NCBI RefSeq assembly: GCF_003324185.1
Contig: NZ_PXUP01000020.1
Coordinates: 1 to 47,315 of the forward strand
From: Faecalibacterium prausnitzii
GTDB taxonomy: Bacteria; Bacillota; Clostridia; Oscillospirales; Ruminococcaceae
Length of the DNA stretch: 47,315 bases
Direction of reading: 5' to 3'
The position numbers and the translations under genes are program-made. Numbering within the stretch: the first letter of the stretch is position 1; every line of letters starts with the position of its first letter. The notes beneath the pieces are model-generated. The model had not been told where the DNA came from. It saw only the letters and a list, made by a program, of their open reading frames with translations, and searched no databases. Below, one piece after another: positions 1 to 47,315 of the stretch.

Positions 1-75
1 GAGCCGTATGACGGGAAACTGTCACGTACGGTTCTTAGGCGGGAAGGCGGTGGTAACACCGCTGACCCAGCCGAT
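1..75 (+). ncRNA. 3' end of a group II intron (domains V and VI)
   Basis: Bases 1-34 form the conserved domain V hairpin: GAGCCGTATGAC and GTCACGTACGGTTC pair around a GAAA-containing apex. Bases 37-72 fold as domain VI, with GGCGGTG (45-51) pairing to CACCGCT (57-63) around a GTAA loop, an AA/GA internal loop carrying the presumed branch-point A65, and outer GGG/CCC and GGC/GCC pairs. Group II introns end in AY, so the splice site is probably just after base 75 or 78. The reading frame of a VirB4-family protein opens immediately downstream, so the intron interrupts that gene. The intron-encoded reverse transcriptase would lie to the left of the window. Confidence 0.85.
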
Positions 76-999
76 TACTCTCCGCTGGTGAATCGTCTGA
101 AAGGTCAGGTCATCAAAATCAGCCCCAACAGCACCCAGTTCATCAACCCTATGGACATCAATGCCAACTACTCCGAGGAAGATAACCCGCTTTCCTTGAA
201 AGCCGACTTTATCCTTTCCCTGTGCGAACTTGTGGTGGGTGGCAAGGAAGGGCTGCTGCCGGTGGAGAAAACCGTCATTGACCGCTGTGTGCATCTGATT
301 TACCGCAAATATTTTGCAGACCCCTGCCCGGAGAATATGCCCATTCTTGAGGATTTGTACAACGCCCTGCTCCAACAGGACGAGAAGGAAGCCCACCATG
401 TTGCCACGGCGTTGGAAATCTATGTGAAAGGCTCCCTGAACCTGTTCAACCACCGCACCAATGTTAATGTCAACAACAGAATCGTGTGCTATGACATCAA
501 GGAATTGGGCAAACAGATGAAGAAACTCGGTATGCTCATTGTGCAGGATCAGGTGTGGGGGCGTGTCACCGCAAACCGCAGCAGCGGCAAGTCTACCCGG
601 TATTATATGGATGAGATGCACCTCCTCTTAAAAGAGGAACAGACCGCCGCTTATTCCGTGGAGATCTGGAAGCGTTTCCGTAAGTGGGGCGGTATCCCGA
701 CTGGATTAACGCAAAACGTCAAAGACCTCCTTTCTTCGCGTGAGGTCGAGAATATTTTTGAAAATTCAGACATGATCATCATGCTGAATCAGGCGGCGGG
801 AGACCGGCAAATTCTCGCAAAGCAGCTCAACATTTCGCCCCATCAGCTTTCCTATGTGACCCACTCCGGCGAGGGTGAGGGGTTGCTTTTTTTCGGCAAT
901 GTCATTCTGCCGTTCGTTGACCGATTCCCCACCGATCTGGAACTCTACCGGATCATGACCACCAAGTTGGGTGAAGTCTCGGAGGGTGCACAGAAATGA
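76..999 (+). CDS. VirB4/TraE-type conjugation ATPase, 3' exon (C-terminal part)
   Basis: This is the C-terminal ~307 residues of the ATPase that powers the type IV secretion channel of the ICE. The frame is open from the intron boundary as YSPLV..., with no real start codon; the GTG at 88 is an internal valine. Visible features are the substrate-proximal stretch with INPMDI near 150-165, and the Walker B region TRYYMDEMHLLL (about 595-630). The Walker A motif must lie in the 5' exon beyond the left edge. The stop overlaps the start of the next gene by ATGA, indicating translational coupling. The protein is made intact only if the intron splices; otherwise this is a disrupted gene. Confidence 0.88.
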   Translation, partial: YSPLVNRLKGQVIKISPNSTQFINPMDINANYSEEDNPLSLKADFILSLCELVVGGKEGLLPVEKTVIDRCVHLIYRKYFADPCPENMPILEDLYNALLQQDEKEAHHVATALEIYVKGSLNLFNHRTNVNVNNRIVCYDIKELGKQMKKLGMLIVQDQVWGRVTANRSSGKSTRYYMDEMHLLLKEEQTAAYSVEIWKRFRKWGGIPTGLTQNVKDLLSSREVENIFENSDMIIMLNQAAGDRQILAKQLNISPHQLSYVTHSGEGEGLLFFGNVILPFVDRFPTDLELYRIMTTKLGEVSEGAQK

Positions 1000-2729
1000 G
1001 CAAACCGAAACTGAACATCAAAGAGGAACCATCCGTCAAAAAGACCCGTTCTCCCCCGAAAAAAACCAAGGTGGAGCAGTCGGTGCCCAAAAAGAAAAAG
1101 CTAAAAACGGATGTAGACAAGGCGGCAGAAAAAGCCCAGCATCTGCGGTTCGGCAAGGCGGAACTGACCCCGGACGAGTTGAGCCGGTTGAGCAAGGCGC
1201 AGAAATGGGAAATGTACGCCGCCCATGCCGCCCGGTCTGCGGTGCACCGGGAAGTTGACCAGTACGAGGATGAAAACGTCGGTGTGCAGGCTCTGAGCGA
1301 GGGCGAAAAAGCCGCCGAGACCACCCACGATATTGCCAAGAGTCGCTATGCCCGGAAGCTGAAAAAGAAAGCCAAGATGCAGGGCAAGAAGGGCACCAAA
1401 ACCGCAAAATCTTCTGCACGAGAGCCGACTGCGGCACAAGATGCAGGCGCACCCGGCACCGGTGAGGGCGGCTCCAACTGGCTTTCACGTTGGAAACAGC
1501 GGCAAGAAATTCACAAAAGCTATTATACCGCCGCCCGGTCGGGCACGGCGGCGCAGACCGCAGGCGGCAAGGCGGCATCCAACGGTGCATCTGCTGCCCG
1601 GTCCGGCGTGGAACAAGCCGTAGAAAAAGGTAAAACCGCCGTCAGCACTGCCGTAAAGGGGCTGATGAATGCCGCCAAGGGCAACGCACACGTTCTGGTG
1701 ATCGTGGGCGTTTTTCTTTTGCTCATCCTCATGGTGATGTCCGGCTTTTCCTCCTGCGGCATCCTCTTTTCCGGCGGTACACAGGTATCCGGGCAGACCA
1801 TGTACTCTGCCGAGGACCGGGACATCCGGGGCGCAGAACAGGACTACAAGAAGCTGGAAAAGGAACTGGACAAAAAGATCAAGCGCACTCCCACCGACCA
1901 CCCCGGCTACAACGAGTACCAGTACCACCTTGACCCCATCGAGCATGACCCGTGGCAGCTCACTTCGTTCCTGACCACCTTGTATGATGACTACACCCGC
2001 AGCGAGGTACAGGGAAAACTGAAGGAGACATTCAAAAAGCAGTACAAGCTGACCACATGGGTAGAGGTGCAGATACGGTACAAGACCGTTTGGGTCATCA
2101 GTCCGGCAGGAATCCCGGTTCCCACGCAGGTGCCATACGAGTATCGAATTTTTCACACAAAGCTGGTGAACAAAGGGCTGGAAGTGGTTATCCGGGAGGA
2201 ACTGAATAACGATCAGTGGAAAAGGTACGAGATCTTTCAGGACACCTTGGGTGGCAGACCTTATCTGTTCAACGGTGGTCTGCCGCCCGGTGGCTCGGAT
2301 GGCTCCGGCGTACCGGGTATTGATTATCAGGTTCCGGCAGAAGCCCTGACAGACGAGGAGTTTGCCGCCATCTACAAGGAAGCCCAAAAATATGTAGGCA
2401 CACCCTATGTGTGGGGCGGCTCCACCCCGGAAACCGGGTTCGATTGCAGCGGCTATGTCTGTTGGGTGTACAACCAGAACGGCTACAATGTAGGGCGCAC
2501 CACTGCCAACGGCCTGTGGAACAAGAGCCAGCATATCAGCGAGGCAGAAGCAAAGCCCGGTGATTTGGTCTTTTTCAAGGAAACCTACGACACCCCCGGC
2601 ATGAGCCACACTGGAATCTATCTGGGCAACGGCATGATGGTGTCCGCTGGCGACCCCATCAAGTACGCAAACATTCACTCGTCCTACTGGGAGAAGCATC
2701 TCGCCGGGTTCGGACGGCTTTCAAAATGA
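996..2729 (+). CDS. Membrane-anchored NlpC/P60 peptidoglycan hydrolase of the conjugation channel
   Basis: This 577-residue protein is a VirB1-like cell-wall hydrolase that opens peptidoglycan for the conjugation machine. Residues 1-225 are a long lysine/alanine-rich cytoplasmic region. One membrane segment follows (about 231-252, LVIVGVFLLLILMVM), then an extracellular linker and a C-terminal NlpC/P60 (C40) domain. Its catalytic Cys484 sits in FDCSGYV and His538 in MSHTGIYLG, with the usual YVWGG motif just before. The gene begins inside the virB4 stop (ATGA) and is followed closely by the DUF4315 gene, so it belongs to the transfer operon. Tn1549-type elements carry the same gene at this place. 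Confidence 0.92.
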   Translation: MSKPKLNIKEEPSVKKTRSPPKKTKVEQSVPKKKKLKTDVDKAAEKAQHLRFGKAELTPDELSRLSKAQKWEMYAAHAARSAVHREVDQYEDENVGVQALSEGEKAAETTHDIAKSRYARKLKKKAKMQGKKGTKTAKSSAREPTAAQDAGAPGTGEGGSNWLSRWKQRQEIHKSYYTAARSGTAAQTAGGKAASNGASAARSGVEQAVEKGKTAVSTAVKGLMNAAKGNAHVLVIVGVFLLLILMVMSGFSSCGILFSGGTQVSGQTMYSAEDRDIRGAEQDYKKLEKELDKKIKRTPTDHPGYNEYQYHLDPIEHDPWQLTSFLTTLYDDYTRSEVQGKLKETFKKQYKLTTWVEVQIRYKTVWVISPAGIPVPTQVPYEYRIFHTKLVNKGLEVVIREELNNDQWKRYEIFQDTLGGRPYLFNGGLPPGGSDGSGVPGIDYQVPAEALTDEEFAAIYKEAQKYVGTPYVWGGSTPETGFDCSGYVCWVYNQNGYNVGRTTANGLWNKSQHISEAEAKPGDLVFFKETYDTPGMSHTGIYLGNGMMVSAGDPIKYANIHSSYWEKHLAGFGRLSK

Positions 2730-2744
2730 TTGGAGGGTTCAACT

Positions 2745-3011
2745 ATGAGCGAAAAACTGGATAAGCTGCGAGCAATGCTCAAGAAAGAGCAGGAGCGCCG
2801 CATCAAGCTGAACAATCGCATTGCGGTTTTGGAGCGTCGGATTCAGGAGGAAGAAGCCGCTGAGGTCAGCAACATGGTCCGCACGGCGAATGTAACCCCG
2901 GAACAGCTTGCTGCTCTGCTGCGGCAGTCGGCAACCGCTACCCCGAACCCGGCTGCGCTGTCTGCCGTGGGTGCAACTTTTGAGAAGGAGGTCGATGCTG
3001 ATGAAGATTAA
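2745..3011 (+). CDS. DUF4315-type small coiled-coil protein
   Basis: This is an 88-residue, charged, mostly helical protein with the pattern of DUF4315, a family known from Tn1549-like transfer operons: a heptad-rich N-terminal half (KLDKLRAMLKKEQERR), then NMVRTANVTPEQLAALL. The start is ATG 2745, preceded by GGAGG at 2732-2736; the upstream TTG at 2730 lies on top of that ribosome-binding site and is unlikely. It overlaps the next gene by eleven bases. Its biochemical role is unknown; its context puts it with the conjugation channel. Confidence 0.85.
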   Translation: MSEKLDKLRAMLKKEQERRIKLNNRIAVLERRIQEEEAAEVSNMVRTANVTPEQLAALLRQSATATPNPAALSAVGATFEKEVDADED

Positions 3012-3732
3012 GAAACTGGGTGCGCTGCTGGTATCGGCGGCACTGTGCGCTGGCATAGCGGCTCCCGCCTTTGCCTTTGAGGGCGAAGCTGCCCCGGTGG
3101 AACAGCCGGTTCTGGAAGAAGTCGTGGAGGAAGATGTTGTCACCATCACGGACGAAACCTCTGGTGCCCTGACCCCGGAGGGCAATCTGACGCTGGTGGA
3201 CGACTATCACACCTCTTACTCGGACGGCTCTGGACAGCAGTTCATTACGCTGGTGTCGAAGTCGGGTGCCACCTTCTATCTGGTCATTGACCGCAACGCC
3301 AAAGGGCAGCAGACCGTCCACTTTATGAATCTGGTGGATGAAGCCGACCTGTTGGCTCTTATGGAGGAAGAAGATGCGGACGCTTATACCGCCGAAAAGG
3401 AAGCGGCGGCGCAGGCGGAACAGGACAGGCTGAAAGCCGAGGAAGAAGCGAAGAAAGCCGCAGAAGAAGCGGCGGCATCCGGCGAGGAACAGCCCAAGGA
3501 AAACAAGGTCACAAAGATCGCATCAGGCTTTCTGGGGGTAGTCGTGCTGATCGCACTGGCGGCAGGCGGCATTTTCTACGCTTTCGCAAAGCAGAAGCAG
3601 AAAAAGCAGGCCGAAAAAGAAGCCCTTGACCCTGATGCAAATTACACCGAGGACAAGGGCGATTTTGAGATTCCGACCGATGTGCCGGACGAGGACGAAG
3701 CCCCGGACGAGCAGGACACCGAACCCATCTGA
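3001..3732 (+). CDS. DUF4366-type membrane protein of the conjugation channel
   Basis: This 243-residue protein has an N-terminal signal peptide (MKIKKLGALLVSAALCAG, probable cleavage after APAFA). A central domain reads FITLVSKSGATFYLVIDRN, the DUF4366 signature. An alanine/glutamate-rich helical stretch follows, then a C-terminal membrane segment (about 177-198, FLGVVVLIALAAGGIFYAFA) and an acidic tail. The start at ATG 3001 lies nine bases after AAGGAGG (2985-2991); ATG 2995 is closer to the site and less likely. The gene is last in the transfer operon and is followed by a hairpin (3739-3754). Tn1549-like elements carry the family at this position; its function is not established. Confidence 0.87.
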   Translation: MKIKKLGALLVSAALCAGIAAPAFAFEGEAAPVEQPVLEEVVEEDVVTITDETSGALTPEGNLTLVDDYHTSYSDGSGQQFITLVSKSGATFYLVIDRNAKGQQTVHFMNLVDEADLLALMEEEDADAYTAEKEAAAQAEQDRLKAEEEAKKAAEEAAASGEEQPKENKVTKIASGFLGVVVLIALAAGGIFYAFAKQKQKKQAEKEALDPDANYTEDKGDFEIPTDVPDEDEAPDEQDTEPI

Positions 3733-3738
3733 TCTCAA

Positions 3739-3761
3739 GGCGGCATTTGCCGCCGTACATA
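3739..3761 (+). terminator. Hairpin followed by GTACATA (copy 1)
   Basis: GGCGGC (3739-3744) pairs with GCCGCC (3749-3754) around ATTT, and GTACATA follows at once (3755-3761), then GAAAAA. There is no normal U-tract. The hairpin lies just after the DUF4366 stop and just before the 3' end of the opposite-strand ATPase gene, so it may end transcription for both. Three more hairpin-GTACATA copies occur at 8306, 9968 and 18162. Confidence 0.6.
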
Positions 3762-3771
3762 GAAAAACGAT

Positions 3772-5004
3772 TCAAATCGTCCAAATCGGAACGATATAGT
3801 TGTCCCGGTCGATCACACCGACTTTGGGCTTCATGCAGACAATGGCACCTTTTCCGCGCGGAACGGATGCCTTGTCCAGCAGCGAAAACACCTTTGTCAG
3901 CTCCGTTCCGGGGTTGGAAGTCTTTTTGATCTCGATGGGATTCAGGACACCATCTTGCTCCAGCACAATGTCGATTTCCTTGGCATCCTTATCCCGATAA
4001 TAGTACATGAACGGCTCCCTGCCGGTATTCAGATAGGTCTTGGCGATTTCGGAAACGACATAGTTTTCGAGGATAGCCCCATTCATGGCACCGCATTCCA
4101 GAACTTCGGCACTGCTCCACCGGGTTAGATAGCAGACCAGCCCGGTATCGTAGAAATAGAGTTTCGGGGTTTTTACCAGACGCTTCAGCAAGTTGTTGGA
4201 ATACGGGTGCAGATAGAAAATGATTCCAAGCGTTTCCAGAATGTGCAGCCAGTCTTTAGCCTGTTTCTGGTTGATGTCCGCATCCTGCGCAATGTCCGAA
4301 ACGTTCAGCATCTGAGAACACCGAGCCGCAACCGCCGTCATAAAACGCAGGAACTTCAAAGCATCAATCGCATCCGAAAGCTCTTTGACATCGCGCTCGA
4401 TATAGGTGGACAGATAGCTGCTGTAAAAAATATGGCTGTTCGTATTCTTTCCGCTTGCGATTGCCGGCATGGAACCTTGATAGATTCGCTCAAAAATACC
4501 TTTGGTATCCACAGGCTTGCTCAGACTTTCCCGCTTCAGAAGTGCATCCAGATCTACCCGGAACGGCTCTGTTTCCGTTCCGTTCAGCTCTGACTGCGAA
4601 AGAGGGGTCATGGACAGCACAGCAACACGCCCGGCAAGGGATTCCTGTACCCCACGCATCAGCTTGAACACCTGCGAACCGGTCAGCCAAAAGGCACCCG
4701 GCTCCTGATGGGTATCGGCATACACCTTGATATAGGTGAACAGCTCTGGGGCGTACTGCACCTCATCAATCAGAACCGGCGGCTTATGCAGCTGCAAAAA
4801 CAACTCCGGGTCATTTTTTGCCAGTGCCCGCTCGTTCAAATCATCCAGCGATACATAACCGCGGGAACTGCCCTCCATGAGCTTTTTCAGCATGGTCGTT
4901 TTGCCAACCTGTCGGGGACCCGTCACAAGGACAACCGGGTATTCCCGCGTGACCTGCTCTACAACCTTTTCAAGACTTCTTCGGATATACATCGTATCAT
5001 TCAC
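3772..5004 (-). CDS. AAA_14/DUF4143 family ATPase
   Basis: This protein of about 410 residues has an N-terminal P-loop ATPase and a C-terminal DUF4143 region. Walker A is GPRQVGKTT, Walker B is PVLIDEVQYAP, and a WLTGSQ sensor follows. Near the end, a D-acidic-I-D-I-V stretch followed by PIEIKK resembles a PD-(D/E)XK nuclease-like core (EIDIV ... EIK). The annotated GTG start at 5004 is weak; ATG 4992 is an alternative with a better-placed AAAGGCGG. The family is widespread as an accessory gene and its function is poorly known; a defence or toxin role has been suggested but is not shown here. It is transcribed against the backbone and sits between a hairpin and topB, so it looks like inserted cargo. 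Confidence 0.85.
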   Translation of the reverse strand: MNDTMYIRRSLEKVVEQVTREYPVVLVTGPRQVGKTTMLKKLMEGSSRGYVSLDDLNERALAKNDPELFLQLHKPPVLIDEVQYAPELFTYIKVYADTHQEPGAFWLTGSQVFKLMRGVQESLAGRVAVLSMTPLSQSELNGTETEPFRVDLDALLKRESLSKPVDTKGIFERIYQGSMPAIASGKNTNSHIFYSSYLSTYIERDVKELSDAIDALKFLRFMTAVAARCSQMLNVSDIAQDADINQKQAKDWLHILETLGIIFYLHPYSNNLLKRLVKTPKLYFYDTGLVCYLTRWSSAEVLECGAMNGAILENYVVSEIAKTYLNTGREPFMYYYRDKDAKEIDIVLEQDGVLNPIEIKKTSNPGTELTKVFSLLDKASVPRGKGAIVCMKPKVGVIDRDNYIVPIWTI

Positions 5005-5114
5005 CGCCTTTGTTCTTCGGCTAATTTTTCTTCTGATTCCATTTTAGCCGAAATAGCTGTAACTTGCAAGCACATTTTGTAATCCATAAAAAACAAGGAA
5101 GGAGTCGATGCTTA

Positions 5115-7190
5115 TTGCCTTATCGCTTAGTTGTCAGCGAAAAGCCCTCCGTTGCGATGGCTTACGCAAAAGTCCTCGGTGCGACCCGCCGCAAAGACGG
5201 TTATCTGGAGGGCGGCGGTTATCTGGTCAGCTGGTGCATCGGGCATTTGGTAGAGCTTGCACCGCCCAACGTCTATGACGAAAGGTTCGTCAAATGGAGC
5301 ATTGCCGATTTGCCCATCCTGCCGCAGAAGTGGCAGTACCTTGTGTCTGCATCCACAAAGAAGCAGTTTGGCATCCTGAAAGACCTGATGAATCGCCCAG
5401 ACATTGACAGTATTATCTGCGCTACGGACGCAGGGCGCGAAGGAGAACTGATTTTCCGGCTGGTTTACCAGCAGGCGCAGTGCAAAAAGCCATTCTCCCG
5501 GCTCTGGCTTTCCAGCATGGAGGACAGTGCAATCCGGGAGGGCTTTGCAAATCTGAAACCGTCAACTGAATACGATGCGCTGTACAACGCAGCACTCTGC
5601 CGGGAACGTGCCGACTGGATGGTCGGCATCAATGCGTCCCGGCTTTTTTCGTGTCTGTACGGGCAACCGCTGGCGGTGGGGCGTGTTATGACCCCGGTGC
5701 TTGCCATGACGGTGGTGCGGGAAGCCGCCATCGCCGCCTTTGTGCCGGAGAAATTCTACACGGTGGATCTGGAACTGACCAGCGGCTGCACGGCATCCAG
5801 CCGCCGCATTCCCGAAAAATCCGTTGCCGAAAACCTGCTGGAAGCCTGCCGGAAGGAGATGGTGGCAACGATCCAGCGCATCACCCGCAAGGAAAAGTCC
5901 GAGAATCCACCGTCGCTGTACGACCTGACCACCCTTCAGCGGGATGCAAACCGCTTGCTGGGGTACAGCGCACAGCAGACTTTGGACTATGTGCAGAGCC
6001 TGTATGAGAAGAAACTTACCACTTATCCCCGAACTGATAGCTGCTATATCACCGACGATGACGAGGAAATGCTGGAGGAACTGACTGAGGAACTGGAAAG
6101 GTTTCTCGATATTACTCCGGCAGATGTAGACGAGGCTGTGCCCCGGACACGGCGCACCGTCAACCGGGAAAAAGTCACCGACCACCACGCCATTCTGCCC
6201 ACCCGCAGTATGCTGCAAGCCGATCTGGAGGCTCTGCCCAAGGGTGAGCAGAACGTTCTGAAGCTCATCATCGCCCGGACGCTGATGGCGGTCAGCAAGC
6301 CCTTCCGGTATCTGGAAACTCTGCTGACCACCGAATGTGCCGGGGAGGAGTTTACCGCCAAGGGAAAGGAGGTTCTGGACGAGGGCTGGAAAGCGGTGGA
6401 GCGCAAGATGCTGGCAGACATCCTGAACCGGAAACAGGAACTCACTGCCCTGCCCAATGCGGCAGAAAACGAGTGCGGAATCCTCAATGCAGAGCTGAAG
6501 GAGGGGCAAACGTCCCCGCCAAAGCACTTTACGGAGGACACCCTGCTGCACGCTATGGAAACTGCCAGTGCGGACAGTATGCCGGAGGGTATGGAGCGTC
6601 AGGGTATCGGCACTCCGGCAACCCGTGCTGCCACCATCGAAAAGCTGGTGCAGAAGGGCTTTCTGGAACGCAAGGGCAGCAAAAAGACCAAGGTGCTGCT
6701 GCCCACCGACAAGGGCAAAGCCCTCATCACCGTAATGCCCGAAGAAATTCAGTCCCCGGAAATGACCGCCGATTGGGAAACGAAGCTGCTGCAAATCGAA
6801 CGCAACGAAATGGAGCCGGAAACTTTTATGACTGAAATCAAGGAAATGATCTCCTCGCTGGTAACGACCACCGAGGCCGCGAAAGGAGCGAATGCGCTTA
6901 TGAAAAACAAAATCGTTGGTGTCTGCCCGAACTGTGGTAAGCCTGTCGTGGAACGTGAAAAGGGCTGGTTTTGCGAGAACCGAGAGTGCCGTTTCGTGCT
7001 GTGGAAGGACAATGCGTTCTTCAAGCGTCTGGGCAAGCGGCTGGATTCCCATATTGCCGATAAGCTGCTGCGGGATGGCCGTGTCCGCCTGAAGGACTGC
7101 CGCAGTGCTAACTACAACGCCACCGTGCTGCTGTCCTGTGAAGCCGATGGCCGCAGCAAGTTTTCTCTGGAATTTGAGGGTGGCTGCTGA
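5115..7190 (+). CDS. topB: Type IA DNA topoisomerase (topoisomerase III, TopB-like)
   Basis: This ~691-residue enzyme relaxes or decatenates DNA through a transient 5'-phosphotyrosine break, probably during transfer or circle replication of the ICE. The TOPRIM domain begins SEKPSVAM and includes ATDAGREGELIF (about 102-113). The active tyrosine is Tyr304 in TTYPRTDS. GIGTPATRA lies near 497, and a C-terminal CPNCGKP...CENREC zinc ribbon begins near 603. The start is taken as TTG 5115 (MPYRLVVSEKPS), ten bases after GGAAGGAG. The ATG at 5108 is out of frame and the longer TTG 5064 start gives a non-family extension. The stop overlaps the next ATG (7190). Confidence 0.93.
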   Translation: MPYRLVVSEKPSVAMAYAKVLGATRRKDGYLEGGGYLVSWCIGHLVELAPPNVYDERFVKWSIADLPILPQKWQYLVSASTKKQFGILKDLMNRPDIDSIICATDAGREGELIFRLVYQQAQCKKPFSRLWLSSMEDSAIREGFANLKPSTEYDALYNAALCRERADWMVGINASRLFSCLYGQPLAVGRVMTPVLAMTVVREAAIAAFVPEKFYTVDLELTSGCTASSRRIPEKSVAENLLEACRKEMVATIQRITRKEKSENPPSLYDLTTLQRDANRLLGYSAQQTLDYVQSLYEKKLTTYPRTDSCYITDDDEEMLEELTEELERFLDITPADVDEAVPRTRRTVNREKVTDHHAILPTRSMLQADLEALPKGEQNVLKLIIARTLMAVSKPFRYLETLLTTECAGEEFTAKGKEVLDEGWKAVERKMLADILNRKQELTALPNAAENECGILNAELKEGQTSPPKHFTEDTLLHAMETASADSMPEGMERQGIGTPATRAATIEKLVQKGFLERKGSKKTKVLLPTDKGKALITVMPEEIQSPEMTADWETKLLQIERNEMEPETFMTEIKEMISSLVTTTEAAKGANALMKNKIVGVCPNCGKPVVEREKGWFCENRECRFVLWKDNAFFKRLGKRLDSHIADKLLRDGRVRLKDCRSANYNATVLLSCEADGRSKFSLEFEGGC

Positions 7191-8107
7191 TGGAACAGAA
7201 AACCGAAGCCCTCTACCTCATCAATGGGGACAAATTCCTGCATTTGCGGGAAAACGGTGCCGGTGTCGGCTTTGCAACTTATGATTGTGCCACCGGTGCG
7301 CCACAGGAGTTCGGGCAGGTTTCCAAACAGAATCTTCCGCCCGATGGCCGCAACGCCATTCCTGCCGCCCGGAACTGGTATCTGTTTGAGCTTTCCAGTG
7401 ATGACCGCAAGGCGATTCAGGAGGTCAGCTTGCAGCACCTCGACACCATCCCGCAGTCTGGTGTCCGCAGGCGGCGCATCTGGGATGACCCCACGATTCC
7501 CAGAGATGATGTCCGGCTTATCAACAGCCACTATGATGATCTCTACCGTGTGCCGAATCATGGTGTGATTCAGGTTGACCGTTCCGATGGCAGCAGTTAC
7601 ACGGCACGGGTCGAGCATCTGGACGACTATCATTTTGATCTGGGCGAGTACGGAAACGTCTATCACATCTGTCAGTTCGGCGAGATGATGGAGCGCACCG
7701 GCTCGACCGCCTATCCTGAAATTCAGACGCAGGACGAGCAGGGTGCATGGGAACTGGGCGGCAAGGGCTATCTTGCTGTTCAGTCCTGCGAGGATGGCTG
7801 GGATTATACCCTCTATCACAGCGATTATTCTGTGATGGATGGTGGGCAGATCGACGCACCCGAATTGACGATTCAGGAAGTCCGGGAGCAGATTCTGGAA
7901 GCGCACCACATGGAAAAGGGGCGGCGTGTGCTGAAGGACTATGACCTCATCATGGACAAGGTTTCCGAAGCCGAAGAACTGGGGCTGTCTGACCGTCCTT
8001 CCACACTGGAAAAGCTGGCAGAACTGGCTGGTGCAAAAGAAAAATGCGATGCCCCGGAATGCAACCCTTTTGGGTGTAAGAAAGCGAGGGATGCCCATGA
8101 ACTTTGA
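7190..8107 (+). CDS. ICE backbone protein with LPD16/DUF4316-like C-terminal region
   Basis: This 305-residue soluble protein is translationally coupled to topB (ATGA overlap). Its N-terminal half is unrecognised. Residues near 190-240 contain GYLAVQSCEDGWDYTLY followed by MDGGQIDAPELTIQEV, which resembles a small domain (LPD16/DUF4316-like) common in proteins of Tn1549-type elements; this is from pattern memory and weak. The C-terminus includes KDYDLIMDKV. No catalytic motif is visible. Position after topB and before the TTRAP-like gene suggests a DNA-processing or regulatory accessory role. Confidence 0.6.
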   Translation: MEQKTEALYLINGDKFLHLRENGAGVGFATYDCATGAPQEFGQVSKQNLPPDGRNAIPAARNWYLFELSSDDRKAIQEVSLQHLDTIPQSGVRRRRIWDDPTIPRDDVRLINSHYDDLYRVPNHGVIQVDRSDGSSYTARVEHLDDYHFDLGEYGNVYHICQFGEMMERTGSTAYPEIQTQDEQGAWELGGKGYLAVQSCEDGWDYTLYHSDYSVMDGGQIDAPELTIQEVREQILEAHHMEKGRRVLKDYDLIMDKVSEAEELGLSDRPSTLEKLAELAGAKEKCDAPECNPFGCKKARDAHEL

Positions 8108-8300
8108 CCATGACGAGCTGATGCTGATGATGCTTTACAACACGGGAAGTCGGCTGGGGCTGATGCAGGAATTGCAGCTCATGCAGTGCTACCTGATGCC
8201 GGATGAAACTGCCCTGCGGGAACTGTCCGAGGGCGTTATCGAAAAGCTGAAACTGCTGACCGATGCGGAGTTTTCCAATCTGGAATTTTCCCCGGACTGA
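8097..8300 (+). CDS. TTRAP-like putative transposon-transfer assisting protein
   Basis: This 67-residue protein matches the pattern of the TTRAP family (pfam14203) from CTn elements: FDHDELMLMMLYNTGSRLGL, then RELSEGVIEKLKLLTDAEF and a closing LEFSPD. The ATG at 8097 is six bases after GAGGG and is preferred over ATG 8091, which abuts the site. It overlaps the previous gene by eleven bases. The family is assumed to assist transfer from context only. The stop is followed at once by a perfect palindromic hairpin and GTACATA. Confidence 0.75.
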   Translation: MNFDHDELMLMMLYNTGSRLGLMQELQLMQCYLMPDETALRELSEGVIEKLKLLTDAEFSNLEFSPD

Positions 8301-8305
8301 CTTTT

Positions 8306-8328
8306 GCCGCCTGCAGGCGGCGTACATA
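8306..8328 (+). terminator. Palindromic hairpin followed by GTACATA (copy 2)
   Basis: GCCGCCTGCAGGCGGC (8306-8321) is a perfect 16-base palindrome, followed by GTACATA (8322-8328). It begins seven bases after the TTRAP-like stop codon. It is nearly identical to the copy at 9968-9990, including preceding ACTGA and TTTT bases, so the two copies flank the OLD gene. Confidence 0.65.
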
Positions 8329-8410
8329 AGGACTACCAATTTCTTGAAAACATGATATACTTATTGCTGTACCTTGTTTCCATCAAGGCCCGTGGGAGAT
8401 GATTGTAGAA

Positions 8411-9886
8411 ATGAATAAAATAACATTAAAAGAAATCCGTTTCAAAAAATTAAAAGGGTTGTCAAACGTAACCATCAAATTCTCAAAGCCTCTAACAGCT
8501 ATTATGGGCGTCAATGGGTCCGGAAAAACAACTGTAATACATGCATTATCATGCTTGTACAATCCAGACGGGAACGGTGAGAATCATATATTTCCTGAAT
8601 TTTTTACTCCAAATACAGATGCTTCATGGTCTGGCAGTGAATTGGAAGCCGTTAACGAAATTATTGGAACCGATGGTGTTCCTACATTGCTTCCACCTAA
8701 AAAGTATTACAAGGCGTTCGACCGCTGGGCACCACGTTATCAGACTCGTCCAAAGAGAAACGTATATTATATTGGAATAGAAACCTGCCTCCCGGATATT
8801 GAAAAGAAAAACCAAACAACAAAAATTTCATATGTTTCTCAATGCCAAACCAGCAATGTGGCACGAAAAACAATTCAAGGTGCAGCGGGTATTCTAAACA
8901 AAAATTATACTGCATTGATGGACAATTGCTATAAAGGAACTCATTTTCCGGGCGTTGAGTTAAGCGATAGTCTCAAATACTCATCACTTAGCATGGGGTC
9001 AGGTGAGCAGCGCACAATTAAAATTCTTGAAAAAGTCACTCGTGCAGAAAAATATTCACTAATTTTAGTCGATGAACTTGATTTGCTACTTCATGTATCT
9101 GCTTTTCGGAAATTAGTTAAAGAACTCAATAGAATAGCTGTTGAGAAGAAATTACAAATTGTATTCACAACTCACTCATTAGAAATTCTTTCTATGTCTG
9201 AATATATCGGAATACAATATATTGAAAATGTAACGTCCCCCACAGGATCAGCAAACTCATTCGTTTATGATAGACTCAGTGAAGAACTGATTTATAACAT
9301 GTCCGGCGAATGTAATAAACCCGTCAAAATATATGTGGAAGATTCCCTTGCGAAAGATATTGTTCACGAAATTGTTAGAGACTTGCAAATGACATTTCTT
9401 GTTGAGATTTGCAAATTTGGCGCAATCGAAAACGCTTTCACCCTTGCCGCAAGCTTTATCATAGAGCAAAGAGATACTAGAAACATCCTTATTGTCACTG
9501 ATGGTGATAAATACTGTACTGATTCCGAAAGGATGGATCACATTGAGAAAAAATTATGTGGGACAGAAGATGATGCTGAAGACAAACGTCAGGCAGCACT
9601 TCAGTTGATTCATCAATTTTCCTTACCCACTAGCACCCCACCAGAAAAATTTTTACATCAAATAATATTGGAAACATTTCCTCAAGATAATAGTATCTAT
9701 CAAGCTGCTCAAGCGATTCAGGGCGTTAATGATTCGCATGAATGGATTAGTAACATTTGTGATCGATTGGATGAAAGCCAAGAGACAATTATCAGAGAAA
9801 TTTTTAAATACGCAAGCAGCCATGAACTGTTCCTTTCTTATATTGACAATATAAAGACGTGGCTGAGCCAACACCAAAACATCTAA
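8411..9886 (+). CDS. OLD-family ATPase with TOPRIM nuclease domain
   Basis: This protein of ~491 residues joins an ABC/SMC-type ATPase to a TOPRIM domain, the layout of class 1 OLD (overcoming lysogenization defect) nucleases, which act in phage defence. Walker A is GVNGSGKTT (about 32-40). The ABC signature is LSMGSGEQ, Walker B is LILVDELDLLLH, and the H-loop is FTTHSLEIL. The TOPRIM part shows YVEDSLAKDI and LIVTDGDKY. The preferred start is ATG 8411, twelve bases after GGGAG; ATG 8399 would leave no spacing. The gene stands alone with no UvrD-like or other partner. It is much more AT-rich than its neighbours and is bounded by duplicated hairpins, which suggests recent acquisition. Confidence 0.85.
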   Translation: MNKITLKEIRFKKLKGLSNVTIKFSKPLTAIMGVNGSGKTTVIHALSCLYNPDGNGENHIFPEFFTPNTDASWSGSELEAVNEIIGTDGVPTLLPPKKYYKAFDRWAPRYQTRPKRNVYYIGIETCLPDIEKKNQTTKISYVSQCQTSNVARKTIQGAAGILNKNYTALMDNCYKGTHFPGVELSDSLKYSSLSMGSGEQRTIKILEKVTRAEKYSLILVDELDLLLHVSAFRKLVKELNRIAVEKKLQIVFTTHSLEILSMSEYIGIQYIENVTSPTGSANSFVYDRLSEELIYNMSGECNKPVKIYVEDSLAKDIVHEIVRDLQMTFLVEICKFGAIENAFTLAASFIIEQRDTRNILIVTDGDKYCTDSERMDHIEKKLCGTEDDAEDKRQAALQLIHQFSLPTSTPPEKFLHQIILETFPQDNSIYQAAQAIQGVNDSHEWISNICDRLDESQETIIREIFKYASSHELFLSYIDNIKTWLSQHQNI

Positions 9887-9967
9887 CTGTCTGAAGGTAC
9901 AATCAAAAGCTGAGATTGATAGTCACTGTGCATCTTCCGAGCCTGTGTTTTTCGCCAACTGATTTTT

Positions 9968-9990
9968 GCCGCCTACAGGCGGCGTACATA
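9968..9990 (+). terminator. Hairpin followed by GTACATA (copy 3)
   Basis: GCCGCCTACAGGCGGC (9968-9983) folds as a 7-bp stem and is followed by GTACATA (9984-9990) and GAAAAA. The preceding bases ACTGATTTTT match the stop-codon context before copy 2 (ACTGACTTTT), although no gene ends here; the TGA looks like a leftover of a duplicated gene end. Confidence 0.65.
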
Positions 9991-10022
9991 GAAAAAAGTT
10001 ACAAACCCTAAAAGATGCGGTC

Positions 10023-10052
10023 TTGATAGCATCACTCCGTTCGTGTTATACT
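10023..10052 (+). promoter_or_regulatory. Predicted sigma-A promoter of the 10101 gene
   Basis: TTGATA (10023-10028) and TATACT (10047-10052) are separated by 18 bases, upstream of the ribosome-binding site and ATG 10101. It lies shortly after a hairpin-GTACATA element, where a new transcription unit would be expected to start. Confidence 0.5.
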
Positions 10053-10100
10053 ATTATTACTTTACCATTTCAGATTCAAAACAGAAAGCGAGGAAAGCCA

Positions 10101-10490
10101 ATGGACAACGAACGCCGCTCCCCCATCGACCGACTGCTTTTTGCTACCTTCTTGAAGGGTCGTACATCTTCCCGTGACCTTTGGGATGAAAAGGGTGAGA
10201 TGTCCCCTGAAGATAACCAGAAGATTGTGAACGAGACCAACGAGATCATCAACGATGATTCTACCTACCCGTTCATCAGCTATCTGACCGATCTTCTTGC
10301 AAAATCCAAGCCTTCCGATGCCGCTGTCAAAAAGCTGCATGATCTCATCGACCAGATTGCCGCAGCCACCGGGCATGACAGCATCGATATTTTCCGGGTG
10401 CTTCTGGCGAAGCTGATTGAAAAGCCCGAAGAACAGCAGACATTCGACACTCTGCTGGAACTGGCTGAAAAGATTGCCGCAAAACACTAA
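10101..10490 (+). CDS. Unrecognised 129-residue ICE backbone protein
   Basis: I do not recognise this protein. It is an acidic, helical, soluble protein with no cysteines and no signal peptide. ATG 10101 follows GCGAGGA at good spacing, and a sigma-A promoter is predicted at 10023-10052. Composition returns to the GC-rich backbone type after the AT-rich OLD gene. It is followed by a rho-independent terminator and then by the giant methylase/helicase gene, so it is probably its own transcription unit. Confidence 0.7.
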   Translation: MDNERRSPIDRLLFATFLKGRTSSRDLWDEKGEMSPEDNQKIVNETNEIINDDSTYPFISYLTDLLAKSKPSDAAVKKLHDLIDQIAAATGHDSIDIFRVLLAKLIEKPEEQQTFDTLLELAEKIAAKH

Positions 10491-10513
10491 AATAACTTTA
10501 CATGGAATCCATG

Positions 10514-10544
10514 GCGAGTGACCTATATGGTTGCTCGCTTTTTT
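10514..10544 (+). terminator. Rho-independent terminator
   Basis: GCGAG (10514-10518) pairs with CTCGC (10534-10538), with an inner ACC/GGT pairing, followed by TTTTTT. It lies between the 129-residue gene and the giant helicase gene. Confidence 0.6.
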
Positions 10545-10574
10545 CTTTACCCTAAAATCGGAAGGAGGAACGCA

Positions 10575-13500
10575 ATGCCAAACAAAACCGAAGAATATCT
10601 TGCCCTTGCCCAGCGCACGGTCAACGGCCTGACCCGCTACTGGGAAAGCTGGACGGACTACCTGACCACCGCATCCCGGCTGTACAAGTACCCGTTTGCA
10701 GACCAGCTGATGATCTACGCCCAGCGCCCGGATGCCACCGCCTGCGCCGACTACGATGTTTGGAACAACCGAATGAACCGCTATGTGCGCCGGGGTGCCA
10801 AGGGCATTGCCCTGCTGGACGAATCCAGCGGATTCCCCCGTCTGCACTACGTTTTCGATGTGTCGGACACCGGGGTGCGCCGCAATTCCCGTGACCCGGA
10901 GGTGTGGCAGTACAACGATGACCTGAAACAGCCTGTTTCGGAGATGTTGAGCAAGACCTACGGCATCAGCGGAGATCGTGTCAGCCAGCAGCTTGCGGAT
11001 GTTGCCGGAAAATTGGTGGCGGATTACTGGGACAACAACGGCGGGGACATTCGTGCCATCGTTGACGGTTCGCTCTTGATGGATTATGATGAAGCCGGGG
11101 TGGAGATGCAGTTCAAGTCCGCTGCCGCCATCAGCGTCACCTATACGCTGCTGGAACGCTGCGGCTTTGAGCCTGCCGGGTGGTTCGACAAGGACGACCT
11201 CCGAGCCATCCACGAGTTTTCCACCCCAGACAGTGTTTACGCCCTCGGCGCAGCCGTCAGCGACATGAGCCGGGAGGCCTTACGCCAAATTGAGCGCACC
11301 GTAAAAACAACCATTCGCCGCCGCAATGCAGAAAGGAGCCAGCATGAATATGAGCAGCAATCTGAGTTACACGCAGACCGGGGATTATCTTCTCCCGAAC
11401 CTGACCCTGTATCAGCCGAAGACCCCGCTGGGCAAGTACGGCAGGATGCGCCTGAGCTTTCTGAGGCAGCAGCACCCGGCACTGTACAACACGATGCTCC
11501 TGAACGGGAGCCTGTACCCGCACCTGATGGAGGTGGAGCAGACGGCAGAGAGCCGGATGCAGCAGACCATGGAGCAGCTTCTGAAACAGAACCCGGCCCC
11601 GGACAAAGAGAGCCGGCAGATGGCGTGGGTGCAGCACATGAACAGCCTGAAAGCGCAGGCAGAGGAACTGGTGCTGACGGAGCTGATCTACAGCTAAGTT
11701 TTCTGGATGCCGTCCTTCCCACCGAAGCCCAGCAAATTGAAGCAATCGACCGAGCGGAGAGCGAAAAAACGCCCTCCGCTTTTGTTTTGTCGCAGGCGGA
11801 AATTGAGAACGAACTGCGTAAGCATGGTTCTGGGTTTGCAGGTGGCAAGCAGCGCATTATGGCACTGTACCAGACCCAGCCTGACCGAAAACTCCGTGCC
11901 AAAGCGTTGGCAAAGGAGTACGGCATTGGCGGGCACTCCCACGATTTTCTGGACGGTAGCCGGGGTTTTGTGAATCACGACTGGAAGGGACTGGAATTTG
12001 ACCATTACCCCGACCACCAGAAAATCACCCTGAAATGGGCGCAGGTGGAAAAGTATATCGACCTGATGATCCAGTCCGACCGCTACCTGACAGATGATGA
12101 AAAGGAGCAGCGAGCGGCCATACAAGAGGCTGAGCGGCTGCTCCCGATGCTGGATGGTACCACTGTCGAAGAATACCGGGCATTGAAAGAGCAGTACCCG
12201 GACACGCTGGTTGGATTTGAGCTGAATGGAAACTATCTGTTCTATGACAAAGATGCCATTGCCGTGGAGCGGATTCTGCACAACCGGTTACTGTCACAGG
12301 AGAATGCGCTCGGCAAGGTCAAAGTGACCGGTTTTCCCCGCGGACTGTGGGCAACGGAATCCAAAAAGCTCTGGGCAGAGGGCAATAATATTTACCTCGC
12401 CGGGTTGAATGAGGATGGCACCCACCACGAAACAAAGCACCTGCGGGCAGAAGATTATCTCCCCATCGGCAGCATCATCGAGATGGATGGCCGGGATTTT
12501 CGCGTGGAACACGTTAATTTCATGTTCAAGTCTGTCGGTTTGCAGGATATGGATTCCGCCAAGAATGGATACCCGATTTTCCGTAACGAGCATCTGCCGC
12601 ACATCCGGGAACTGTACGAGGAACAGCCGGACAGCGACCGGGAAAACTTCATCAAGTATATGGTCGGAGATGAAGTTATAGTAGACCTGCCCACCAGAAC
12701 GATTGAGGGAACCATCGGCTATGTTGGTGACACCGATGTGCGCATCGACACCAGTGCGCACGGTCATTCTTGGGATAATGAGGTCATCAACCGGCAGCAG
12801 TTCGAGGAGGGACTGCGACAGGAGGAGCCGGACGAGCCTGAACTGACCGATGAGGAACTGGACGAACTGCCCATCTCAACGGTAATTGACGGCGAGGTAC
12901 AGACTTTCCCGAATGCCGCAGCCTTGGATGAAGCCCTTAACACTGCGTCTGTCCCTGAGCCTGCCGGAAATTTCCGAATCACGGATGAGCATTTGGGCGA
13001 AGGCGGCGCAAAGCAGAAGTACACCCGGAACATCGAGGCCATCAAAACGCTGTTCCGTCTGGAAGAAGAACACCGTGGTGCTTCTGCCGAGGAGCAGGAA
13101 GTTCTGGCGCAGTATGTCGGCTGGGGTGGTCTGGCGGATGCCTTTGACCCGAACAAATCCAACTGGTCGGAGGAATATGCCGAACTGAAAGGGTTGCTTT
13201 CGGAGGACGAGTACGCCGCCGCCCGCAGTTCGGTTTTGAACGCCCACTACACTAGCCCCACCGTTATCCATGCCATTTATAATGCAGTGGAACAGATGGG
13301 CTTTAAGGCGGGCAACATCCTTGAGCCGTCTATGGGTGTGGGCAACTTTTTCGGAATGCTGCTGGACACCATGCAGGCCAGCCGTTTGTACGGTGTGGAA
13401 CTGGACAGCATCACCGGGCGCATTGCGCAAAAGCTGTACCCGCAGGCAGATATTACGGTAGCCGGATTTGAAACCACCGACCGCCGGGATTTCTATGACC

Positions 13501-16500
13501 TTGCGGTAGGCAATGTGCCTTTTGGCCAGTATAAGGTCAACGATAAAGCGTACAACAAGCTGGGATTTTCCATCCACAACTACTTTTTCGCCAAGGCCAT
13601 CGACCAAGTGCGGCCGGGCGGTGTGGTGGCGTTCGTCACCAGCCGCTACACCATGGACAGCAAGGACAGCACTGCCCGCAAACACATGGCAGAACGCGCC
13701 GATTTGCTGGGGGCCATTCGATTGCCCAACAATGCGTTCAAGGCTAATGCAGGCACGGATGTTGTCAGCGACATCATCTTCCTGCAAAAGCGTGACCGCC
13801 CTATCGACCATGAGCCGGACTGGGTGCAGCTCGGCAAGACCGAGGACGGCTTTGCCATCAACCAGTATTTCGTAGACCACCCGGAAATGGTGCTGGGGCA
13901 GCTTACCACCGAAAGCACCCAGTACGGACGAGAGGAACTGACCGTTGCGCCCATTGAGGGTGCAATGCTGGCCGACCAGCTTGCCGAAGCGGTACAGCAT
14001 ATTGAGGGACAGTACACGGAAGTCGAGGTGGAAACACCAGATATTGCAGATGCCGAGGCAGAACGCAAGACGCTTCCAGCAGATCCGGATGTAAAAAACT
14101 TTTCCTATGCCGTGGTGGACGGCGAGGTTTTCTATCGTGAAAACTCCATTATGACACAGGTGGAACTGTCCGATAATGCCAAGGCTCGTGTCACCGGTAT
14201 GGTGGAACTGCGGCAGATCGTCAACCAGCTGATTCAGGAGCAGTTGGACGATTACCCGGATTCTGCCGTGCAGGAAACGCAGGTGCGCTTGAACGATGCC
14301 TACGATGCGTTTTCCAAGAAATACGGTCTGCTGAACGACCGCCGCAATGCACGGCTGTTTGAGCAGGATTCTTCCTATTATCTGCTCTGTTCTCTGGAAA
14401 ATCTGGACGAGCAGGGACAGTTGAAATCCAAGGCGGATATGTTCACCAAAAGGACGATTCGCCCGGAGCGCACTGTCACCAGCGTGGATACCCCCAGCGA
14501 AGCACTCGCGGTGTCGATGGGCGAACACGGCAGAGTGGACTTGCCGTATATGGCAGAACTGCTCGGCACTCCCGGCGAGTATGAGCGCATCACCACTGAA
14601 CTTTCTGGTGTGATCTTCAAAGACCCCAGTGCAGACCCCACTGACCCGGAAGCAGGCTGGCAGATGGCAGACGAGTATCTTTCCGGCGATGTCCGTGCGA
14701 AACTCCGCTTTGCCCGCCTTGCCGCCGAAACGAACCCGGAATTTGCAGTCAATGTTGACGCGCTCACTAAAGCGCAGCCCAAGGAACTGGAAGCATCCGA
14801 AATTGATGTGCGGCTGGGCGCAACGTGGCTCGCACCTGAAATCATCCAGAAATTTATGCAGGAGACCTTTCAGGTTCCGTACTATCTGCGCCATGATGTG
14901 AATGTGCGGTTCTCTCCGTATACGGCAGAATGGCGTGTGCAGGGAAAATCCGCATTGGGTCACGGCGATATCATGTCCACGGAAACCTACGGAACGCACC
15001 GTGCCAATGCCTACAAGATTCTGGAAGATACGCTTAACCTCAAGGATGTCCGCATCTATGACACCATTGAGGATGCCGAGGGTAAACCAAAACGTGTGCT
15101 GAACAAAAATGAGACTACCCTCGCCCAGCAGAAACAGCAAGCCATCAAGGATGCTTTTGCGAACTGGATCTGGCAAGACCCGCAGCGGCGTGTATCGCTG
15201 GTAAGGCAGTATAACGAATTATTCAACTCTACACGCCCCCGCGAATACGATGGTTCTCACATTCATTTTGTCGGCATGAACCCGGAAATCACCTTGCGGG
15301 AACATCAGCGCAACGCCATTGCTCATGTGCTTTATGGCGGTAATACGTTGCTTGCACACGAAGTAGGCGCGGGCAAGACTTTTGAAATGGCGGCATCCGC
15401 AATGGAAGCCAAGCGGCTGGGACTATGCCAAAAATCGCTCTTTGTGGTGCCCAACCATCTGACGGAGCAGTGGGCATCGGAGTTCCTGCATCTGTACCCC
15501 AATGCAAAACTGTTTGTGGCACGGAAAAAAGACTTTGAAACGGCGAACCGCAAAAAGTTCTGCGCCCGCATCGCTACCGGCGATTACGATGCTGTTATCA
15601 TCGGTCACAGTCAGTTTGAGCGCATCCCGCTTTCCTTCGAGCGGCAGGAGCGCATTATTCAGGATCAGATCGCCGAAACCCTTTTGGCTATCAACGAACT
15701 GAAAGCCAATGCAGGCGAGAATTTCACCATCAAGCAGATGGAAAAGACCCGCAAAACTCTGGAAGCAAAGCTGGACAAGCTGCGCGCCGACAGCCGCAAA
15801 GATGACGTTATCACCTTTGAACAGTTGGGCGTTGACCGCTTGTTTGTGGACGAATCGCACAGTTTTAAGAATTTGTTCCTCACGACCAAAATGCGCAATG
15901 TCGCAGGATTATCCACCAGCGAAGCACAGAAGTCCAGTGATATGTTCGGCAAGTGCCGCTATCTGGATGAGATTACAGGCGGGCGCGGAGTTGTTTTTGC
16001 GACCGGCACCCCGGTCAGCAATTCCATGACCGAACTGTACACGGTCATGCGCTACTTGCAGTACAGCACTCTCCAACAGAAAAAGCTGACCCACTTTGAC
16101 TGTTGGGCATCGACCTTTGGAGAGACCACCACCGCCATCGAGCTTGCGCCCGAAGGAACCGGCTACCGTGCGCGCACCCGGTTTGCGAAGTTCTTTAATT
16201 TACCCGAACTGATGTCGATGTTCAAAGAGGTTGCCGACATCAAGACCAGCGACCAGTTGCATCTGCCTGTGCCGGATGCAAAGTTTGAAACCGTGGTTGT
16301 AAAACCGTCCGAGACCCAGAAAGCAATGGTGCAGGAACTGAGCAAACGCGCCGCCGAGATCCACTCCGGCAACGTGGATGCGTCCGTGGACAATATGCTG
16401 TGCGTCACCAACGATGGCAGAAAAATAGGTCTGGATGTGCGCCTGATGAACCCTTTGCTCCCGGACGACCCCAACAGTAAACTCAACATCTGTGTGCAGA

Positions 16501-17828
16501 ACGTCCTGAAAATTTGGGAGGAAGGCAAAGACCAGAAGTTGACGCAGCTTGTGTTCTGCGACCTCTCGACACCAAAAAACGATGGCAATTTCAACGTCTA
16601 CGATGATATTCGCAAGAAGCTGGTTGCCGCCGACGTGCCGGAAAACGAGGTGGAGTTCATCCACAACGCCGATACCGAAGCAAAAAAGGCTGCGCTGTTC
16701 TCCAAAGTGCGCTCTGGTGATGTGCGCATTCTGCTGGGCAGTACCGCAAAAATGGGTGCGGGCACCAATGTTCAACAGCGTCTTGTGGCAGTGCATCATC
16801 TGGATGTCGGCTGGAAGCCCAGCGACATGACCCAGCGCAACGGTCGCATTATTCGTCAGGGCAACATGAATAAGGAAGTCAAGGTGTTCAATTATGTCAC
16901 GGAGGGTACGTTCGATTCGTACCTCTATCAGACTTTGGAGAATAAGCAACGGTTTATCTCGCAAATTATGACCTCCAAATCCCCGGTGCGTTCCTGCGAC
17001 GATGTGGACGAGCAGGCATTGTCTTATGCCGAGATCAAGGCGTTGTGTGCTGGCAATCCTCTTATCAAGGAGAAGATGGATTTGGATGTTCAGGTTGCAA
17101 AGCTGAAAGTGCTGAAAGCCGATCACCAGAGCCAGAAGTTCCGCTTGGAGGATAAGCTGCTGACGAAGTTCCCGGCTGAGATTCAGGAACAGACTGCAAA
17201 AATCGCAGCCCTGAAATCGGATGCTGAAATCGCTGCGGCGCATCCGCAGGACAAGGAAACCTTCTGCGGCATGGTCATTAAAGGCATAACCTATGACGAG
17301 AAAAAGACCGCTGGCGAACGGCTGATTCTCGCCTGCATGGAACTTCCGAACACCGAGGAGCAGCTGGTGGGCAGCTATCGAGGCTTTGAACTTTCGTTGC
17401 GGTTTGATACCTTCCACAAGGAGCATCAGGCGTTGCTGAAAGGAACTCTGAAATACCCGGTATCGCTCGGCTCCGACCCGTATGGCAACATTGTCCGTCT
17501 GGACAACGCCCTGAACGCTTTTGCCGACCGCATTACCGCAGCAGAGAACGAACTGGACACCCTGCAACAGCAGCAGGCGGCGGCGCAGATCGAAGTGGAA
17601 AAGCCTTTCCCGCAGGAGGACGAACTGGCGCAGAAGTCCGCACGGCTTGCCGAGCTGAATGCTCAGTTGGATGTGGATGAAAAGCACCATGAACCGGAGC
17701 AGGACGAGGAAGAACAGGAGGATGCACCTCGTCGCTCTGTGCTGGCCGCTCTGGAAGAAAAGGCAGAAAAAGCGGAACCCGTCAAGCCTTTCAAATCCTA
17801 TCCCGACAAGGACGGTGATGCCCGGTGA
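10575..17828 (+). CDS. Giant ArdC-like / N6-methylase / SNF2-type helicase protein of the ICE
   Basis: This 2417-residue protein is the large DNA-processing protein of Tn1549-type elements. The N-terminus (about 1-80) has the ArdC-like pattern YPFADQLMIYAQRP...YVRRGAKGI. A low-complexity P/E/A/G linker lies at roughly 255-375. A DNA methylase-like part has LEPSMGVGNFF (about 915) and NVPFGQY (about 980). A helicase follows with HEVGAGKT (about 1594), DESH (1757), GTPVSNS (about 1810), GAGTNVQQRL (about 2060) and NGRIIRQGN (about 2088). The C-terminus is coiled coil. ATG 10575 lies six bases after AAGGAGG. The end overlaps mobC by GTGA. It probably unwinds or protects incoming DNA, but substrate and reaction are inferred. 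The linker DNA also encodes a second protein in another frame. Confidence 0.88.
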   Translation: MPNKTEEYLALAQRTVNGLTRYWESWTDYLTTASRLYKYPFADQLMIYAQRPDATACADYDVWNNRMNRYVRRGAKGIALLDESSGFPRLHYVFDVSDTGVRRNSRDPEVWQYNDDLKQPVSEMLSKTYGISGDRVSQQLADVAGKLVADYWDNNGGDIRAIVDGSLLMDYDEAGVEMQFKSAAAISVTYTLLERCGFEPAGWFDKDDLRAIHEFSTPDSVYALGAAVSDMSREALRQIERTVKTTIRRRNAERSQHEYEQQSELHADRGLSSPEPDPVSAEDPAGQVRQDAPELSEAAAPGTVQHDAPEREPVPAPDGGGADGREPDAADHGAASETEPGPGQREPADGVGAAHEQPESAGRGTGADGADLQLSFLDAVLPTEAQQIEAIDRAESEKTPSAFVLSQAEIENELRKHGSGFAGGKQRIMALYQTQPDRKLRAKALAKEYGIGGHSHDFLDGSRGFVNHDWKGLEFDHYPDHQKITLKWAQVEKYIDLMIQSDRYLTDDEKEQRAAIQEAERLLPMLDGTTVEEYRALKEQYPDTLVGFELNGNYLFYDKDAIAVERILHNRLLSQENALGKVKVTGFPRGLWATESKKLWAEGNNIYLAGLNEDGTHHETKHLRAEDYLPIGSIIEMDGRDFRVEHVNFMFKSVGLQDMDSAKNGYPIFRNEHLPHIRELYEEQPDSDRENFIKYMVGDEVIVDLPTRTIEGTIGYVGDTDVRIDTSAHGHSWDNEVINRQQFEEGLRQEEPDEPELTDEELDELPISTVIDGEVQTFPNAAALDEALNTASVPEPAGNFRITDEHLGEGGAKQKYTRNIEAIKTLFRLEEEHRGASAEEQEVLAQYVGWGGLADAFDPNKSNWSEEYAELKGLLSEDEYAAARSSVLNAHYTSPTVIHAIYNAVEQMGFKAGNILEPSMGVGNFFGMLLDTMQASRLYGVELDSITGRIAQKLYPQADITVAGFETTDRRDFYDLAVGNVPFGQYKVNDKAYNKLGFSIHNYFFAKAIDQVRPGGVVAFVTSRYTMDSKDSTARKHMAERADLLGAIRLPNNAFKANAGTDVVSDIIFLQKRDRPIDHEPDWVQLGKTEDGFAINQYFVDHPEMVLGQLTTESTQYGREELTVAPIEGAMLADQLAEAVQHIEGQYTEVEVETPDIADAEAERKTLPADPDVKNFSYAVVDGEVFYRENSIMTQVELSDNAKARVTGMVELRQIVNQLIQEQLDDYPDSAVQETQVRLNDAYDAFSKKYGLLNDRRNARLFEQDSSYYLLCSLENLDEQGQLKSKADMFTKRTIRPERTVTSVDTPSEALAVSMGEHGRVDLPYMAELLGTPGEYERITTELSGVIFKDPSADPTDPEAGWQMADEYLSGDVRAKLRFARLAAETNPEFAVNVDALTKAQPKELEASEIDVRLGATWLAPEIIQKFMQETFQVPYYLRHDVNVRFSPYTAEWRVQGKSALGHGDIMSTETYGTHRANAYKILEDTLNLKDVRIYDTIEDAEGKPKRVLNKNETTLAQQKQQAIKDAFANWIWQDPQRRVSLVRQYNELFNSTRPREYDGSHIHFVGMNPEITLREHQRNAIAHVLYGGNTLLAHEVGAGKTFEMAASAMEAKRLGLCQKSLFVVPNHLTEQWASEFLHLYPNAKLFVARKKDFETANRKKFCARIATGDYDAVIIGHSQFERIPLSFERQERIIQDQIAETLLAINELKANAGENFTIKQMEKTRKTLEAKLDKLRADSRKDDVITFEQLGVDRLFVDESHSFKNLFLTTKMRNVAGLSTSEAQKSSDMFGKCRYLDEITGGRGVVFATGTPVSNSMTELYTVMRYLQYSTLQQKKLTHFDCWASTFGETTTAIELAPEGTGYRARTRFAKFFNLPELMSMFKEVADIKTSDQLHLPVPDAKFETVVVKPSETQKAMVQELSKRAAEIHSGNVDASVDNMLCVTNDGRKIGLDVRLMNPLLPDDPNSKLNICVQNVLKIWEEGKDQKLTQLVFCDLSTPKNDGNFNVYDDIRKKLVAADVPENEVEFIHNADTEAKKAALFSKVRSGDVRILLGSTAKMGAGTNVQQRLVAVHHLDVGWKPSDMTQRNGRIIRQGNMNKEVKVFNYVTEGTFDSYLYQTLENKQRFISQIMTSKSPVRSCDDVDEQALSYAEIKALCAGNPLIKEKMDLDVQVAKLKVLKADHQSQKFRLEDKLLTKFPAEIQEQTAKIAALKSDAEIAAAHPQDKETFCGMVIKGITYDEKKTAGERLILACMELPNTEEQLVGSYRGFELSLRFDTFHKEHQALLKGTLKYPVSLGSDPYGNIVRLDNALNAFADRITAAENELDTLQQQQAAAQIEVEKPFPQEDELAQKSARLAELNAQLDVDEKHHEPEQDEEEQEDAPRRSVLAALEEKAEKAEPVKPFKSYPDKDGDAR
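11344..11697 (+). CDS. tnpV: TnpV-like protein encoded inside the giant gene in the +1 frame
   Basis: This 117-residue reading frame lies wholly inside the giant gene, shifted by one base. It has its own ribosome-binding site, AAAGGAG (11332-11338), five bases before ATG 11344. Its sequence follows the TnpV pattern (transposon-encoded protein of CTn elements): LGKYGRMRLSFLRQQHPALYNTMLLNG, then EWVxxMN-like AWVQHMNSLKAQAEELVLTELIYS. The giant protein in the same bases is low-complexity and probably disordered, so the TnpV frame appears to be the constrained one. TnpV function is unknown. From memory, relatives of this giant gene may have the same nesting. Confidence 0.75.
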   Translation: MNMSSNLSYTQTGDYLLPNLTLYQPKTPLGKYGRMRLSFLRQQHPALYNTMLLNGSLYPHLMEVEQTAESRMQQTMEQLLKQNPAPDKESRQMAWVQHMNSLKAQAEELVLTELIYS

Positions 17829-18157
17829 GAGAAAAACGGGATGAGGTCATTATCCTGCGCCTGACAAAAACGGAGAAGCACCGCATCTATGAAAAAATGC
17901 GGGGCATGGGCATCCGCAGCCTGAGTGCCTATATCCGCAAGATGACTCTGGATGGTTACTGTCTGCATCTGGACTTGAAAGAACTGCGCCGCATGGCGTA
18001 TCTACTCCAGATGTGCAGCAACAACCTCAACCAGTATGCCAAATGTGCCAACGAAAGCGGTCAGGTCTACGCCGCCGATCTGGAGGACTTGCGCACCCGG
18101 CTGGATGAGTTAATCTCCATTGGCAAGCAGATTCTTTCCCGGTTGGCTGACCTCTGA
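17825..18157 (+). CDS. mobC: MobC-type relaxosome protein
   Basis: This 110-residue protein starts at GTG 17825, overlapping the stop of the giant gene. It shows the MobC layout: a ribbon-helix-helix-like N-terminus (VIILRLTKTEKHRIYEKMRGMGIRSLSAYIRKM), then a helical part with LLQMCSNNLNQYAKCANESG, the conserved NNLNQ-A motif of the family. MobC helps the relaxase bind and open oriT. The gene is followed by a hairpin-GTACATA element, and the relaxase lies 540 bases downstream. Confidence 0.88.
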   Translation: MREKRDEVIILRLTKTEKHRIYEKMRGMGIRSLSAYIRKMTLDGYCLHLDLKELRRMAYLLQMCSNNLNQYAKCANESGQVYAADLEDLRTRLDELISIGKQILSRLADL

Positions 18158-18161
18158 CCCA

Positions 18162-18190
18162 GCCCCACGGCTTCGGCTGTGGGGTACATA
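18162..18190 (+). terminator. Hairpin followed by GTACATA (copy 4)
   Basis: CCCCACGGC pairs with GCTGTGGGG around a TTCG tetraloop (about 18162-18183), and GTACATA (18184-18190) overlaps the last G. It follows the mobC stop and precedes a strong promoter at 18204. The stem sequence differs from copies 1-3, but the GTACATA tail is kept. Confidence 0.6.
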
Positions 18191-18203
18191 CTATCTGGCA
18201 TCG

Positions 18204-18232
18204 TTGACAGTGCGCAGAATCTTCTATATACT
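18204..18232 (+). promoter_or_regulatory. Consensus sigma-A promoter
   Basis: TTGACA (18204-18209), a 17-base spacer and TATACT (18227-18232) form a near-perfect sigma-A promoter 24 bases before the ATG of the small membrane protein gene. It starts a new unit after the mobC hairpin and may also serve the relaxase. Confidence 0.8.
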
Positions 18233-18256
18233 GAACACAGAAAGGCGGTGTCAATC

Positions 18257-18532
18257 ATGAGGTTCGTGGTAAAAGTTCTTCTGCTCCCTCTGGTGCTGGT
18301 GAGTGCATTTCTGGCTTTGATGCTGCGGTGGACGCTGAATCTGTCCGCTTTCATCCTTGCGCTGCCGATGATGTATATTTTCGGCTGTGGGCTTTATACG
18401 CTGTACTGCCGGGAGTGGACGCAATTCTTGATCCTGTTGGCAGCAGAGTTCGGTTGTTTCCTGCTCATCACTGCTGGAACGCTCATTGTGGAAGCCGTGG
18501 AATGGTTCAGCGGCTGGATTGCAGAACTGTGA
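18257..18532 (+). CDS. Small membrane protein (CD1845-like)
   Basis: This 91-residue, very hydrophobic protein has an N-terminal membrane segment (VVKVLLLPLVLVSAFLALML) and two more (about 33-50 and 55-78). ATG 18257 follows AAAGGCGG, and a near-perfect promoter lies upstream at 18204. Tn1549-type elements carry a small membrane protein (CD1845 family) between mobC and the relaxase, which this matches in size and place. Its role is unknown; transfer or entry exclusion are possible but unsupported. Confidence 0.75.
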   Translation: MRFVVKVLLLPLVLVSAFLALMLRWTLNLSAFILALPMMYIFGCGLYTLYCREWTQFLILLAAEFGCFLLITAGTLIVEAVEWFSGWIAEL

Positions 18533-18576
18533 CGGGCAAAGTTTCTGCATATCGCCCGTATTCCCGCATCGATTTT

Positions 18577-18609
18577 ATAAGTTTTGCGATTTGAAACCGC
18601 AAAACTTAT
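18577..18609. repeat. 12-bp perfect inverted repeat upstream of the relaxase: oriT candidate
   Basis: ATAAGTTTTGCG (18577-18588) is perfectly inverted as CGCAAAACTTAT (18598-18609) around a nine-base loop. A further TTTTGCGGTAAAC-type half-match follows near 18624-18640. It lies between mobC/CD1845 and the relaxase gene, where origins of transfer often occur next to MOBP-type relaxases. Because an AT-rich stretch follows, it could instead terminate the small membrane gene. Confidence 0.5.
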
Positions 18610-18652
18610 TTATTTCTTTCGATTTTGCGGTAAACAATATATCATCATGCCG

Positions 18653-18676
18653 CCATTGTGCGGCATTTTCTTTTTG
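18653..18676 (+). terminator. Hairpin with T-rich tail before the relaxase
   Basis: ATGCCGC pairs with GCGGCAT around a short CATTGT-containing loop, followed by TTTCTTTTT. It sits just ahead of the relaxase ribosome-binding site, so it could attenuate relaxase expression. Confidence 0.45.
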
Positions 18677-18692
18677 CCGGGAGGTGGTAGAA

Positions 18693-20078
18693 CTGGCAGC
18701 AACCCGATTGATTGCACTGCACAAAAACAAGGGAAAATCCGTTGCGGCCTGCCTGAAAAGCCGCACGGATTACGCACAAAACCCGAATAAGACGCAGCAG
18801 GGCGAACTGGTCAGCAGTTACGAATGCAGTCCCTTGACGGTCGATGAAGAATTTATGCTCTCCAAACGCCAATATGAACTGATGACCGGGCGCAGGCAGA
18901 AAAGTGATGTGATCGCCTACCAGATTCGGCAATCGTTCAAACCCGGAGAGATCACCGCCGAAGAAGCCAACAAGGTCGGTTATGAGCTTGCCATGCGGTT
19001 TACAAAAGGCAAGTATGCCTTTATCGTTGCGACCCATACCGACCGAGAACACATTCATAATCACATCATTTACAACTCTACTGCGCTGGACAGCACCCGG
19101 AAATTCCGGGATTTTTTGCTGTCCGGGCTTGCGGTACAGCGGCTGAGCGATTTGATTTGTCTGGAACATCAGTTGTCCGTTATTGAAATCAAGCCGTACC
19201 GGGAGCGGCAGAAGCGCACCCTTTATCCACCCAGAGAAAGTAATCGGGATAAGCTGTGTGCCGTAATCGACAACATCCTGTTGAACGAGAAGCCTGCGGA
19301 CTTTGAAGTCTTTCTTCAAAAGCTGGAACAGCAGAGCTACGAGGTCAAACGAGAAAAGCACACTTCCGTCAAAGGCACCCGGCAGAAACGCTTTATTCGT
19401 TTTCGGACACTGGGTACAGGGTATAGCGAAGATGAAATCAAGGCGGTCATCGCCGGAGAAGCAGAACACCGTCCACATCAGAAGCAGCCGCCGAAAGAGC
19501 AGCCGTTCCACCTGTTAGTGGACATTCAAGCAAAACTCTCTGAGGGCAAGGGCGAAGGCTATGCACGTTGGGCGAAACGCTACAATCTGAAAGAAATGTC
19601 CAAGACACTGATCTTCTTGCAGGAAAACAAAATTGGCAGCATCGAGGAAATGCAAGAGAGAGTGAATGCGGTAGCTGCTCGATATCATGCGTTAGGCGAT
19701 TCCATCAAGGCCGCAGAGCATCGCATGGCAGAGATTGCTGTCCTGCGGGCACACATCGTCAACTATGCCAAAACCCGACCCGTGTACGATGCTTACCGCA
19801 AAACTGGATACAGCAAAAGGTTTCTGGAAGAACATCGGGAGCAGATCACACTGCACCGGGCGGCAAAAGCCGCTTTTGATGAATCTGGACTGAAAAAGCT
19901 GCCAAAGGTAAAGGAACTGAACACGGAATACTCCACGCTGTTTTCTCAGAAGAAAGCCGCTTATCCAGCCTACCGCAAGGCACGGGACGAGATGCAGGAA
20001 CTGATGAAAGCACAGAAGAATGTAGAGATGTTTTTCGCCGAAGAAAAGGCTACCGAGGAAAAAGTGCAGACCCGATAA
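18693..20078 (+). CDS. mobA: MOBP-type relaxase
   Basis: This protein of about 461 residues nicks oriT and pilots the strand. Visible motifs are TDYAQNP near residue 27 (with the likely nucleophile tyrosine), DVIAYQIRQSFKPGEIT (about 70-86), and the metal-binding HUH-type motif HTDREHIHNHII (about 115-126). A helical C-terminal half follows. Family members usually begin MAxTRLI; here the matching position is LAATRLI with CTG at 18693, eight bases after GGGAGG. I therefore take CTG as the start, the other options being GTG 18684 (on the ribosome-binding site) or a long unconserved extension from 18486. A strong terminator follows. Confidence 0.88.
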   Translation: MAATRLIALHKNKGKSVAACLKSRTDYAQNPNKTQQGELVSSYECSPLTVDEEFMLSKRQYELMTGRRQKSDVIAYQIRQSFKPGEITAEEANKVGYELAMRFTKGKYAFIVATHTDREHIHNHIIYNSTALDSTRKFRDFLLSGLAVQRLSDLICLEHQLSVIEIKPYRERQKRTLYPPRESNRDKLCAVIDNILLNEKPADFEVFLQKLEQQSYEVKREKHTSVKGTRQKRFIRFRTLGTGYSEDEIKAVIAGEAEHRPHQKQPPKEQPFHLLVDIQAKLSEGKGEGYARWAKRYNLKEMSKTLIFLQENKIGSIEEMQERVNAVAARYHALGDSIKAAEHRMAEIAVLRAHIVNYAKTRPVYDAYRKTGYSKRFLEEHREQITLHRAAKAAFDESGLKKLPKVKELNTEYSTLFSQKKAAYPAYRKARDEMQELMKAQKNVEMFFAEEKATEEKVQTR

Positions 20079-20082
20079 ACAG

Positions 20083-20136
20083 AGGCCACCGAGGATTGCT
20101 CCTACTTTTGGGGAGAGTCCTCGGTGGCCTTTTTCG
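20083..20136 (+). terminator. Rho-independent terminator after the relaxase
   Basis: AGGCCACCGAGGA pairs with TCCTCGGTGGCCT, a 13-bp stem with a long loop, followed by TTTT. It closes the conjugation backbone before the accessory operon. Confidence 0.9.
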
Positions 20137-20479
20137 TTATAGAAGCATTTGGTACAAATGCGCAGCCTGCATCCAGCGGATGCAGTACACAAAGGGTTTG
20201 GGACTACCCCAACAAGCATTTTGCAACGCAAAAATGGCGTTTGTATATACGAACGCCCTGCTTGCACACGCTACGCACCCTTTTAGAGTGCTTCCTTTAT
20301 ACACAGACCGTATCGTGTCAACACGCACTGCCACAAAGGTGGTGCTAAAGATTTGTGGCAGTAGCACATTGATTTTATATATGGAAAAGTGTACAATAAC
20401 AATTGATTAACAGAACACATCTGACGAAATAAATTATAAATTCACAAGCAAACATTACTTTTCATGGGCAGAATGGTAT
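20137..20479. other. Gene-free stretch with five inverted repeats and a promoter
   Basis: No convincing gene lies here. In order it holds GCATTTG/CAAATGC (20145-20161), CTGCATCC/GGATGCAG (20167-20185), ATTTTGC/GCAAAAAT (20218-20235), GGCGTT/AACGCC around a central GTATATAC (20236-20257), and CTGCCACAAA/TTTGTGGCAG (20328-20361), then the promoter of the sulfur operon. The cluster may be a second oriT-like or recombination region, a set of operators, or the scar where the cargo operon joined the backbone. Confidence 0.6.
20369..20397 (+). promoter_or_regulatory. Predicted promoter of the sulfur-modification-like operon
   Basis: TTGATT (20369-20374), 17 bases, and TACAAT (20392-20397) form a sigma-A-type promoter. 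The 10-bp inverted repeat at 20328-20361 ends eight bases upstream and would suit an operator. It is the only clear promoter I see before the operon starting at 20480. Confidence 0.6.
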
Positions 20480-21637
20480 GTGTCTGATCGGATTGCCGCA
20501 GATTTCAGGTATAGTGCTGCTCGTTTACGGAATGTTGGATTGGATAACACAATGAGCAGAGATACCGCACTTTCCAATTTAATAGCTCTGGCACAGAGGC
20601 AAGGATATGTTTTGACCGATGACATCCTTGATGAGGGTGACGATCTTTCGCTAATGGACATCGACTGGCTTTCCTCGGCGTTGGTGTCAAAGGGTGTCTT
20701 GGTATATGATGAGGCTCCCGCTATAAAAGACACGGTCAGCACAAGCGCAGCAGAAACTTATGATTACGCTCAAAGCGATTATGAAGAAACATACAAGAAA
20801 GCAATCGCTTTATCCCCGGAATCTCAAGGCATTATTGACTCAATAAAATCCATACTTCCGCCGCAACGAGGAGAATTTGACACACTAAAATATCAGGTCG
20901 TAGATGGAAATTCGTATGCGCGCCAACGTGTTATTGAAATGCACCTTCGTTTTGCTGTGCGCGTTGCAGTGTCGTTTGTCGAAAGATATGGCATACAATT
21001 CGAGGACGCGTTTTCTCTCGCCTGCATTGGGCTAGTGACTGCGGTTGATAAATATGATCCAGATACAGACGGCTCCATCGGTTCGTTCATCTCATACTAC
21101 ATGATGCAGGTCATCAATCGTGAGATGCCCTTGCCATGTAAGGAAGTGTACTATCCCGTCCACGTTAAAGAGCGGTGGACACCTGTCTATTTGCAGTTGA
21201 AAAAAGATGGTTGTGTCGGGTGCAATGATCTCCCGTGCTGCAAATACGAAAAGGAAAAAATAAAGGAAACATTTCCAGACATATCGTTTCCAGATATTCA
21301 GGAGATGATTCGGATGTCTATGAGCGAAATTTCTCTTTCAGAATTAGCTGAGAACGAGGAAGAACCAACTACAACCTCTGCCCTAGAGCAAATTTCCGCT
21401 GATTTGAAGCAGCATGAGCAGACTAAAGCCTTAAATAAAGCGTTGGAAACGCTAACACCACGCGAAAAGGATGTTATGATTTTACGGTATGGTCTACTTG
21501 ATGATAACCCTTTTACTCTCGAAGAAGTAGGTCAGAAGTATTCAGTTACCCGTGAGAGAATCCGGCAAATCGAAGCGAAAGCTCTGCGCAAACTCAACAC
21601 AAAAAAGACTCTTAGGATACTTGAAGAAAACCTGTAA
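20480..21637 (+). CDS. Sigma-70-like protein with a four-cysteine cluster
   Basis: This protein has up to 385 residues. A sigma-1.1-like segment near 30-75 (NLIALAQRQGYVLTDDIL...LMDIDWLSSALVSKGVLVYDEAP) is followed by region-2-like RVAVSFVERYGIQFEDAFSLACIGLVTAVDKYDP (about 155-195). The C-terminus is a clear region 4 (LTPREKDVMILRYGLLDDNPFTLEEVGQKYSVTRERIRQIE). Between regions 2 and 4 lies C245-x2-C248-x4-C253-C254, which could bind zinc or an iron-sulfur cluster. GTG 20480 is the first usable start; ATG 20551 is an alternative, and neither has a strong ribosome-binding site. It is first in the operon, 35 bases before the DndC-like gene, so it may direct transcription of the island. That role is inferred. 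Confidence 0.8.
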   Translation: MSDRIAADFRYSAARLRNVGLDNTMSRDTALSNLIALAQRQGYVLTDDILDEGDDLSLMDIDWLSSALVSKGVLVYDEAPAIKDTVSTSAAETYDYAQSDYEETYKKAIALSPESQGIIDSIKSILPPQRGEFDTLKYQVVDGNSYARQRVIEMHLRFAVRVAVSFVERYGIQFEDAFSLACIGLVTAVDKYDPDTDGSIGSFISYYMMQVINREMPLPCKEVYYPVHVKERWTPVYLQLKKDGCVGCNDLPCCKYEKEKIKETFPDISFPDIQEMIRMSMSEISLSELAENEEEPTTTSALEQISADLKQHEQTKALNKALETLTPREKDVMILRYGLLDDNPFTLEEVGQKYSVTRERIRQIEAKALRKLNTKKTLRILEENL

Positions 21638-21672
21638 TCTTTTGCGGATTTAAAATGAAAGTGAGAATTTAG

Positions 21673-23388
21673 ATGTGGTGCAAGAACTGCAACATCGAAA
21701 CGAATGACCCAATCTGCCCGATCTGCGGTAGCAAGACGGTTGAAGATATTCCTGTTGAGGTGTACTGGTGCCCAGAATGTAAAGTGCCAGTTATCAATAC
21801 AACCACGCAAGCGGATAAGGGACTTTGCCCGCTTTGCGGTCACAAGACGAAGTATTTGTCTGCCGATCTGCGTCCTGTATTCCCGGAGGAACGTCTGTTG
21901 CTGGAGCTTTTGCTGGGAAAAAAGCCCTATGAGTATATGCAGAAGTCTGTCTGGGCAGCGAACAGCAGCTATTATATTGATGGTAAGCGCGTGGCACTTC
22001 CCGCAAAGTTCTTTGAAAAAGCAGACACAGACGAGCTTTCAAAGCAGTTGGAAGAATATAAAGGCGAAAACAGCTACGAATACTTCAATGTTTACGCAGA
22101 ACGGTTCTGTGAAGCAAACAGAAACCGCTTGAATTATCTTGTTGATGAAGCATCTGAGTTCGTGCGAAATGCTGCTTCCAAATTTGATGAGGAACGGCTG
22201 GTCGTGTCCTTTTCTGGAGGAAAGGATTCCACCGTCACGGCAGATTTGGCAATCAACGCACTGGGGACATCCAGTATTGTTCATATTTTCGGCAACACGA
22301 CGTTGGAATTTCCTACGACTGGCGAATATGCTGAACGCTATCGCCATAATCATCCTCATGCCATTTTTATGGTGGCAAAAAATGAGGAGCAAAACTTTAT
22401 AGATGTCTGCGAGGACATTGGGCCACCCGCCCGGATGATGCGCTGGTGCTGCTCAATGTTCAAAACAGGGCCTATTACGCGGACACTAAACAGTCTGTTC
22501 CGTAATGAGCAGATTTTGACTTTTTATGGTATCCGCAAAGCAGAATCTGTCAGCCGCAGCAAGTATAATCGTATCGAGGATGATGCGGAGTCTGTTAAAA
22601 TCCAAAAACAGACGGTTGCATCTCCCATCTTCTTCTGGAAAGATATTGATATTTGGCTGTACATTTTGAGCAAAAAGATAGATTTCAATTACGCATACCG
22701 CTTGGGCTATGACCGTGTGGGATGCTGGTGCTGCCCGAACAACAATCAACGCGCACAGTTCTTGTCCAGAATCTATATGCCGGAGAAATCAAAGGCATGG
22801 CGAGAATTTTTGGTTCGCTTTGCAAAGAAAATTGGAAAGCCGGATGCCGAGGAATACGTTGACTCTGGCAAGTGGAAGGCGCGTCAGGGCGGCAACGGTC
22901 TGGCAACTGCCGGTGATGTGAAGATTAAATTCACGAATTGCACAGCAGAGGATCATGCGAAGATTTATCGACTTGTTCGCCCCTATGATGACGAACTGAT
23001 TGGGATGTTCGTTCCTTTCGGTCGGGTGGCACCTGAACTCGGTCAGAAACTTCTGAATGAAACTATCGTTCTGGATGTGCGAACGAATGTCCCCATCCTT
23101 TCGATTCAACCCTTTACGCATGATGGATATGAGTATGCGGTAAAAGTGCGTACAATGAATGTTGCAGACCACGATGACCTGCAACGGATGGTTGGTTATC
23201 AGATTCGCAAGTTTAATGCTTGCCGAAAATGCCTGAAATGCGAATCGCTTTGCAGAGCCGGAGCGATTTCAATCATCGGAGATTACTATTACATCAATCC
23301 TGCCAAATGCGTTCATTGCAAAATGTGCGTAACCCCTAAATACCTAGATGGCGGATGTATGATGAACAAATATTTGAAAACAAAATGA
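21673..23388 (+). CDS. DndC-like PAPS-reductase-family protein with zinc ribbons and ferredoxin tail
   Basis: This 571-residue protein has N-terminal zinc ribbons (CKNC at 3-6, CPIC near 15-18, CPEC and CPLC further on). An ATP pyrophosphatase core carries the PP-loop SGGKDS at about 180-185, and GCWCCPNN near 352 is typical of PAPS-reductase/DndC proteins. The C-terminus is ferredoxin-like (CRKCLKCESLC near 517 and CVHCKMC near 547), probably holding an iron-sulfur cluster. DndC-type enzymes activate the DNA backbone for sulfur insertion during phosphorothioation. Here the fused ferredoxin suggests a self-contained electron donor. It sits between the sigma-like gene and DUF4007. The DNA modification itself is inferred from family and context. 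Confidence 0.88.
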   Translation: MWCKNCNIETNDPICPICGSKTVEDIPVEVYWCPECKVPVINTTTQADKGLCPLCGHKTKYLSADLRPVFPEERLLLELLLGKKPYEYMQKSVWAANSSYYIDGKRVALPAKFFEKADTDELSKQLEEYKGENSYEYFNVYAERFCEANRNRLNYLVDEASEFVRNAASKFDEERLVVSFSGGKDSTVTADLAINALGTSSIVHIFGNTTLEFPTTGEYAERYRHNHPHAIFMVAKNEEQNFIDVCEDIGPPARMMRWCCSMFKTGPITRTLNSLFRNEQILTFYGIRKAESVSRSKYNRIEDDAESVKIQKQTVASPIFFWKDIDIWLYILSKKIDFNYAYRLGYDRVGCWCCPNNNQRAQFLSRIYMPEKSKAWREFLVRFAKKIGKPDAEEYVDSGKWKARQGGNGLATAGDVKIKFTNCTAEDHAKIYRLVRPYDDELIGMFVPFGRVAPELGQKLLNETIVLDVRTNVPILSIQPFTHDGYEYAVKVRTMNVADHDDLQRMVGYQIRKFNACRKCLKCESLCRAGAISIIGDYYYINPAKCVHCKMCVTPKYLDGGCMMNKYLKTK

Positions 23389-23407
23389 TAAGGCGGGAAT
23401 TTTAGCC

Positions 23408-24295
23408 ATGAAATTTAGAGCACATGATACCTTTTTCATCCGAAAAGGATGGTTGAGCAAAGGAATGAAAGCTGTCCAGACGAAACCAGATGTCTTTGTT
23501 GCAAAAGATGAGAATCCGATGGATGTTCTTGGCATCGGCTCTAACATGGTAAAGGCTCTCCGCTACTGGCTTGTAGCAACAAATCTTACGGAAGAAGCGA
23601 TTCAAAACAAAAAAAGAATTCAGAAGTTCACGGATTTCGGAACACAGGTTTACAAGAACGACCGTTACATGGAAGAATACGGTACGCTGTATCTTTTGCA
23701 CTATATGCTTTCCAAAAATCAAGAGGACGCAACTGCATGGTATTTCTTCTTCAACGAATTCAATATGTCTGAATTTACAAAGGAGGATTTCGTTTCTGCT
23801 TTGCAGAATTATGTGTCCATGAATGGCGAATCTGTTGCCATTCGCTCTATGTCAGATGATTTTGCCTGCATCCTCAACACCTATCTTCCGCGCTATAAGA
23901 CAAGCCCGACACGAGTTAATCCTGAAAACAATATCGACTGTCCGCTGGGTGAACTTGGACTTGTGGATATTTTGGATAAAAGCAAGAAAACCTATCGGAA
24001 GTCTATTTCAATGCCAGAAACCCTCCATCCGTGGGTCTTGATGGCCGTTATGTGCGATCAAGCAGAGGGACGAACTGAAATTGGTCTGAATGAGCTGCTT
24101 ACCGCAAAAAGCAACATTGGTAAAACATTCAATCTGGATGCGATTACTATGTTGGATGCACTTCATCGGGTCGAAAAAATGAGATTGGTCAAGATCATTC
24201 GCACCGCAGGTCTTGATGTTATCCGTCTTGAGCAGTGTTACTCTTTTACAGAATGTGTAGATAAATACTACGAGTGCATTTCCAAAATTGATTAA
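23408..24295 (+). CDS. DUF4007 family protein
   Basis: This 295-residue protein has the DUF4007 pattern: MKFRAHDTFFIRKGWLSKGM, PMDVLGIGSNMVKALRYWL, then YGTLYLLHYMLS. DUF4007 proteins are known as neighbours of DndC-type PAPS reductases in sulfur-modification and defence loci. Their molecular role is not established; the fold suggests a DNA-binding adaptor. ATG 23408 follows AAGGCGGG. Spacing is 19 bases from the DndC-like gene and 12 bases to the next ATPase gene, so the three are one operon. Confidence 0.88.
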   Translation: MKFRAHDTFFIRKGWLSKGMKAVQTKPDVFVAKDENPMDVLGIGSNMVKALRYWLVATNLTEEAIQNKKRIQKFTDFGTQVYKNDRYMEEYGTLYLLHYMLSKNQEDATAWYFFFNEFNMSEFTKEDFVSALQNYVSMNGESVAIRSMSDDFACILNTYLPRYKTSPTRVNPENNIDCPLGELGLVDILDKSKKTYRKSISMPETLHPWVLMAVMCDQAEGRTEIGLNELLTAKSNIGKTFNLDAITMLDALHRVEKMRLVKIIRTAGLDVIRLEQCYSFTECVDKYYECISKID

Positions 24296-24307
24296 GGGGA
24301 AAGTTTA

Positions 24308-27300
24308 ATGAGTGAAATGATTTCGGTAGCGGAAGGTTTTCAGTATTCCGTAAATATTGCCTATGACCTTCACGCAGACGATAAATTAAAAAGCTATATT
24401 CCTACACAGTCTGCACTCCAGCTGATGGAGGATATTTTACAGAGTACTCTGCCAACATCTACAGATCGGTCGCGCGTTCTGATTGGCGCGTATGGCAAGG
24501 GAAAATCTCATATTGTTTTGACGATTCTCGCCCTTCTGATGAAGCGAGATCTGCGCCTCTTTGAAAAGCTGATGCCGGCAGTCCAGAAGCGTGACAAGCT
24601 GAATCGACTCATCCAGAACTATTATGAGAGCAACAACAAGCTGCTGCCCGTTATCATTACTGGCAGCAACACAAGCCTCACGCAGGCTTTTCTTTTGGCA
24701 CTTCAGCAGACATTAAAGGAAAATGATCTGCTGGACATCATGCCGGAAACGAATTATAAGGCGGCTATTTCTGTTATTGAACGCTGGAAAAAAGATTTTC
24801 CTGATACCTATCAGCAGTTCAAGGATAAAATTTCTGATACCTTGCCTTCGTTTATCTCTCGCTTGGAAGATTATGACATCAAAGCGTATGAGGCGTTTGA
24901 ACGCATTTATCCTAGCTTGACAGCAGGCAGCACATTTAATCCTTTTGTTGGATTTGATGTTGTACAACTGTATGAGAGCGTGGTTCAGGCACTGAAGCCT
25001 CTCGGTTATACGGGTGTATATGTCATATATGATGAGTTCAGCAAGTACCTTGAAGCCAATATCTCGGAGGCATCTGTCAGCGACACAAAGATGCTTCAGG
25101 ATTTCGCAGAAAAGTGTAATCGTAGTGGCACAAGTCAGATGCACCTTATGCTGATTTCCCACAAGGAAATTGCCAATTATATTGACCGACTGCCAAAGCA
25201 AAAAGTCGATGGCTGGCGCGGTGTTTCTGAGCGGTTCACTCATGTTCATCTAAACAACAACTTTACGCAGACATACGAAATTATCGCAACGGTCATTCAG
25301 AAAAAAGCTGATTTATGGAATCAGTTCAAAGAGAACCATCAGAAAGAGTTCGCTGAATTAGCAAAACGATATGCAACGCATCGAATTTTTGCAGATATGC
25401 AGGCTGAAGATATTGAACGTACAGTTCAAGCCTGCTATCCGCTTCATCCGGTGTCTACGTTTGTTCTGCCGAGATTGTCTGAGCGTGTAGCCCAGAATGA
25501 GCGTACCCTCTTTACCTTTTTGTCCTCGAATGGGTCGGCAACGCTGCCTTCGTTCTTAAAGCAGTACGATGATACTTCGTTTGAAGTAGTTACGCCGGAT
25601 CAGATTTATGATTACTTTGAGCCACTGTTCAAGAAGGAAATCGCAAACGGAACCCTGCATGATATTTACTTTCTGACCAGCGTTATCCTGAATCAACTCG
25701 ACGATGGCTCGCTAGAGGAAAAAATTGTAAAGACCCTATCCCTGATTTATATGCTGGAGCAGTTTGAAAAGCTCACTCCGACAAAAAATGAATTGATTGG
25801 AATTTACTCCATCCAGTATCCTGTTCCTGAAATCGAGCGGGCATTAAATAATTTGATCGATGACGAGTATGTCATCTACCTCAAGCGCAGCAATGACTAC
25901 CTCCAGCTGAAGGAAAGCTCTGGGGTGGATATTGAAGCCAAAATCAAGGATACGATCGCATCTCAGCAAAGCAGCACTGTTGTCAAAAAGGTTCTGAATG
26001 CATCGAACTTTGACAGCTGCATTTATCCGCTTCGCTACAACGATGAAAAAGAAGTCACCCGATACTTTGACTTTACATTCATTGATGAATCGGAGATCAC
26101 GGAAGATGTCAACTGGCAGGCAAAGCAGCTGAATACTGAAGCAGATGGCATCGTATATGCGGTCATCCCCCACAGCAGGGAAGCAATCGGTCGAATCGCA
26201 GACATTATCAAGCAAACCAGCAGATACTGCTCGAATTGTGTATTTATTGTTCCTCGCAAATTTGTTCCGATTGACTTTACTGTTCGGGAATACAAAGCAG
26301 TGGAAACGCTGAAGGAACTGGCGGCATCTGACAAGGTTCTTTTTGATGAATATGAGGTGATTTACGAAGATCTCCGTGAAATCATCAACCACTATATCAG
26401 CGATTATACTCACCCAGAGAAAAGAGCAGCCACCTATATCTACAAGGGCGAGGAAAAGCAGATCGTCCGTAAGGCTGCATTGACCGATTTGCTGTCTACG
26501 ATTTGCGGCAGTCTTTACTTCAATACCCCTGTTATCATCAATGAGGCAGTAAACAAGAATCATCTGACCGCGAATTCTCTGAATAGCCGCAGTAAAATTG
26601 TCATCGGTCTGCTGCGCTCGGAATTAGAGCCTAATCTCGGCTTGGCTGGTTCCGGTCAGGAAGTGTCGATTCTTCGGAGTACGCTGATCCGAACTGGTGT
26701 GTTAGAAACCGAGAATGGCGTACCCAGAATCAACCTGCACCCTAAAGATTATCTCATGTCGAAGCTGATGGGTGAGATCGAAGGCTTCGTACAGGAAGCA
26801 CGAACTCAAAAAATGAGTTTTTCAGACCTGTATGAACGGTTGACTACCGCTAAGTGCTATATCGGATTGAGAAAGGGACTTGTCCCCATTTATGTCGCGG
26901 CGGTATTCCACGAATACAAGAAAGAAATTATAATCTATGATCGCTTCTCGCAGGTTCCTCTGAACAACGATACCCTGCTCCAGATTGAAGCGGCTCCGCA
27001 GGATTTCACATTGCAGTGTCTGGATTGGAATGGCGAAAAAGACAAGTATGTCGAAGCACTGGCAAATGTGTTCAAGGATTATGTTATCGAAGCGGAAAAA
27101 ACGGCAGCGGGTTATGGATATGTCGTATCTGCGATGCACAGATGGTATATGGAACTGCCCAAATATGCAAAGGAGTCCAAGCATTCGCCAGATGGACAGC
27201 AAATCGATAAGGTAAAGCGTCAATTCCTCCGTATGCTGAAGCAGAACATCGGTACACACACGCTCTTGTTTGAACGGCTCCCCATTCTCATCACGGGACA

Positions 27301-27922
27301 AGCCGACTGCAATGTAGAAATCGCAGATGCCGTTGCTGAAATCAAGTTCTTCTACGATCAGATTCTTGGGCAGTTGGAGTCCACATTCTGCAAAGAGGTG
27401 AAGAAACTCTTTGGCTCTGAACAGGATGATGCGATGATGGAGAAGAAATCTCTGCCGAGTGTGGTTTCCGAATGGGCAGGACAGCTTGATTCGACGATTC
27501 GCAATCAGCTTTTTGCAGATGGAACGGACAGAATGCTCCAGCTTTTCTTTGCAGATGAAAGTTTAAGCGAACACGCCCTTACACTGAGATTGGCAAAACT
27601 GGCAACAGACCTGAATCTAAGCGATTGGGATGCAGATACGCAGGCGGAAGCACTGGAAAATGTCAAACGCTATAAGGCAACGGCTGAAGGGTTCCATGCC
27701 GAAGCCGAAACGGATGCAGCGGAGGCAGTTAATGGCTACCAGCTGACCTATGAGGATGAAACTGGACGTGCTGTGACAAAGCGTTTTGATAAGGTTGAAA
27801 CCAGCAGCCGCGGAAAGCTGCTTTATAATATGATTGAGACAGCAATCACTGGTATGGGACAGGCTGTTTCTGAACAGGAAAAGCGTCAGATTCTCATGGA
27901 TGTTCTGAGAGAACTGTGCTAA
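24308..27922 (+). CDS. Large P-loop ATPase (BrxC/DUF6079-like)
   Basis: This 1204-residue protein has an N-terminal ATPase: Walker A GAYGKGKSH (about 59-67), Walker B VYVIYDEFSKYL (about 237-248) and a sensor-like LMLISHKEI. The rest is helical with no other motif I can name. Size and layout resemble BrxC/PglY-type ATPases of BREX or DUF6079 proteins, but the match is by general pattern only. In dnd systems an ATPase such as DndH plays a comparable restriction role. ATG 24308 follows AAGGGGAAAG. It is the largest gene of the operon and presumably powers DNA interrogation or remodelling. Confidence 0.8.
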   Translation: MSEMISVAEGFQYSVNIAYDLHADDKLKSYIPTQSALQLMEDILQSTLPTSTDRSRVLIGAYGKGKSHIVLTILALLMKRDLRLFEKLMPAVQKRDKLNRLIQNYYESNNKLLPVIITGSNTSLTQAFLLALQQTLKENDLLDIMPETNYKAAISVIERWKKDFPDTYQQFKDKISDTLPSFISRLEDYDIKAYEAFERIYPSLTAGSTFNPFVGFDVVQLYESVVQALKPLGYTGVYVIYDEFSKYLEANISEASVSDTKMLQDFAEKCNRSGTSQMHLMLISHKEIANYIDRLPKQKVDGWRGVSERFTHVHLNNNFTQTYEIIATVIQKKADLWNQFKENHQKEFAELAKRYATHRIFADMQAEDIERTVQACYPLHPVSTFVLPRLSERVAQNERTLFTFLSSNGSATLPSFLKQYDDTSFEVVTPDQIYDYFEPLFKKEIANGTLHDIYFLTSVILNQLDDGSLEEKIVKTLSLIYMLEQFEKLTPTKNELIGIYSIQYPVPEIERALNNLIDDEYVIYLKRSNDYLQLKESSGVDIEAKIKDTIASQQSSTVVKKVLNASNFDSCIYPLRYNDEKEVTRYFDFTFIDESEITEDVNWQAKQLNTEADGIVYAVIPHSREAIGRIADIIKQTSRYCSNCVFIVPRKFVPIDFTVREYKAVETLKELAASDKVLFDEYEVIYEDLREIINHYISDYTHPEKRAATYIYKGEEKQIVRKAALTDLLSTICGSLYFNTPVIINEAVNKNHLTANSLNSRSKIVIGLLRSELEPNLGLAGSGQEVSILRSTLIRTGVLETENGVPRINLHPKDYLMSKLMGEIEGFVQEARTQKMSFSDLYERLTTAKCYIGLRKGLVPIYVAAVFHEYKKEIIIYDRFSQVPLNNDTLLQIEAAPQDFTLQCLDWNGEKDKYVEALANVFKDYVIEAEKTAAGYGYVVSAMHRWYMELPKYAKESKHSPDGQQIDKVKRQFLRMLKQNIGTHTLLFERLPILITGQADCNVEIADAVAEIKFFYDQILGQLESTFCKEVKKLFGSEQDDAMMEKKSLPSVVSEWAGQLDSTIRNQLFADGTDRMLQLFFADESLSEHALTLRLAKLATDLNLSDWDADTQAEALENVKRYKATAEGFHAEAETDAAEAVNGYQLTYEDETGRAVTKRFDKVETSSRGKLLYNMIETAITGMGQAVSEQEKRQILMDVLRELC

Positions 27923-27943
27923 TCCCTAAAGGAGAGAATAAGT

Positions 27944-29089
27944 ATGGCTTACTTTGATAACGCTGCAACAACATACCCAAAGCCAGATAGGGTCTACTCT
28001 TTCATGGATGAGTTCTATCGCAAGTGTGGCGGCAATGTTGGGCGCGGTGATTATGGCATTGCTAAATCTGCTGGTGCGCTCGTTGCGGACACAAGAATGC
28101 GCCTTCAGGAACTTTTGCACTGTCCGGCAAAGCAGGTCGTATTTACTCCGACAGCAACGATTGCGCTAAATATTATCCTTCAGGGACTGTGCAGGATGGG
28201 AAAGAAGAATTTCTATATCAGCCCTTTTGAACATAATGCTGTAACAAGGACACTGCATTATTTTGAAAACACAGGCGAAATCAATGTGACACAACTCGCT
28301 GTGACATCCGATTTTCGATATGATCTCGAAAAAATACGGTATCAGTTTGATGATTGCAAGCCGGATGTTGTTGTTGTCAGTCATGCCAGCAATGTGATTG
28401 GCTTGATTGCGCCTGTTGCTGAAATCTTTGAATTGGCTAAAAAGTACGGCAGCTACACTGTCCTCGATATGTCACAGACCGCTGGACTGGTAGATTGCGA
28501 TGTTGGCCGAACTACATTCGATTTTGCAGTGTTTGCTGGGCACAAAACACTGTATGGCCCGACCGGAATCTCTGGATTCGTGATGAAGCCAGAAATTCAG
28601 CTGCCGGCAGTGCTATTTGGCGGAACAGGATATGACTCTGCCAATCAGGATATGCCAGACAGCTTGCCCGAAAGATATGAGATGGGCACATCCAACATTG
28701 CCGGTATTGCAGGGCTGAACGCAGCGTTGCAGTGGAGTCAAGAAATCGGATTGCAGATAATATTCGAGCATGAACAACAAAATCGTAAAAAGCTGCTGGA
28801 TATTCTATCACAGTACGATTTTATTACTGTCGTTGGCAATTCTCCTGAGCAGCAGTATGTGGGCATCGTTTCCTGCCTGTTTGAAGGAATCAGCAGTGAC
28901 ATTGCAGGCAACCTTTTAAGCAAACAGGGGGTATCTGTGCGGACAGGTCTGCACTGTGCGCCGCTTGCGCATAAGTTCTTGGGCACCTACCCGGCTGGCA
29001 CGATTCGGTTCAGCGTAGGGTATTTTACAAGCGAAGATGATTACAAAGCCTTAGTCGAGGCTCTCGATTATATCGAACAAGCCATCTGA
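27944..29089 (+). CDS. Cysteine desulfurase (DndA/SufS-like)
   Basis: This 381-residue PLP enzyme (aminotransferase class V) takes sulfur from cysteine and hands it on as persulfide. It starts AYFDNAATTYPKP. The PLP lysine is Lys201 in GHKTLYGPTG, the PLP-binding aspartate region is TVLDMSQTAG, and the active cysteine is Cys338 in RTGLHCAPLAH. It lies inside the operon with a DndC-like and a DndD-like gene and so most likely serves as the DndA-equivalent sulfur donor. GGAGAG precedes ATG 27944. Confidence 0.93.
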   Translation: MAYFDNAATTYPKPDRVYSFMDEFYRKCGGNVGRGDYGIAKSAGALVADTRMRLQELLHCPAKQVVFTPTATIALNIILQGLCRMGKKNFYISPFEHNAVTRTLHYFENTGEINVTQLAVTSDFRYDLEKIRYQFDDCKPDVVVVSHASNVIGLIAPVAEIFELAKKYGSYTVLDMSQTAGLVDCDVGRTTFDFAVFAGHKTLYGPTGISGFVMKPEIQLPAVLFGGTGYDSANQDMPDSLPERYEMGTSNIAGIAGLNAALQWSQEIGLQIIFEHEQQNRKKLLDILSQYDFITVVGNSPEQQYVGIVSCLFEGISSDIAGNLLSKQGVSVRTGLHCAPLAHKFLGTYPAGTIRFSVGYFTSEDDYKALVEALDYIEQAI

Positions 29090-29102
29090 AGGAGATCACA
29101 TC

Positions 29103-31331
29103 ATGTCCTTTCCTGACCATAATATAAAAAGTGAATATCGATCCCTGATTGATAATGTTGTTCAGGATTTTTATCTTCCTATCCTTGGCGATGCAATCTG
29201 CTATAAGAGAGCTGTGGGGTTCTTTTCTTCTTCCGCACTGGCAGAAATTTCAAAGGGTATTTGCAAAATGGCTAGTCACGGCGGAAAAATCGAAATCGTA
29301 GCATCTCCATATCTTTCGGAAGAAGATATGAAAGCCATACAGCAGGGCTATCAGAACAGGGAAACTTATATCAAGGAAGCGATTTTAAGACAAATTCGTG
29401 AGGAAGATGTATCAGACGACTATTATACATTAGAACGACTGAATCTTCTTACGAAGCTGATAGAAGATGATATTCTTGATATAAAAATTGCCTATACCGA
29501 AAAAAATGGCGGTATTGGAATGTACCATGAAAAGATGGGTCTTATGGAAGATTCATCCGGAAATACGATAGCGTTCTCTGGCTCAATGAATGAATCCGCA
29601 ACCGCCATGGAAGTAAACTATGAAACAATTGATGTCTTTTGCGGTTGGAAAAGTGATTATGAACGAGATCAGGTTGCACTAAAGAAGAAGGCTTTTGATT
29701 CTATTTGGAACGATAAGGAGTGCGGAATAAAGGTCATTGCTGCCCCGGAAATAACGCAAGCACTGATAAAGAAGTTTCAAAGACAGGCTCCTGTGAGCTT
29801 CCGGTTGGATGAAGAACAGTTCAAAAAAGATAAGAAGTCTGCCACAAGAGTTGCCACTGAAAATCCGATTGGCGCACGGATGCCCGAAGAAATACAGTTG
29901 AGAGACTATCAGCAAGCTGCCGTTGCTGCATGGGCTGGCTCAAATTATCGTGGAATATTCTCTATGTGTACGGGTGCTGGCAAAACAATCAGCGGTCTGG
30001 CAGCTGTCGCAAAGTTATCGCAAGATTTGAACGATTGCCTTGCAACAATTATCGTCTGCCCATACCAGCACCTTGTAGAACAATGGGTCGAAGATATTGT
30101 CAAATTCAATATTAAGCCTATCATAGGGTATAGTTCATCCTCTCAAAAAGATTGGAAAAAGAGACTCGAAAAGGCCATTCGAGATCAGCGCATGATACCA
30201 AAGAAAAGTTTTTTCTGTCTTGTTTGTACCAATGCAACATTCTCTAGTGCTTTTGTGCAAGAACAGATAGATAAAATCAAAGCTCCAATACTCCTAATGG
30301 TTGACGAAGCACATAATTTTGGCGCACAGAGAATCCGAAAGCTCCTTGATGATCGCTTTACATATCGATTGGCTCTGTCCGCAACGATGGATCGCCATCG
30401 AGATGAAGAAGGCACGGCAGCTTTGTATAACTTTTTTGGAAAAAAGTGCATTGATTATACGCTGGAACAAGCTATTAGAGATGGGAAGCTGACTCCGTAC
30501 AAATATTATCCCGTAGTCGTATATCTTTCTGATGACGAGTTGGAAAAATATTCGGAGATTTCTTCGGAAATGGCAAAGCACATCATTCAAGGTCGAAGCG
30601 GCAATGCCAAATTAGATTCTTATGGTGAGATGCTGGCAATCAAGCGGTCACGAGTAGTTGCGGGAGCAATCGCAAAGATTTCAGAATTGCGAAAACAGAT
30701 AGAGCCATATAAAAATCAAAATAACATTTTGGTTTACTGTGGTGCGACCAATATACTTGATGAAAAATCTGACGATTCGGATGTTGATAGTGGAGACATC
30801 AAACAAATTGATGCCGTTACTCATATGCTCGGTAATGAATTGGGAATGCGAGTGGCTCGCTTTACGTCACGCGAAAGCATAGAGGAACGAACTACTATCA
30901 AGGAAAAATTTCAGGATGATGGCAAACTTCAGGCAATTGTTGCGATAAAGTGTCTGGACGAGGGTGTTAATATTCCCGGAATCAAAACGGCATTTATCCT
31001 CGCTAGCACAACGAATCCGAAAGAGTATATCCAACGCAGAGGTCGTGTTTTAAGAAAAGCTCCGGGAAAAAGTTATGCGGAAATCTATGATTTTGTGACG
31101 CTTCCAAGACCATTGGATGAAGTACCGGGGTTAACGATTGAACAAGCAAATCGGGATGTTTCGCTTGTGAAGAATGAATGCGCAAGAATGCAGGAATTTG
31201 CAGCGCAGGCGCTGAACGGAATGGATGCCCAGACATTGATCTGGGACATTCAGGAAGTCTACCATATTGAAACCATCGAAGATGTTGGGGTTGAAGCTGA
31301 GTTTGCAAAAGAAATAAAGTCTAGTGACTGA
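29103..31331 (+). CDS. PLD-nuclease / superfamily II helicase fusion
   Basis: This 742-residue protein joins a phospholipase-D-type nuclease and a helicase. The single HKD-like motif is H142-E-K144 with ED and FSGSMNES following (about 142-163). Helicase motifs are Walker A CTGAGKT (near 289), MVDEAH (about 399-404), LALSATMDR, and QRRGRVLRKAPG (near 645). One HKD motif per chain implies a dimer for nuclease activity. Such fusions are common in restriction and defence loci. Here it is a plausible effector that cuts unmodified DNA. It lies 13 bases after the desulfurase gene. Confidence 0.9.
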   Translation: MSFPDHNIKSEYRSLIDNVVQDFYLPILGDAICYKRAVGFFSSSALAEISKGICKMASHGGKIEIVASPYLSEEDMKAIQQGYQNRETYIKEAILRQIREEDVSDDYYTLERLNLLTKLIEDDILDIKIAYTEKNGGIGMYHEKMGLMEDSSGNTIAFSGSMNESATAMEVNYETIDVFCGWKSDYERDQVALKKKAFDSIWNDKECGIKVIAAPEITQALIKKFQRQAPVSFRLDEEQFKKDKKSATRVATENPIGARMPEEIQLRDYQQAAVAAWAGSNYRGIFSMCTGAGKTISGLAAVAKLSQDLNDCLATIIVCPYQHLVEQWVEDIVKFNIKPIIGYSSSSQKDWKKRLEKAIRDQRMIPKKSFFCLVCTNATFSSAFVQEQIDKIKAPILLMVDEAHNFGAQRIRKLLDDRFTYRLALSATMDRHRDEEGTAALYNFFGKKCIDYTLEQAIRDGKLTPYKYYPVVVYLSDDELEKYSEISSEMAKHIIQGRSGNAKLDSYGEMLAIKRSRVVAGAIAKISELRKQIEPYKNQNNILVYCGATNILDEKSDDSDVDSGDIKQIDAVTHMLGNELGMRVARFTSRESIEERTTIKEKFQDDGKLQAIVAIKCLDEGVNIPGIKTAFILASTTNPKEYIQRRGRVLRKAPGKSYAEIYDFVTLPRPLDEVPGLTIEQANRDVSLVKNECARMQEFAAQALNGMDAQTLIWDIQEVYHIETIEDVGVEAEFAKEIKSSD

Positions 31332-31359
31332 GTTTAGTATCCATAAAGGAGGATTAACA

Positions 31360-31527
31360 ATGGCGGATTCTAACCAAGTTGATGAAAAAGTTGTTCGTAG
31401 GCTGATGAACAAAATCATTATTCAGGAAAATCGGAACAACAAATCGAGGGCAAAATCGGACTCGCAGATGGTTACGGAAATCAAAAAGATGATTGAGGAG
31501 GAAGTAAAATGCTTATCGAATCAATAA
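31360..31527 (+). CDS. Small unrecognised operon protein (55 residues)
   Basis: ATG 31360 lies seven bases after AAAGGAGG (31346-31352), a strong site, so this short frame is probably translated. The product is a charged, helical protein (DEKVVRRLMNKIIIQENRNN, then EIKKMIEEEVKC) without recognised domain. It overlaps the DndD-like gene by 19 bases, which suggests coupled synthesis and perhaps a small subunit of that ATPase. Confidence 0.7.
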   Translation: MADSNQVDEKVVRRLMNKIIIQENRNNKSRAKSDSQMVTEIKKMIEEEVKCLSNQ

Positions 31528-33506
31528 AGCTGCAAAATTTTCGGCAATTTCAGAACGAGTTTATCTCTTTCGCAGATGGCTCTGATGGAAAGAACGTGAC
31601 CATTATCCTTGGCGAAAACGGCAGCGGAAAAACGACTTTTGCGCAGGCTTTCTTTTGGTGTATGTACGGTGAGACTTCTTTCTTGGACAAAAAATTGCTC
31701 AATACAAAAGTAGCAAGCAAGATGATTCCGGGAGCAAAAGAGACTGTGCGAGTGGAACTCTGCCTCAAGCATGGAGTGCTCGATTATGTTTTGACAAGAG
31801 AACAGGTCTATGTGAGAGACTACACTAAGATCACACCTCAAAATTCAGTTTTTGCCGTTGCGACAAAGCAGCCAGATGGAACACTTTCCTATGAAAAAAA
31901 GACTGCTTGTGAGGATGCGGTAAAGAATATTCTTCCCAAAGAACTGTCACGCTATTTCTTCTTTGATGGCGAACGCATCGAGAAGATGAGCAAAGACATT
32001 GCCGGCAACAAGAAAAGCGACGATTTTGCTCAGGCGGTCAACGGTTTGCTCGGCTTGAACGGAATGCTCTCTGCAATCAATCATTTCAGAGGCTCCTCTG
32101 GTGTTATTGGCAGCTTTGACAAAGCCTATGACAGAAACAGTGATTCCAAGATTGCACAATATTCGGAAACGATTGTGCGCTGTCAGGACAGAATTGATGA
32201 GATCACAGAGGCGCTTGAACTAGCACGGGAACAACAAGAACAAGCTAGCAAGCGTCTTGTTGAGAAAGCTCAAGAAATCAAGAAATATGATGATGGAAAG
32301 AAACTGCAAAAAGAAAGAGAAGAACTTGAGAGAAGCATCGAGACAGCTAAAAAGCATCGTGCGCAGACCTGTCGGGAAATGTTTCAGGCGTTTAATGCAG
32401 GAGCAAGTTCATTCTTTTCTAAAAGCCTGATTTACCGTGCCATGCAGGTGCTGAAAGACGAAACCATTCCGAATGCAGATATTCCGTATATGCATGTCAA
32501 GACAATCGAATATCTTCTCCGCCAGAAAAAATGTATTTGTGGAACCCATTTGGATGAAGGCACAGTTCCTTATGAGAATGTCAAGGCTCTGATGGATTAC
32601 CTACCCCCTCAATCAATTAGCACAACGGTTTCTCAATTCAAAAAGGATGCAAAAAGCAGGATTTCTGCGCTTAATAGAACAAATATTCCTGATGCAATTT
32701 CGGCATCCTATACTTTTATCAGTGACGATGATGACACAATCACCGATAAGGAAGATGAACTCCGCCGACTGGAAAGTAAGATGGCATCTAGCGATGACAT
32801 AACAGCAGCCGTCAGAAAATTGGAAATGGAAATCCAGCAGTGCAAGAAATCCATTTCTATGCAGACTAGTACAATTGCAGACCTTACTTCGGAGCGGGAT
32901 GACAAAATCAGTACGCGCGACAGCGCTGAAAAGGATCGGCGCGAACTCAGTCTAAAGGATGACAAGAACCGTTTGATTGAAGTTTGTCGCCTTTACGCAG
33001 GTGAAATTTTCAATCAGCTTACTAGTACATATCAGGCAAGCGAAAAAGAAGTGCGCGATAAACTTCAGGCTACGATCAATAGTATTTTCAACGACATTTA
33101 TGATGGTGGGTTGGAGCTTTCCATTGATGAAAAGTATCACATTACAGTGACGGTCACTGGCTTTGGCGATGATAATGTGGAAACGTCTACCGCACAGAGC
33201 ATTTCGGTTATTTTTGCGTTCATTGCAGGTATCATCAAAATGGCTCGTGAAAACAAGAATGCAAGCTCTGAGAACCTGCGGATGCTTGAATCTGAGCCGT
33301 ATCCTTTGGTAATGGATGCACCTTTGTCCGCATTTGACAAGAAGCGTATTGAGGCTGTATGTAAAGCATTGCCTGATGTTGCTGAGCAAGTTATCATCTT
33401 TATAAAGGATACGGATGGTGATTTGGCAGAGAAATACATGAGTGACAAAATCGGTAGCCGACATCATTTTGAAAAGATCGATGAGTTTGAAACGCATCTT
33501 GTATAA
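31509..33506 (+). CDS. DndD-like SMC/Rad50-type ATPase
   Basis: This 665-residue ATPase has the DndD layout: N-terminal LQNFRQFQ and Walker A GENGSGKTT (35-43), long coiled coils on both sides of a hook-like CICG (C342, C344), and a C-terminal half with the signature-like STAQSISVIFAFIAG and Walker B YPLVMDAPLSAFD (near 600). DndD partners DndC in DNA phosphorothioation, so this supports a sulfur-modification operon. Similar SMC proteins also occur elsewhere, so the assignment rests on both sequence and neighbours. Confidence 0.87.
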   Translation: MLIESIKLQNFRQFQNEFISFADGSDGKNVTIILGENGSGKTTFAQAFFWCMYGETSFLDKKLLNTKVASKMIPGAKETVRVELCLKHGVLDYVLTREQVYVRDYTKITPQNSVFAVATKQPDGTLSYEKKTACEDAVKNILPKELSRYFFFDGERIEKMSKDIAGNKKSDDFAQAVNGLLGLNGMLSAINHFRGSSGVIGSFDKAYDRNSDSKIAQYSETIVRCQDRIDEITEALELAREQQEQASKRLVEKAQEIKKYDDGKKLQKEREELERSIETAKKHRAQTCREMFQAFNAGASSFFSKSLIYRAMQVLKDETIPNADIPYMHVKTIEYLLRQKKCICGTHLDEGTVPYENVKALMDYLPPQSISTTVSQFKKDAKSRISALNRTNIPDAISASYTFISDDDDTITDKEDELRRLESKMASSDDITAAVRKLEMEIQQCKKSISMQTSTIADLTSERDDKISTRDSAEKDRRELSLKDDKNRLIEVCRLYAGEIFNQLTSTYQASEKEVRDKLQATINSIFNDIYDGGLELSIDEKYHITVTVTGFGDDNVETSTAQSISVIFAFIAGIIKMARENKNASSENLRMLESEPYPLVMDAPLSAFDKKRIEAVCKALPDVAEQVIIFIKDTDGDLAEKYMSDKIGSRHHFEKIDEFETHLV

Positions 33507-33520
33507 AGGGGGCAAGTACG

Positions 33521-34069
33521 ATGTTTGACAAGCAATATAGATTCAAAGGCTCCCATGCGGTTCGCGTTACAAAGCTAACGAGTATATTTGAATCCATTAA
33601 GGGCATTCCGACCAAAGTATTCGAGCGCAATGTTGATGTCCTGTGTAATGCTCCGTTGATTGGATTTTTGTATAATCGTACAGCGGAGCTTGATAACACA
33701 AAGAACCCGACAACGGGTGAAGTAGACACTACGAATATCATGGGTGATCGTGTGATCTACTCCTCTGAAGAAATGCTTTTCAACTTCAGGCTGATTATGC
33801 TTTTGGATAGTGTGTATGAGCCTGATGCTCAGAAACGACTTGATAAAGCATTCCGCAAACACGAACCAGCGGATGAAGAACACTATGATAGTTATGTGCG
33901 TGGTGGCGTAGATGTTCTCTACGAAAAGCTCGTGGATGGAGCCACCTCTACAGATGATTTTGTCAACCGTCTCTCTGATTTCATCACTGAATTCGATGAG
34001 CGATTCAATGCGGATATTTCGGATGAAGCCCTGGCAAAATGCTTCATCCCGTCAGAAAATAATAACTAA
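33521..34069 (+). CDS. Unrecognised 182-residue protein of the sulfur operon
   Basis: I do not recognise this protein. It is soluble, acidic and helical, with RFKGSHAVRVTKLTSIF at the start and VDVLCNAPLIGFLYNRTAELDN near 40-60. It does not resemble DndE, which is shorter and basic. AAAGGGGG precedes ATG 33521, and the gene is 14 bases after the DndD-like gene. A strong terminator follows, so it ends the first transcription unit of the island. It may take the place of DndE or DndB. Confidence 0.75.
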   Translation: MFDKQYRFKGSHAVRVTKLTSIFESIKGIPTKVFERNVDVLCNAPLIGFLYNRTAELDNTKNPTTGEVDTTNIMGDRVIYSSEEMLFNFRLIMLLDSVYEPDAQKRLDKAFRKHEPADEEHYDSYVRGGVDVLYEKLVDGATSTDDFVNRLSDFITEFDERFNADISDEALAKCFIPSENNN

Positions 34070-34079
34070 CACGGTGGAC

Positions 34080-34112
34080 AAGCCTGTGCTCATATCGGGC
34101 ACAGGCTTTTTT
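34080..34112 (+). terminator. Rho-independent terminator inside the accessory island
   Basis: AAGCCTGTGC (34080-34089) pairs with GCACAGGCTT around a nine-base loop, followed by a T run ending at 34112. The next ATG (34117) lies only five bases beyond it. Confidence 0.9.
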
Positions 34113-34116
34113 GTAT

Positions 34117-34497
34117 ATGAATAAGACTTGCAAAGAAATCCAAAATGAACTAATTCATTCGGAAACTAAAATAAGTCAAAGCGACTTTCTGAAAATTTGC
34201 GAAAAGCATAACCTATCTCTAATTGAAGTAGATGAGCTTTCTAAAAGTATTTCTGATTTGCAGTTGTTTCTCAACGATAATACGGAATCTGCCGATGAAG
34301 ATGAGCTTATCAAAGCATTGAAAGGCTGCAATCTTCCGTATATTGATAATCGTCCTAAAAATGGTGTGCTGTGGGTTATAGGTGGAATTGAAATCAAGGA
34401 TATTATTGAGCAGCTTAGTGAAACAGGGTATGTGTTTCACTTTAAGGAATGCGGAGGAAAAGCAACAAAGAAACGTGCGGGCTGGTGGACGAAATAA
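34117..34497 (+). CDS. Sigma-1.1-like N-terminus with WWTK-type C-terminal domain
   Basis: This 126-residue protein has an N-terminal segment (KISQSDFLKICEKHNLSLIEVDELSKSI) that parallels the sigma-1.1-like part of the first gene of the island. The C-terminal domain reads LPYIDNRPKNGVLWVIGG and ends GGKATKKRAGWWTK, a small module I have seen at the ends of helicase-like and DUF3320 proteins. Its function is unknown. ATG 34117 follows the terminator by five bases and has no ribosome-binding site; TTG 34111 is inside the T run. The gene may be a displaced fragment, or it may be read from readthrough RNA. Confidence 0.65.
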   Translation: MNKTCKEIQNELIHSETKISQSDFLKICEKHNLSLIEVDELSKSISDLQLFLNDNTESADEDELIKALKGCNLPYIDNRPKNGVLWVIGGIEIKDIIEQLSETGYVFHFKECGGKATKKRAGWWTK

Positions 34498-34522
34498 AAT
34501 ATCAGATTGAAAGGATGTTTGG

Positions 34523-36199
34523 ATGAGTGAACAGTGTTTGGCATTAGTCGATTCCGTAAAATTGGCTAATAAAAAAATATCAATGGACGATCTCTTGGAT
34601 TTGTGCGATGAATACGACTTGTCTCCTAATGAAGTCGATTGGGTGACAAATTCTCTGTCTGCCTATCTGTCAGATTTTGATGAAAATTCATTTGAAGATG
34701 TATCCGATGATGATTCATTAGATGACCGCATTGACCTGACAGATATTTCATCCGTTAAGATTCTTGACATTGACAGCGGAATAACCGAACTTCCAGAACA
34801 TTTTTTTGAAAATGACAGCGACTTAGTCGAAATTCGTATTCCAGACAAGATCAAATCCATTGGAGAATTTTGTTTTTCAAAATGCCAAAATCTTGAAACA
34901 GTTGTTATTCCAAAATCGGTATGCTCTATTCAAGACGGAGCATTCACAATGTGTCCGAAGCTGAAAAGAATGGTGTTTTTAGGAAATCTGCCAGAAAGCC
35001 TTCCTGCTAGCCCTACTGTTCTGGTGGTTTATGGAAATAGTAAAAAGTCTAGTTACATCTCCCTTCCCAATAATGCCCTTGTCATCCTTATAAATGAAGA
35101 AATCAAAAAGTGGGCACATGAGTTTGATAATTTTTCTGTGGTAAGAGGATTTGCATATGCGACTTATAGCAGTGCGGCTTTTTCCGATAAAGTGATTCAA
35201 GGCAACAGAGAGTATATTGCAAAACATCACGAAGAATTATTCTACTATTCTATTGTGCGAAATGATAGAATCATCCTGCGCTATTTAATTGATAATAATC
35301 AGCTTCCAGAAAAAATAAGGTCTTGCACATTGGACAGATTATTATATGATGACTATCGAAAAGAAATCGAAGAAAAGGTACAAATCGTTTCTAATTATAT
35401 GGAACTTCACCCGTCAGATGTTGAATCCGACTGGGGTTACAAAATCGACCCAAAAAGGAACACTATCCTGTTGCAGTTTAGAGGACATTCTATTGACTGC
35501 GTGGAGGTTCCATCTGCAATAAAGGATTGTCCGGTGACAAGAATTGGTGCAAATACTTTTTCTCCAATAAATCCCAGTCGTGGTGTTATTCCAGAAGAAG
35601 TCACTATGCGACGCGAAATACGGAAAATCGTATTACCAACATCAATTAAGAAAATTGATGAAAACGCATTTTCCGACTGTAAGTATGTAACAATTTATAT
35701 TCCGCATACAGTTGAAAGCATTCATCCCAATGCGTTTGGCTCTAGAGTGACGATGAGCCGTATTCGATTGGTTGTCGAAAAGGGTTCCTGCGCCGAGCAT
35801 TTTGCGGTAGATAATAAAGTATACTATTATTATGATTATCCAGAATACGATCAGTCTGTGAATTTTATTATTTATAGAGCCTTAGAAAAGAAAAGAAGAA
35901 AAAAGAAAACTAGCGATGATGATAACGGCCCTTTTCAGAATGGGCTGGATGTCATCATCACCAAAGAAGATAGTACGCCGTTCTCAAAGTCAGCCCTTCA
36001 GGTAAGTGCTGAAGGATACGGAGTGATTGGCAGCGTTGGACTTCCCCAAACCATAAATCAGTTACCGGCTAGACTACTGGGAGAAAAATTCTTTTGTGTG
36101 GATGCAGATTATCTTAGTGGAATTATCGACGATAAGATGAATGCAAAAATCCTTGAAGCTTATCCTGAATATGCCGTATGTACTCTCCTGAAAAAATAA
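34523..36199 (+). CDS. BspA-type leucine-rich repeat protein with sigma-1.1-like N-terminus
   Basis: This 558-residue protein starts with a sigma-1.1-like segment (KKISMDDLLDLCDEYDLSPNEVDWVTNSL). LRR_5/BspA-type repeats follow (ITELPEHFFENDSDLVEIRIP, SIGEFCFSKCQNLETVVIP, SIQDGAFTMCPKLKRMVF), and more near 340-420 (KIDENAFSDCKYVTIYIP). There is no signal peptide, so unlike many BspA proteins it is probably cytoplasmic. Its role is unknown; repeats of this kind bind proteins. It is AT-rich and sits between the WWTK-type gene and the WYL regulator. Confidence 0.78.
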   Translation: MSEQCLALVDSVKLANKKISMDDLLDLCDEYDLSPNEVDWVTNSLSAYLSDFDENSFEDVSDDDSLDDRIDLTDISSVKILDIDSGITELPEHFFENDSDLVEIRIPDKIKSIGEFCFSKCQNLETVVIPKSVCSIQDGAFTMCPKLKRMVFLGNLPESLPASPTVLVVYGNSKKSSYISLPNNALVILINEEIKKWAHEFDNFSVVRGFAYATYSSAAFSDKVIQGNREYIAKHHEELFYYSIVRNDRIILRYLIDNNQLPEKIRSCTLDRLLYDDYRKEIEEKVQIVSNYMELHPSDVESDWGYKIDPKRNTILLQFRGHSIDCVEVPSAIKDCPVTRIGANTFSPINPSRGVIPEEVTMRREIRKIVLPTSIKKIDENAFSDCKYVTIYIPHTVESIHPNAFGSRVTMSRIRLVVEKGSCAEHFAVDNKVYYYYDYPEYDQSVNFIIYRALEKKRRKKKTSDDDNGPFQNGLDVIITKEDSTPFSKSALQVSAEGYGVIGSVGLPQTINQLPARLLGEKFFCVDADYLSGIIDDKMNAKILEAYPEYAVCTLLKK

Positions 36200-36218
36200 C
36201 AATGGTGGAGATCACAAG

Positions 36219-37208
36219 ATGGAAAATAAGACAAAATACCGAATTGTTTATCTGTACCAGCTTCTTGTCGAAAACTCAGATGAAAGTCATCCGCTTTCGA
36301 CCATAGAGATTATCGACCGGCTAAAGACAAAATATGACATTGATGTAAATCGAAATACTTTAGGAAAAGATTTGGAAGTCATGAAGCAAGGCGGCCTCCC
36401 TATCGAAATCATACATTCAACGCAAAATAAATACTACTATGATGGTCAACTGTTCGACCTTGCTGAATTGAAAGTCCTGATTGATGCCGTTCTTTCATCT
36501 AAGTTTATTACAGAGAAGAAAAGTCAAGAACTGATAAAACGTCTGTTGGCCTTAACTAGCGAGCAGAATGCAGATCAACTTCGTAGACATATTGATGTTT
36601 CTGACCGTGTGAAATCCGAAAATGAAAAAGGCTATTATATCTTAGATGCTATCAATTCGGCTATCGACTCCAAAAAGAAAATATCGTTTCAATACATTGA
36701 TTATGATGTCAACAAGCAGGTATTCCTAAAGCATGGCGGAAAAGCATACGTTGTAAGCCCCTATGAATTGATTTGGGATGGCGATTTTTACTATGTTGTC
36801 GGATATAATGATGCTCGCCAGAAAGTGCAGAATTTTAGGCTCGACCGGATTTTCAAGCGTCCCGAAATCCTTGCTGAGGCATCCACACCGATACCAATCA
36901 ATTTTGATCTGAATCTGTATAGGAAGTCGATTTTTCAAATGTTCGGCGCAGATGACACGGCAGAGGTCGAACTTTTCTGTCACCAGATCGTTATGAAGGC
37001 TCTGATTGACGTTTTTGGGCAAGATATTAGTACATGGGCTGTTGATTCGGAACATTTCATTGCAAAAATTAAAGTTTGTGTGAGTCCTACATTTTTGAGG
37101 TGGGTTTTTGCATGGAACGGCTTGGTTAAAATTGTGTCCCCTGAAGAAGTGTGCAATCGTTACTGTAAGATGCTAGAGACAGCCATAAATATACAAAGAA
37201 CAGAATAA
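36219..37208 (+). CDS. WYL-domain transcriptional regulator
   Basis: This 329-residue protein has an N-terminal winged HTH (ETHPLSTIEIIDRLKTKYDIDVNRNTLGKDLEVMK-type, about 22-55). A WYL domain follows (KKISFQYIDYDVNK ... YVVSPYELIWDGDFYYVVGYND), then an FRLDRI motif. WYL proteins often control defence islands and sense nucleic acid. It ends the plus-strand island, 19 bases after the LRR gene, and is the obvious candidate to bind the inverted repeat upstream of the operon at 20328-20361. That target is inferred. Confidence 0.9.
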   Translation: MENKTKYRIVYLYQLLVENSDESHPLSTIEIIDRLKTKYDIDVNRNTLGKDLEVMKQGGLPIEIIHSTQNKYYYDGQLFDLAELKVLIDAVLSSKFITEKKSQELIKRLLALTSEQNADQLRRHIDVSDRVKSENEKGYYILDAINSAIDSKKKISFQYIDYDVNKQVFLKHGGKAYVVSPYELIWDGDFYYVVGYNDARQKVQNFRLDRIFKRPEILAEASTPIPINFDLNLYRKSIFQMFGADDTAEVELFCHQIVMKALIDVFGQDISTWAVDSEHFIAKIKVCVSPTFLRWVFAWNGLVKIVSPEEVCNRYCKMLETAINIQRTE

Positions 37209-37269
37209 ATATGACTAAGACTCCACGCCCGCAGACCCATAAAGATCTGCAATAAATCTTGGATTGACC

Positions 37270-38190
37270 TTAACGAGACACCAGATGATGACTGAGCAAA
37301 AACAAAATAAGGTCATCAACAGCCAATGGTGTGGGAAACCCACATTGCCGGACGTACTGACTTACCTGTTGCTTTGCCTTATCAGCATCAGGCTTTAGGG
37401 CACGTAAAAGAGTATGCTTTTCCTTATATCTGGAGATGAATTCTCCTTCTGCATTTGCGGTGCAAAGCAACTCGGTATCCAGCGATACTAGAATCTTAAT
37501 CAGTATATAGGAAAAGCCAACGACACCACGCAAACTAAGTCTAATCTCCTCGCCTAAGACGGGAGCTGGAAATTCTGGAACTTCCGATACATCTAATGCC
37601 TCAGGTGTTGCAAAAGGTGAATATTCGGCATAGGCATTTGTCAATTTTGTGTCAGCTTTAGAACCATTGTGCATATAACAGTTTCGTGCTTCTTTGAACA
37701 CTCTGTAGCAGTGCATCAATGCAACGATTTTGCTATAACATCTCTCCCTTTTCCCAAGGTAAGTGGAATGAAACGAGTTGGACAAAACAGTGGATGGATT
37801 TTTTTTCAAACGGTCAATCTCGTCTTTTACCTTTTTAGGAAATTGCAAATGCTTGATATTCATATCATGGAAATAATCCCGCTTTAGTTCTTCTAACCAT
37901 TCTTCAAAAATCGGTATGGTGCTGTTTAATAATATCCATGCAAACTTTTCTTGTTGCTGTTCCCATGTGTGTTCTCCAAATGCACGCTTATAGTTTACCC
38001 CGTGGATACCACTGCCTAAGCTGAATTTTGCGGCTAGTTCGGCTTCTGTAATAGTAGGATACTCTTTTCTTACACCATTGACCAGACAGCGCAGATTCCA
38101 TAATCCAACTGCGGTTGGCCATACAGTATCATAGGTTGCAGTGATATTACCTAATGCTTTTTTAGTAGCGGAGAAAAATACGTCGATCAA
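37270..38190 (-). CDS. HEPN-motif protein, putative RNase effector
   Basis: This protein of ~306 residues is mostly unrecognised, but residues about 169-174 read RNCYMH, a perfect form of the HEPN catalytic motif (R-polar-x3-H) found in toxin and abortive-infection RNases. The start is taken as TTG 38190, six bases after AGAGGTG; the longer frame from TTG 38268 has no such site. It converges on the WYL gene with only 60 bases between, and no partner nucleotidyltransferase gene is next to it. RNase activity is inferred from the motif and the defence context. Confidence 0.6.
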   Translation of the reverse strand: MIDVFFSATKKALGNITATYDTVWPTAVGLWNLRCLVNGVRKEYPTITEAELAAKFSLGSGIHGVNYKRAFGEHTWEQQQEKFAWILLNSTIPIFEEWLEELKRDYFHDMNIKHLQFPKKVKDEIDRLKKNPSTVLSNSFHSTYLGKRERCYSKIVALMHCYRVFKEARNCYMHNGSKADTKLTNAYAEYSPFATPEALDVSEVPEFPAPVLGEEIRLSLRGVVGFSYILIKILVSLDTELLCTANAEGEFISRYKEKHTLLRALKPDADKAKQQVSQYVRQCGFPTPLAVDDLILFLLSHHLVSR

Positions 38191-38344
38191 TTCAATCACC
38201 TCTTTTATCGTAAAACAAGACCGGAAATTAGCGCAGTCAATACAGCATATCTGCGATATACAAACCAATGTTTCTTCTGTTGTATTAAAAGAACCGATTT
38301 GCTATAAAGCCGAATGGCATAAGTGGATTCTTATGTCATTGATA

Positions 38345-38383
38345 GAATGCCCACCAGCTTTCAAGCCGGTGGGCATTCTCTTA
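38345..38383. terminator. Hairpin terminator between minus-strand genes
   Basis: GAATGCCCACC pairs with GGTGGGCATTC around a short loop. It lies downstream of the zinc-ribbon gene on the minus strand and upstream of the HEPN gene, separating the two units. Confidence 0.75.
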
Positions 38384-38581
38384 CTTATACCGTATTATAG
38401 GCAGCTGCTTTACCTTGCTGCCGATCTTTTTGCGCTCAAGTGCAAAAATCATATCCGGGGTACGCTCAAAGAAACCAATATCACGTTTCCAGCTTGTCCC
38501 GCACTTGCAATGAAACAGCCCGATGAACTGCTGCTTCATCTTGCGCCCGCAGTTCGGGCAGATACGCTTGCTCGCGCCCAT
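38381..38581 (-). CDS. Small zinc-ribbon protein
   Basis: This 66-residue protein has CPNCGRKM near its start and FHCKCG in the middle, giving four cysteines for one zinc ribbon, followed by a basic tail. The gene starts six bases after the AT-hook-like gene stop, so the two are one operon. The function is unknown; nucleic-acid or protein contact is likely for this fold. Confidence 0.7.
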   Translation of the reverse strand: MGASKRICPNCGRKMKQQFIGLFHCKCGTSWKRDIGFFERTPDMIFALERKKIGSKVKQLPIIRYK

Positions 38582-38587
38582 GTTACA

Positions 38588-38923
38588 TCACTGGAGCTTT
38601 GCAAGGATTTCTTCAGCAGTCATGCCACTGGCCAACAGCTTCTTCAGCACATCCTCGGCTTCGCCTTTCTTGGCTTCCTCTGCTGCCTTTGCTTCAGCAG
38701 CAGCCTTCTTCGCTTCAGCCTTCGCCAGATCTTTAGTCGCAGCCTTTAGCTCAACCTTTTTGGTTTTCAGCTGCGCTTTCAGATCATCGATATTGGCAAT
38801 CAGCGCAGCAACCTCAGATTCGATTTTTTCCTTTTCTGCGGCCTTTTCTGCAACGACTGCTGCATAATCAACGGCAGCTTTTACGGTACGGGTCTTGTTC
38901 TTGCTTCCCTTGGGTCTTGCCAT
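38588..38923 (-). CDS. AT-hook-like coiled-coil protein (possible nucleoid-associated protein)
   Basis: This 111-residue protein begins MARPKGSKNKTRT, which resembles an AT-hook (RPKGSK). It continues as an alanine/lysine/glutamate coiled coil, and ends ASGMTAEEILAKLQ. The layout recalls small H-NS-like or Lsr2-like xenogeneic silencers in reverse order, but homology is not claimed. A TATAGGAGG site precedes ATG 38923, and a strong promoter lies at 38965-38993. It could bind the AT-rich cargo. Confidence 0.65.
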   Translation of the reverse strand: MARPKGSKNKTRTVKAAVDYAAVVAEKAAEKEKIESEVAALIANIDDLKAQLKTKKVELKAATKDLAKAEAKKAAAEAKAAEEAKKGEAEDVLKKLLASGMTAEEILAKLQ

Positions 38924-38964
38924 GATAATGTCCTCCTATACGGTGGAATGATTTGGTACTTATA

Positions 38965-38993
38965 AGTATATTTCTATATAGTTAAAATTGCAA
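38965..38993 (-). promoter_or_regulatory. Promoter of the AT-hook/zinc-ribbon operon
   Basis: On the minus strand TTGCAA (38993-38988), 17 bases, and TATACT (38970-38965) form a good sigma-A promoter about 40 bases before the ATG. Confidence 0.7.
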
Positions 38994-39018
38994 TAGACAA
39001 TTCGCACCGCCTAAGACA

Positions 39019-39047
39019 TTGATGAAATATTGTCATATTTTCGTCAA
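39019..39047. promoter_or_regulatory. Imperfect palindrome, operator candidate
   Basis: TTGATGAAATAT is mirrored by ATATTTTCGTCAA around TGTC. It lies between the divergent AT-hook operon and the XRE gene at 39111, a typical place for autoregulation by the XRE protein. Confidence 0.45.
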
Positions 39048-39110
39048 TATACGCAGGTGCGTACACGAAAAATTTCAATATCCGTTACTATCATGCAAAG
39101 GAGGCGCAGC

Positions 39111-39377
39111 ATGATAGTAAAAGATGTTGTTGAGCTGTCTGTAAAGGACGCTGTGGCGATTCGTTTCAAAGAGATTTGTGACCAGCGGGGGATTCGTCCA
39201 AATGAACTTGCTGTCCGTTCCGGCGTTACGCCATCTACCGTTTACAGTATGCTCGATTCCTCCCGACATAGTGTTTCTATCGGGACAATCAAAAAACTCT
39301 GCGACGGCCTTAATATGTCTCTTGGAGAGTTTTTCTCCTGCCCTTTGTTTGATGACCTTGAGCAGGAAATTCAATAG
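39111..39377 (+). CDS. XRE-family (Cro/C1-type HTH) regulator
   Basis: This 88-residue protein is essentially one HTH domain: AIRFKEICDQRGIRPNELAVRSGVTPSTVYSMLDSSRHSVSIGTIKKLCDGLNMSLGEFF. ATG 39111 lies seven bases after AAAGGAGG, ruling out the longer frame from 39030. It is divergent from the AT-hook operon and next to the Orf7-like sigma gene, as regulators are in Tn916-like ends. It may bind the palindrome at 39019-39047. Confidence 0.88.
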   Translation: MIVKDVVELSVKDAVAIRFKEICDQRGIRPNELAVRSGVTPSTVYSMLDSSRHSVSIGTIKKLCDGLNMSLGEFFSCPLFDDLEQEIQ

Positions 39378-39437
39378 GAGTACTTACACTCCCTTGATTC
39401 GATTTCGCCAACAACCTGACCGGATTTGAGGAAGCCT

Positions 39438-39875
39438 ATGCCTACGATTAACCTGAAAGAGCATTATCCCACCACATACACTGAGGATTTTTTTGTTGAA
39501 GTTTCGGAGGAAATCCATCAGTTATTTATTGATTTTAAGCATCAAGAAGATGCTTTTCTACGGCAAGTAAGCCGATATCATGCATATCATTCACTGGATG
39601 ATCCGAATTTTCCAGTAGAGCAATGTGTCCTTTTTCAGAAACCGGCTCTCGTGGATGCTGTCGAACAGCGGCATTCTGCTATGAGCATTTATGAAGCCAT
39701 TCTGTCCCTCCCACCCAAACAGGCCAAACGGTGCTACGATCACTATTATCAGGGATTTAAGATATCGGATATTGCGCAAAAAGAGGGGGTAACAGCAGGA
39801 AGCATTTCGGAATGTATGAAATCCGCTTTATCTGCACTTCGAGAAAGATGCAACTTTTTCAACTTTTATGATTGA
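39438..39875 (+). CDS. Sigma-70 region-4-like protein (Tn916 Orf7-like)
   Basis: This 145-residue protein has an unrecognised N-terminal half and a C-terminal sigma region 4 HTH (ILSLPPKQAKRCYDHYYQGFKISDIAQKEGVTAGSISECMKSALSALRE). Tn916 and its relatives encode a similar protein (Orf7) near xis/int that controls mobility genes. ATG 39438 follows GAGGAAG closely; the TTG 39426 start is inside that site. The regulatory role is by analogy. Confidence 0.8.
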   Translation: MPTINLKEHYPTTYTEDFFVEVSEEIHQLFIDFKHQEDAFLRQVSRYHAYHSLDDPNFPVEQCVLFQKPALVDAVEQRHSAMSIYEAILSLPPKQAKRCYDHYYQGFKISDIAQKEGVTAGSISECMKSALSALRERCNFFNFYD

Positions 39876-39900
39876 ACCCTAACTTTTATCCGTTTTTTGT

Positions 39901-39959
39901 CCTATATAGTATAGGGATGTTTTTCTCTATCATGGAGAGCGCACCGTGCATTCTCCATG
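39901..39959. repeat. Two palindromes before the small-ORF/XRE unit
   Basis: CCTATA-tag-TATAGG (39901-39915) overlaps a possible -10 region, and CATGGAGA (39931-39938) is inverted as TCTCCATG (39952-39959). They lie 50-110 bases upstream of the short gene at 40011 and may be an operator and a leader hairpin for it. Confidence 0.45.
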
Positions 39960-40010
39960 CTCCGCCCCATAACATTGCCATAATCGACAAAGGAAAGGAC
40001 GAAGAAAGCA

Positions 40011-40154
40011 ATGAAAAGAAGATTGATTGAGTACGAACCTAGCCCCGGCAGTCAAATGAACTGCTGGTGTCGAATGTCCGCCCGCGCTCTAACCCTGTGG
40101 TGTGGCCTGTGGCTGCACTCCTGCATGGTCGGAGGGCTGGCTTATGTACTTTAA
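40011..40154 (+). CDS. Short 47-residue protein overlapping the XRE gene
   Basis: ATG 40011 follows GGAAAGGACGAAG and opens a 47-codon frame with a basic N-terminus (MKRRLIEYEP), four cysteines and a hydrophobic C-terminal half with several tryptophans (LTLWCGLWLHSCMVGGLAYVL). It may be a small membrane peptide or a leader. It overlaps the XRE start by eleven bases, so its translation would carry ribosomes to the regulator gene. I know no family for it. Confidence 0.5.
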   Translation: MKRRLIEYEPSPGSQMNCWCRMSARALTLWCGLWLHSCMVGGLAYVL

Positions 40155-40464
40155 TCCTTACGCCGCTGGTTATAGAATCCAGAAATTACGCAAAGCACAT
40201 GGACTAACACAAGAAGAAGCCGCAATCAAACTGAACATTAGTGATCGGCACATGAGAAGTCTGGAAAAAGGCACTTATGCACCGCTGGACTTGTTTGTTG
40301 AGATTGCAGTACATTTTGATGTCACTCTGGATTACCTCATTCTTGGGAAAGTTGAAACAAAAACTGAGCTGGCACTCAGTAAAAAAATCAATGACCAGAA
40401 GCAGGCTATGAAATCGTTGAGGGAACAGCTTCTGGCATTTGCAATGGAGATTGAGGTCGAATAA
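40144..40464 (+). CDS. XRE-family regulator
   Basis: This 106-residue protein has an HTH (GYRIQKLRKAHGLTQEEAAIKLNISDRHMRSLEKGTYAPLDLFVEIAVHFDVTLDYLILG) and a helical C-terminal tail. ATG 40144 follows GGAGGG (40131-40136). It overlaps the 47-residue frame upstream and is followed by a strong terminator. It is a likely repressor of the nearby mobility genes. Confidence 0.88.
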   Translation: MYFNPYAAGYRIQKLRKAHGLTQEEAAIKLNISDRHMRSLEKGTYAPLDLFVEIAVHFDVTLDYLILGKVETKTELALSKKINDQKQAMKSLREQLLAFAMEIEVE

Positions 40465-40475
40465 CAAATCTACGG

Positions 40476-40507
40476 GAAGTCGGAGAGTGATCTCCGGCTT
40501 CTTTTTT
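40476..40507 (+). terminator. Rho-independent terminator after the XRE gene
   Basis: GAAGTCGGAGA pairs with TCTCCGGCTTC around GTGA, followed by TTTTTT. A second hairpin, AACCGGAAG/CTTCCGGTT, follows at 40538-40560. Confidence 0.9.
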
Positions 40508-40560
40508 GTTGTCAAAAAATTAAACGTGTCTATGTGAAACCGGAAGGAAAGCTTCCGGTT

Positions 40561-40935
40561 TTGCTGCTTTTTTCAGCTGAAAAAGCCCAAAAAGCGGAAG
40601 GAATGCATCCTAAAAAGGCAATCAGTTTTCAGGTACACTATGATCACAGCAAGGGCAACACCCCAGACGGGGAGAAACCCAAATCTGGAAACCGTACCTT
40701 GAAAATTGAATATCATTCCCTCGGACAAAATAATGAAACTTCCGTAACTCGCGGCCCGGTCATAAAGAAGACGGGGTGGCTGAAGAAGCCAATGTGGAGT
40801 GGGGTGCAAGTCCCCACTTACCGAGGTGTATTCCAAATCCAACGGGGGTCGAGGACAAATAGGTTGGAAAAACTTAAAGCAAAACTTCAAAGCCCACCAC
40901 CGGGATTCTTCTGAACCACGGCAGTGGGCTTTTTC
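40561..40935 (+). ncRNA. Candidate structured noncoding RNA
   Basis: The 510 bases between 40465 and 40975 hold no convincing gene. Several hairpins occur: GGCT/AGCC (40778-40790), AGTGGGG/CCCCACT with loop TGCAAGT (40798-40818), and a final AGCCCAC/GTGGGCT with TTTTT (40891-40934) acting as terminator. A weak promoter (TTGAAT, 17 bases, AATAAT) lies near 40708-40736. The GGGGTGCAAGTCCCC element recalls tRNA-like or group II intron loops, but I cannot place it in a family. It could be a regulatory RNA, a leader for the 40976 gene, or a decayed intron. Confidence 0.4.
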
Positions 40936-40975
40936 CATACCGAACACTCACCTATACGAAACGGAGGTAATGATT

Positions 40976-41221
40976 ATGAGCCGTAATTTTACTCGCCAGC
41001 CCGATGAATCGACCCTGACCACCCTCTGCCCGCACTGCCTGAGTGCTTTCCGCAATGCGCGCGGCATCCGTGTCCGCCGTGCTGACCCCTACCAGCTCAC
41101 CAAGGAACCCTGCACCTACTGCCAGACCCGTTTTGGCTACGACTACTACATCCAGCCCACCAGCCCGAAAGCCACCTATTTTAAGAAAGGCCGGTTCGAT
41201 GATGAAATTGACTGCGCTTAA
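40976..41221 (+). CDS. Small zinc-binding protein
   Basis: This 81-residue protein has two CxxC pairs (CPHC and CTYC, with RRADPYQ between) and so probably one zinc site, followed by an aromatic tail (GYDYYIQPTSP). ATG 40976 lies seven bases after GGAGGT; ATG 40970 is too close. It overlaps the ParB-like gene by 23 bases and so heads that operon. I do not recognise a named family. Confidence 0.72.
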   Translation: MSRNFTRQPDESTLTTLCPHCLSAFRNARGIRVRRADPYQLTKEPCTYCQTRFGYDYYIQPTSPKATYFKKGRFDDEIDCA

Positions 41222-42230
41222 GATTGACCCTGAGTTTCAGGGCAAGATTCCGCCGCTGACATCTGAGGAGCTGGATCAGCTCGAAAAGAACATCGTCAGC
41301 GATGGCAAGGTTATCAACCCCATCATCGTGTGGAATGGACTGATTATTGACGGTCATAACCGTTACGCAATTCTTCAGAAGCATCCCGACATCCAGTATG
41401 CCGTCCACGAGAAAGAGTTTGCAGACCGTTATGAAGCAATCGTCTGGATTTGTAAAAATCAGCTAGGGCGACGTAACCTGACAATTGAGCAAAAGAAATA
41501 TCTTGTCGGAAAGCAATATGAAGCAGAAAAAGCACTTGTTCCTAATGAAAAAGGAACGAATCGCTATACAGTTTTAGTTGGTGCTCAAAATGAGCACCAA
41601 CTAAAACGTCAGAAAACTTGCGAGAAAATTGCTACAGAAATCGGTTCAACACCAATATTTGTTCGACGATCTGAAGAATTTGCAAAAGGAGTAGATGCTG
41701 CCGAGGAAGCAGTTCCCGGAACACGCAGGAAAGTCCTTTCCGGCGAGGTAAAACCGACCGCAGCCGAGATTGCATCCGTTGCTCGCGCACCGCCCGAAGA
41801 TCGTCCGGCACTTGTCGAAAAAATCTGTACTCCCAAAGAAACAAAAAAGTCCAGCAGTAAATCAACATCCAAATCAAAGAAAGTTGAAAAGTCCACTACT
41901 TCTACCGCTCCATGTGAAGTCCAAGCAGAGCCGGCAGTCATTGAAGTCCCGCCTGAACCGATCATTCAGTCAAAGCAAAAACAGACTGCATTGCAAACGA
42001 TTCGTACGCTATCTACAAAAATGGAATCAGTCGAACAGGTGGCTGATGCCGAAGGAATGCTCAGCGAAGTGGCATCGGCAGCGGACAGCATGATCTATCG
42101 GCTGGATGTCTGCTTTGAGCACTACCCGGAGTTCCTCAAAAATCCGAAAATCCGTCAGAAAGTCGTTGGACTTTTGCAGAAAGCAAAGGATTATATCGTA
42201 AAATTGGAAGGAGAATTTGCCTATGATTAA
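41199..42230 (+). CDS. ParB/Noc-like nuclease-domain protein
   Basis: This 343-residue protein has an N-terminal ParB-like domain: PPLTSEELDQLEKNIVSDGKVINPIIVWNGLIIDGHNRYAIL. A helical HTH part follows (CEKIATEIGSTPIFVRRSEEFAKG), then a lysine/serine-rich linker and a helical C-terminus. ATG 41199 (or 41202) follows AAGAAAGG. Such proteins bind or mark DNA and are common in ICE control regions. A 17-bp perfect inverted repeat lies inside the coding sequence at 41571-41607, in a stretch (VLVGAQNEHQLK) that looks inserted. Confidence 0.82.
   Translation: MMKLTALKIDPEFQGKIPPLTSEELDQLEKNIVSDGKVINPIIVWNGLIIDGHNRYAILQKHPDIQYAVHEKEFADRYEAIVWICKNQLGRRNLTIEQKKYLVGKQYEAEKALVPNEKGTNRYTVLVGAQNEHQLKRQKTCEKIATEIGSTPIFVRRSEEFAKGVDAAEEAVPGTRRKVLSGEVKPTAAEIASVARAPPEDRPALVEKICTPKETKKSSSKSTSKSKKVEKSTTSTAPCEVQAEPAVIEVPPEPIIQSKQKQTALQTIRTLSTKMESVEQVADAEGMLSEVASAADSMIYRLDVCFEHYPEFLKNPKIRQKVVGLLQKAKDYIVKLEGEFAYD
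41571..41607. repeat. Perfect 17-bp inverted repeat inside the ParB-like gene
   Basis: GTTTTAGTTGGTGCTCA (41571-41587) is inverted exactly at 41591-41607 around AAA. It keeps the reading frame open and would form a very stable RNA or DNA hairpin within the message. Confidence 0.85.
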
Positions 42231-42993
42231 ACTTGTTCATCACGAAATGGTCATCAACAGCAAGTTTCTGGAAGTTCCGCGCAGCTACTACCAGAGGAAC
42301 CTCAACGCTAACCGTATCAAGCGAATCGCCGCCGAGTTTGACGAGCGCATCGCCAATGCTCCCAAGGTCAGCTACCGGGACGGTCACTACTATGTTTTCG
42401 ATGGTCAGCACACCATCGCCGCCCGCAAGCTGCTGAATAACAACTGCGACTTAAACATCGTCTGTAAGGTTTATTCGGGATTGACGGAACAGCAGGAAGC
42501 CTTGCTGTTTGCACAGCAGACCGGTGTTTCTGCCCCGCTGACCGCAGGCGCAAAAATGCGCGCCAAGATTCGCGGCGGCGACCCGGAAGCCATTGCTTTC
42601 CTGAACGCCACCAACCGTGCAGGTTTTGGTCTGAGCTTTGCTCAGAGTCACGCAAAGTGGAAAATCGCCTGCATCGCTACGGCATTTGCCGAGTATCGGA
42701 AACACGGTGAGCGCATTTACACTGATGCGCTCCGTGTACTGGCAGAAGCATGGGAGGGCGATATCGATTCTATTCGTGCCGAAGTGTTGCAGGGCGTGAC
42801 CCAGTTCGTTGCTCTGTACGACCATGAATACGACCCCATTCGCCTGATTCGGCAGCTCCAGCGCACCAGCCCGGTGGCGATTTATCGCAGCGGTCAGGCA
42901 ATGACCGGGCCGAACTATCAGAAGTATATGCTTCAGATTCTGAAAGCCTACAACGGCTCCAGTCGCACGAAAAGCCTTCCCATCAAGCAGTAA
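42223..42993 (+). CDS. ParB-like DUF6551-type protein
   Basis: This 256-residue protein has a ParB-like core: VPRSYYQRNLNANRIKRIAAEFDERIANAPKVSYRDGHYYVFDGQHTIAARKLL, and then LLFAQQTGVSAPLT. The pattern matches DUF6551. The start at ATG 42223 follows GGAAGGAG and overlaps the first ParB-like gene by eight bases, so the two are translated together. The function is unknown; paired ParB-like proteins may control ICE maintenance or copy. Confidence 0.8.
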   Translation: MIKLVHHEMVINSKFLEVPRSYYQRNLNANRIKRIAAEFDERIANAPKVSYRDGHYYVFDGQHTIAARKLLNNNCDLNIVCKVYSGLTEQQEALLFAQQTGVSAPLTAGAKMRAKIRGGDPEAIAFLNATNRAGFGLSFAQSHAKWKIACIATAFAEYRKHGERIYTDALRVLAEAWEGDIDSIRAEVLQGVTQFVALYDHEYDPIRLIRQLQRTSPVAIYRSGQAMTGPNYQKYMLQILKAYNGSSRTKSLPIKQ

Positions 42994-43032
42994 GTTATTT
43001 CCCTGCTTATGGCAGATTTCCTTTCTCACTGC

Positions 43033-43058
43033 AAAAGCCGTCCTGCTGGGCGGCTTTT
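43033..43058 (+). terminator. Hairpin terminator
   Basis: AAAAGCCG (43033-43040) pairs with CGGCTTTT (43051-43058). It ends the ParB-like operon and is followed by GTTACATA, close to the GTACATA seen after the other hairpins. Confidence 0.8.
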
Positions 43059-43079
43059 GTTACATATTACAAAGGGGGC

Positions 43080-43490
43080 TTGGTCATTATCGTTTATGTG
43101 ACAAGAAATTTCGGATTCCGCCGTGGAGAAATCTACTTTGCCGATTTAGACCCACACTATGGTTCAGAGCAGGGCGGCAAACGTCCTGTTATTGTTATTC
43201 AAAATAATACAGGAAACAAATTTTCGCCGACTGTCATTGTAGCCGCAGTGACCTCTAAGATTTCCAAAAAGCCCAATCAGCCGACCCATGTTCTTATTGA
43301 TAAGAATCCGGCGTTCAATCGTCCGTCTGTTGTCCTGTTGGAGCAACTTTTCACCATCGATAAAGAGCGCATCAACAATTTCATGGGTCTGACGAGCGAC
43401 TGGGAAATGACACAAATTGAGAAAGCTCTGAAATGCAGTCTGGCACTGGATCAGGAGAATCCGGTCAAAAACGATTCCAAAACAGCATAA
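43080..43490 (+). CDS. PemK/MazF-type endoribonuclease toxin
   Basis: This protein of about 130-136 residues has the MazF/PemK fold pattern: RRGEIYFADLDPHYGSEQGGKRPVIVIQNNTGNKFSPTVIVAAVTSKI, then PSVVLLEQLFTIDKERI. These toxins cut mRNA at specific short sites. The start is unclear: TTG 43080 is very close to AAAGGGGG, and GTG 43098 is an alternative. No antitoxin gene lies directly upstream (only a terminator) or downstream (the Xis-like gene), so it is an orphan toxin here. Confidence 0.88.
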   Translation: MVIIVYVTRNFGFRRGEIYFADLDPHYGSEQGGKRPVIVIQNNTGNKFSPTVIVAAVTSKISKKPNQPTHVLIDKNPAFNRPSVVLLEQLFTIDKERINNFMGLTSDWEMTQIEKALKCSLALDQENPVKNDSKTA

Positions 43491-43529
43491 CAGATGCAAA
43501 AATCACAAATAGTAAATTCGCAATTTTGG

Positions 43530-43573
43530 CATCCTTGCAATCATGGAACAATCTGGATATCCTTGGAGCAGGA
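43530..43573 (+). promoter_or_regulatory. Repeated promoter element, copy 1 (xis-like gene)
   Basis: CATCCTTGCAAT begins the element. TTGCAA (43535-43540), 17 bases, and TATCCT (43558-43563) form the promoter, then TGGAGCAGGA. The same arrangement is found at 45625-45668 before the integrase gene. The Xis-like ATG is 64 bases downstream. Confidence 0.6.
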
Positions 43574-43627
43574 TGGCATTCAATGGCATCTGGAAAGCAA
43601 TCACTCATAATAGAAAAGAGGTACAAT

Positions 43628-43846
43628 ATGGCATTTGCAAGAACTGAAATCAAGGAACTGGAACCCATGGTCAAGTCGGGCAAGAAGCGTTTTGTCCGCT
43701 ATCAGGAGGGTGCAGAACTCTACTCGATGGGTCTGCATACATTTGAACAGCTCGCAAAGGAAGCAGGAGCAATTTACAAGATTCGCCGTGTGGTGCTGGT
43801 GAATCTGGACATCTTTGATGAATATCTTGACACCTTCCGTATGTGA
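43628..43846 (+). CDS. Excisionase-like protein (DUF6462 type)
   Basis: This 72-residue basic protein has the pattern RFVRYQEGAELYSMGLHTFEQLAKEAGAIYKIRRVVLVNLDIFDEYLDTF, a winged-helix DNA-binding layout similar to Tn916 Xis and matching DUF6462. Such proteins bend DNA at the ends to favour excision. ATG 43628 follows AAAGAGGT. A repeated promoter shared with the integrase gene is upstream, and a terminator follows. Confidence 0.78.
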   Translation: MAFARTEIKELEPMVKSGKKRFVRYQEGAELYSMGLHTFEQLAKEAGAIYKIRRVVLVNLDIFDEYLDTFRM

Positions 43847-43854
43847 GAGTTTTG

Positions 43855-43881
43855 CACCTCCGGCGCACTGCCGGAGGTCTT
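43855..43881 (+). terminator. Hairpin after the Xis-like gene
   Basis: ACCTCCGGC and GCCGGAGGT form a 9-bp stem with a GCACT loop, followed by a weak T-containing tail. Confidence 0.65.
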
Positions 43882-43904
43882 CCATAAAACCCTGTTACCC
43901 GTTC

Positions 43905-43933
43905 TTGTGATTCTAGGCAGATTAGAGTATAAT
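43905..43933 (+). promoter_or_regulatory. Predicted sigma-A promoter of the DUF1703 ATPase gene
   Basis: TTGTGA (43905-43910), 17 bases, and TATAAT (43928-43933, perfect -10) lie 37 bases before ATG 43970. Confidence 0.75.
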
Positions 43934-43969
43934 GAACATAATAATATTCGCACGATGGGAGGTTCCTGC

Positions 43970-45562
43970 ATGGGCAGTTATCTGAATCCGGGCAGCAAGG
44001 GCTTTCAGGAAAGCCTGAACTCTGAGATCTATGTGGACAAGTCCGGGCTGATCGAAAAGACGAACGCTGTCATCAACACCCGGCAGAAGTTCATCTGCGT
44101 TAGCCGCCCCAGACGCTTCGGTAAGTCGATGGCTGCGGATATGCTGACAGCTTACTACGACCGTGGTGAAGATACCGCATCCCTGTTCGATTCTCTGAAA
44201 ATCAGCAAGACAGGTTCTTATCAGCAGCATCGGAACCAGTACGATGTCCTCAAGGTCAATATGCAGGAATTTTTGAGCATGACGCACAGCATGGATGAAA
44301 TGCTGACCATGCTGCAAAAATATCTGGTCTTTGACCTGACCGACCATTTTCAGGAGGTGCGTTTCCGGGATGAGAACAATCTCATTCAGGTGATGAAGGA
44401 CATCTACGCAAAAACAAAACGGTCGTTTGTGATCCTGATCGATGAATGGGACTGCCTGTTCCGTGAATATCAGCAGGATCAGGATGCGCAGAAAAAGTAC
44501 CTCGATTTCCTGCGGGCGTGGCTCAAGGATAAGGACTATGTTGCGCTGGCCTATATGACGGGCATTCTTCCTATTAAAAAGTATGGCTCCCATTCTGCGC
44601 TGAATATGTTCACGGAGTATTCCATGACCGACCCCGGTGATCTGGCAGGATACTTTGGTTTCACCGAACAAGAAGTGGCTGCTCTCTGTGACAAGTATCA
44701 GATGAACTTTGAGGAAGCCAGAGCATGGTACGATGGCTATGACCTGATTGCCCACCGGCAGTCCGGCGATGTGCATTATTCTATGTACAGCCCGAAATCG
44801 GTTGTGGAAGCCATGCTGCGGCACAAGTTCGGCACCTACTGGAACCAGACCGAAACCTACGAAGCCCTAAAAATTTACATCCAGATGGATATGGATGGTT
44901 TGCAGGATTCCGTAGTCAGAATGCTGGCTGGTGAGCGTGTGAAGGTCAACACCGGCACGTTTAGCAATGATATGACCACTTTCTCCTGCAAAGACGATGT
45001 GCTGACGCTGCTGGTGCATCTGGGTTATCTGACCTACGATAGTTCCAGCGAAACCGTGACGATTCCCAACAAGGAAGTTTCGCAGGAGTACGTCAATGCC
45101 ATCAGCACGATGAACTGGAAAGGTGTTATGGATTCCGTTGACGCATCCCGCAAGCTGCTCGAAGCATTGTGGGCAATGGATGCGGATGCCGTGGCCGCCG
45201 GCATCGACAAAGCACACGAAGAAGTTTCCATTCTGCAATACAACGACGAAAACTCCCTGAGCTGCACCATCAATCTGGCGTTCTATTTTGCGCGGGAGTA
45301 TTACACACTGGTTCGTGAACTGCCCGCAGGCAAAGGTTTTGCGGATGTGTGCTTTATTCCCCGCAGGCTGCATCAGGATAAGCCCGCTGTTGTGATCGAA
45401 CTGAAATGGGACAAGAGTGCATCCGGTGCATTGGCTCAAATCAAGAACAAGAACTATGGGGATGCCTTGAAGGACTATCGGGGAAACCTGCTGCTGGTAG
45501 GCATCAACTACGACAAAACCACGAAGAAGCATGAGTGCCTGATTGAAAAGATTCAAAAGTAA
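43970..45562 (+). CDS. AAA-ATPase-like/DUF1703 (PD-(D/E)XK_9) protein
   Basis: This 530-residue protein has the AAA-ATPase_like domain at the N-terminus (YVDKSGLIEKTN, SRPRRFGKSMAADML as P-loop, VILIDEWDCLF as Walker B). The C-terminal part ends in a PD-(D/E)XK-like nuclease core (KPAVVIELKWDKSA). This family is common and variable in number in gut Bacteroidetes and Clostridia; its function is unknown, with mobile or defence roles proposed. ATG 43970 follows GGGAGGT. Its own promoter and terminator make it a single cargo gene placed between xis-like and int. Confidence 0.87.
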   Translation: MGSYLNPGSKGFQESLNSEIYVDKSGLIEKTNAVINTRQKFICVSRPRRFGKSMAADMLTAYYDRGEDTASLFDSLKISKTGSYQQHRNQYDVLKVNMQEFLSMTHSMDEMLTMLQKYLVFDLTDHFQEVRFRDENNLIQVMKDIYAKTKRSFVILIDEWDCLFREYQQDQDAQKKYLDFLRAWLKDKDYVALAYMTGILPIKKYGSHSALNMFTEYSMTDPGDLAGYFGFTEQEVAALCDKYQMNFEEARAWYDGYDLIAHRQSGDVHYSMYSPKSVVEAMLRHKFGTYWNQTETYEALKIYIQMDMDGLQDSVVRMLAGERVKVNTGTFSNDMTTFSCKDDVLTLLVHLGYLTYDSSSETVTIPNKEVSQEYVNAISTMNWKGVMDSVDASRKLLEALWAMDADAVAAGIDKAHEEVSILQYNDENSLSCTINLAFYFAREYYTLVRELPAGKGFADVCFIPRRLHQDKPAVVIELKWDKSASGALAQIKNKNYGDALKDYRGNLLLVGINYDKTTKKHECLIEKIQK

Positions 45563-45577
45563 ATATTCCATACCGGG

Positions 45578-45608
45578 TCGCCGTTTCATTTGAAACGGCG
45601 ATTTTTTT
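45578..45608 (+). terminator. Rho-independent terminator
   Basis: TCGCCGTTTC pairs with GAAACGGCGA around ATTT, followed by seven T. It ends the DUF1703 gene before the int promoter. Confidence 0.92.
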
Positions 45609-45624
45609 GTTTCCCAGAATCCGA

Positions 45625-45668
45625 CATCCTTGCAATGATGGAGAACATAGAGTATCCTTGGAGCAGGA
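45625..45668 (+). promoter_or_regulatory. Repeated promoter element, copy 2 (integrase gene)
   Basis: TTGCAA (45630-45635), 17 bases, and TATCCT (45653-45658), in the same CATCCTTGCAAT ... TATCCTTGGAGCAGGA frame as copy 1. Only the middle of the spacer differs. The integrase ATG is 93 bases downstream. Confidence 0.6.
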
Positions 45669-45751
45669 CAGCAAAAAGTGATTGCAAAATCTCTGATGCA
45701 GTCCATCAGGATATGGCTGTTTTCCTCTAATCTGAAAATGAGGTGAGAAGA

Positions 45752-46984
45752 ATGGCAACAAAAGCAAGAAAAGATTCCCGTGGATACGCTTTGAAAAAAG
45801 GCGAATTCCAGCGTAAAGATGGTCGCTATGTGTTCCGCTATACTACGATTCGCGGTGAGCAAAAAGCGGTCTATGCAAAGGAGTTGAGCGAACTAAGAAA
45901 AAAAGAGGTCAAAATTCGCAGAGCAATCGAGGATGGTCTTGACCCCGACCGTGCAGAGCGCATTACGTTGAACGAACTGTTTGACGAGTACATTTCCCAG
46001 AAGTACGACCTGAAGCAATCCACCCTGACCAACTACAAATATATATACAACCACTATGTCCGTGTCGATTTCGGGAAACGGCGCATCAGCAAGATCAAAT
46101 ATACGGATGTGAAGAAGTTCTACTACTCCCTGATCATGGAAAAAGGCTTTAAGCCGAACAGCATGGAGATTGTGAATACTCTGCTGCATCCGACCTTTAC
46201 AATGGCCGTCCGTGATGGACTGCTGCGTTTGAATCCTACGGAGGGCGTTATGACCGAAATCAAGAAAAGCCATAGCTGGGAAAAGAAAAAGCGTCATGCG
46301 CTTACCATTCCCGAACAGAAAGCATTCACCAATTACATCGCCAACAGCGAAGAGTATCGCGGATGGTATCCACTGTTTACGGTAATGCTCGGTACTGGCT
46401 GTCGCATTGGCGAAGTGTTGGGTCTGCGGTGGCAGGACATCGACTTCAAGAATCGAACGATCAGCATCAATCACAATCTGGTCTATCGCGTTCAGGAAGA
46501 TGGCTCCTGCACGAATCATGTCAACTCCCCTAAAACCAGCGCAGGCATCCGTATCATCCCGATGCTGGATGACGTGTTCAACGCATTTCTGGAAGAATAT
46601 CAGTATCAAAAGGTGATTGGATTCTCCACGGATGAAATTGATGGTTATTCTGGATTTGTGTTCTGCACGGGGGAAGGCAAGGTCTATCTGCCGGGAATGA
46701 TCAATCGCACGATTCATACAATCTGCGCAGACTATAATAAGGAAGAAGCAGCCAAGGCTGATGCAGAAGATCGTGACCCGATTCTCCTGCCCAACTTTAG
46801 CTGCCATCATCTCCGGCATACGTTCTGCACCCGCTTCTGCGAAAACGAAACCAACCTGAAAGTCATTCAGGAAATCATGGGTCATGCGGACATCACCACC
46901 ACAATGGATGTGTACGCAGAAGCGACCCAAGAAAAGAAGAAAGCATCTATGACCGCATTGCAGAGTGCGCTGCTCGTGCGGTAA
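45752..46984 (+). CDS. int: Tyrosine integrase (Tn916 Int type)
   Basis: This 410-residue recombinase has an N-terminal arm-binding part (KGEFQRKDGRYVFRYTTIRGEQKAVYAKEL), a core-binding SAM-like domain (LNELFDEYISQKY...), and a catalytic domain. The catalytic residues are the arginine of GTGCRIGEVLGLRW, HLRHTFCTRF (H-x-x-R), the histidine of IMGHADI, and the tyrosine of MDVYAEAT. The start is ATG 45752 after GAGGTGAG. It catalyses integration and excision of the element. Position next to the end and after the xis-like gene is typical of the family. Confidence 0.95.
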   Translation: MATKARKDSRGYALKKGEFQRKDGRYVFRYTTIRGEQKAVYAKELSELRKKEVKIRRAIEDGLDPDRAERITLNELFDEYISQKYDLKQSTLTNYKYIYNHYVRVDFGKRRISKIKYTDVKKFYYSLIMEKGFKPNSMEIVNTLLHPTFTMAVRDGLLRLNPTEGVMTEIKKSHSWEKKKRHALTIPEQKAFTNYIANSEEYRGWYPLFTVMLGTGCRIGEVLGLRWQDIDFKNRTISINHNLVYRVQEDGSCTNHVNSPKTSAGIRIIPMLDDVFNAFLEEYQYQKVIGFSTDEIDGYSGFVFCTGEGKVYLPGMINRTIHTICADYNKEEAAKADAEDRDPILLPNFSCHHLRHTFCTRFCENETNLKVIQEIMGHADITTTMDVYAEATQEKKKASMTALQSALLVR

Positions 46985-47315
46985 AATCGGATGCGATATA
47001 ACCGAAATGTTCTCCTCTGCTGGGCAATGAAGCACGTCGCGGATATCTACGTCCGACCGCCTGCCCCGAAAGCCGTCCTTGTCACCGTCAGAACCCCTGA
47101 AAATGGGGTCTTGACCAGAACCGTGTACAACTTTCGTGGACAGTGTTGGAGCTTGTTGGATTGTTCCCACCGAAATCTCCCGATTTCGTGGATGCTGTTG
47201 GATTCTGTTGGACGAAAACAGAGCCGAATCTTGCCACATCCCCACGATGAAGCCGATTGAGCAGTAAAACGCAAAATTAAAACGCAGATACGATGAAATT
47301 TCGGACAAAATTCAA
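46985..47315. other. Gene-free end region with phased repeats (probable attachment end)
   Basis: No gene is supported in these 331 bases. They contain two copies of a 29-base direct repeat (47132-47160 and 47184-47212) and an inverted repeat CGAAATC/GATTTCG (47171-47188) between them. This is where integrase arm sites and the element end are expected. I cannot fix the exact junction. Confidence 0.6.
47132..47212. repeat. Two phased direct repeats, integrase arm-site candidates
   Basis: Both copies read TTTCGTGGA, three bases, TGTTGGA, three bases, TGTTGGA. Copy one covers 47132-47160, copy two 47184-47212, 52 bases apart. The TGGA units recur every 10-11 bases, about one helical turn. Confidence 0.75.

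Follow-up and report, generated by a model that had tools for sequence, protein, structure and literature searches.

The analysed window is one whole contig of 47,315 bases from the 3.03-Mb genome of a gut bacterium, in which a single copy of the SspC gene was found. It carries an operon of nine plus-strand genes: a sigma70 factor, a BrxP-type SspD, SspB, SspC, SspA, PbeA, PbeB, PbeC and PbeD (Table 1). The genes named in the initial annotation (a sigma-like protein through to the PLD helicase, a DndD-like protein, a small protein and a WYL regulator) are all present on the plus strand where it had placed them; the uniform spacing of 12–35 bases that it described up to position 34069 is broken by a 177-base gap (31332–31508), which houses a gene absent from its list, pbeB, overlapping pbeC. 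A promoter-like site precedes the operon but is weak taken alone: the region has 34 such sites, where shuffled sequence gives an expectation of 35.9. At the other end, the terminator-like stem is the longest of 17 stems found (14.3 expected in shuffles) and closes the operon, so that 34111–37208 forms a separate block and the run does not continue, as had been proposed, through that block to the WYL regulator. The LRR/WYL block was rejected as a part of the operon because it lies beyond the stem and because a WYL-like gene was seen in 5 of 80 loci.

Table 1. Positions in the window of the operon genes and flanking features
Feature	Position	Strand	Evidence or remark
Promoter-like site TTGATT-17-TACAAT, upstream of operon	20369..20397	+	9/12 matches
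sigma70-family factor, companion of the Pbe module	20480..21637	+	start more likely ATG 20552, from alignment with relatives
SspD, BrxP type: PAPS-reductase/PP-loop sulfurtransferase, C-terminal ferredoxin-like cysteine cluster	21673..23388	+	
SspB (DUF4007), predicted DNA-binding/nicking subunit	23408..24295	+	Pfam PF13182 4.5e-82
SspC, BrxC/PglY-related AAA+ ATPase, 1204 aa	24308..27922	+	PADLOC SspC 8.3e-127
SspA/DndA-like cysteine desulfurase	27944..29089	+	TIGR01977 444 bits, cut-off 377
PbeA: HKD (PLD) nuclease domain fused to SF2 helicase	29103..31331	+	PADLOC PbeA 5.1e-243
PbeB, 55 aa, overlaps pbeC start	31360..31527	+	by place and size
PbeC: CxC-type ABC ATPase	31509..33506	+	PADLOC PbeC 2.8e-105
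PbeD, 182 aa, DndE-like partner of PbeC	33521..34069	+	DndE likeness of its model
Terminator-like stem and T tail, operon end	34080..34108	+	12 pairs, 7 G-C
128-aa ORF outside operon, slot behind PbeD	34111..34497	+	C-terminus like same-slot gene of L049, L100
WYL gene, beyond operon end	36219..37208	+	

Judged by sequence, the first half of the operon contains all the parts expected of an Ssp modification module, namely SspB, an SspC with Walker motifs, an SspD-type reductase and SspA; the names of catalytic motifs used for conserved residues here (PP-loop, Walker, HKD, CxC and the like) are presumptive assignments of our own. The reductase matches the PADLOC model of SspD (2.3e-10) as well as DndC (1.2e-11), though its match to BrxP (1.1e-80) is stronger, and its PP-loop SGGKDS and RWCC motifs are kept in 65/65 aligned rows, window included. 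SspB is matched by its PADLOC model (4.7e-61) and by the solved SspB 6juf (4.5e-23). Walker A (GKS) and Walker B (DE) of SspC are intact in 84/84 aligned rows, and Lys201 and Cys338 of SspA (PADLOC SspA 2.2e-44), which we take to be the PLP lysine and the catalytic cysteine, in 74/74, again with the window among them. The 1204-residue ATPase and the DUF4007 protein, previously listed as members of an unusual gene set, are indeed there, but as SspC and SspB they are known phosphorothioation parts.

The second half of the operon comprises all four members of the PbeABCD set. PbeA scores 504 bits against TIGR04095, under the cut-off of 600 for that model, and its H142, K144, D150, DEAH and QRRGR residues are invariant in 57/57 aligned rows; the CxC cysteines of PbeC are kept in 51/51 (window included in both). 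PbeB was looked for in any frame of the pbeA–pbeC gap and is identified by place and size, without a family model: a frame of 47–62 aa lies there in 54/54 loci, window included, and those of L069/L070, L080, L083 and L096 show little likeness to the usual pattern. The PbeD of the window gave no family match: sequence searches brought up nothing in the PDB and nothing convincing in Pfam, and a profile comparison of it and of proteins at the PbeD position in other loci with three DndE sequences gave no support; the best solved matches of its structural model are three DndE entries. The model thus points to a DndE-like PbeD, where dndE had been reported absent. Given these identities, pbeB and the DndE-like PbeD included, we read the locus as an Ssp-type phosphorothioation module and a complete PbeABCD restriction module. 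The distinct type proposed at the outset holds, by homology, in that sulfur-modification and PLD-helicase restriction modules are joined; the gene set is not the unusual assortment it had been taken for, since both halves appear from their sequences to be known modules in complete form: SspABCD, its SspD being of the BrxP type, and PbeABCD with a DndE-like PbeD.

The operon shares the SspA, SspB (DUF4007) and SspC families and a PAPS-reductase SspD with SspABCD-SspE and SspABCD-SspFGH, whereas its SspD is of the BrxP type with a ferredoxin domain and PbeABCD takes the restriction role of SspE or SspFGH. It shares PbeA, PbeB, PbeC and PbeD, in the same order, with the DndCDEA-PbeABCD system of haloarchaea (Xiong 2019), but is bacterial, has Ssp genes in place of DndCDE and has an added sigma factor. 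A sigma70 protein within a defence operon recalls the MZA system, and MzaA is the best family match of the sigma factor in PADLOC and NCBIfam; the score of 120 bits, however, falls short of the cut-off of 800, and no other Mza model is among the matches listed. A Dnd system was rejected because the genome has no Pfam DndE match (canonical DndE occurs in 4/299 genomes of the phylum), and the DndC, DndD and DndE modification set is not found at this locus: the reductase reaches 36.5 bits against the DndC cut-off of 290, and the DndD-like gene of the locus is best matched by PbeC.

A rival identity is BREX type 4 (brxPCZL), with which the operon shares a BrxP-type reductase, DUF4007, a BrxC/SspC-type ATPase and a desulfurase. 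Plain BREX type 4 was rejected, since a whole-genome Pfam search gives one PglZ, on contig C52, and none on this contig; neither PglZ nor BrxL is among the matches listed for 18 window proteins, in agreement with their reported absence. (The PglZ gene, at G000:C52:44470-45000, locus L115, stands among open reading frames of BREX-like sizes.) It is conceivable that the operon is a BREX type 4 derivative in which BrxP, DUF4007 and the BrxC-like ATPase act as in BREX and Pbe genes replace PglZ and BrxL: the reductase is best matched by BrxP, the ATPase also matches BrxC (1.9e-45), and the part of PMC12839542 consulted counts SspC, SspD and SspB among the homologues of BREX type 4 components and gives a subset of SspD the BrxP layout. 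We nevertheless regard this derivation as quite improbable, because, according to the same part of that paper, PglZ is kept in all 457 BREX type 4 taxa, whereas here the only PglZ match of the genome lies on another contig, and because the ATPase is far closer to SspC (422 bits) than to BrxC (153 bits).

An alignment of six SspC sequences was used to scan a genome collection, and the best 80 of 129 relatives were taken together with as much as 10 kb of flanking sequence at either end, so that the loci represent similarity to one SspC clade. Fourteen were too short behind SspC to classify (among them L105, which has a piece of PbeA at its edge). In the remaining 66, counting the near duplicates L059/L060 and L087/L088 separately, SspC is followed by PbeA on the same strand in 57, by an SspF/SspG/DndH-like (FGH) set in five and by a helicase-GHKL-PLD set in four. 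Of the 57 Pbe loci, four stop before pbeC; the other 53 show the full set of six large genes, in this order in every case (53/53), with a gap of more than 600 bases somewhere among them in five; it is therefore very unlikely that the operon is a chance assembly rather than a genuine unit, and the conserved co-occurrence put forward earlier as a check is borne out. By record titles, which can mislabel phyla as many records are metagenome bins, the Pbe loci span seven phyla with Bacillota the majority. A search with PbeA matched 43/398 genomes of the phylum (its own included) at 1e-20, many just in the PLD domain of larger proteins, and among the 20 next-best PbeA places after the window SspB and SspC stand beside PbeA in 10. 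In viral contigs, none of 130 pattern matches was confirmed as an SspC relative.

Pbe genes also occur apart from Ssp genes: L146, from the PbeA-centred search, has Pbe and sigma genes without them, a Lactiplantibacillus plasmid has Pbe without nearby SspB or SspC, and in nine PbeA-centred regions (PbeA 30–43% identical) neither was seen, although diverged Ssp genes would be missed there; one of the nine, L157, has a DndE-family gene in the same region. Within the SspC-centred loci the two halves exchange partners. Pairwise distances agree well within the modification genes (r 0.78–0.94) and within PbeA, PbeC and PbeD (r 0.92–0.96) and poorly between the halves (r 0.28–0.38); such distances are not independent observations, and the Mantel p was 0.001 or below in the seven gene pairs tested. 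In a 60-row SspC tree (FastTree, as for all trees, with several long branches) no fewer than 10 switches between Pbe and non-Pbe are needed, and in the clearest pair the modification halves of L048 (Pbe) and L053 (FGH set) are 90.9% identical over 7,653 bases, a likeness that stops inside sspA. The SspC–PbeA distance correlation is 0.92 among sigma-bearing loci against 0.53 among sigma-less ones, and we therefore place exchange mostly between cassette classes.

These observations bear on whether the Pbe module might act alone or through host suicide, its sulfur-marking neighbours being co-transferred cargo. Module exchange, the Pbe genes of L146 and of the plasmid, and PMC10853773, whose consulted part offers suicide as one possibility, would all suit such a view; the collinearity of the six genes wherever all six are seen, in several phyla by title, and the close SspC–PbeA agreement within sigma-bearing loci weigh against it, and we hold it to be highly improbable.

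The sigma factor goes with the Pbe half: a sigma factor gene stands behind PbeD in 25/47 Pbe loci and in 0/12 non-Pbe loci, L029–L031 being counted among the latter. Cultured strains with a sigma-bearing Ssp-Pbe operon include Acetobacterium bakii DSM 8239 (L110) and Catenisphaera adipataccumulans DSM 25799 (L074). It aligns with solved sigma factors across residues 113–385 and, along most of its length, with another sigma factor of its own genome, and so looks like a working sigma factor; the region names that we use for these proteins are presumptive. In six other Pbe loci the slot behind PbeD holds instead a protein of 905–1019 aa. All three of these that were scanned match RNAP alpha-CTD and sigma4 (in L070 sigma4 is under the cut-off) and none of the three gave a sigma2 match; the remaining three are relatives of the L037 protein by BLAST. 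As the scans showed no sigma2 domain in it, this version does not fit easily with the role of a plain sigma factor. Comparable proteins lie ahead of PbeA at loci that have neither SspB nor SspC.

In a rival view, the sigma-like protein would serve as effector or sensor instead of regulator: by reading promoters it would bring the Pbe complex to those of a phage or to polymerase engaged in transcription. DNA-reading parts without the rest of a sigma factor suit aiming better than transcription start, and the comparable proteins ahead of PbeA point the same way, whereas the alignments of the sigma70 version speak for an ordinary sigma factor; we consider the effector role rather unlikely, and for the sigma70 version favour control of expression over promoter aiming. 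A broader form, in which Pbe modules have a fifth, transcription-derived subunit (sigma70 or alpha-CTD/sigma4 protein) that reads promoters for promoter-guided restriction, seems to us distinctly doubtful; if true, the sites where transcription starts on unmarked invading DNA would be what restriction targets or what sets it off. In the sigma factor, cysteines clustered at residues 245–254 of the window protein were rejected as a metal site, the cluster being common but not conserved throughout. In L038, L048, L049, L055, L062, L066, L084, L098 and L100 the slot behind PbeD holds a fast-evolving acidic family of 242–481 aa, with no Pfam match above cut-off in the five members scanned. By eye, the N-termini of the window proteins at 34111–34497 and 34523–36199 resemble, in alignment, that of the sigma factor.

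Our preferred reading, to which we assign a probability of about 0.78, is a phosphorothioation-based defence operon in which an Ssp-type modification module is coupled to the full PbeABCD restriction set and the sigma factor that goes with it; judging from the sequence, the operon probably puts a sulfur mark on host DNA and attacks DNA that has none. The gene set, order, catalytic residues, recurrence and module structure are established here; the biochemical steps that follow are all inferred. SspA would withdraw sulfur from cysteine; SspD would activate a DNA phosphate through its PP-loop and deliver the sulfur, at a site that SspB and SspC would pick and open by nicking, leaving a phosphorothioate mark in host DNA. 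A PbeC–PbeD ATPase may scan DNA and, on meeting unmarked DNA, recruit PbeA, whose helicase and HKD nuclease domain would unwind it and block its replication or cut it, with the small PbeB as a putative adaptor or regulator. For the sigma factor the most likely role is control of restriction-gene expression, which would let marking come first; alternatively, it may aim the machinery at promoters. In the parts consulted, PMC6459918 reports that protection by PbeABCD needs phosphorothioate modification and that no DNA cleavage was observed, and PMC10853773 makes the case that the HKD domain cleaves DNA; the invariant H-K-D residues of PbeA fit the latter view without proving it. According to the consulted part of PMC8092258, phosphorothioate made by IscS-SspBCD can serve SspE or SspFGH.

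The pairings described in the literature consulted are Dnd-FGH, Dnd-Pbe, Dnd-DndI, Ssp-SspE and Ssp-SspFGH. A survey of ssp and pbe genes across the human microbiome (PMC7464106) includes a count of strains that have both modification genes and pbeA-D; the part consulted names no Ssp-Pbe operon. The literature searched, of which coverage was partial, holds no description of SspABCD-PbeABCD or of a Pbe-linked sigma factor, and one may exist; as far as could be seen from it, the modules are both known, and what is new is that they are joined and that a sigma factor is linked to Pbe. The 2,678 sspBCD clusters counted in PMC8092258, as given in the part consulted, include 196 with sspFGH, 199 with sspE and 36 more with both, so that most have neither. 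For one SspC clade, mostly from Clostridia, PbeABCD is a frequent partner, and helicase-GHKL-PLD is a second candidate. One modification core with interchangeable cassettes would allow direct swap experiments on how the sulfur mark is read.

Several further features were seen. The third candidate restriction set behind SspA consists of an SF2 helicase, a GHKL ATPase (MzaB-like) and a PLD nuclease (DrmC-like) in L045:14850-19295, L090, L093 and L104; the plasmid pTS1 of Treponema saccharophilum (L171) has the same annotated order behind SspC. Directly upstream of the operon a MobA/VirD2 relaxase (18486–20078) follows an SNF2-helicase protein of 2436 aa that gives a weak Eco57I-like match (10518–17828), which together indicate a mobile element. 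A HEC-04-like ATPase with a weakly LmuA-like neighbour (8399–10490) may be a second defence set; the edge of the contig (positions 1–75) holds the end of a group II intron, and a pemK RNA lies at 40730–40795. In L043, a 63-aa frame before brxP looks, to our eye, Xre-like. An inverted repeat, GTCC-N8-GGAC, which the window does not have, lies upstream of brxP in 11 of 71 stretches (L034, L052, L054, L056, L086–L088, L090, L091, L099 and L100), against 0.005 per stretch elsewhere in the loci and, in shuffles, a mean of 0.16 and at most 3.
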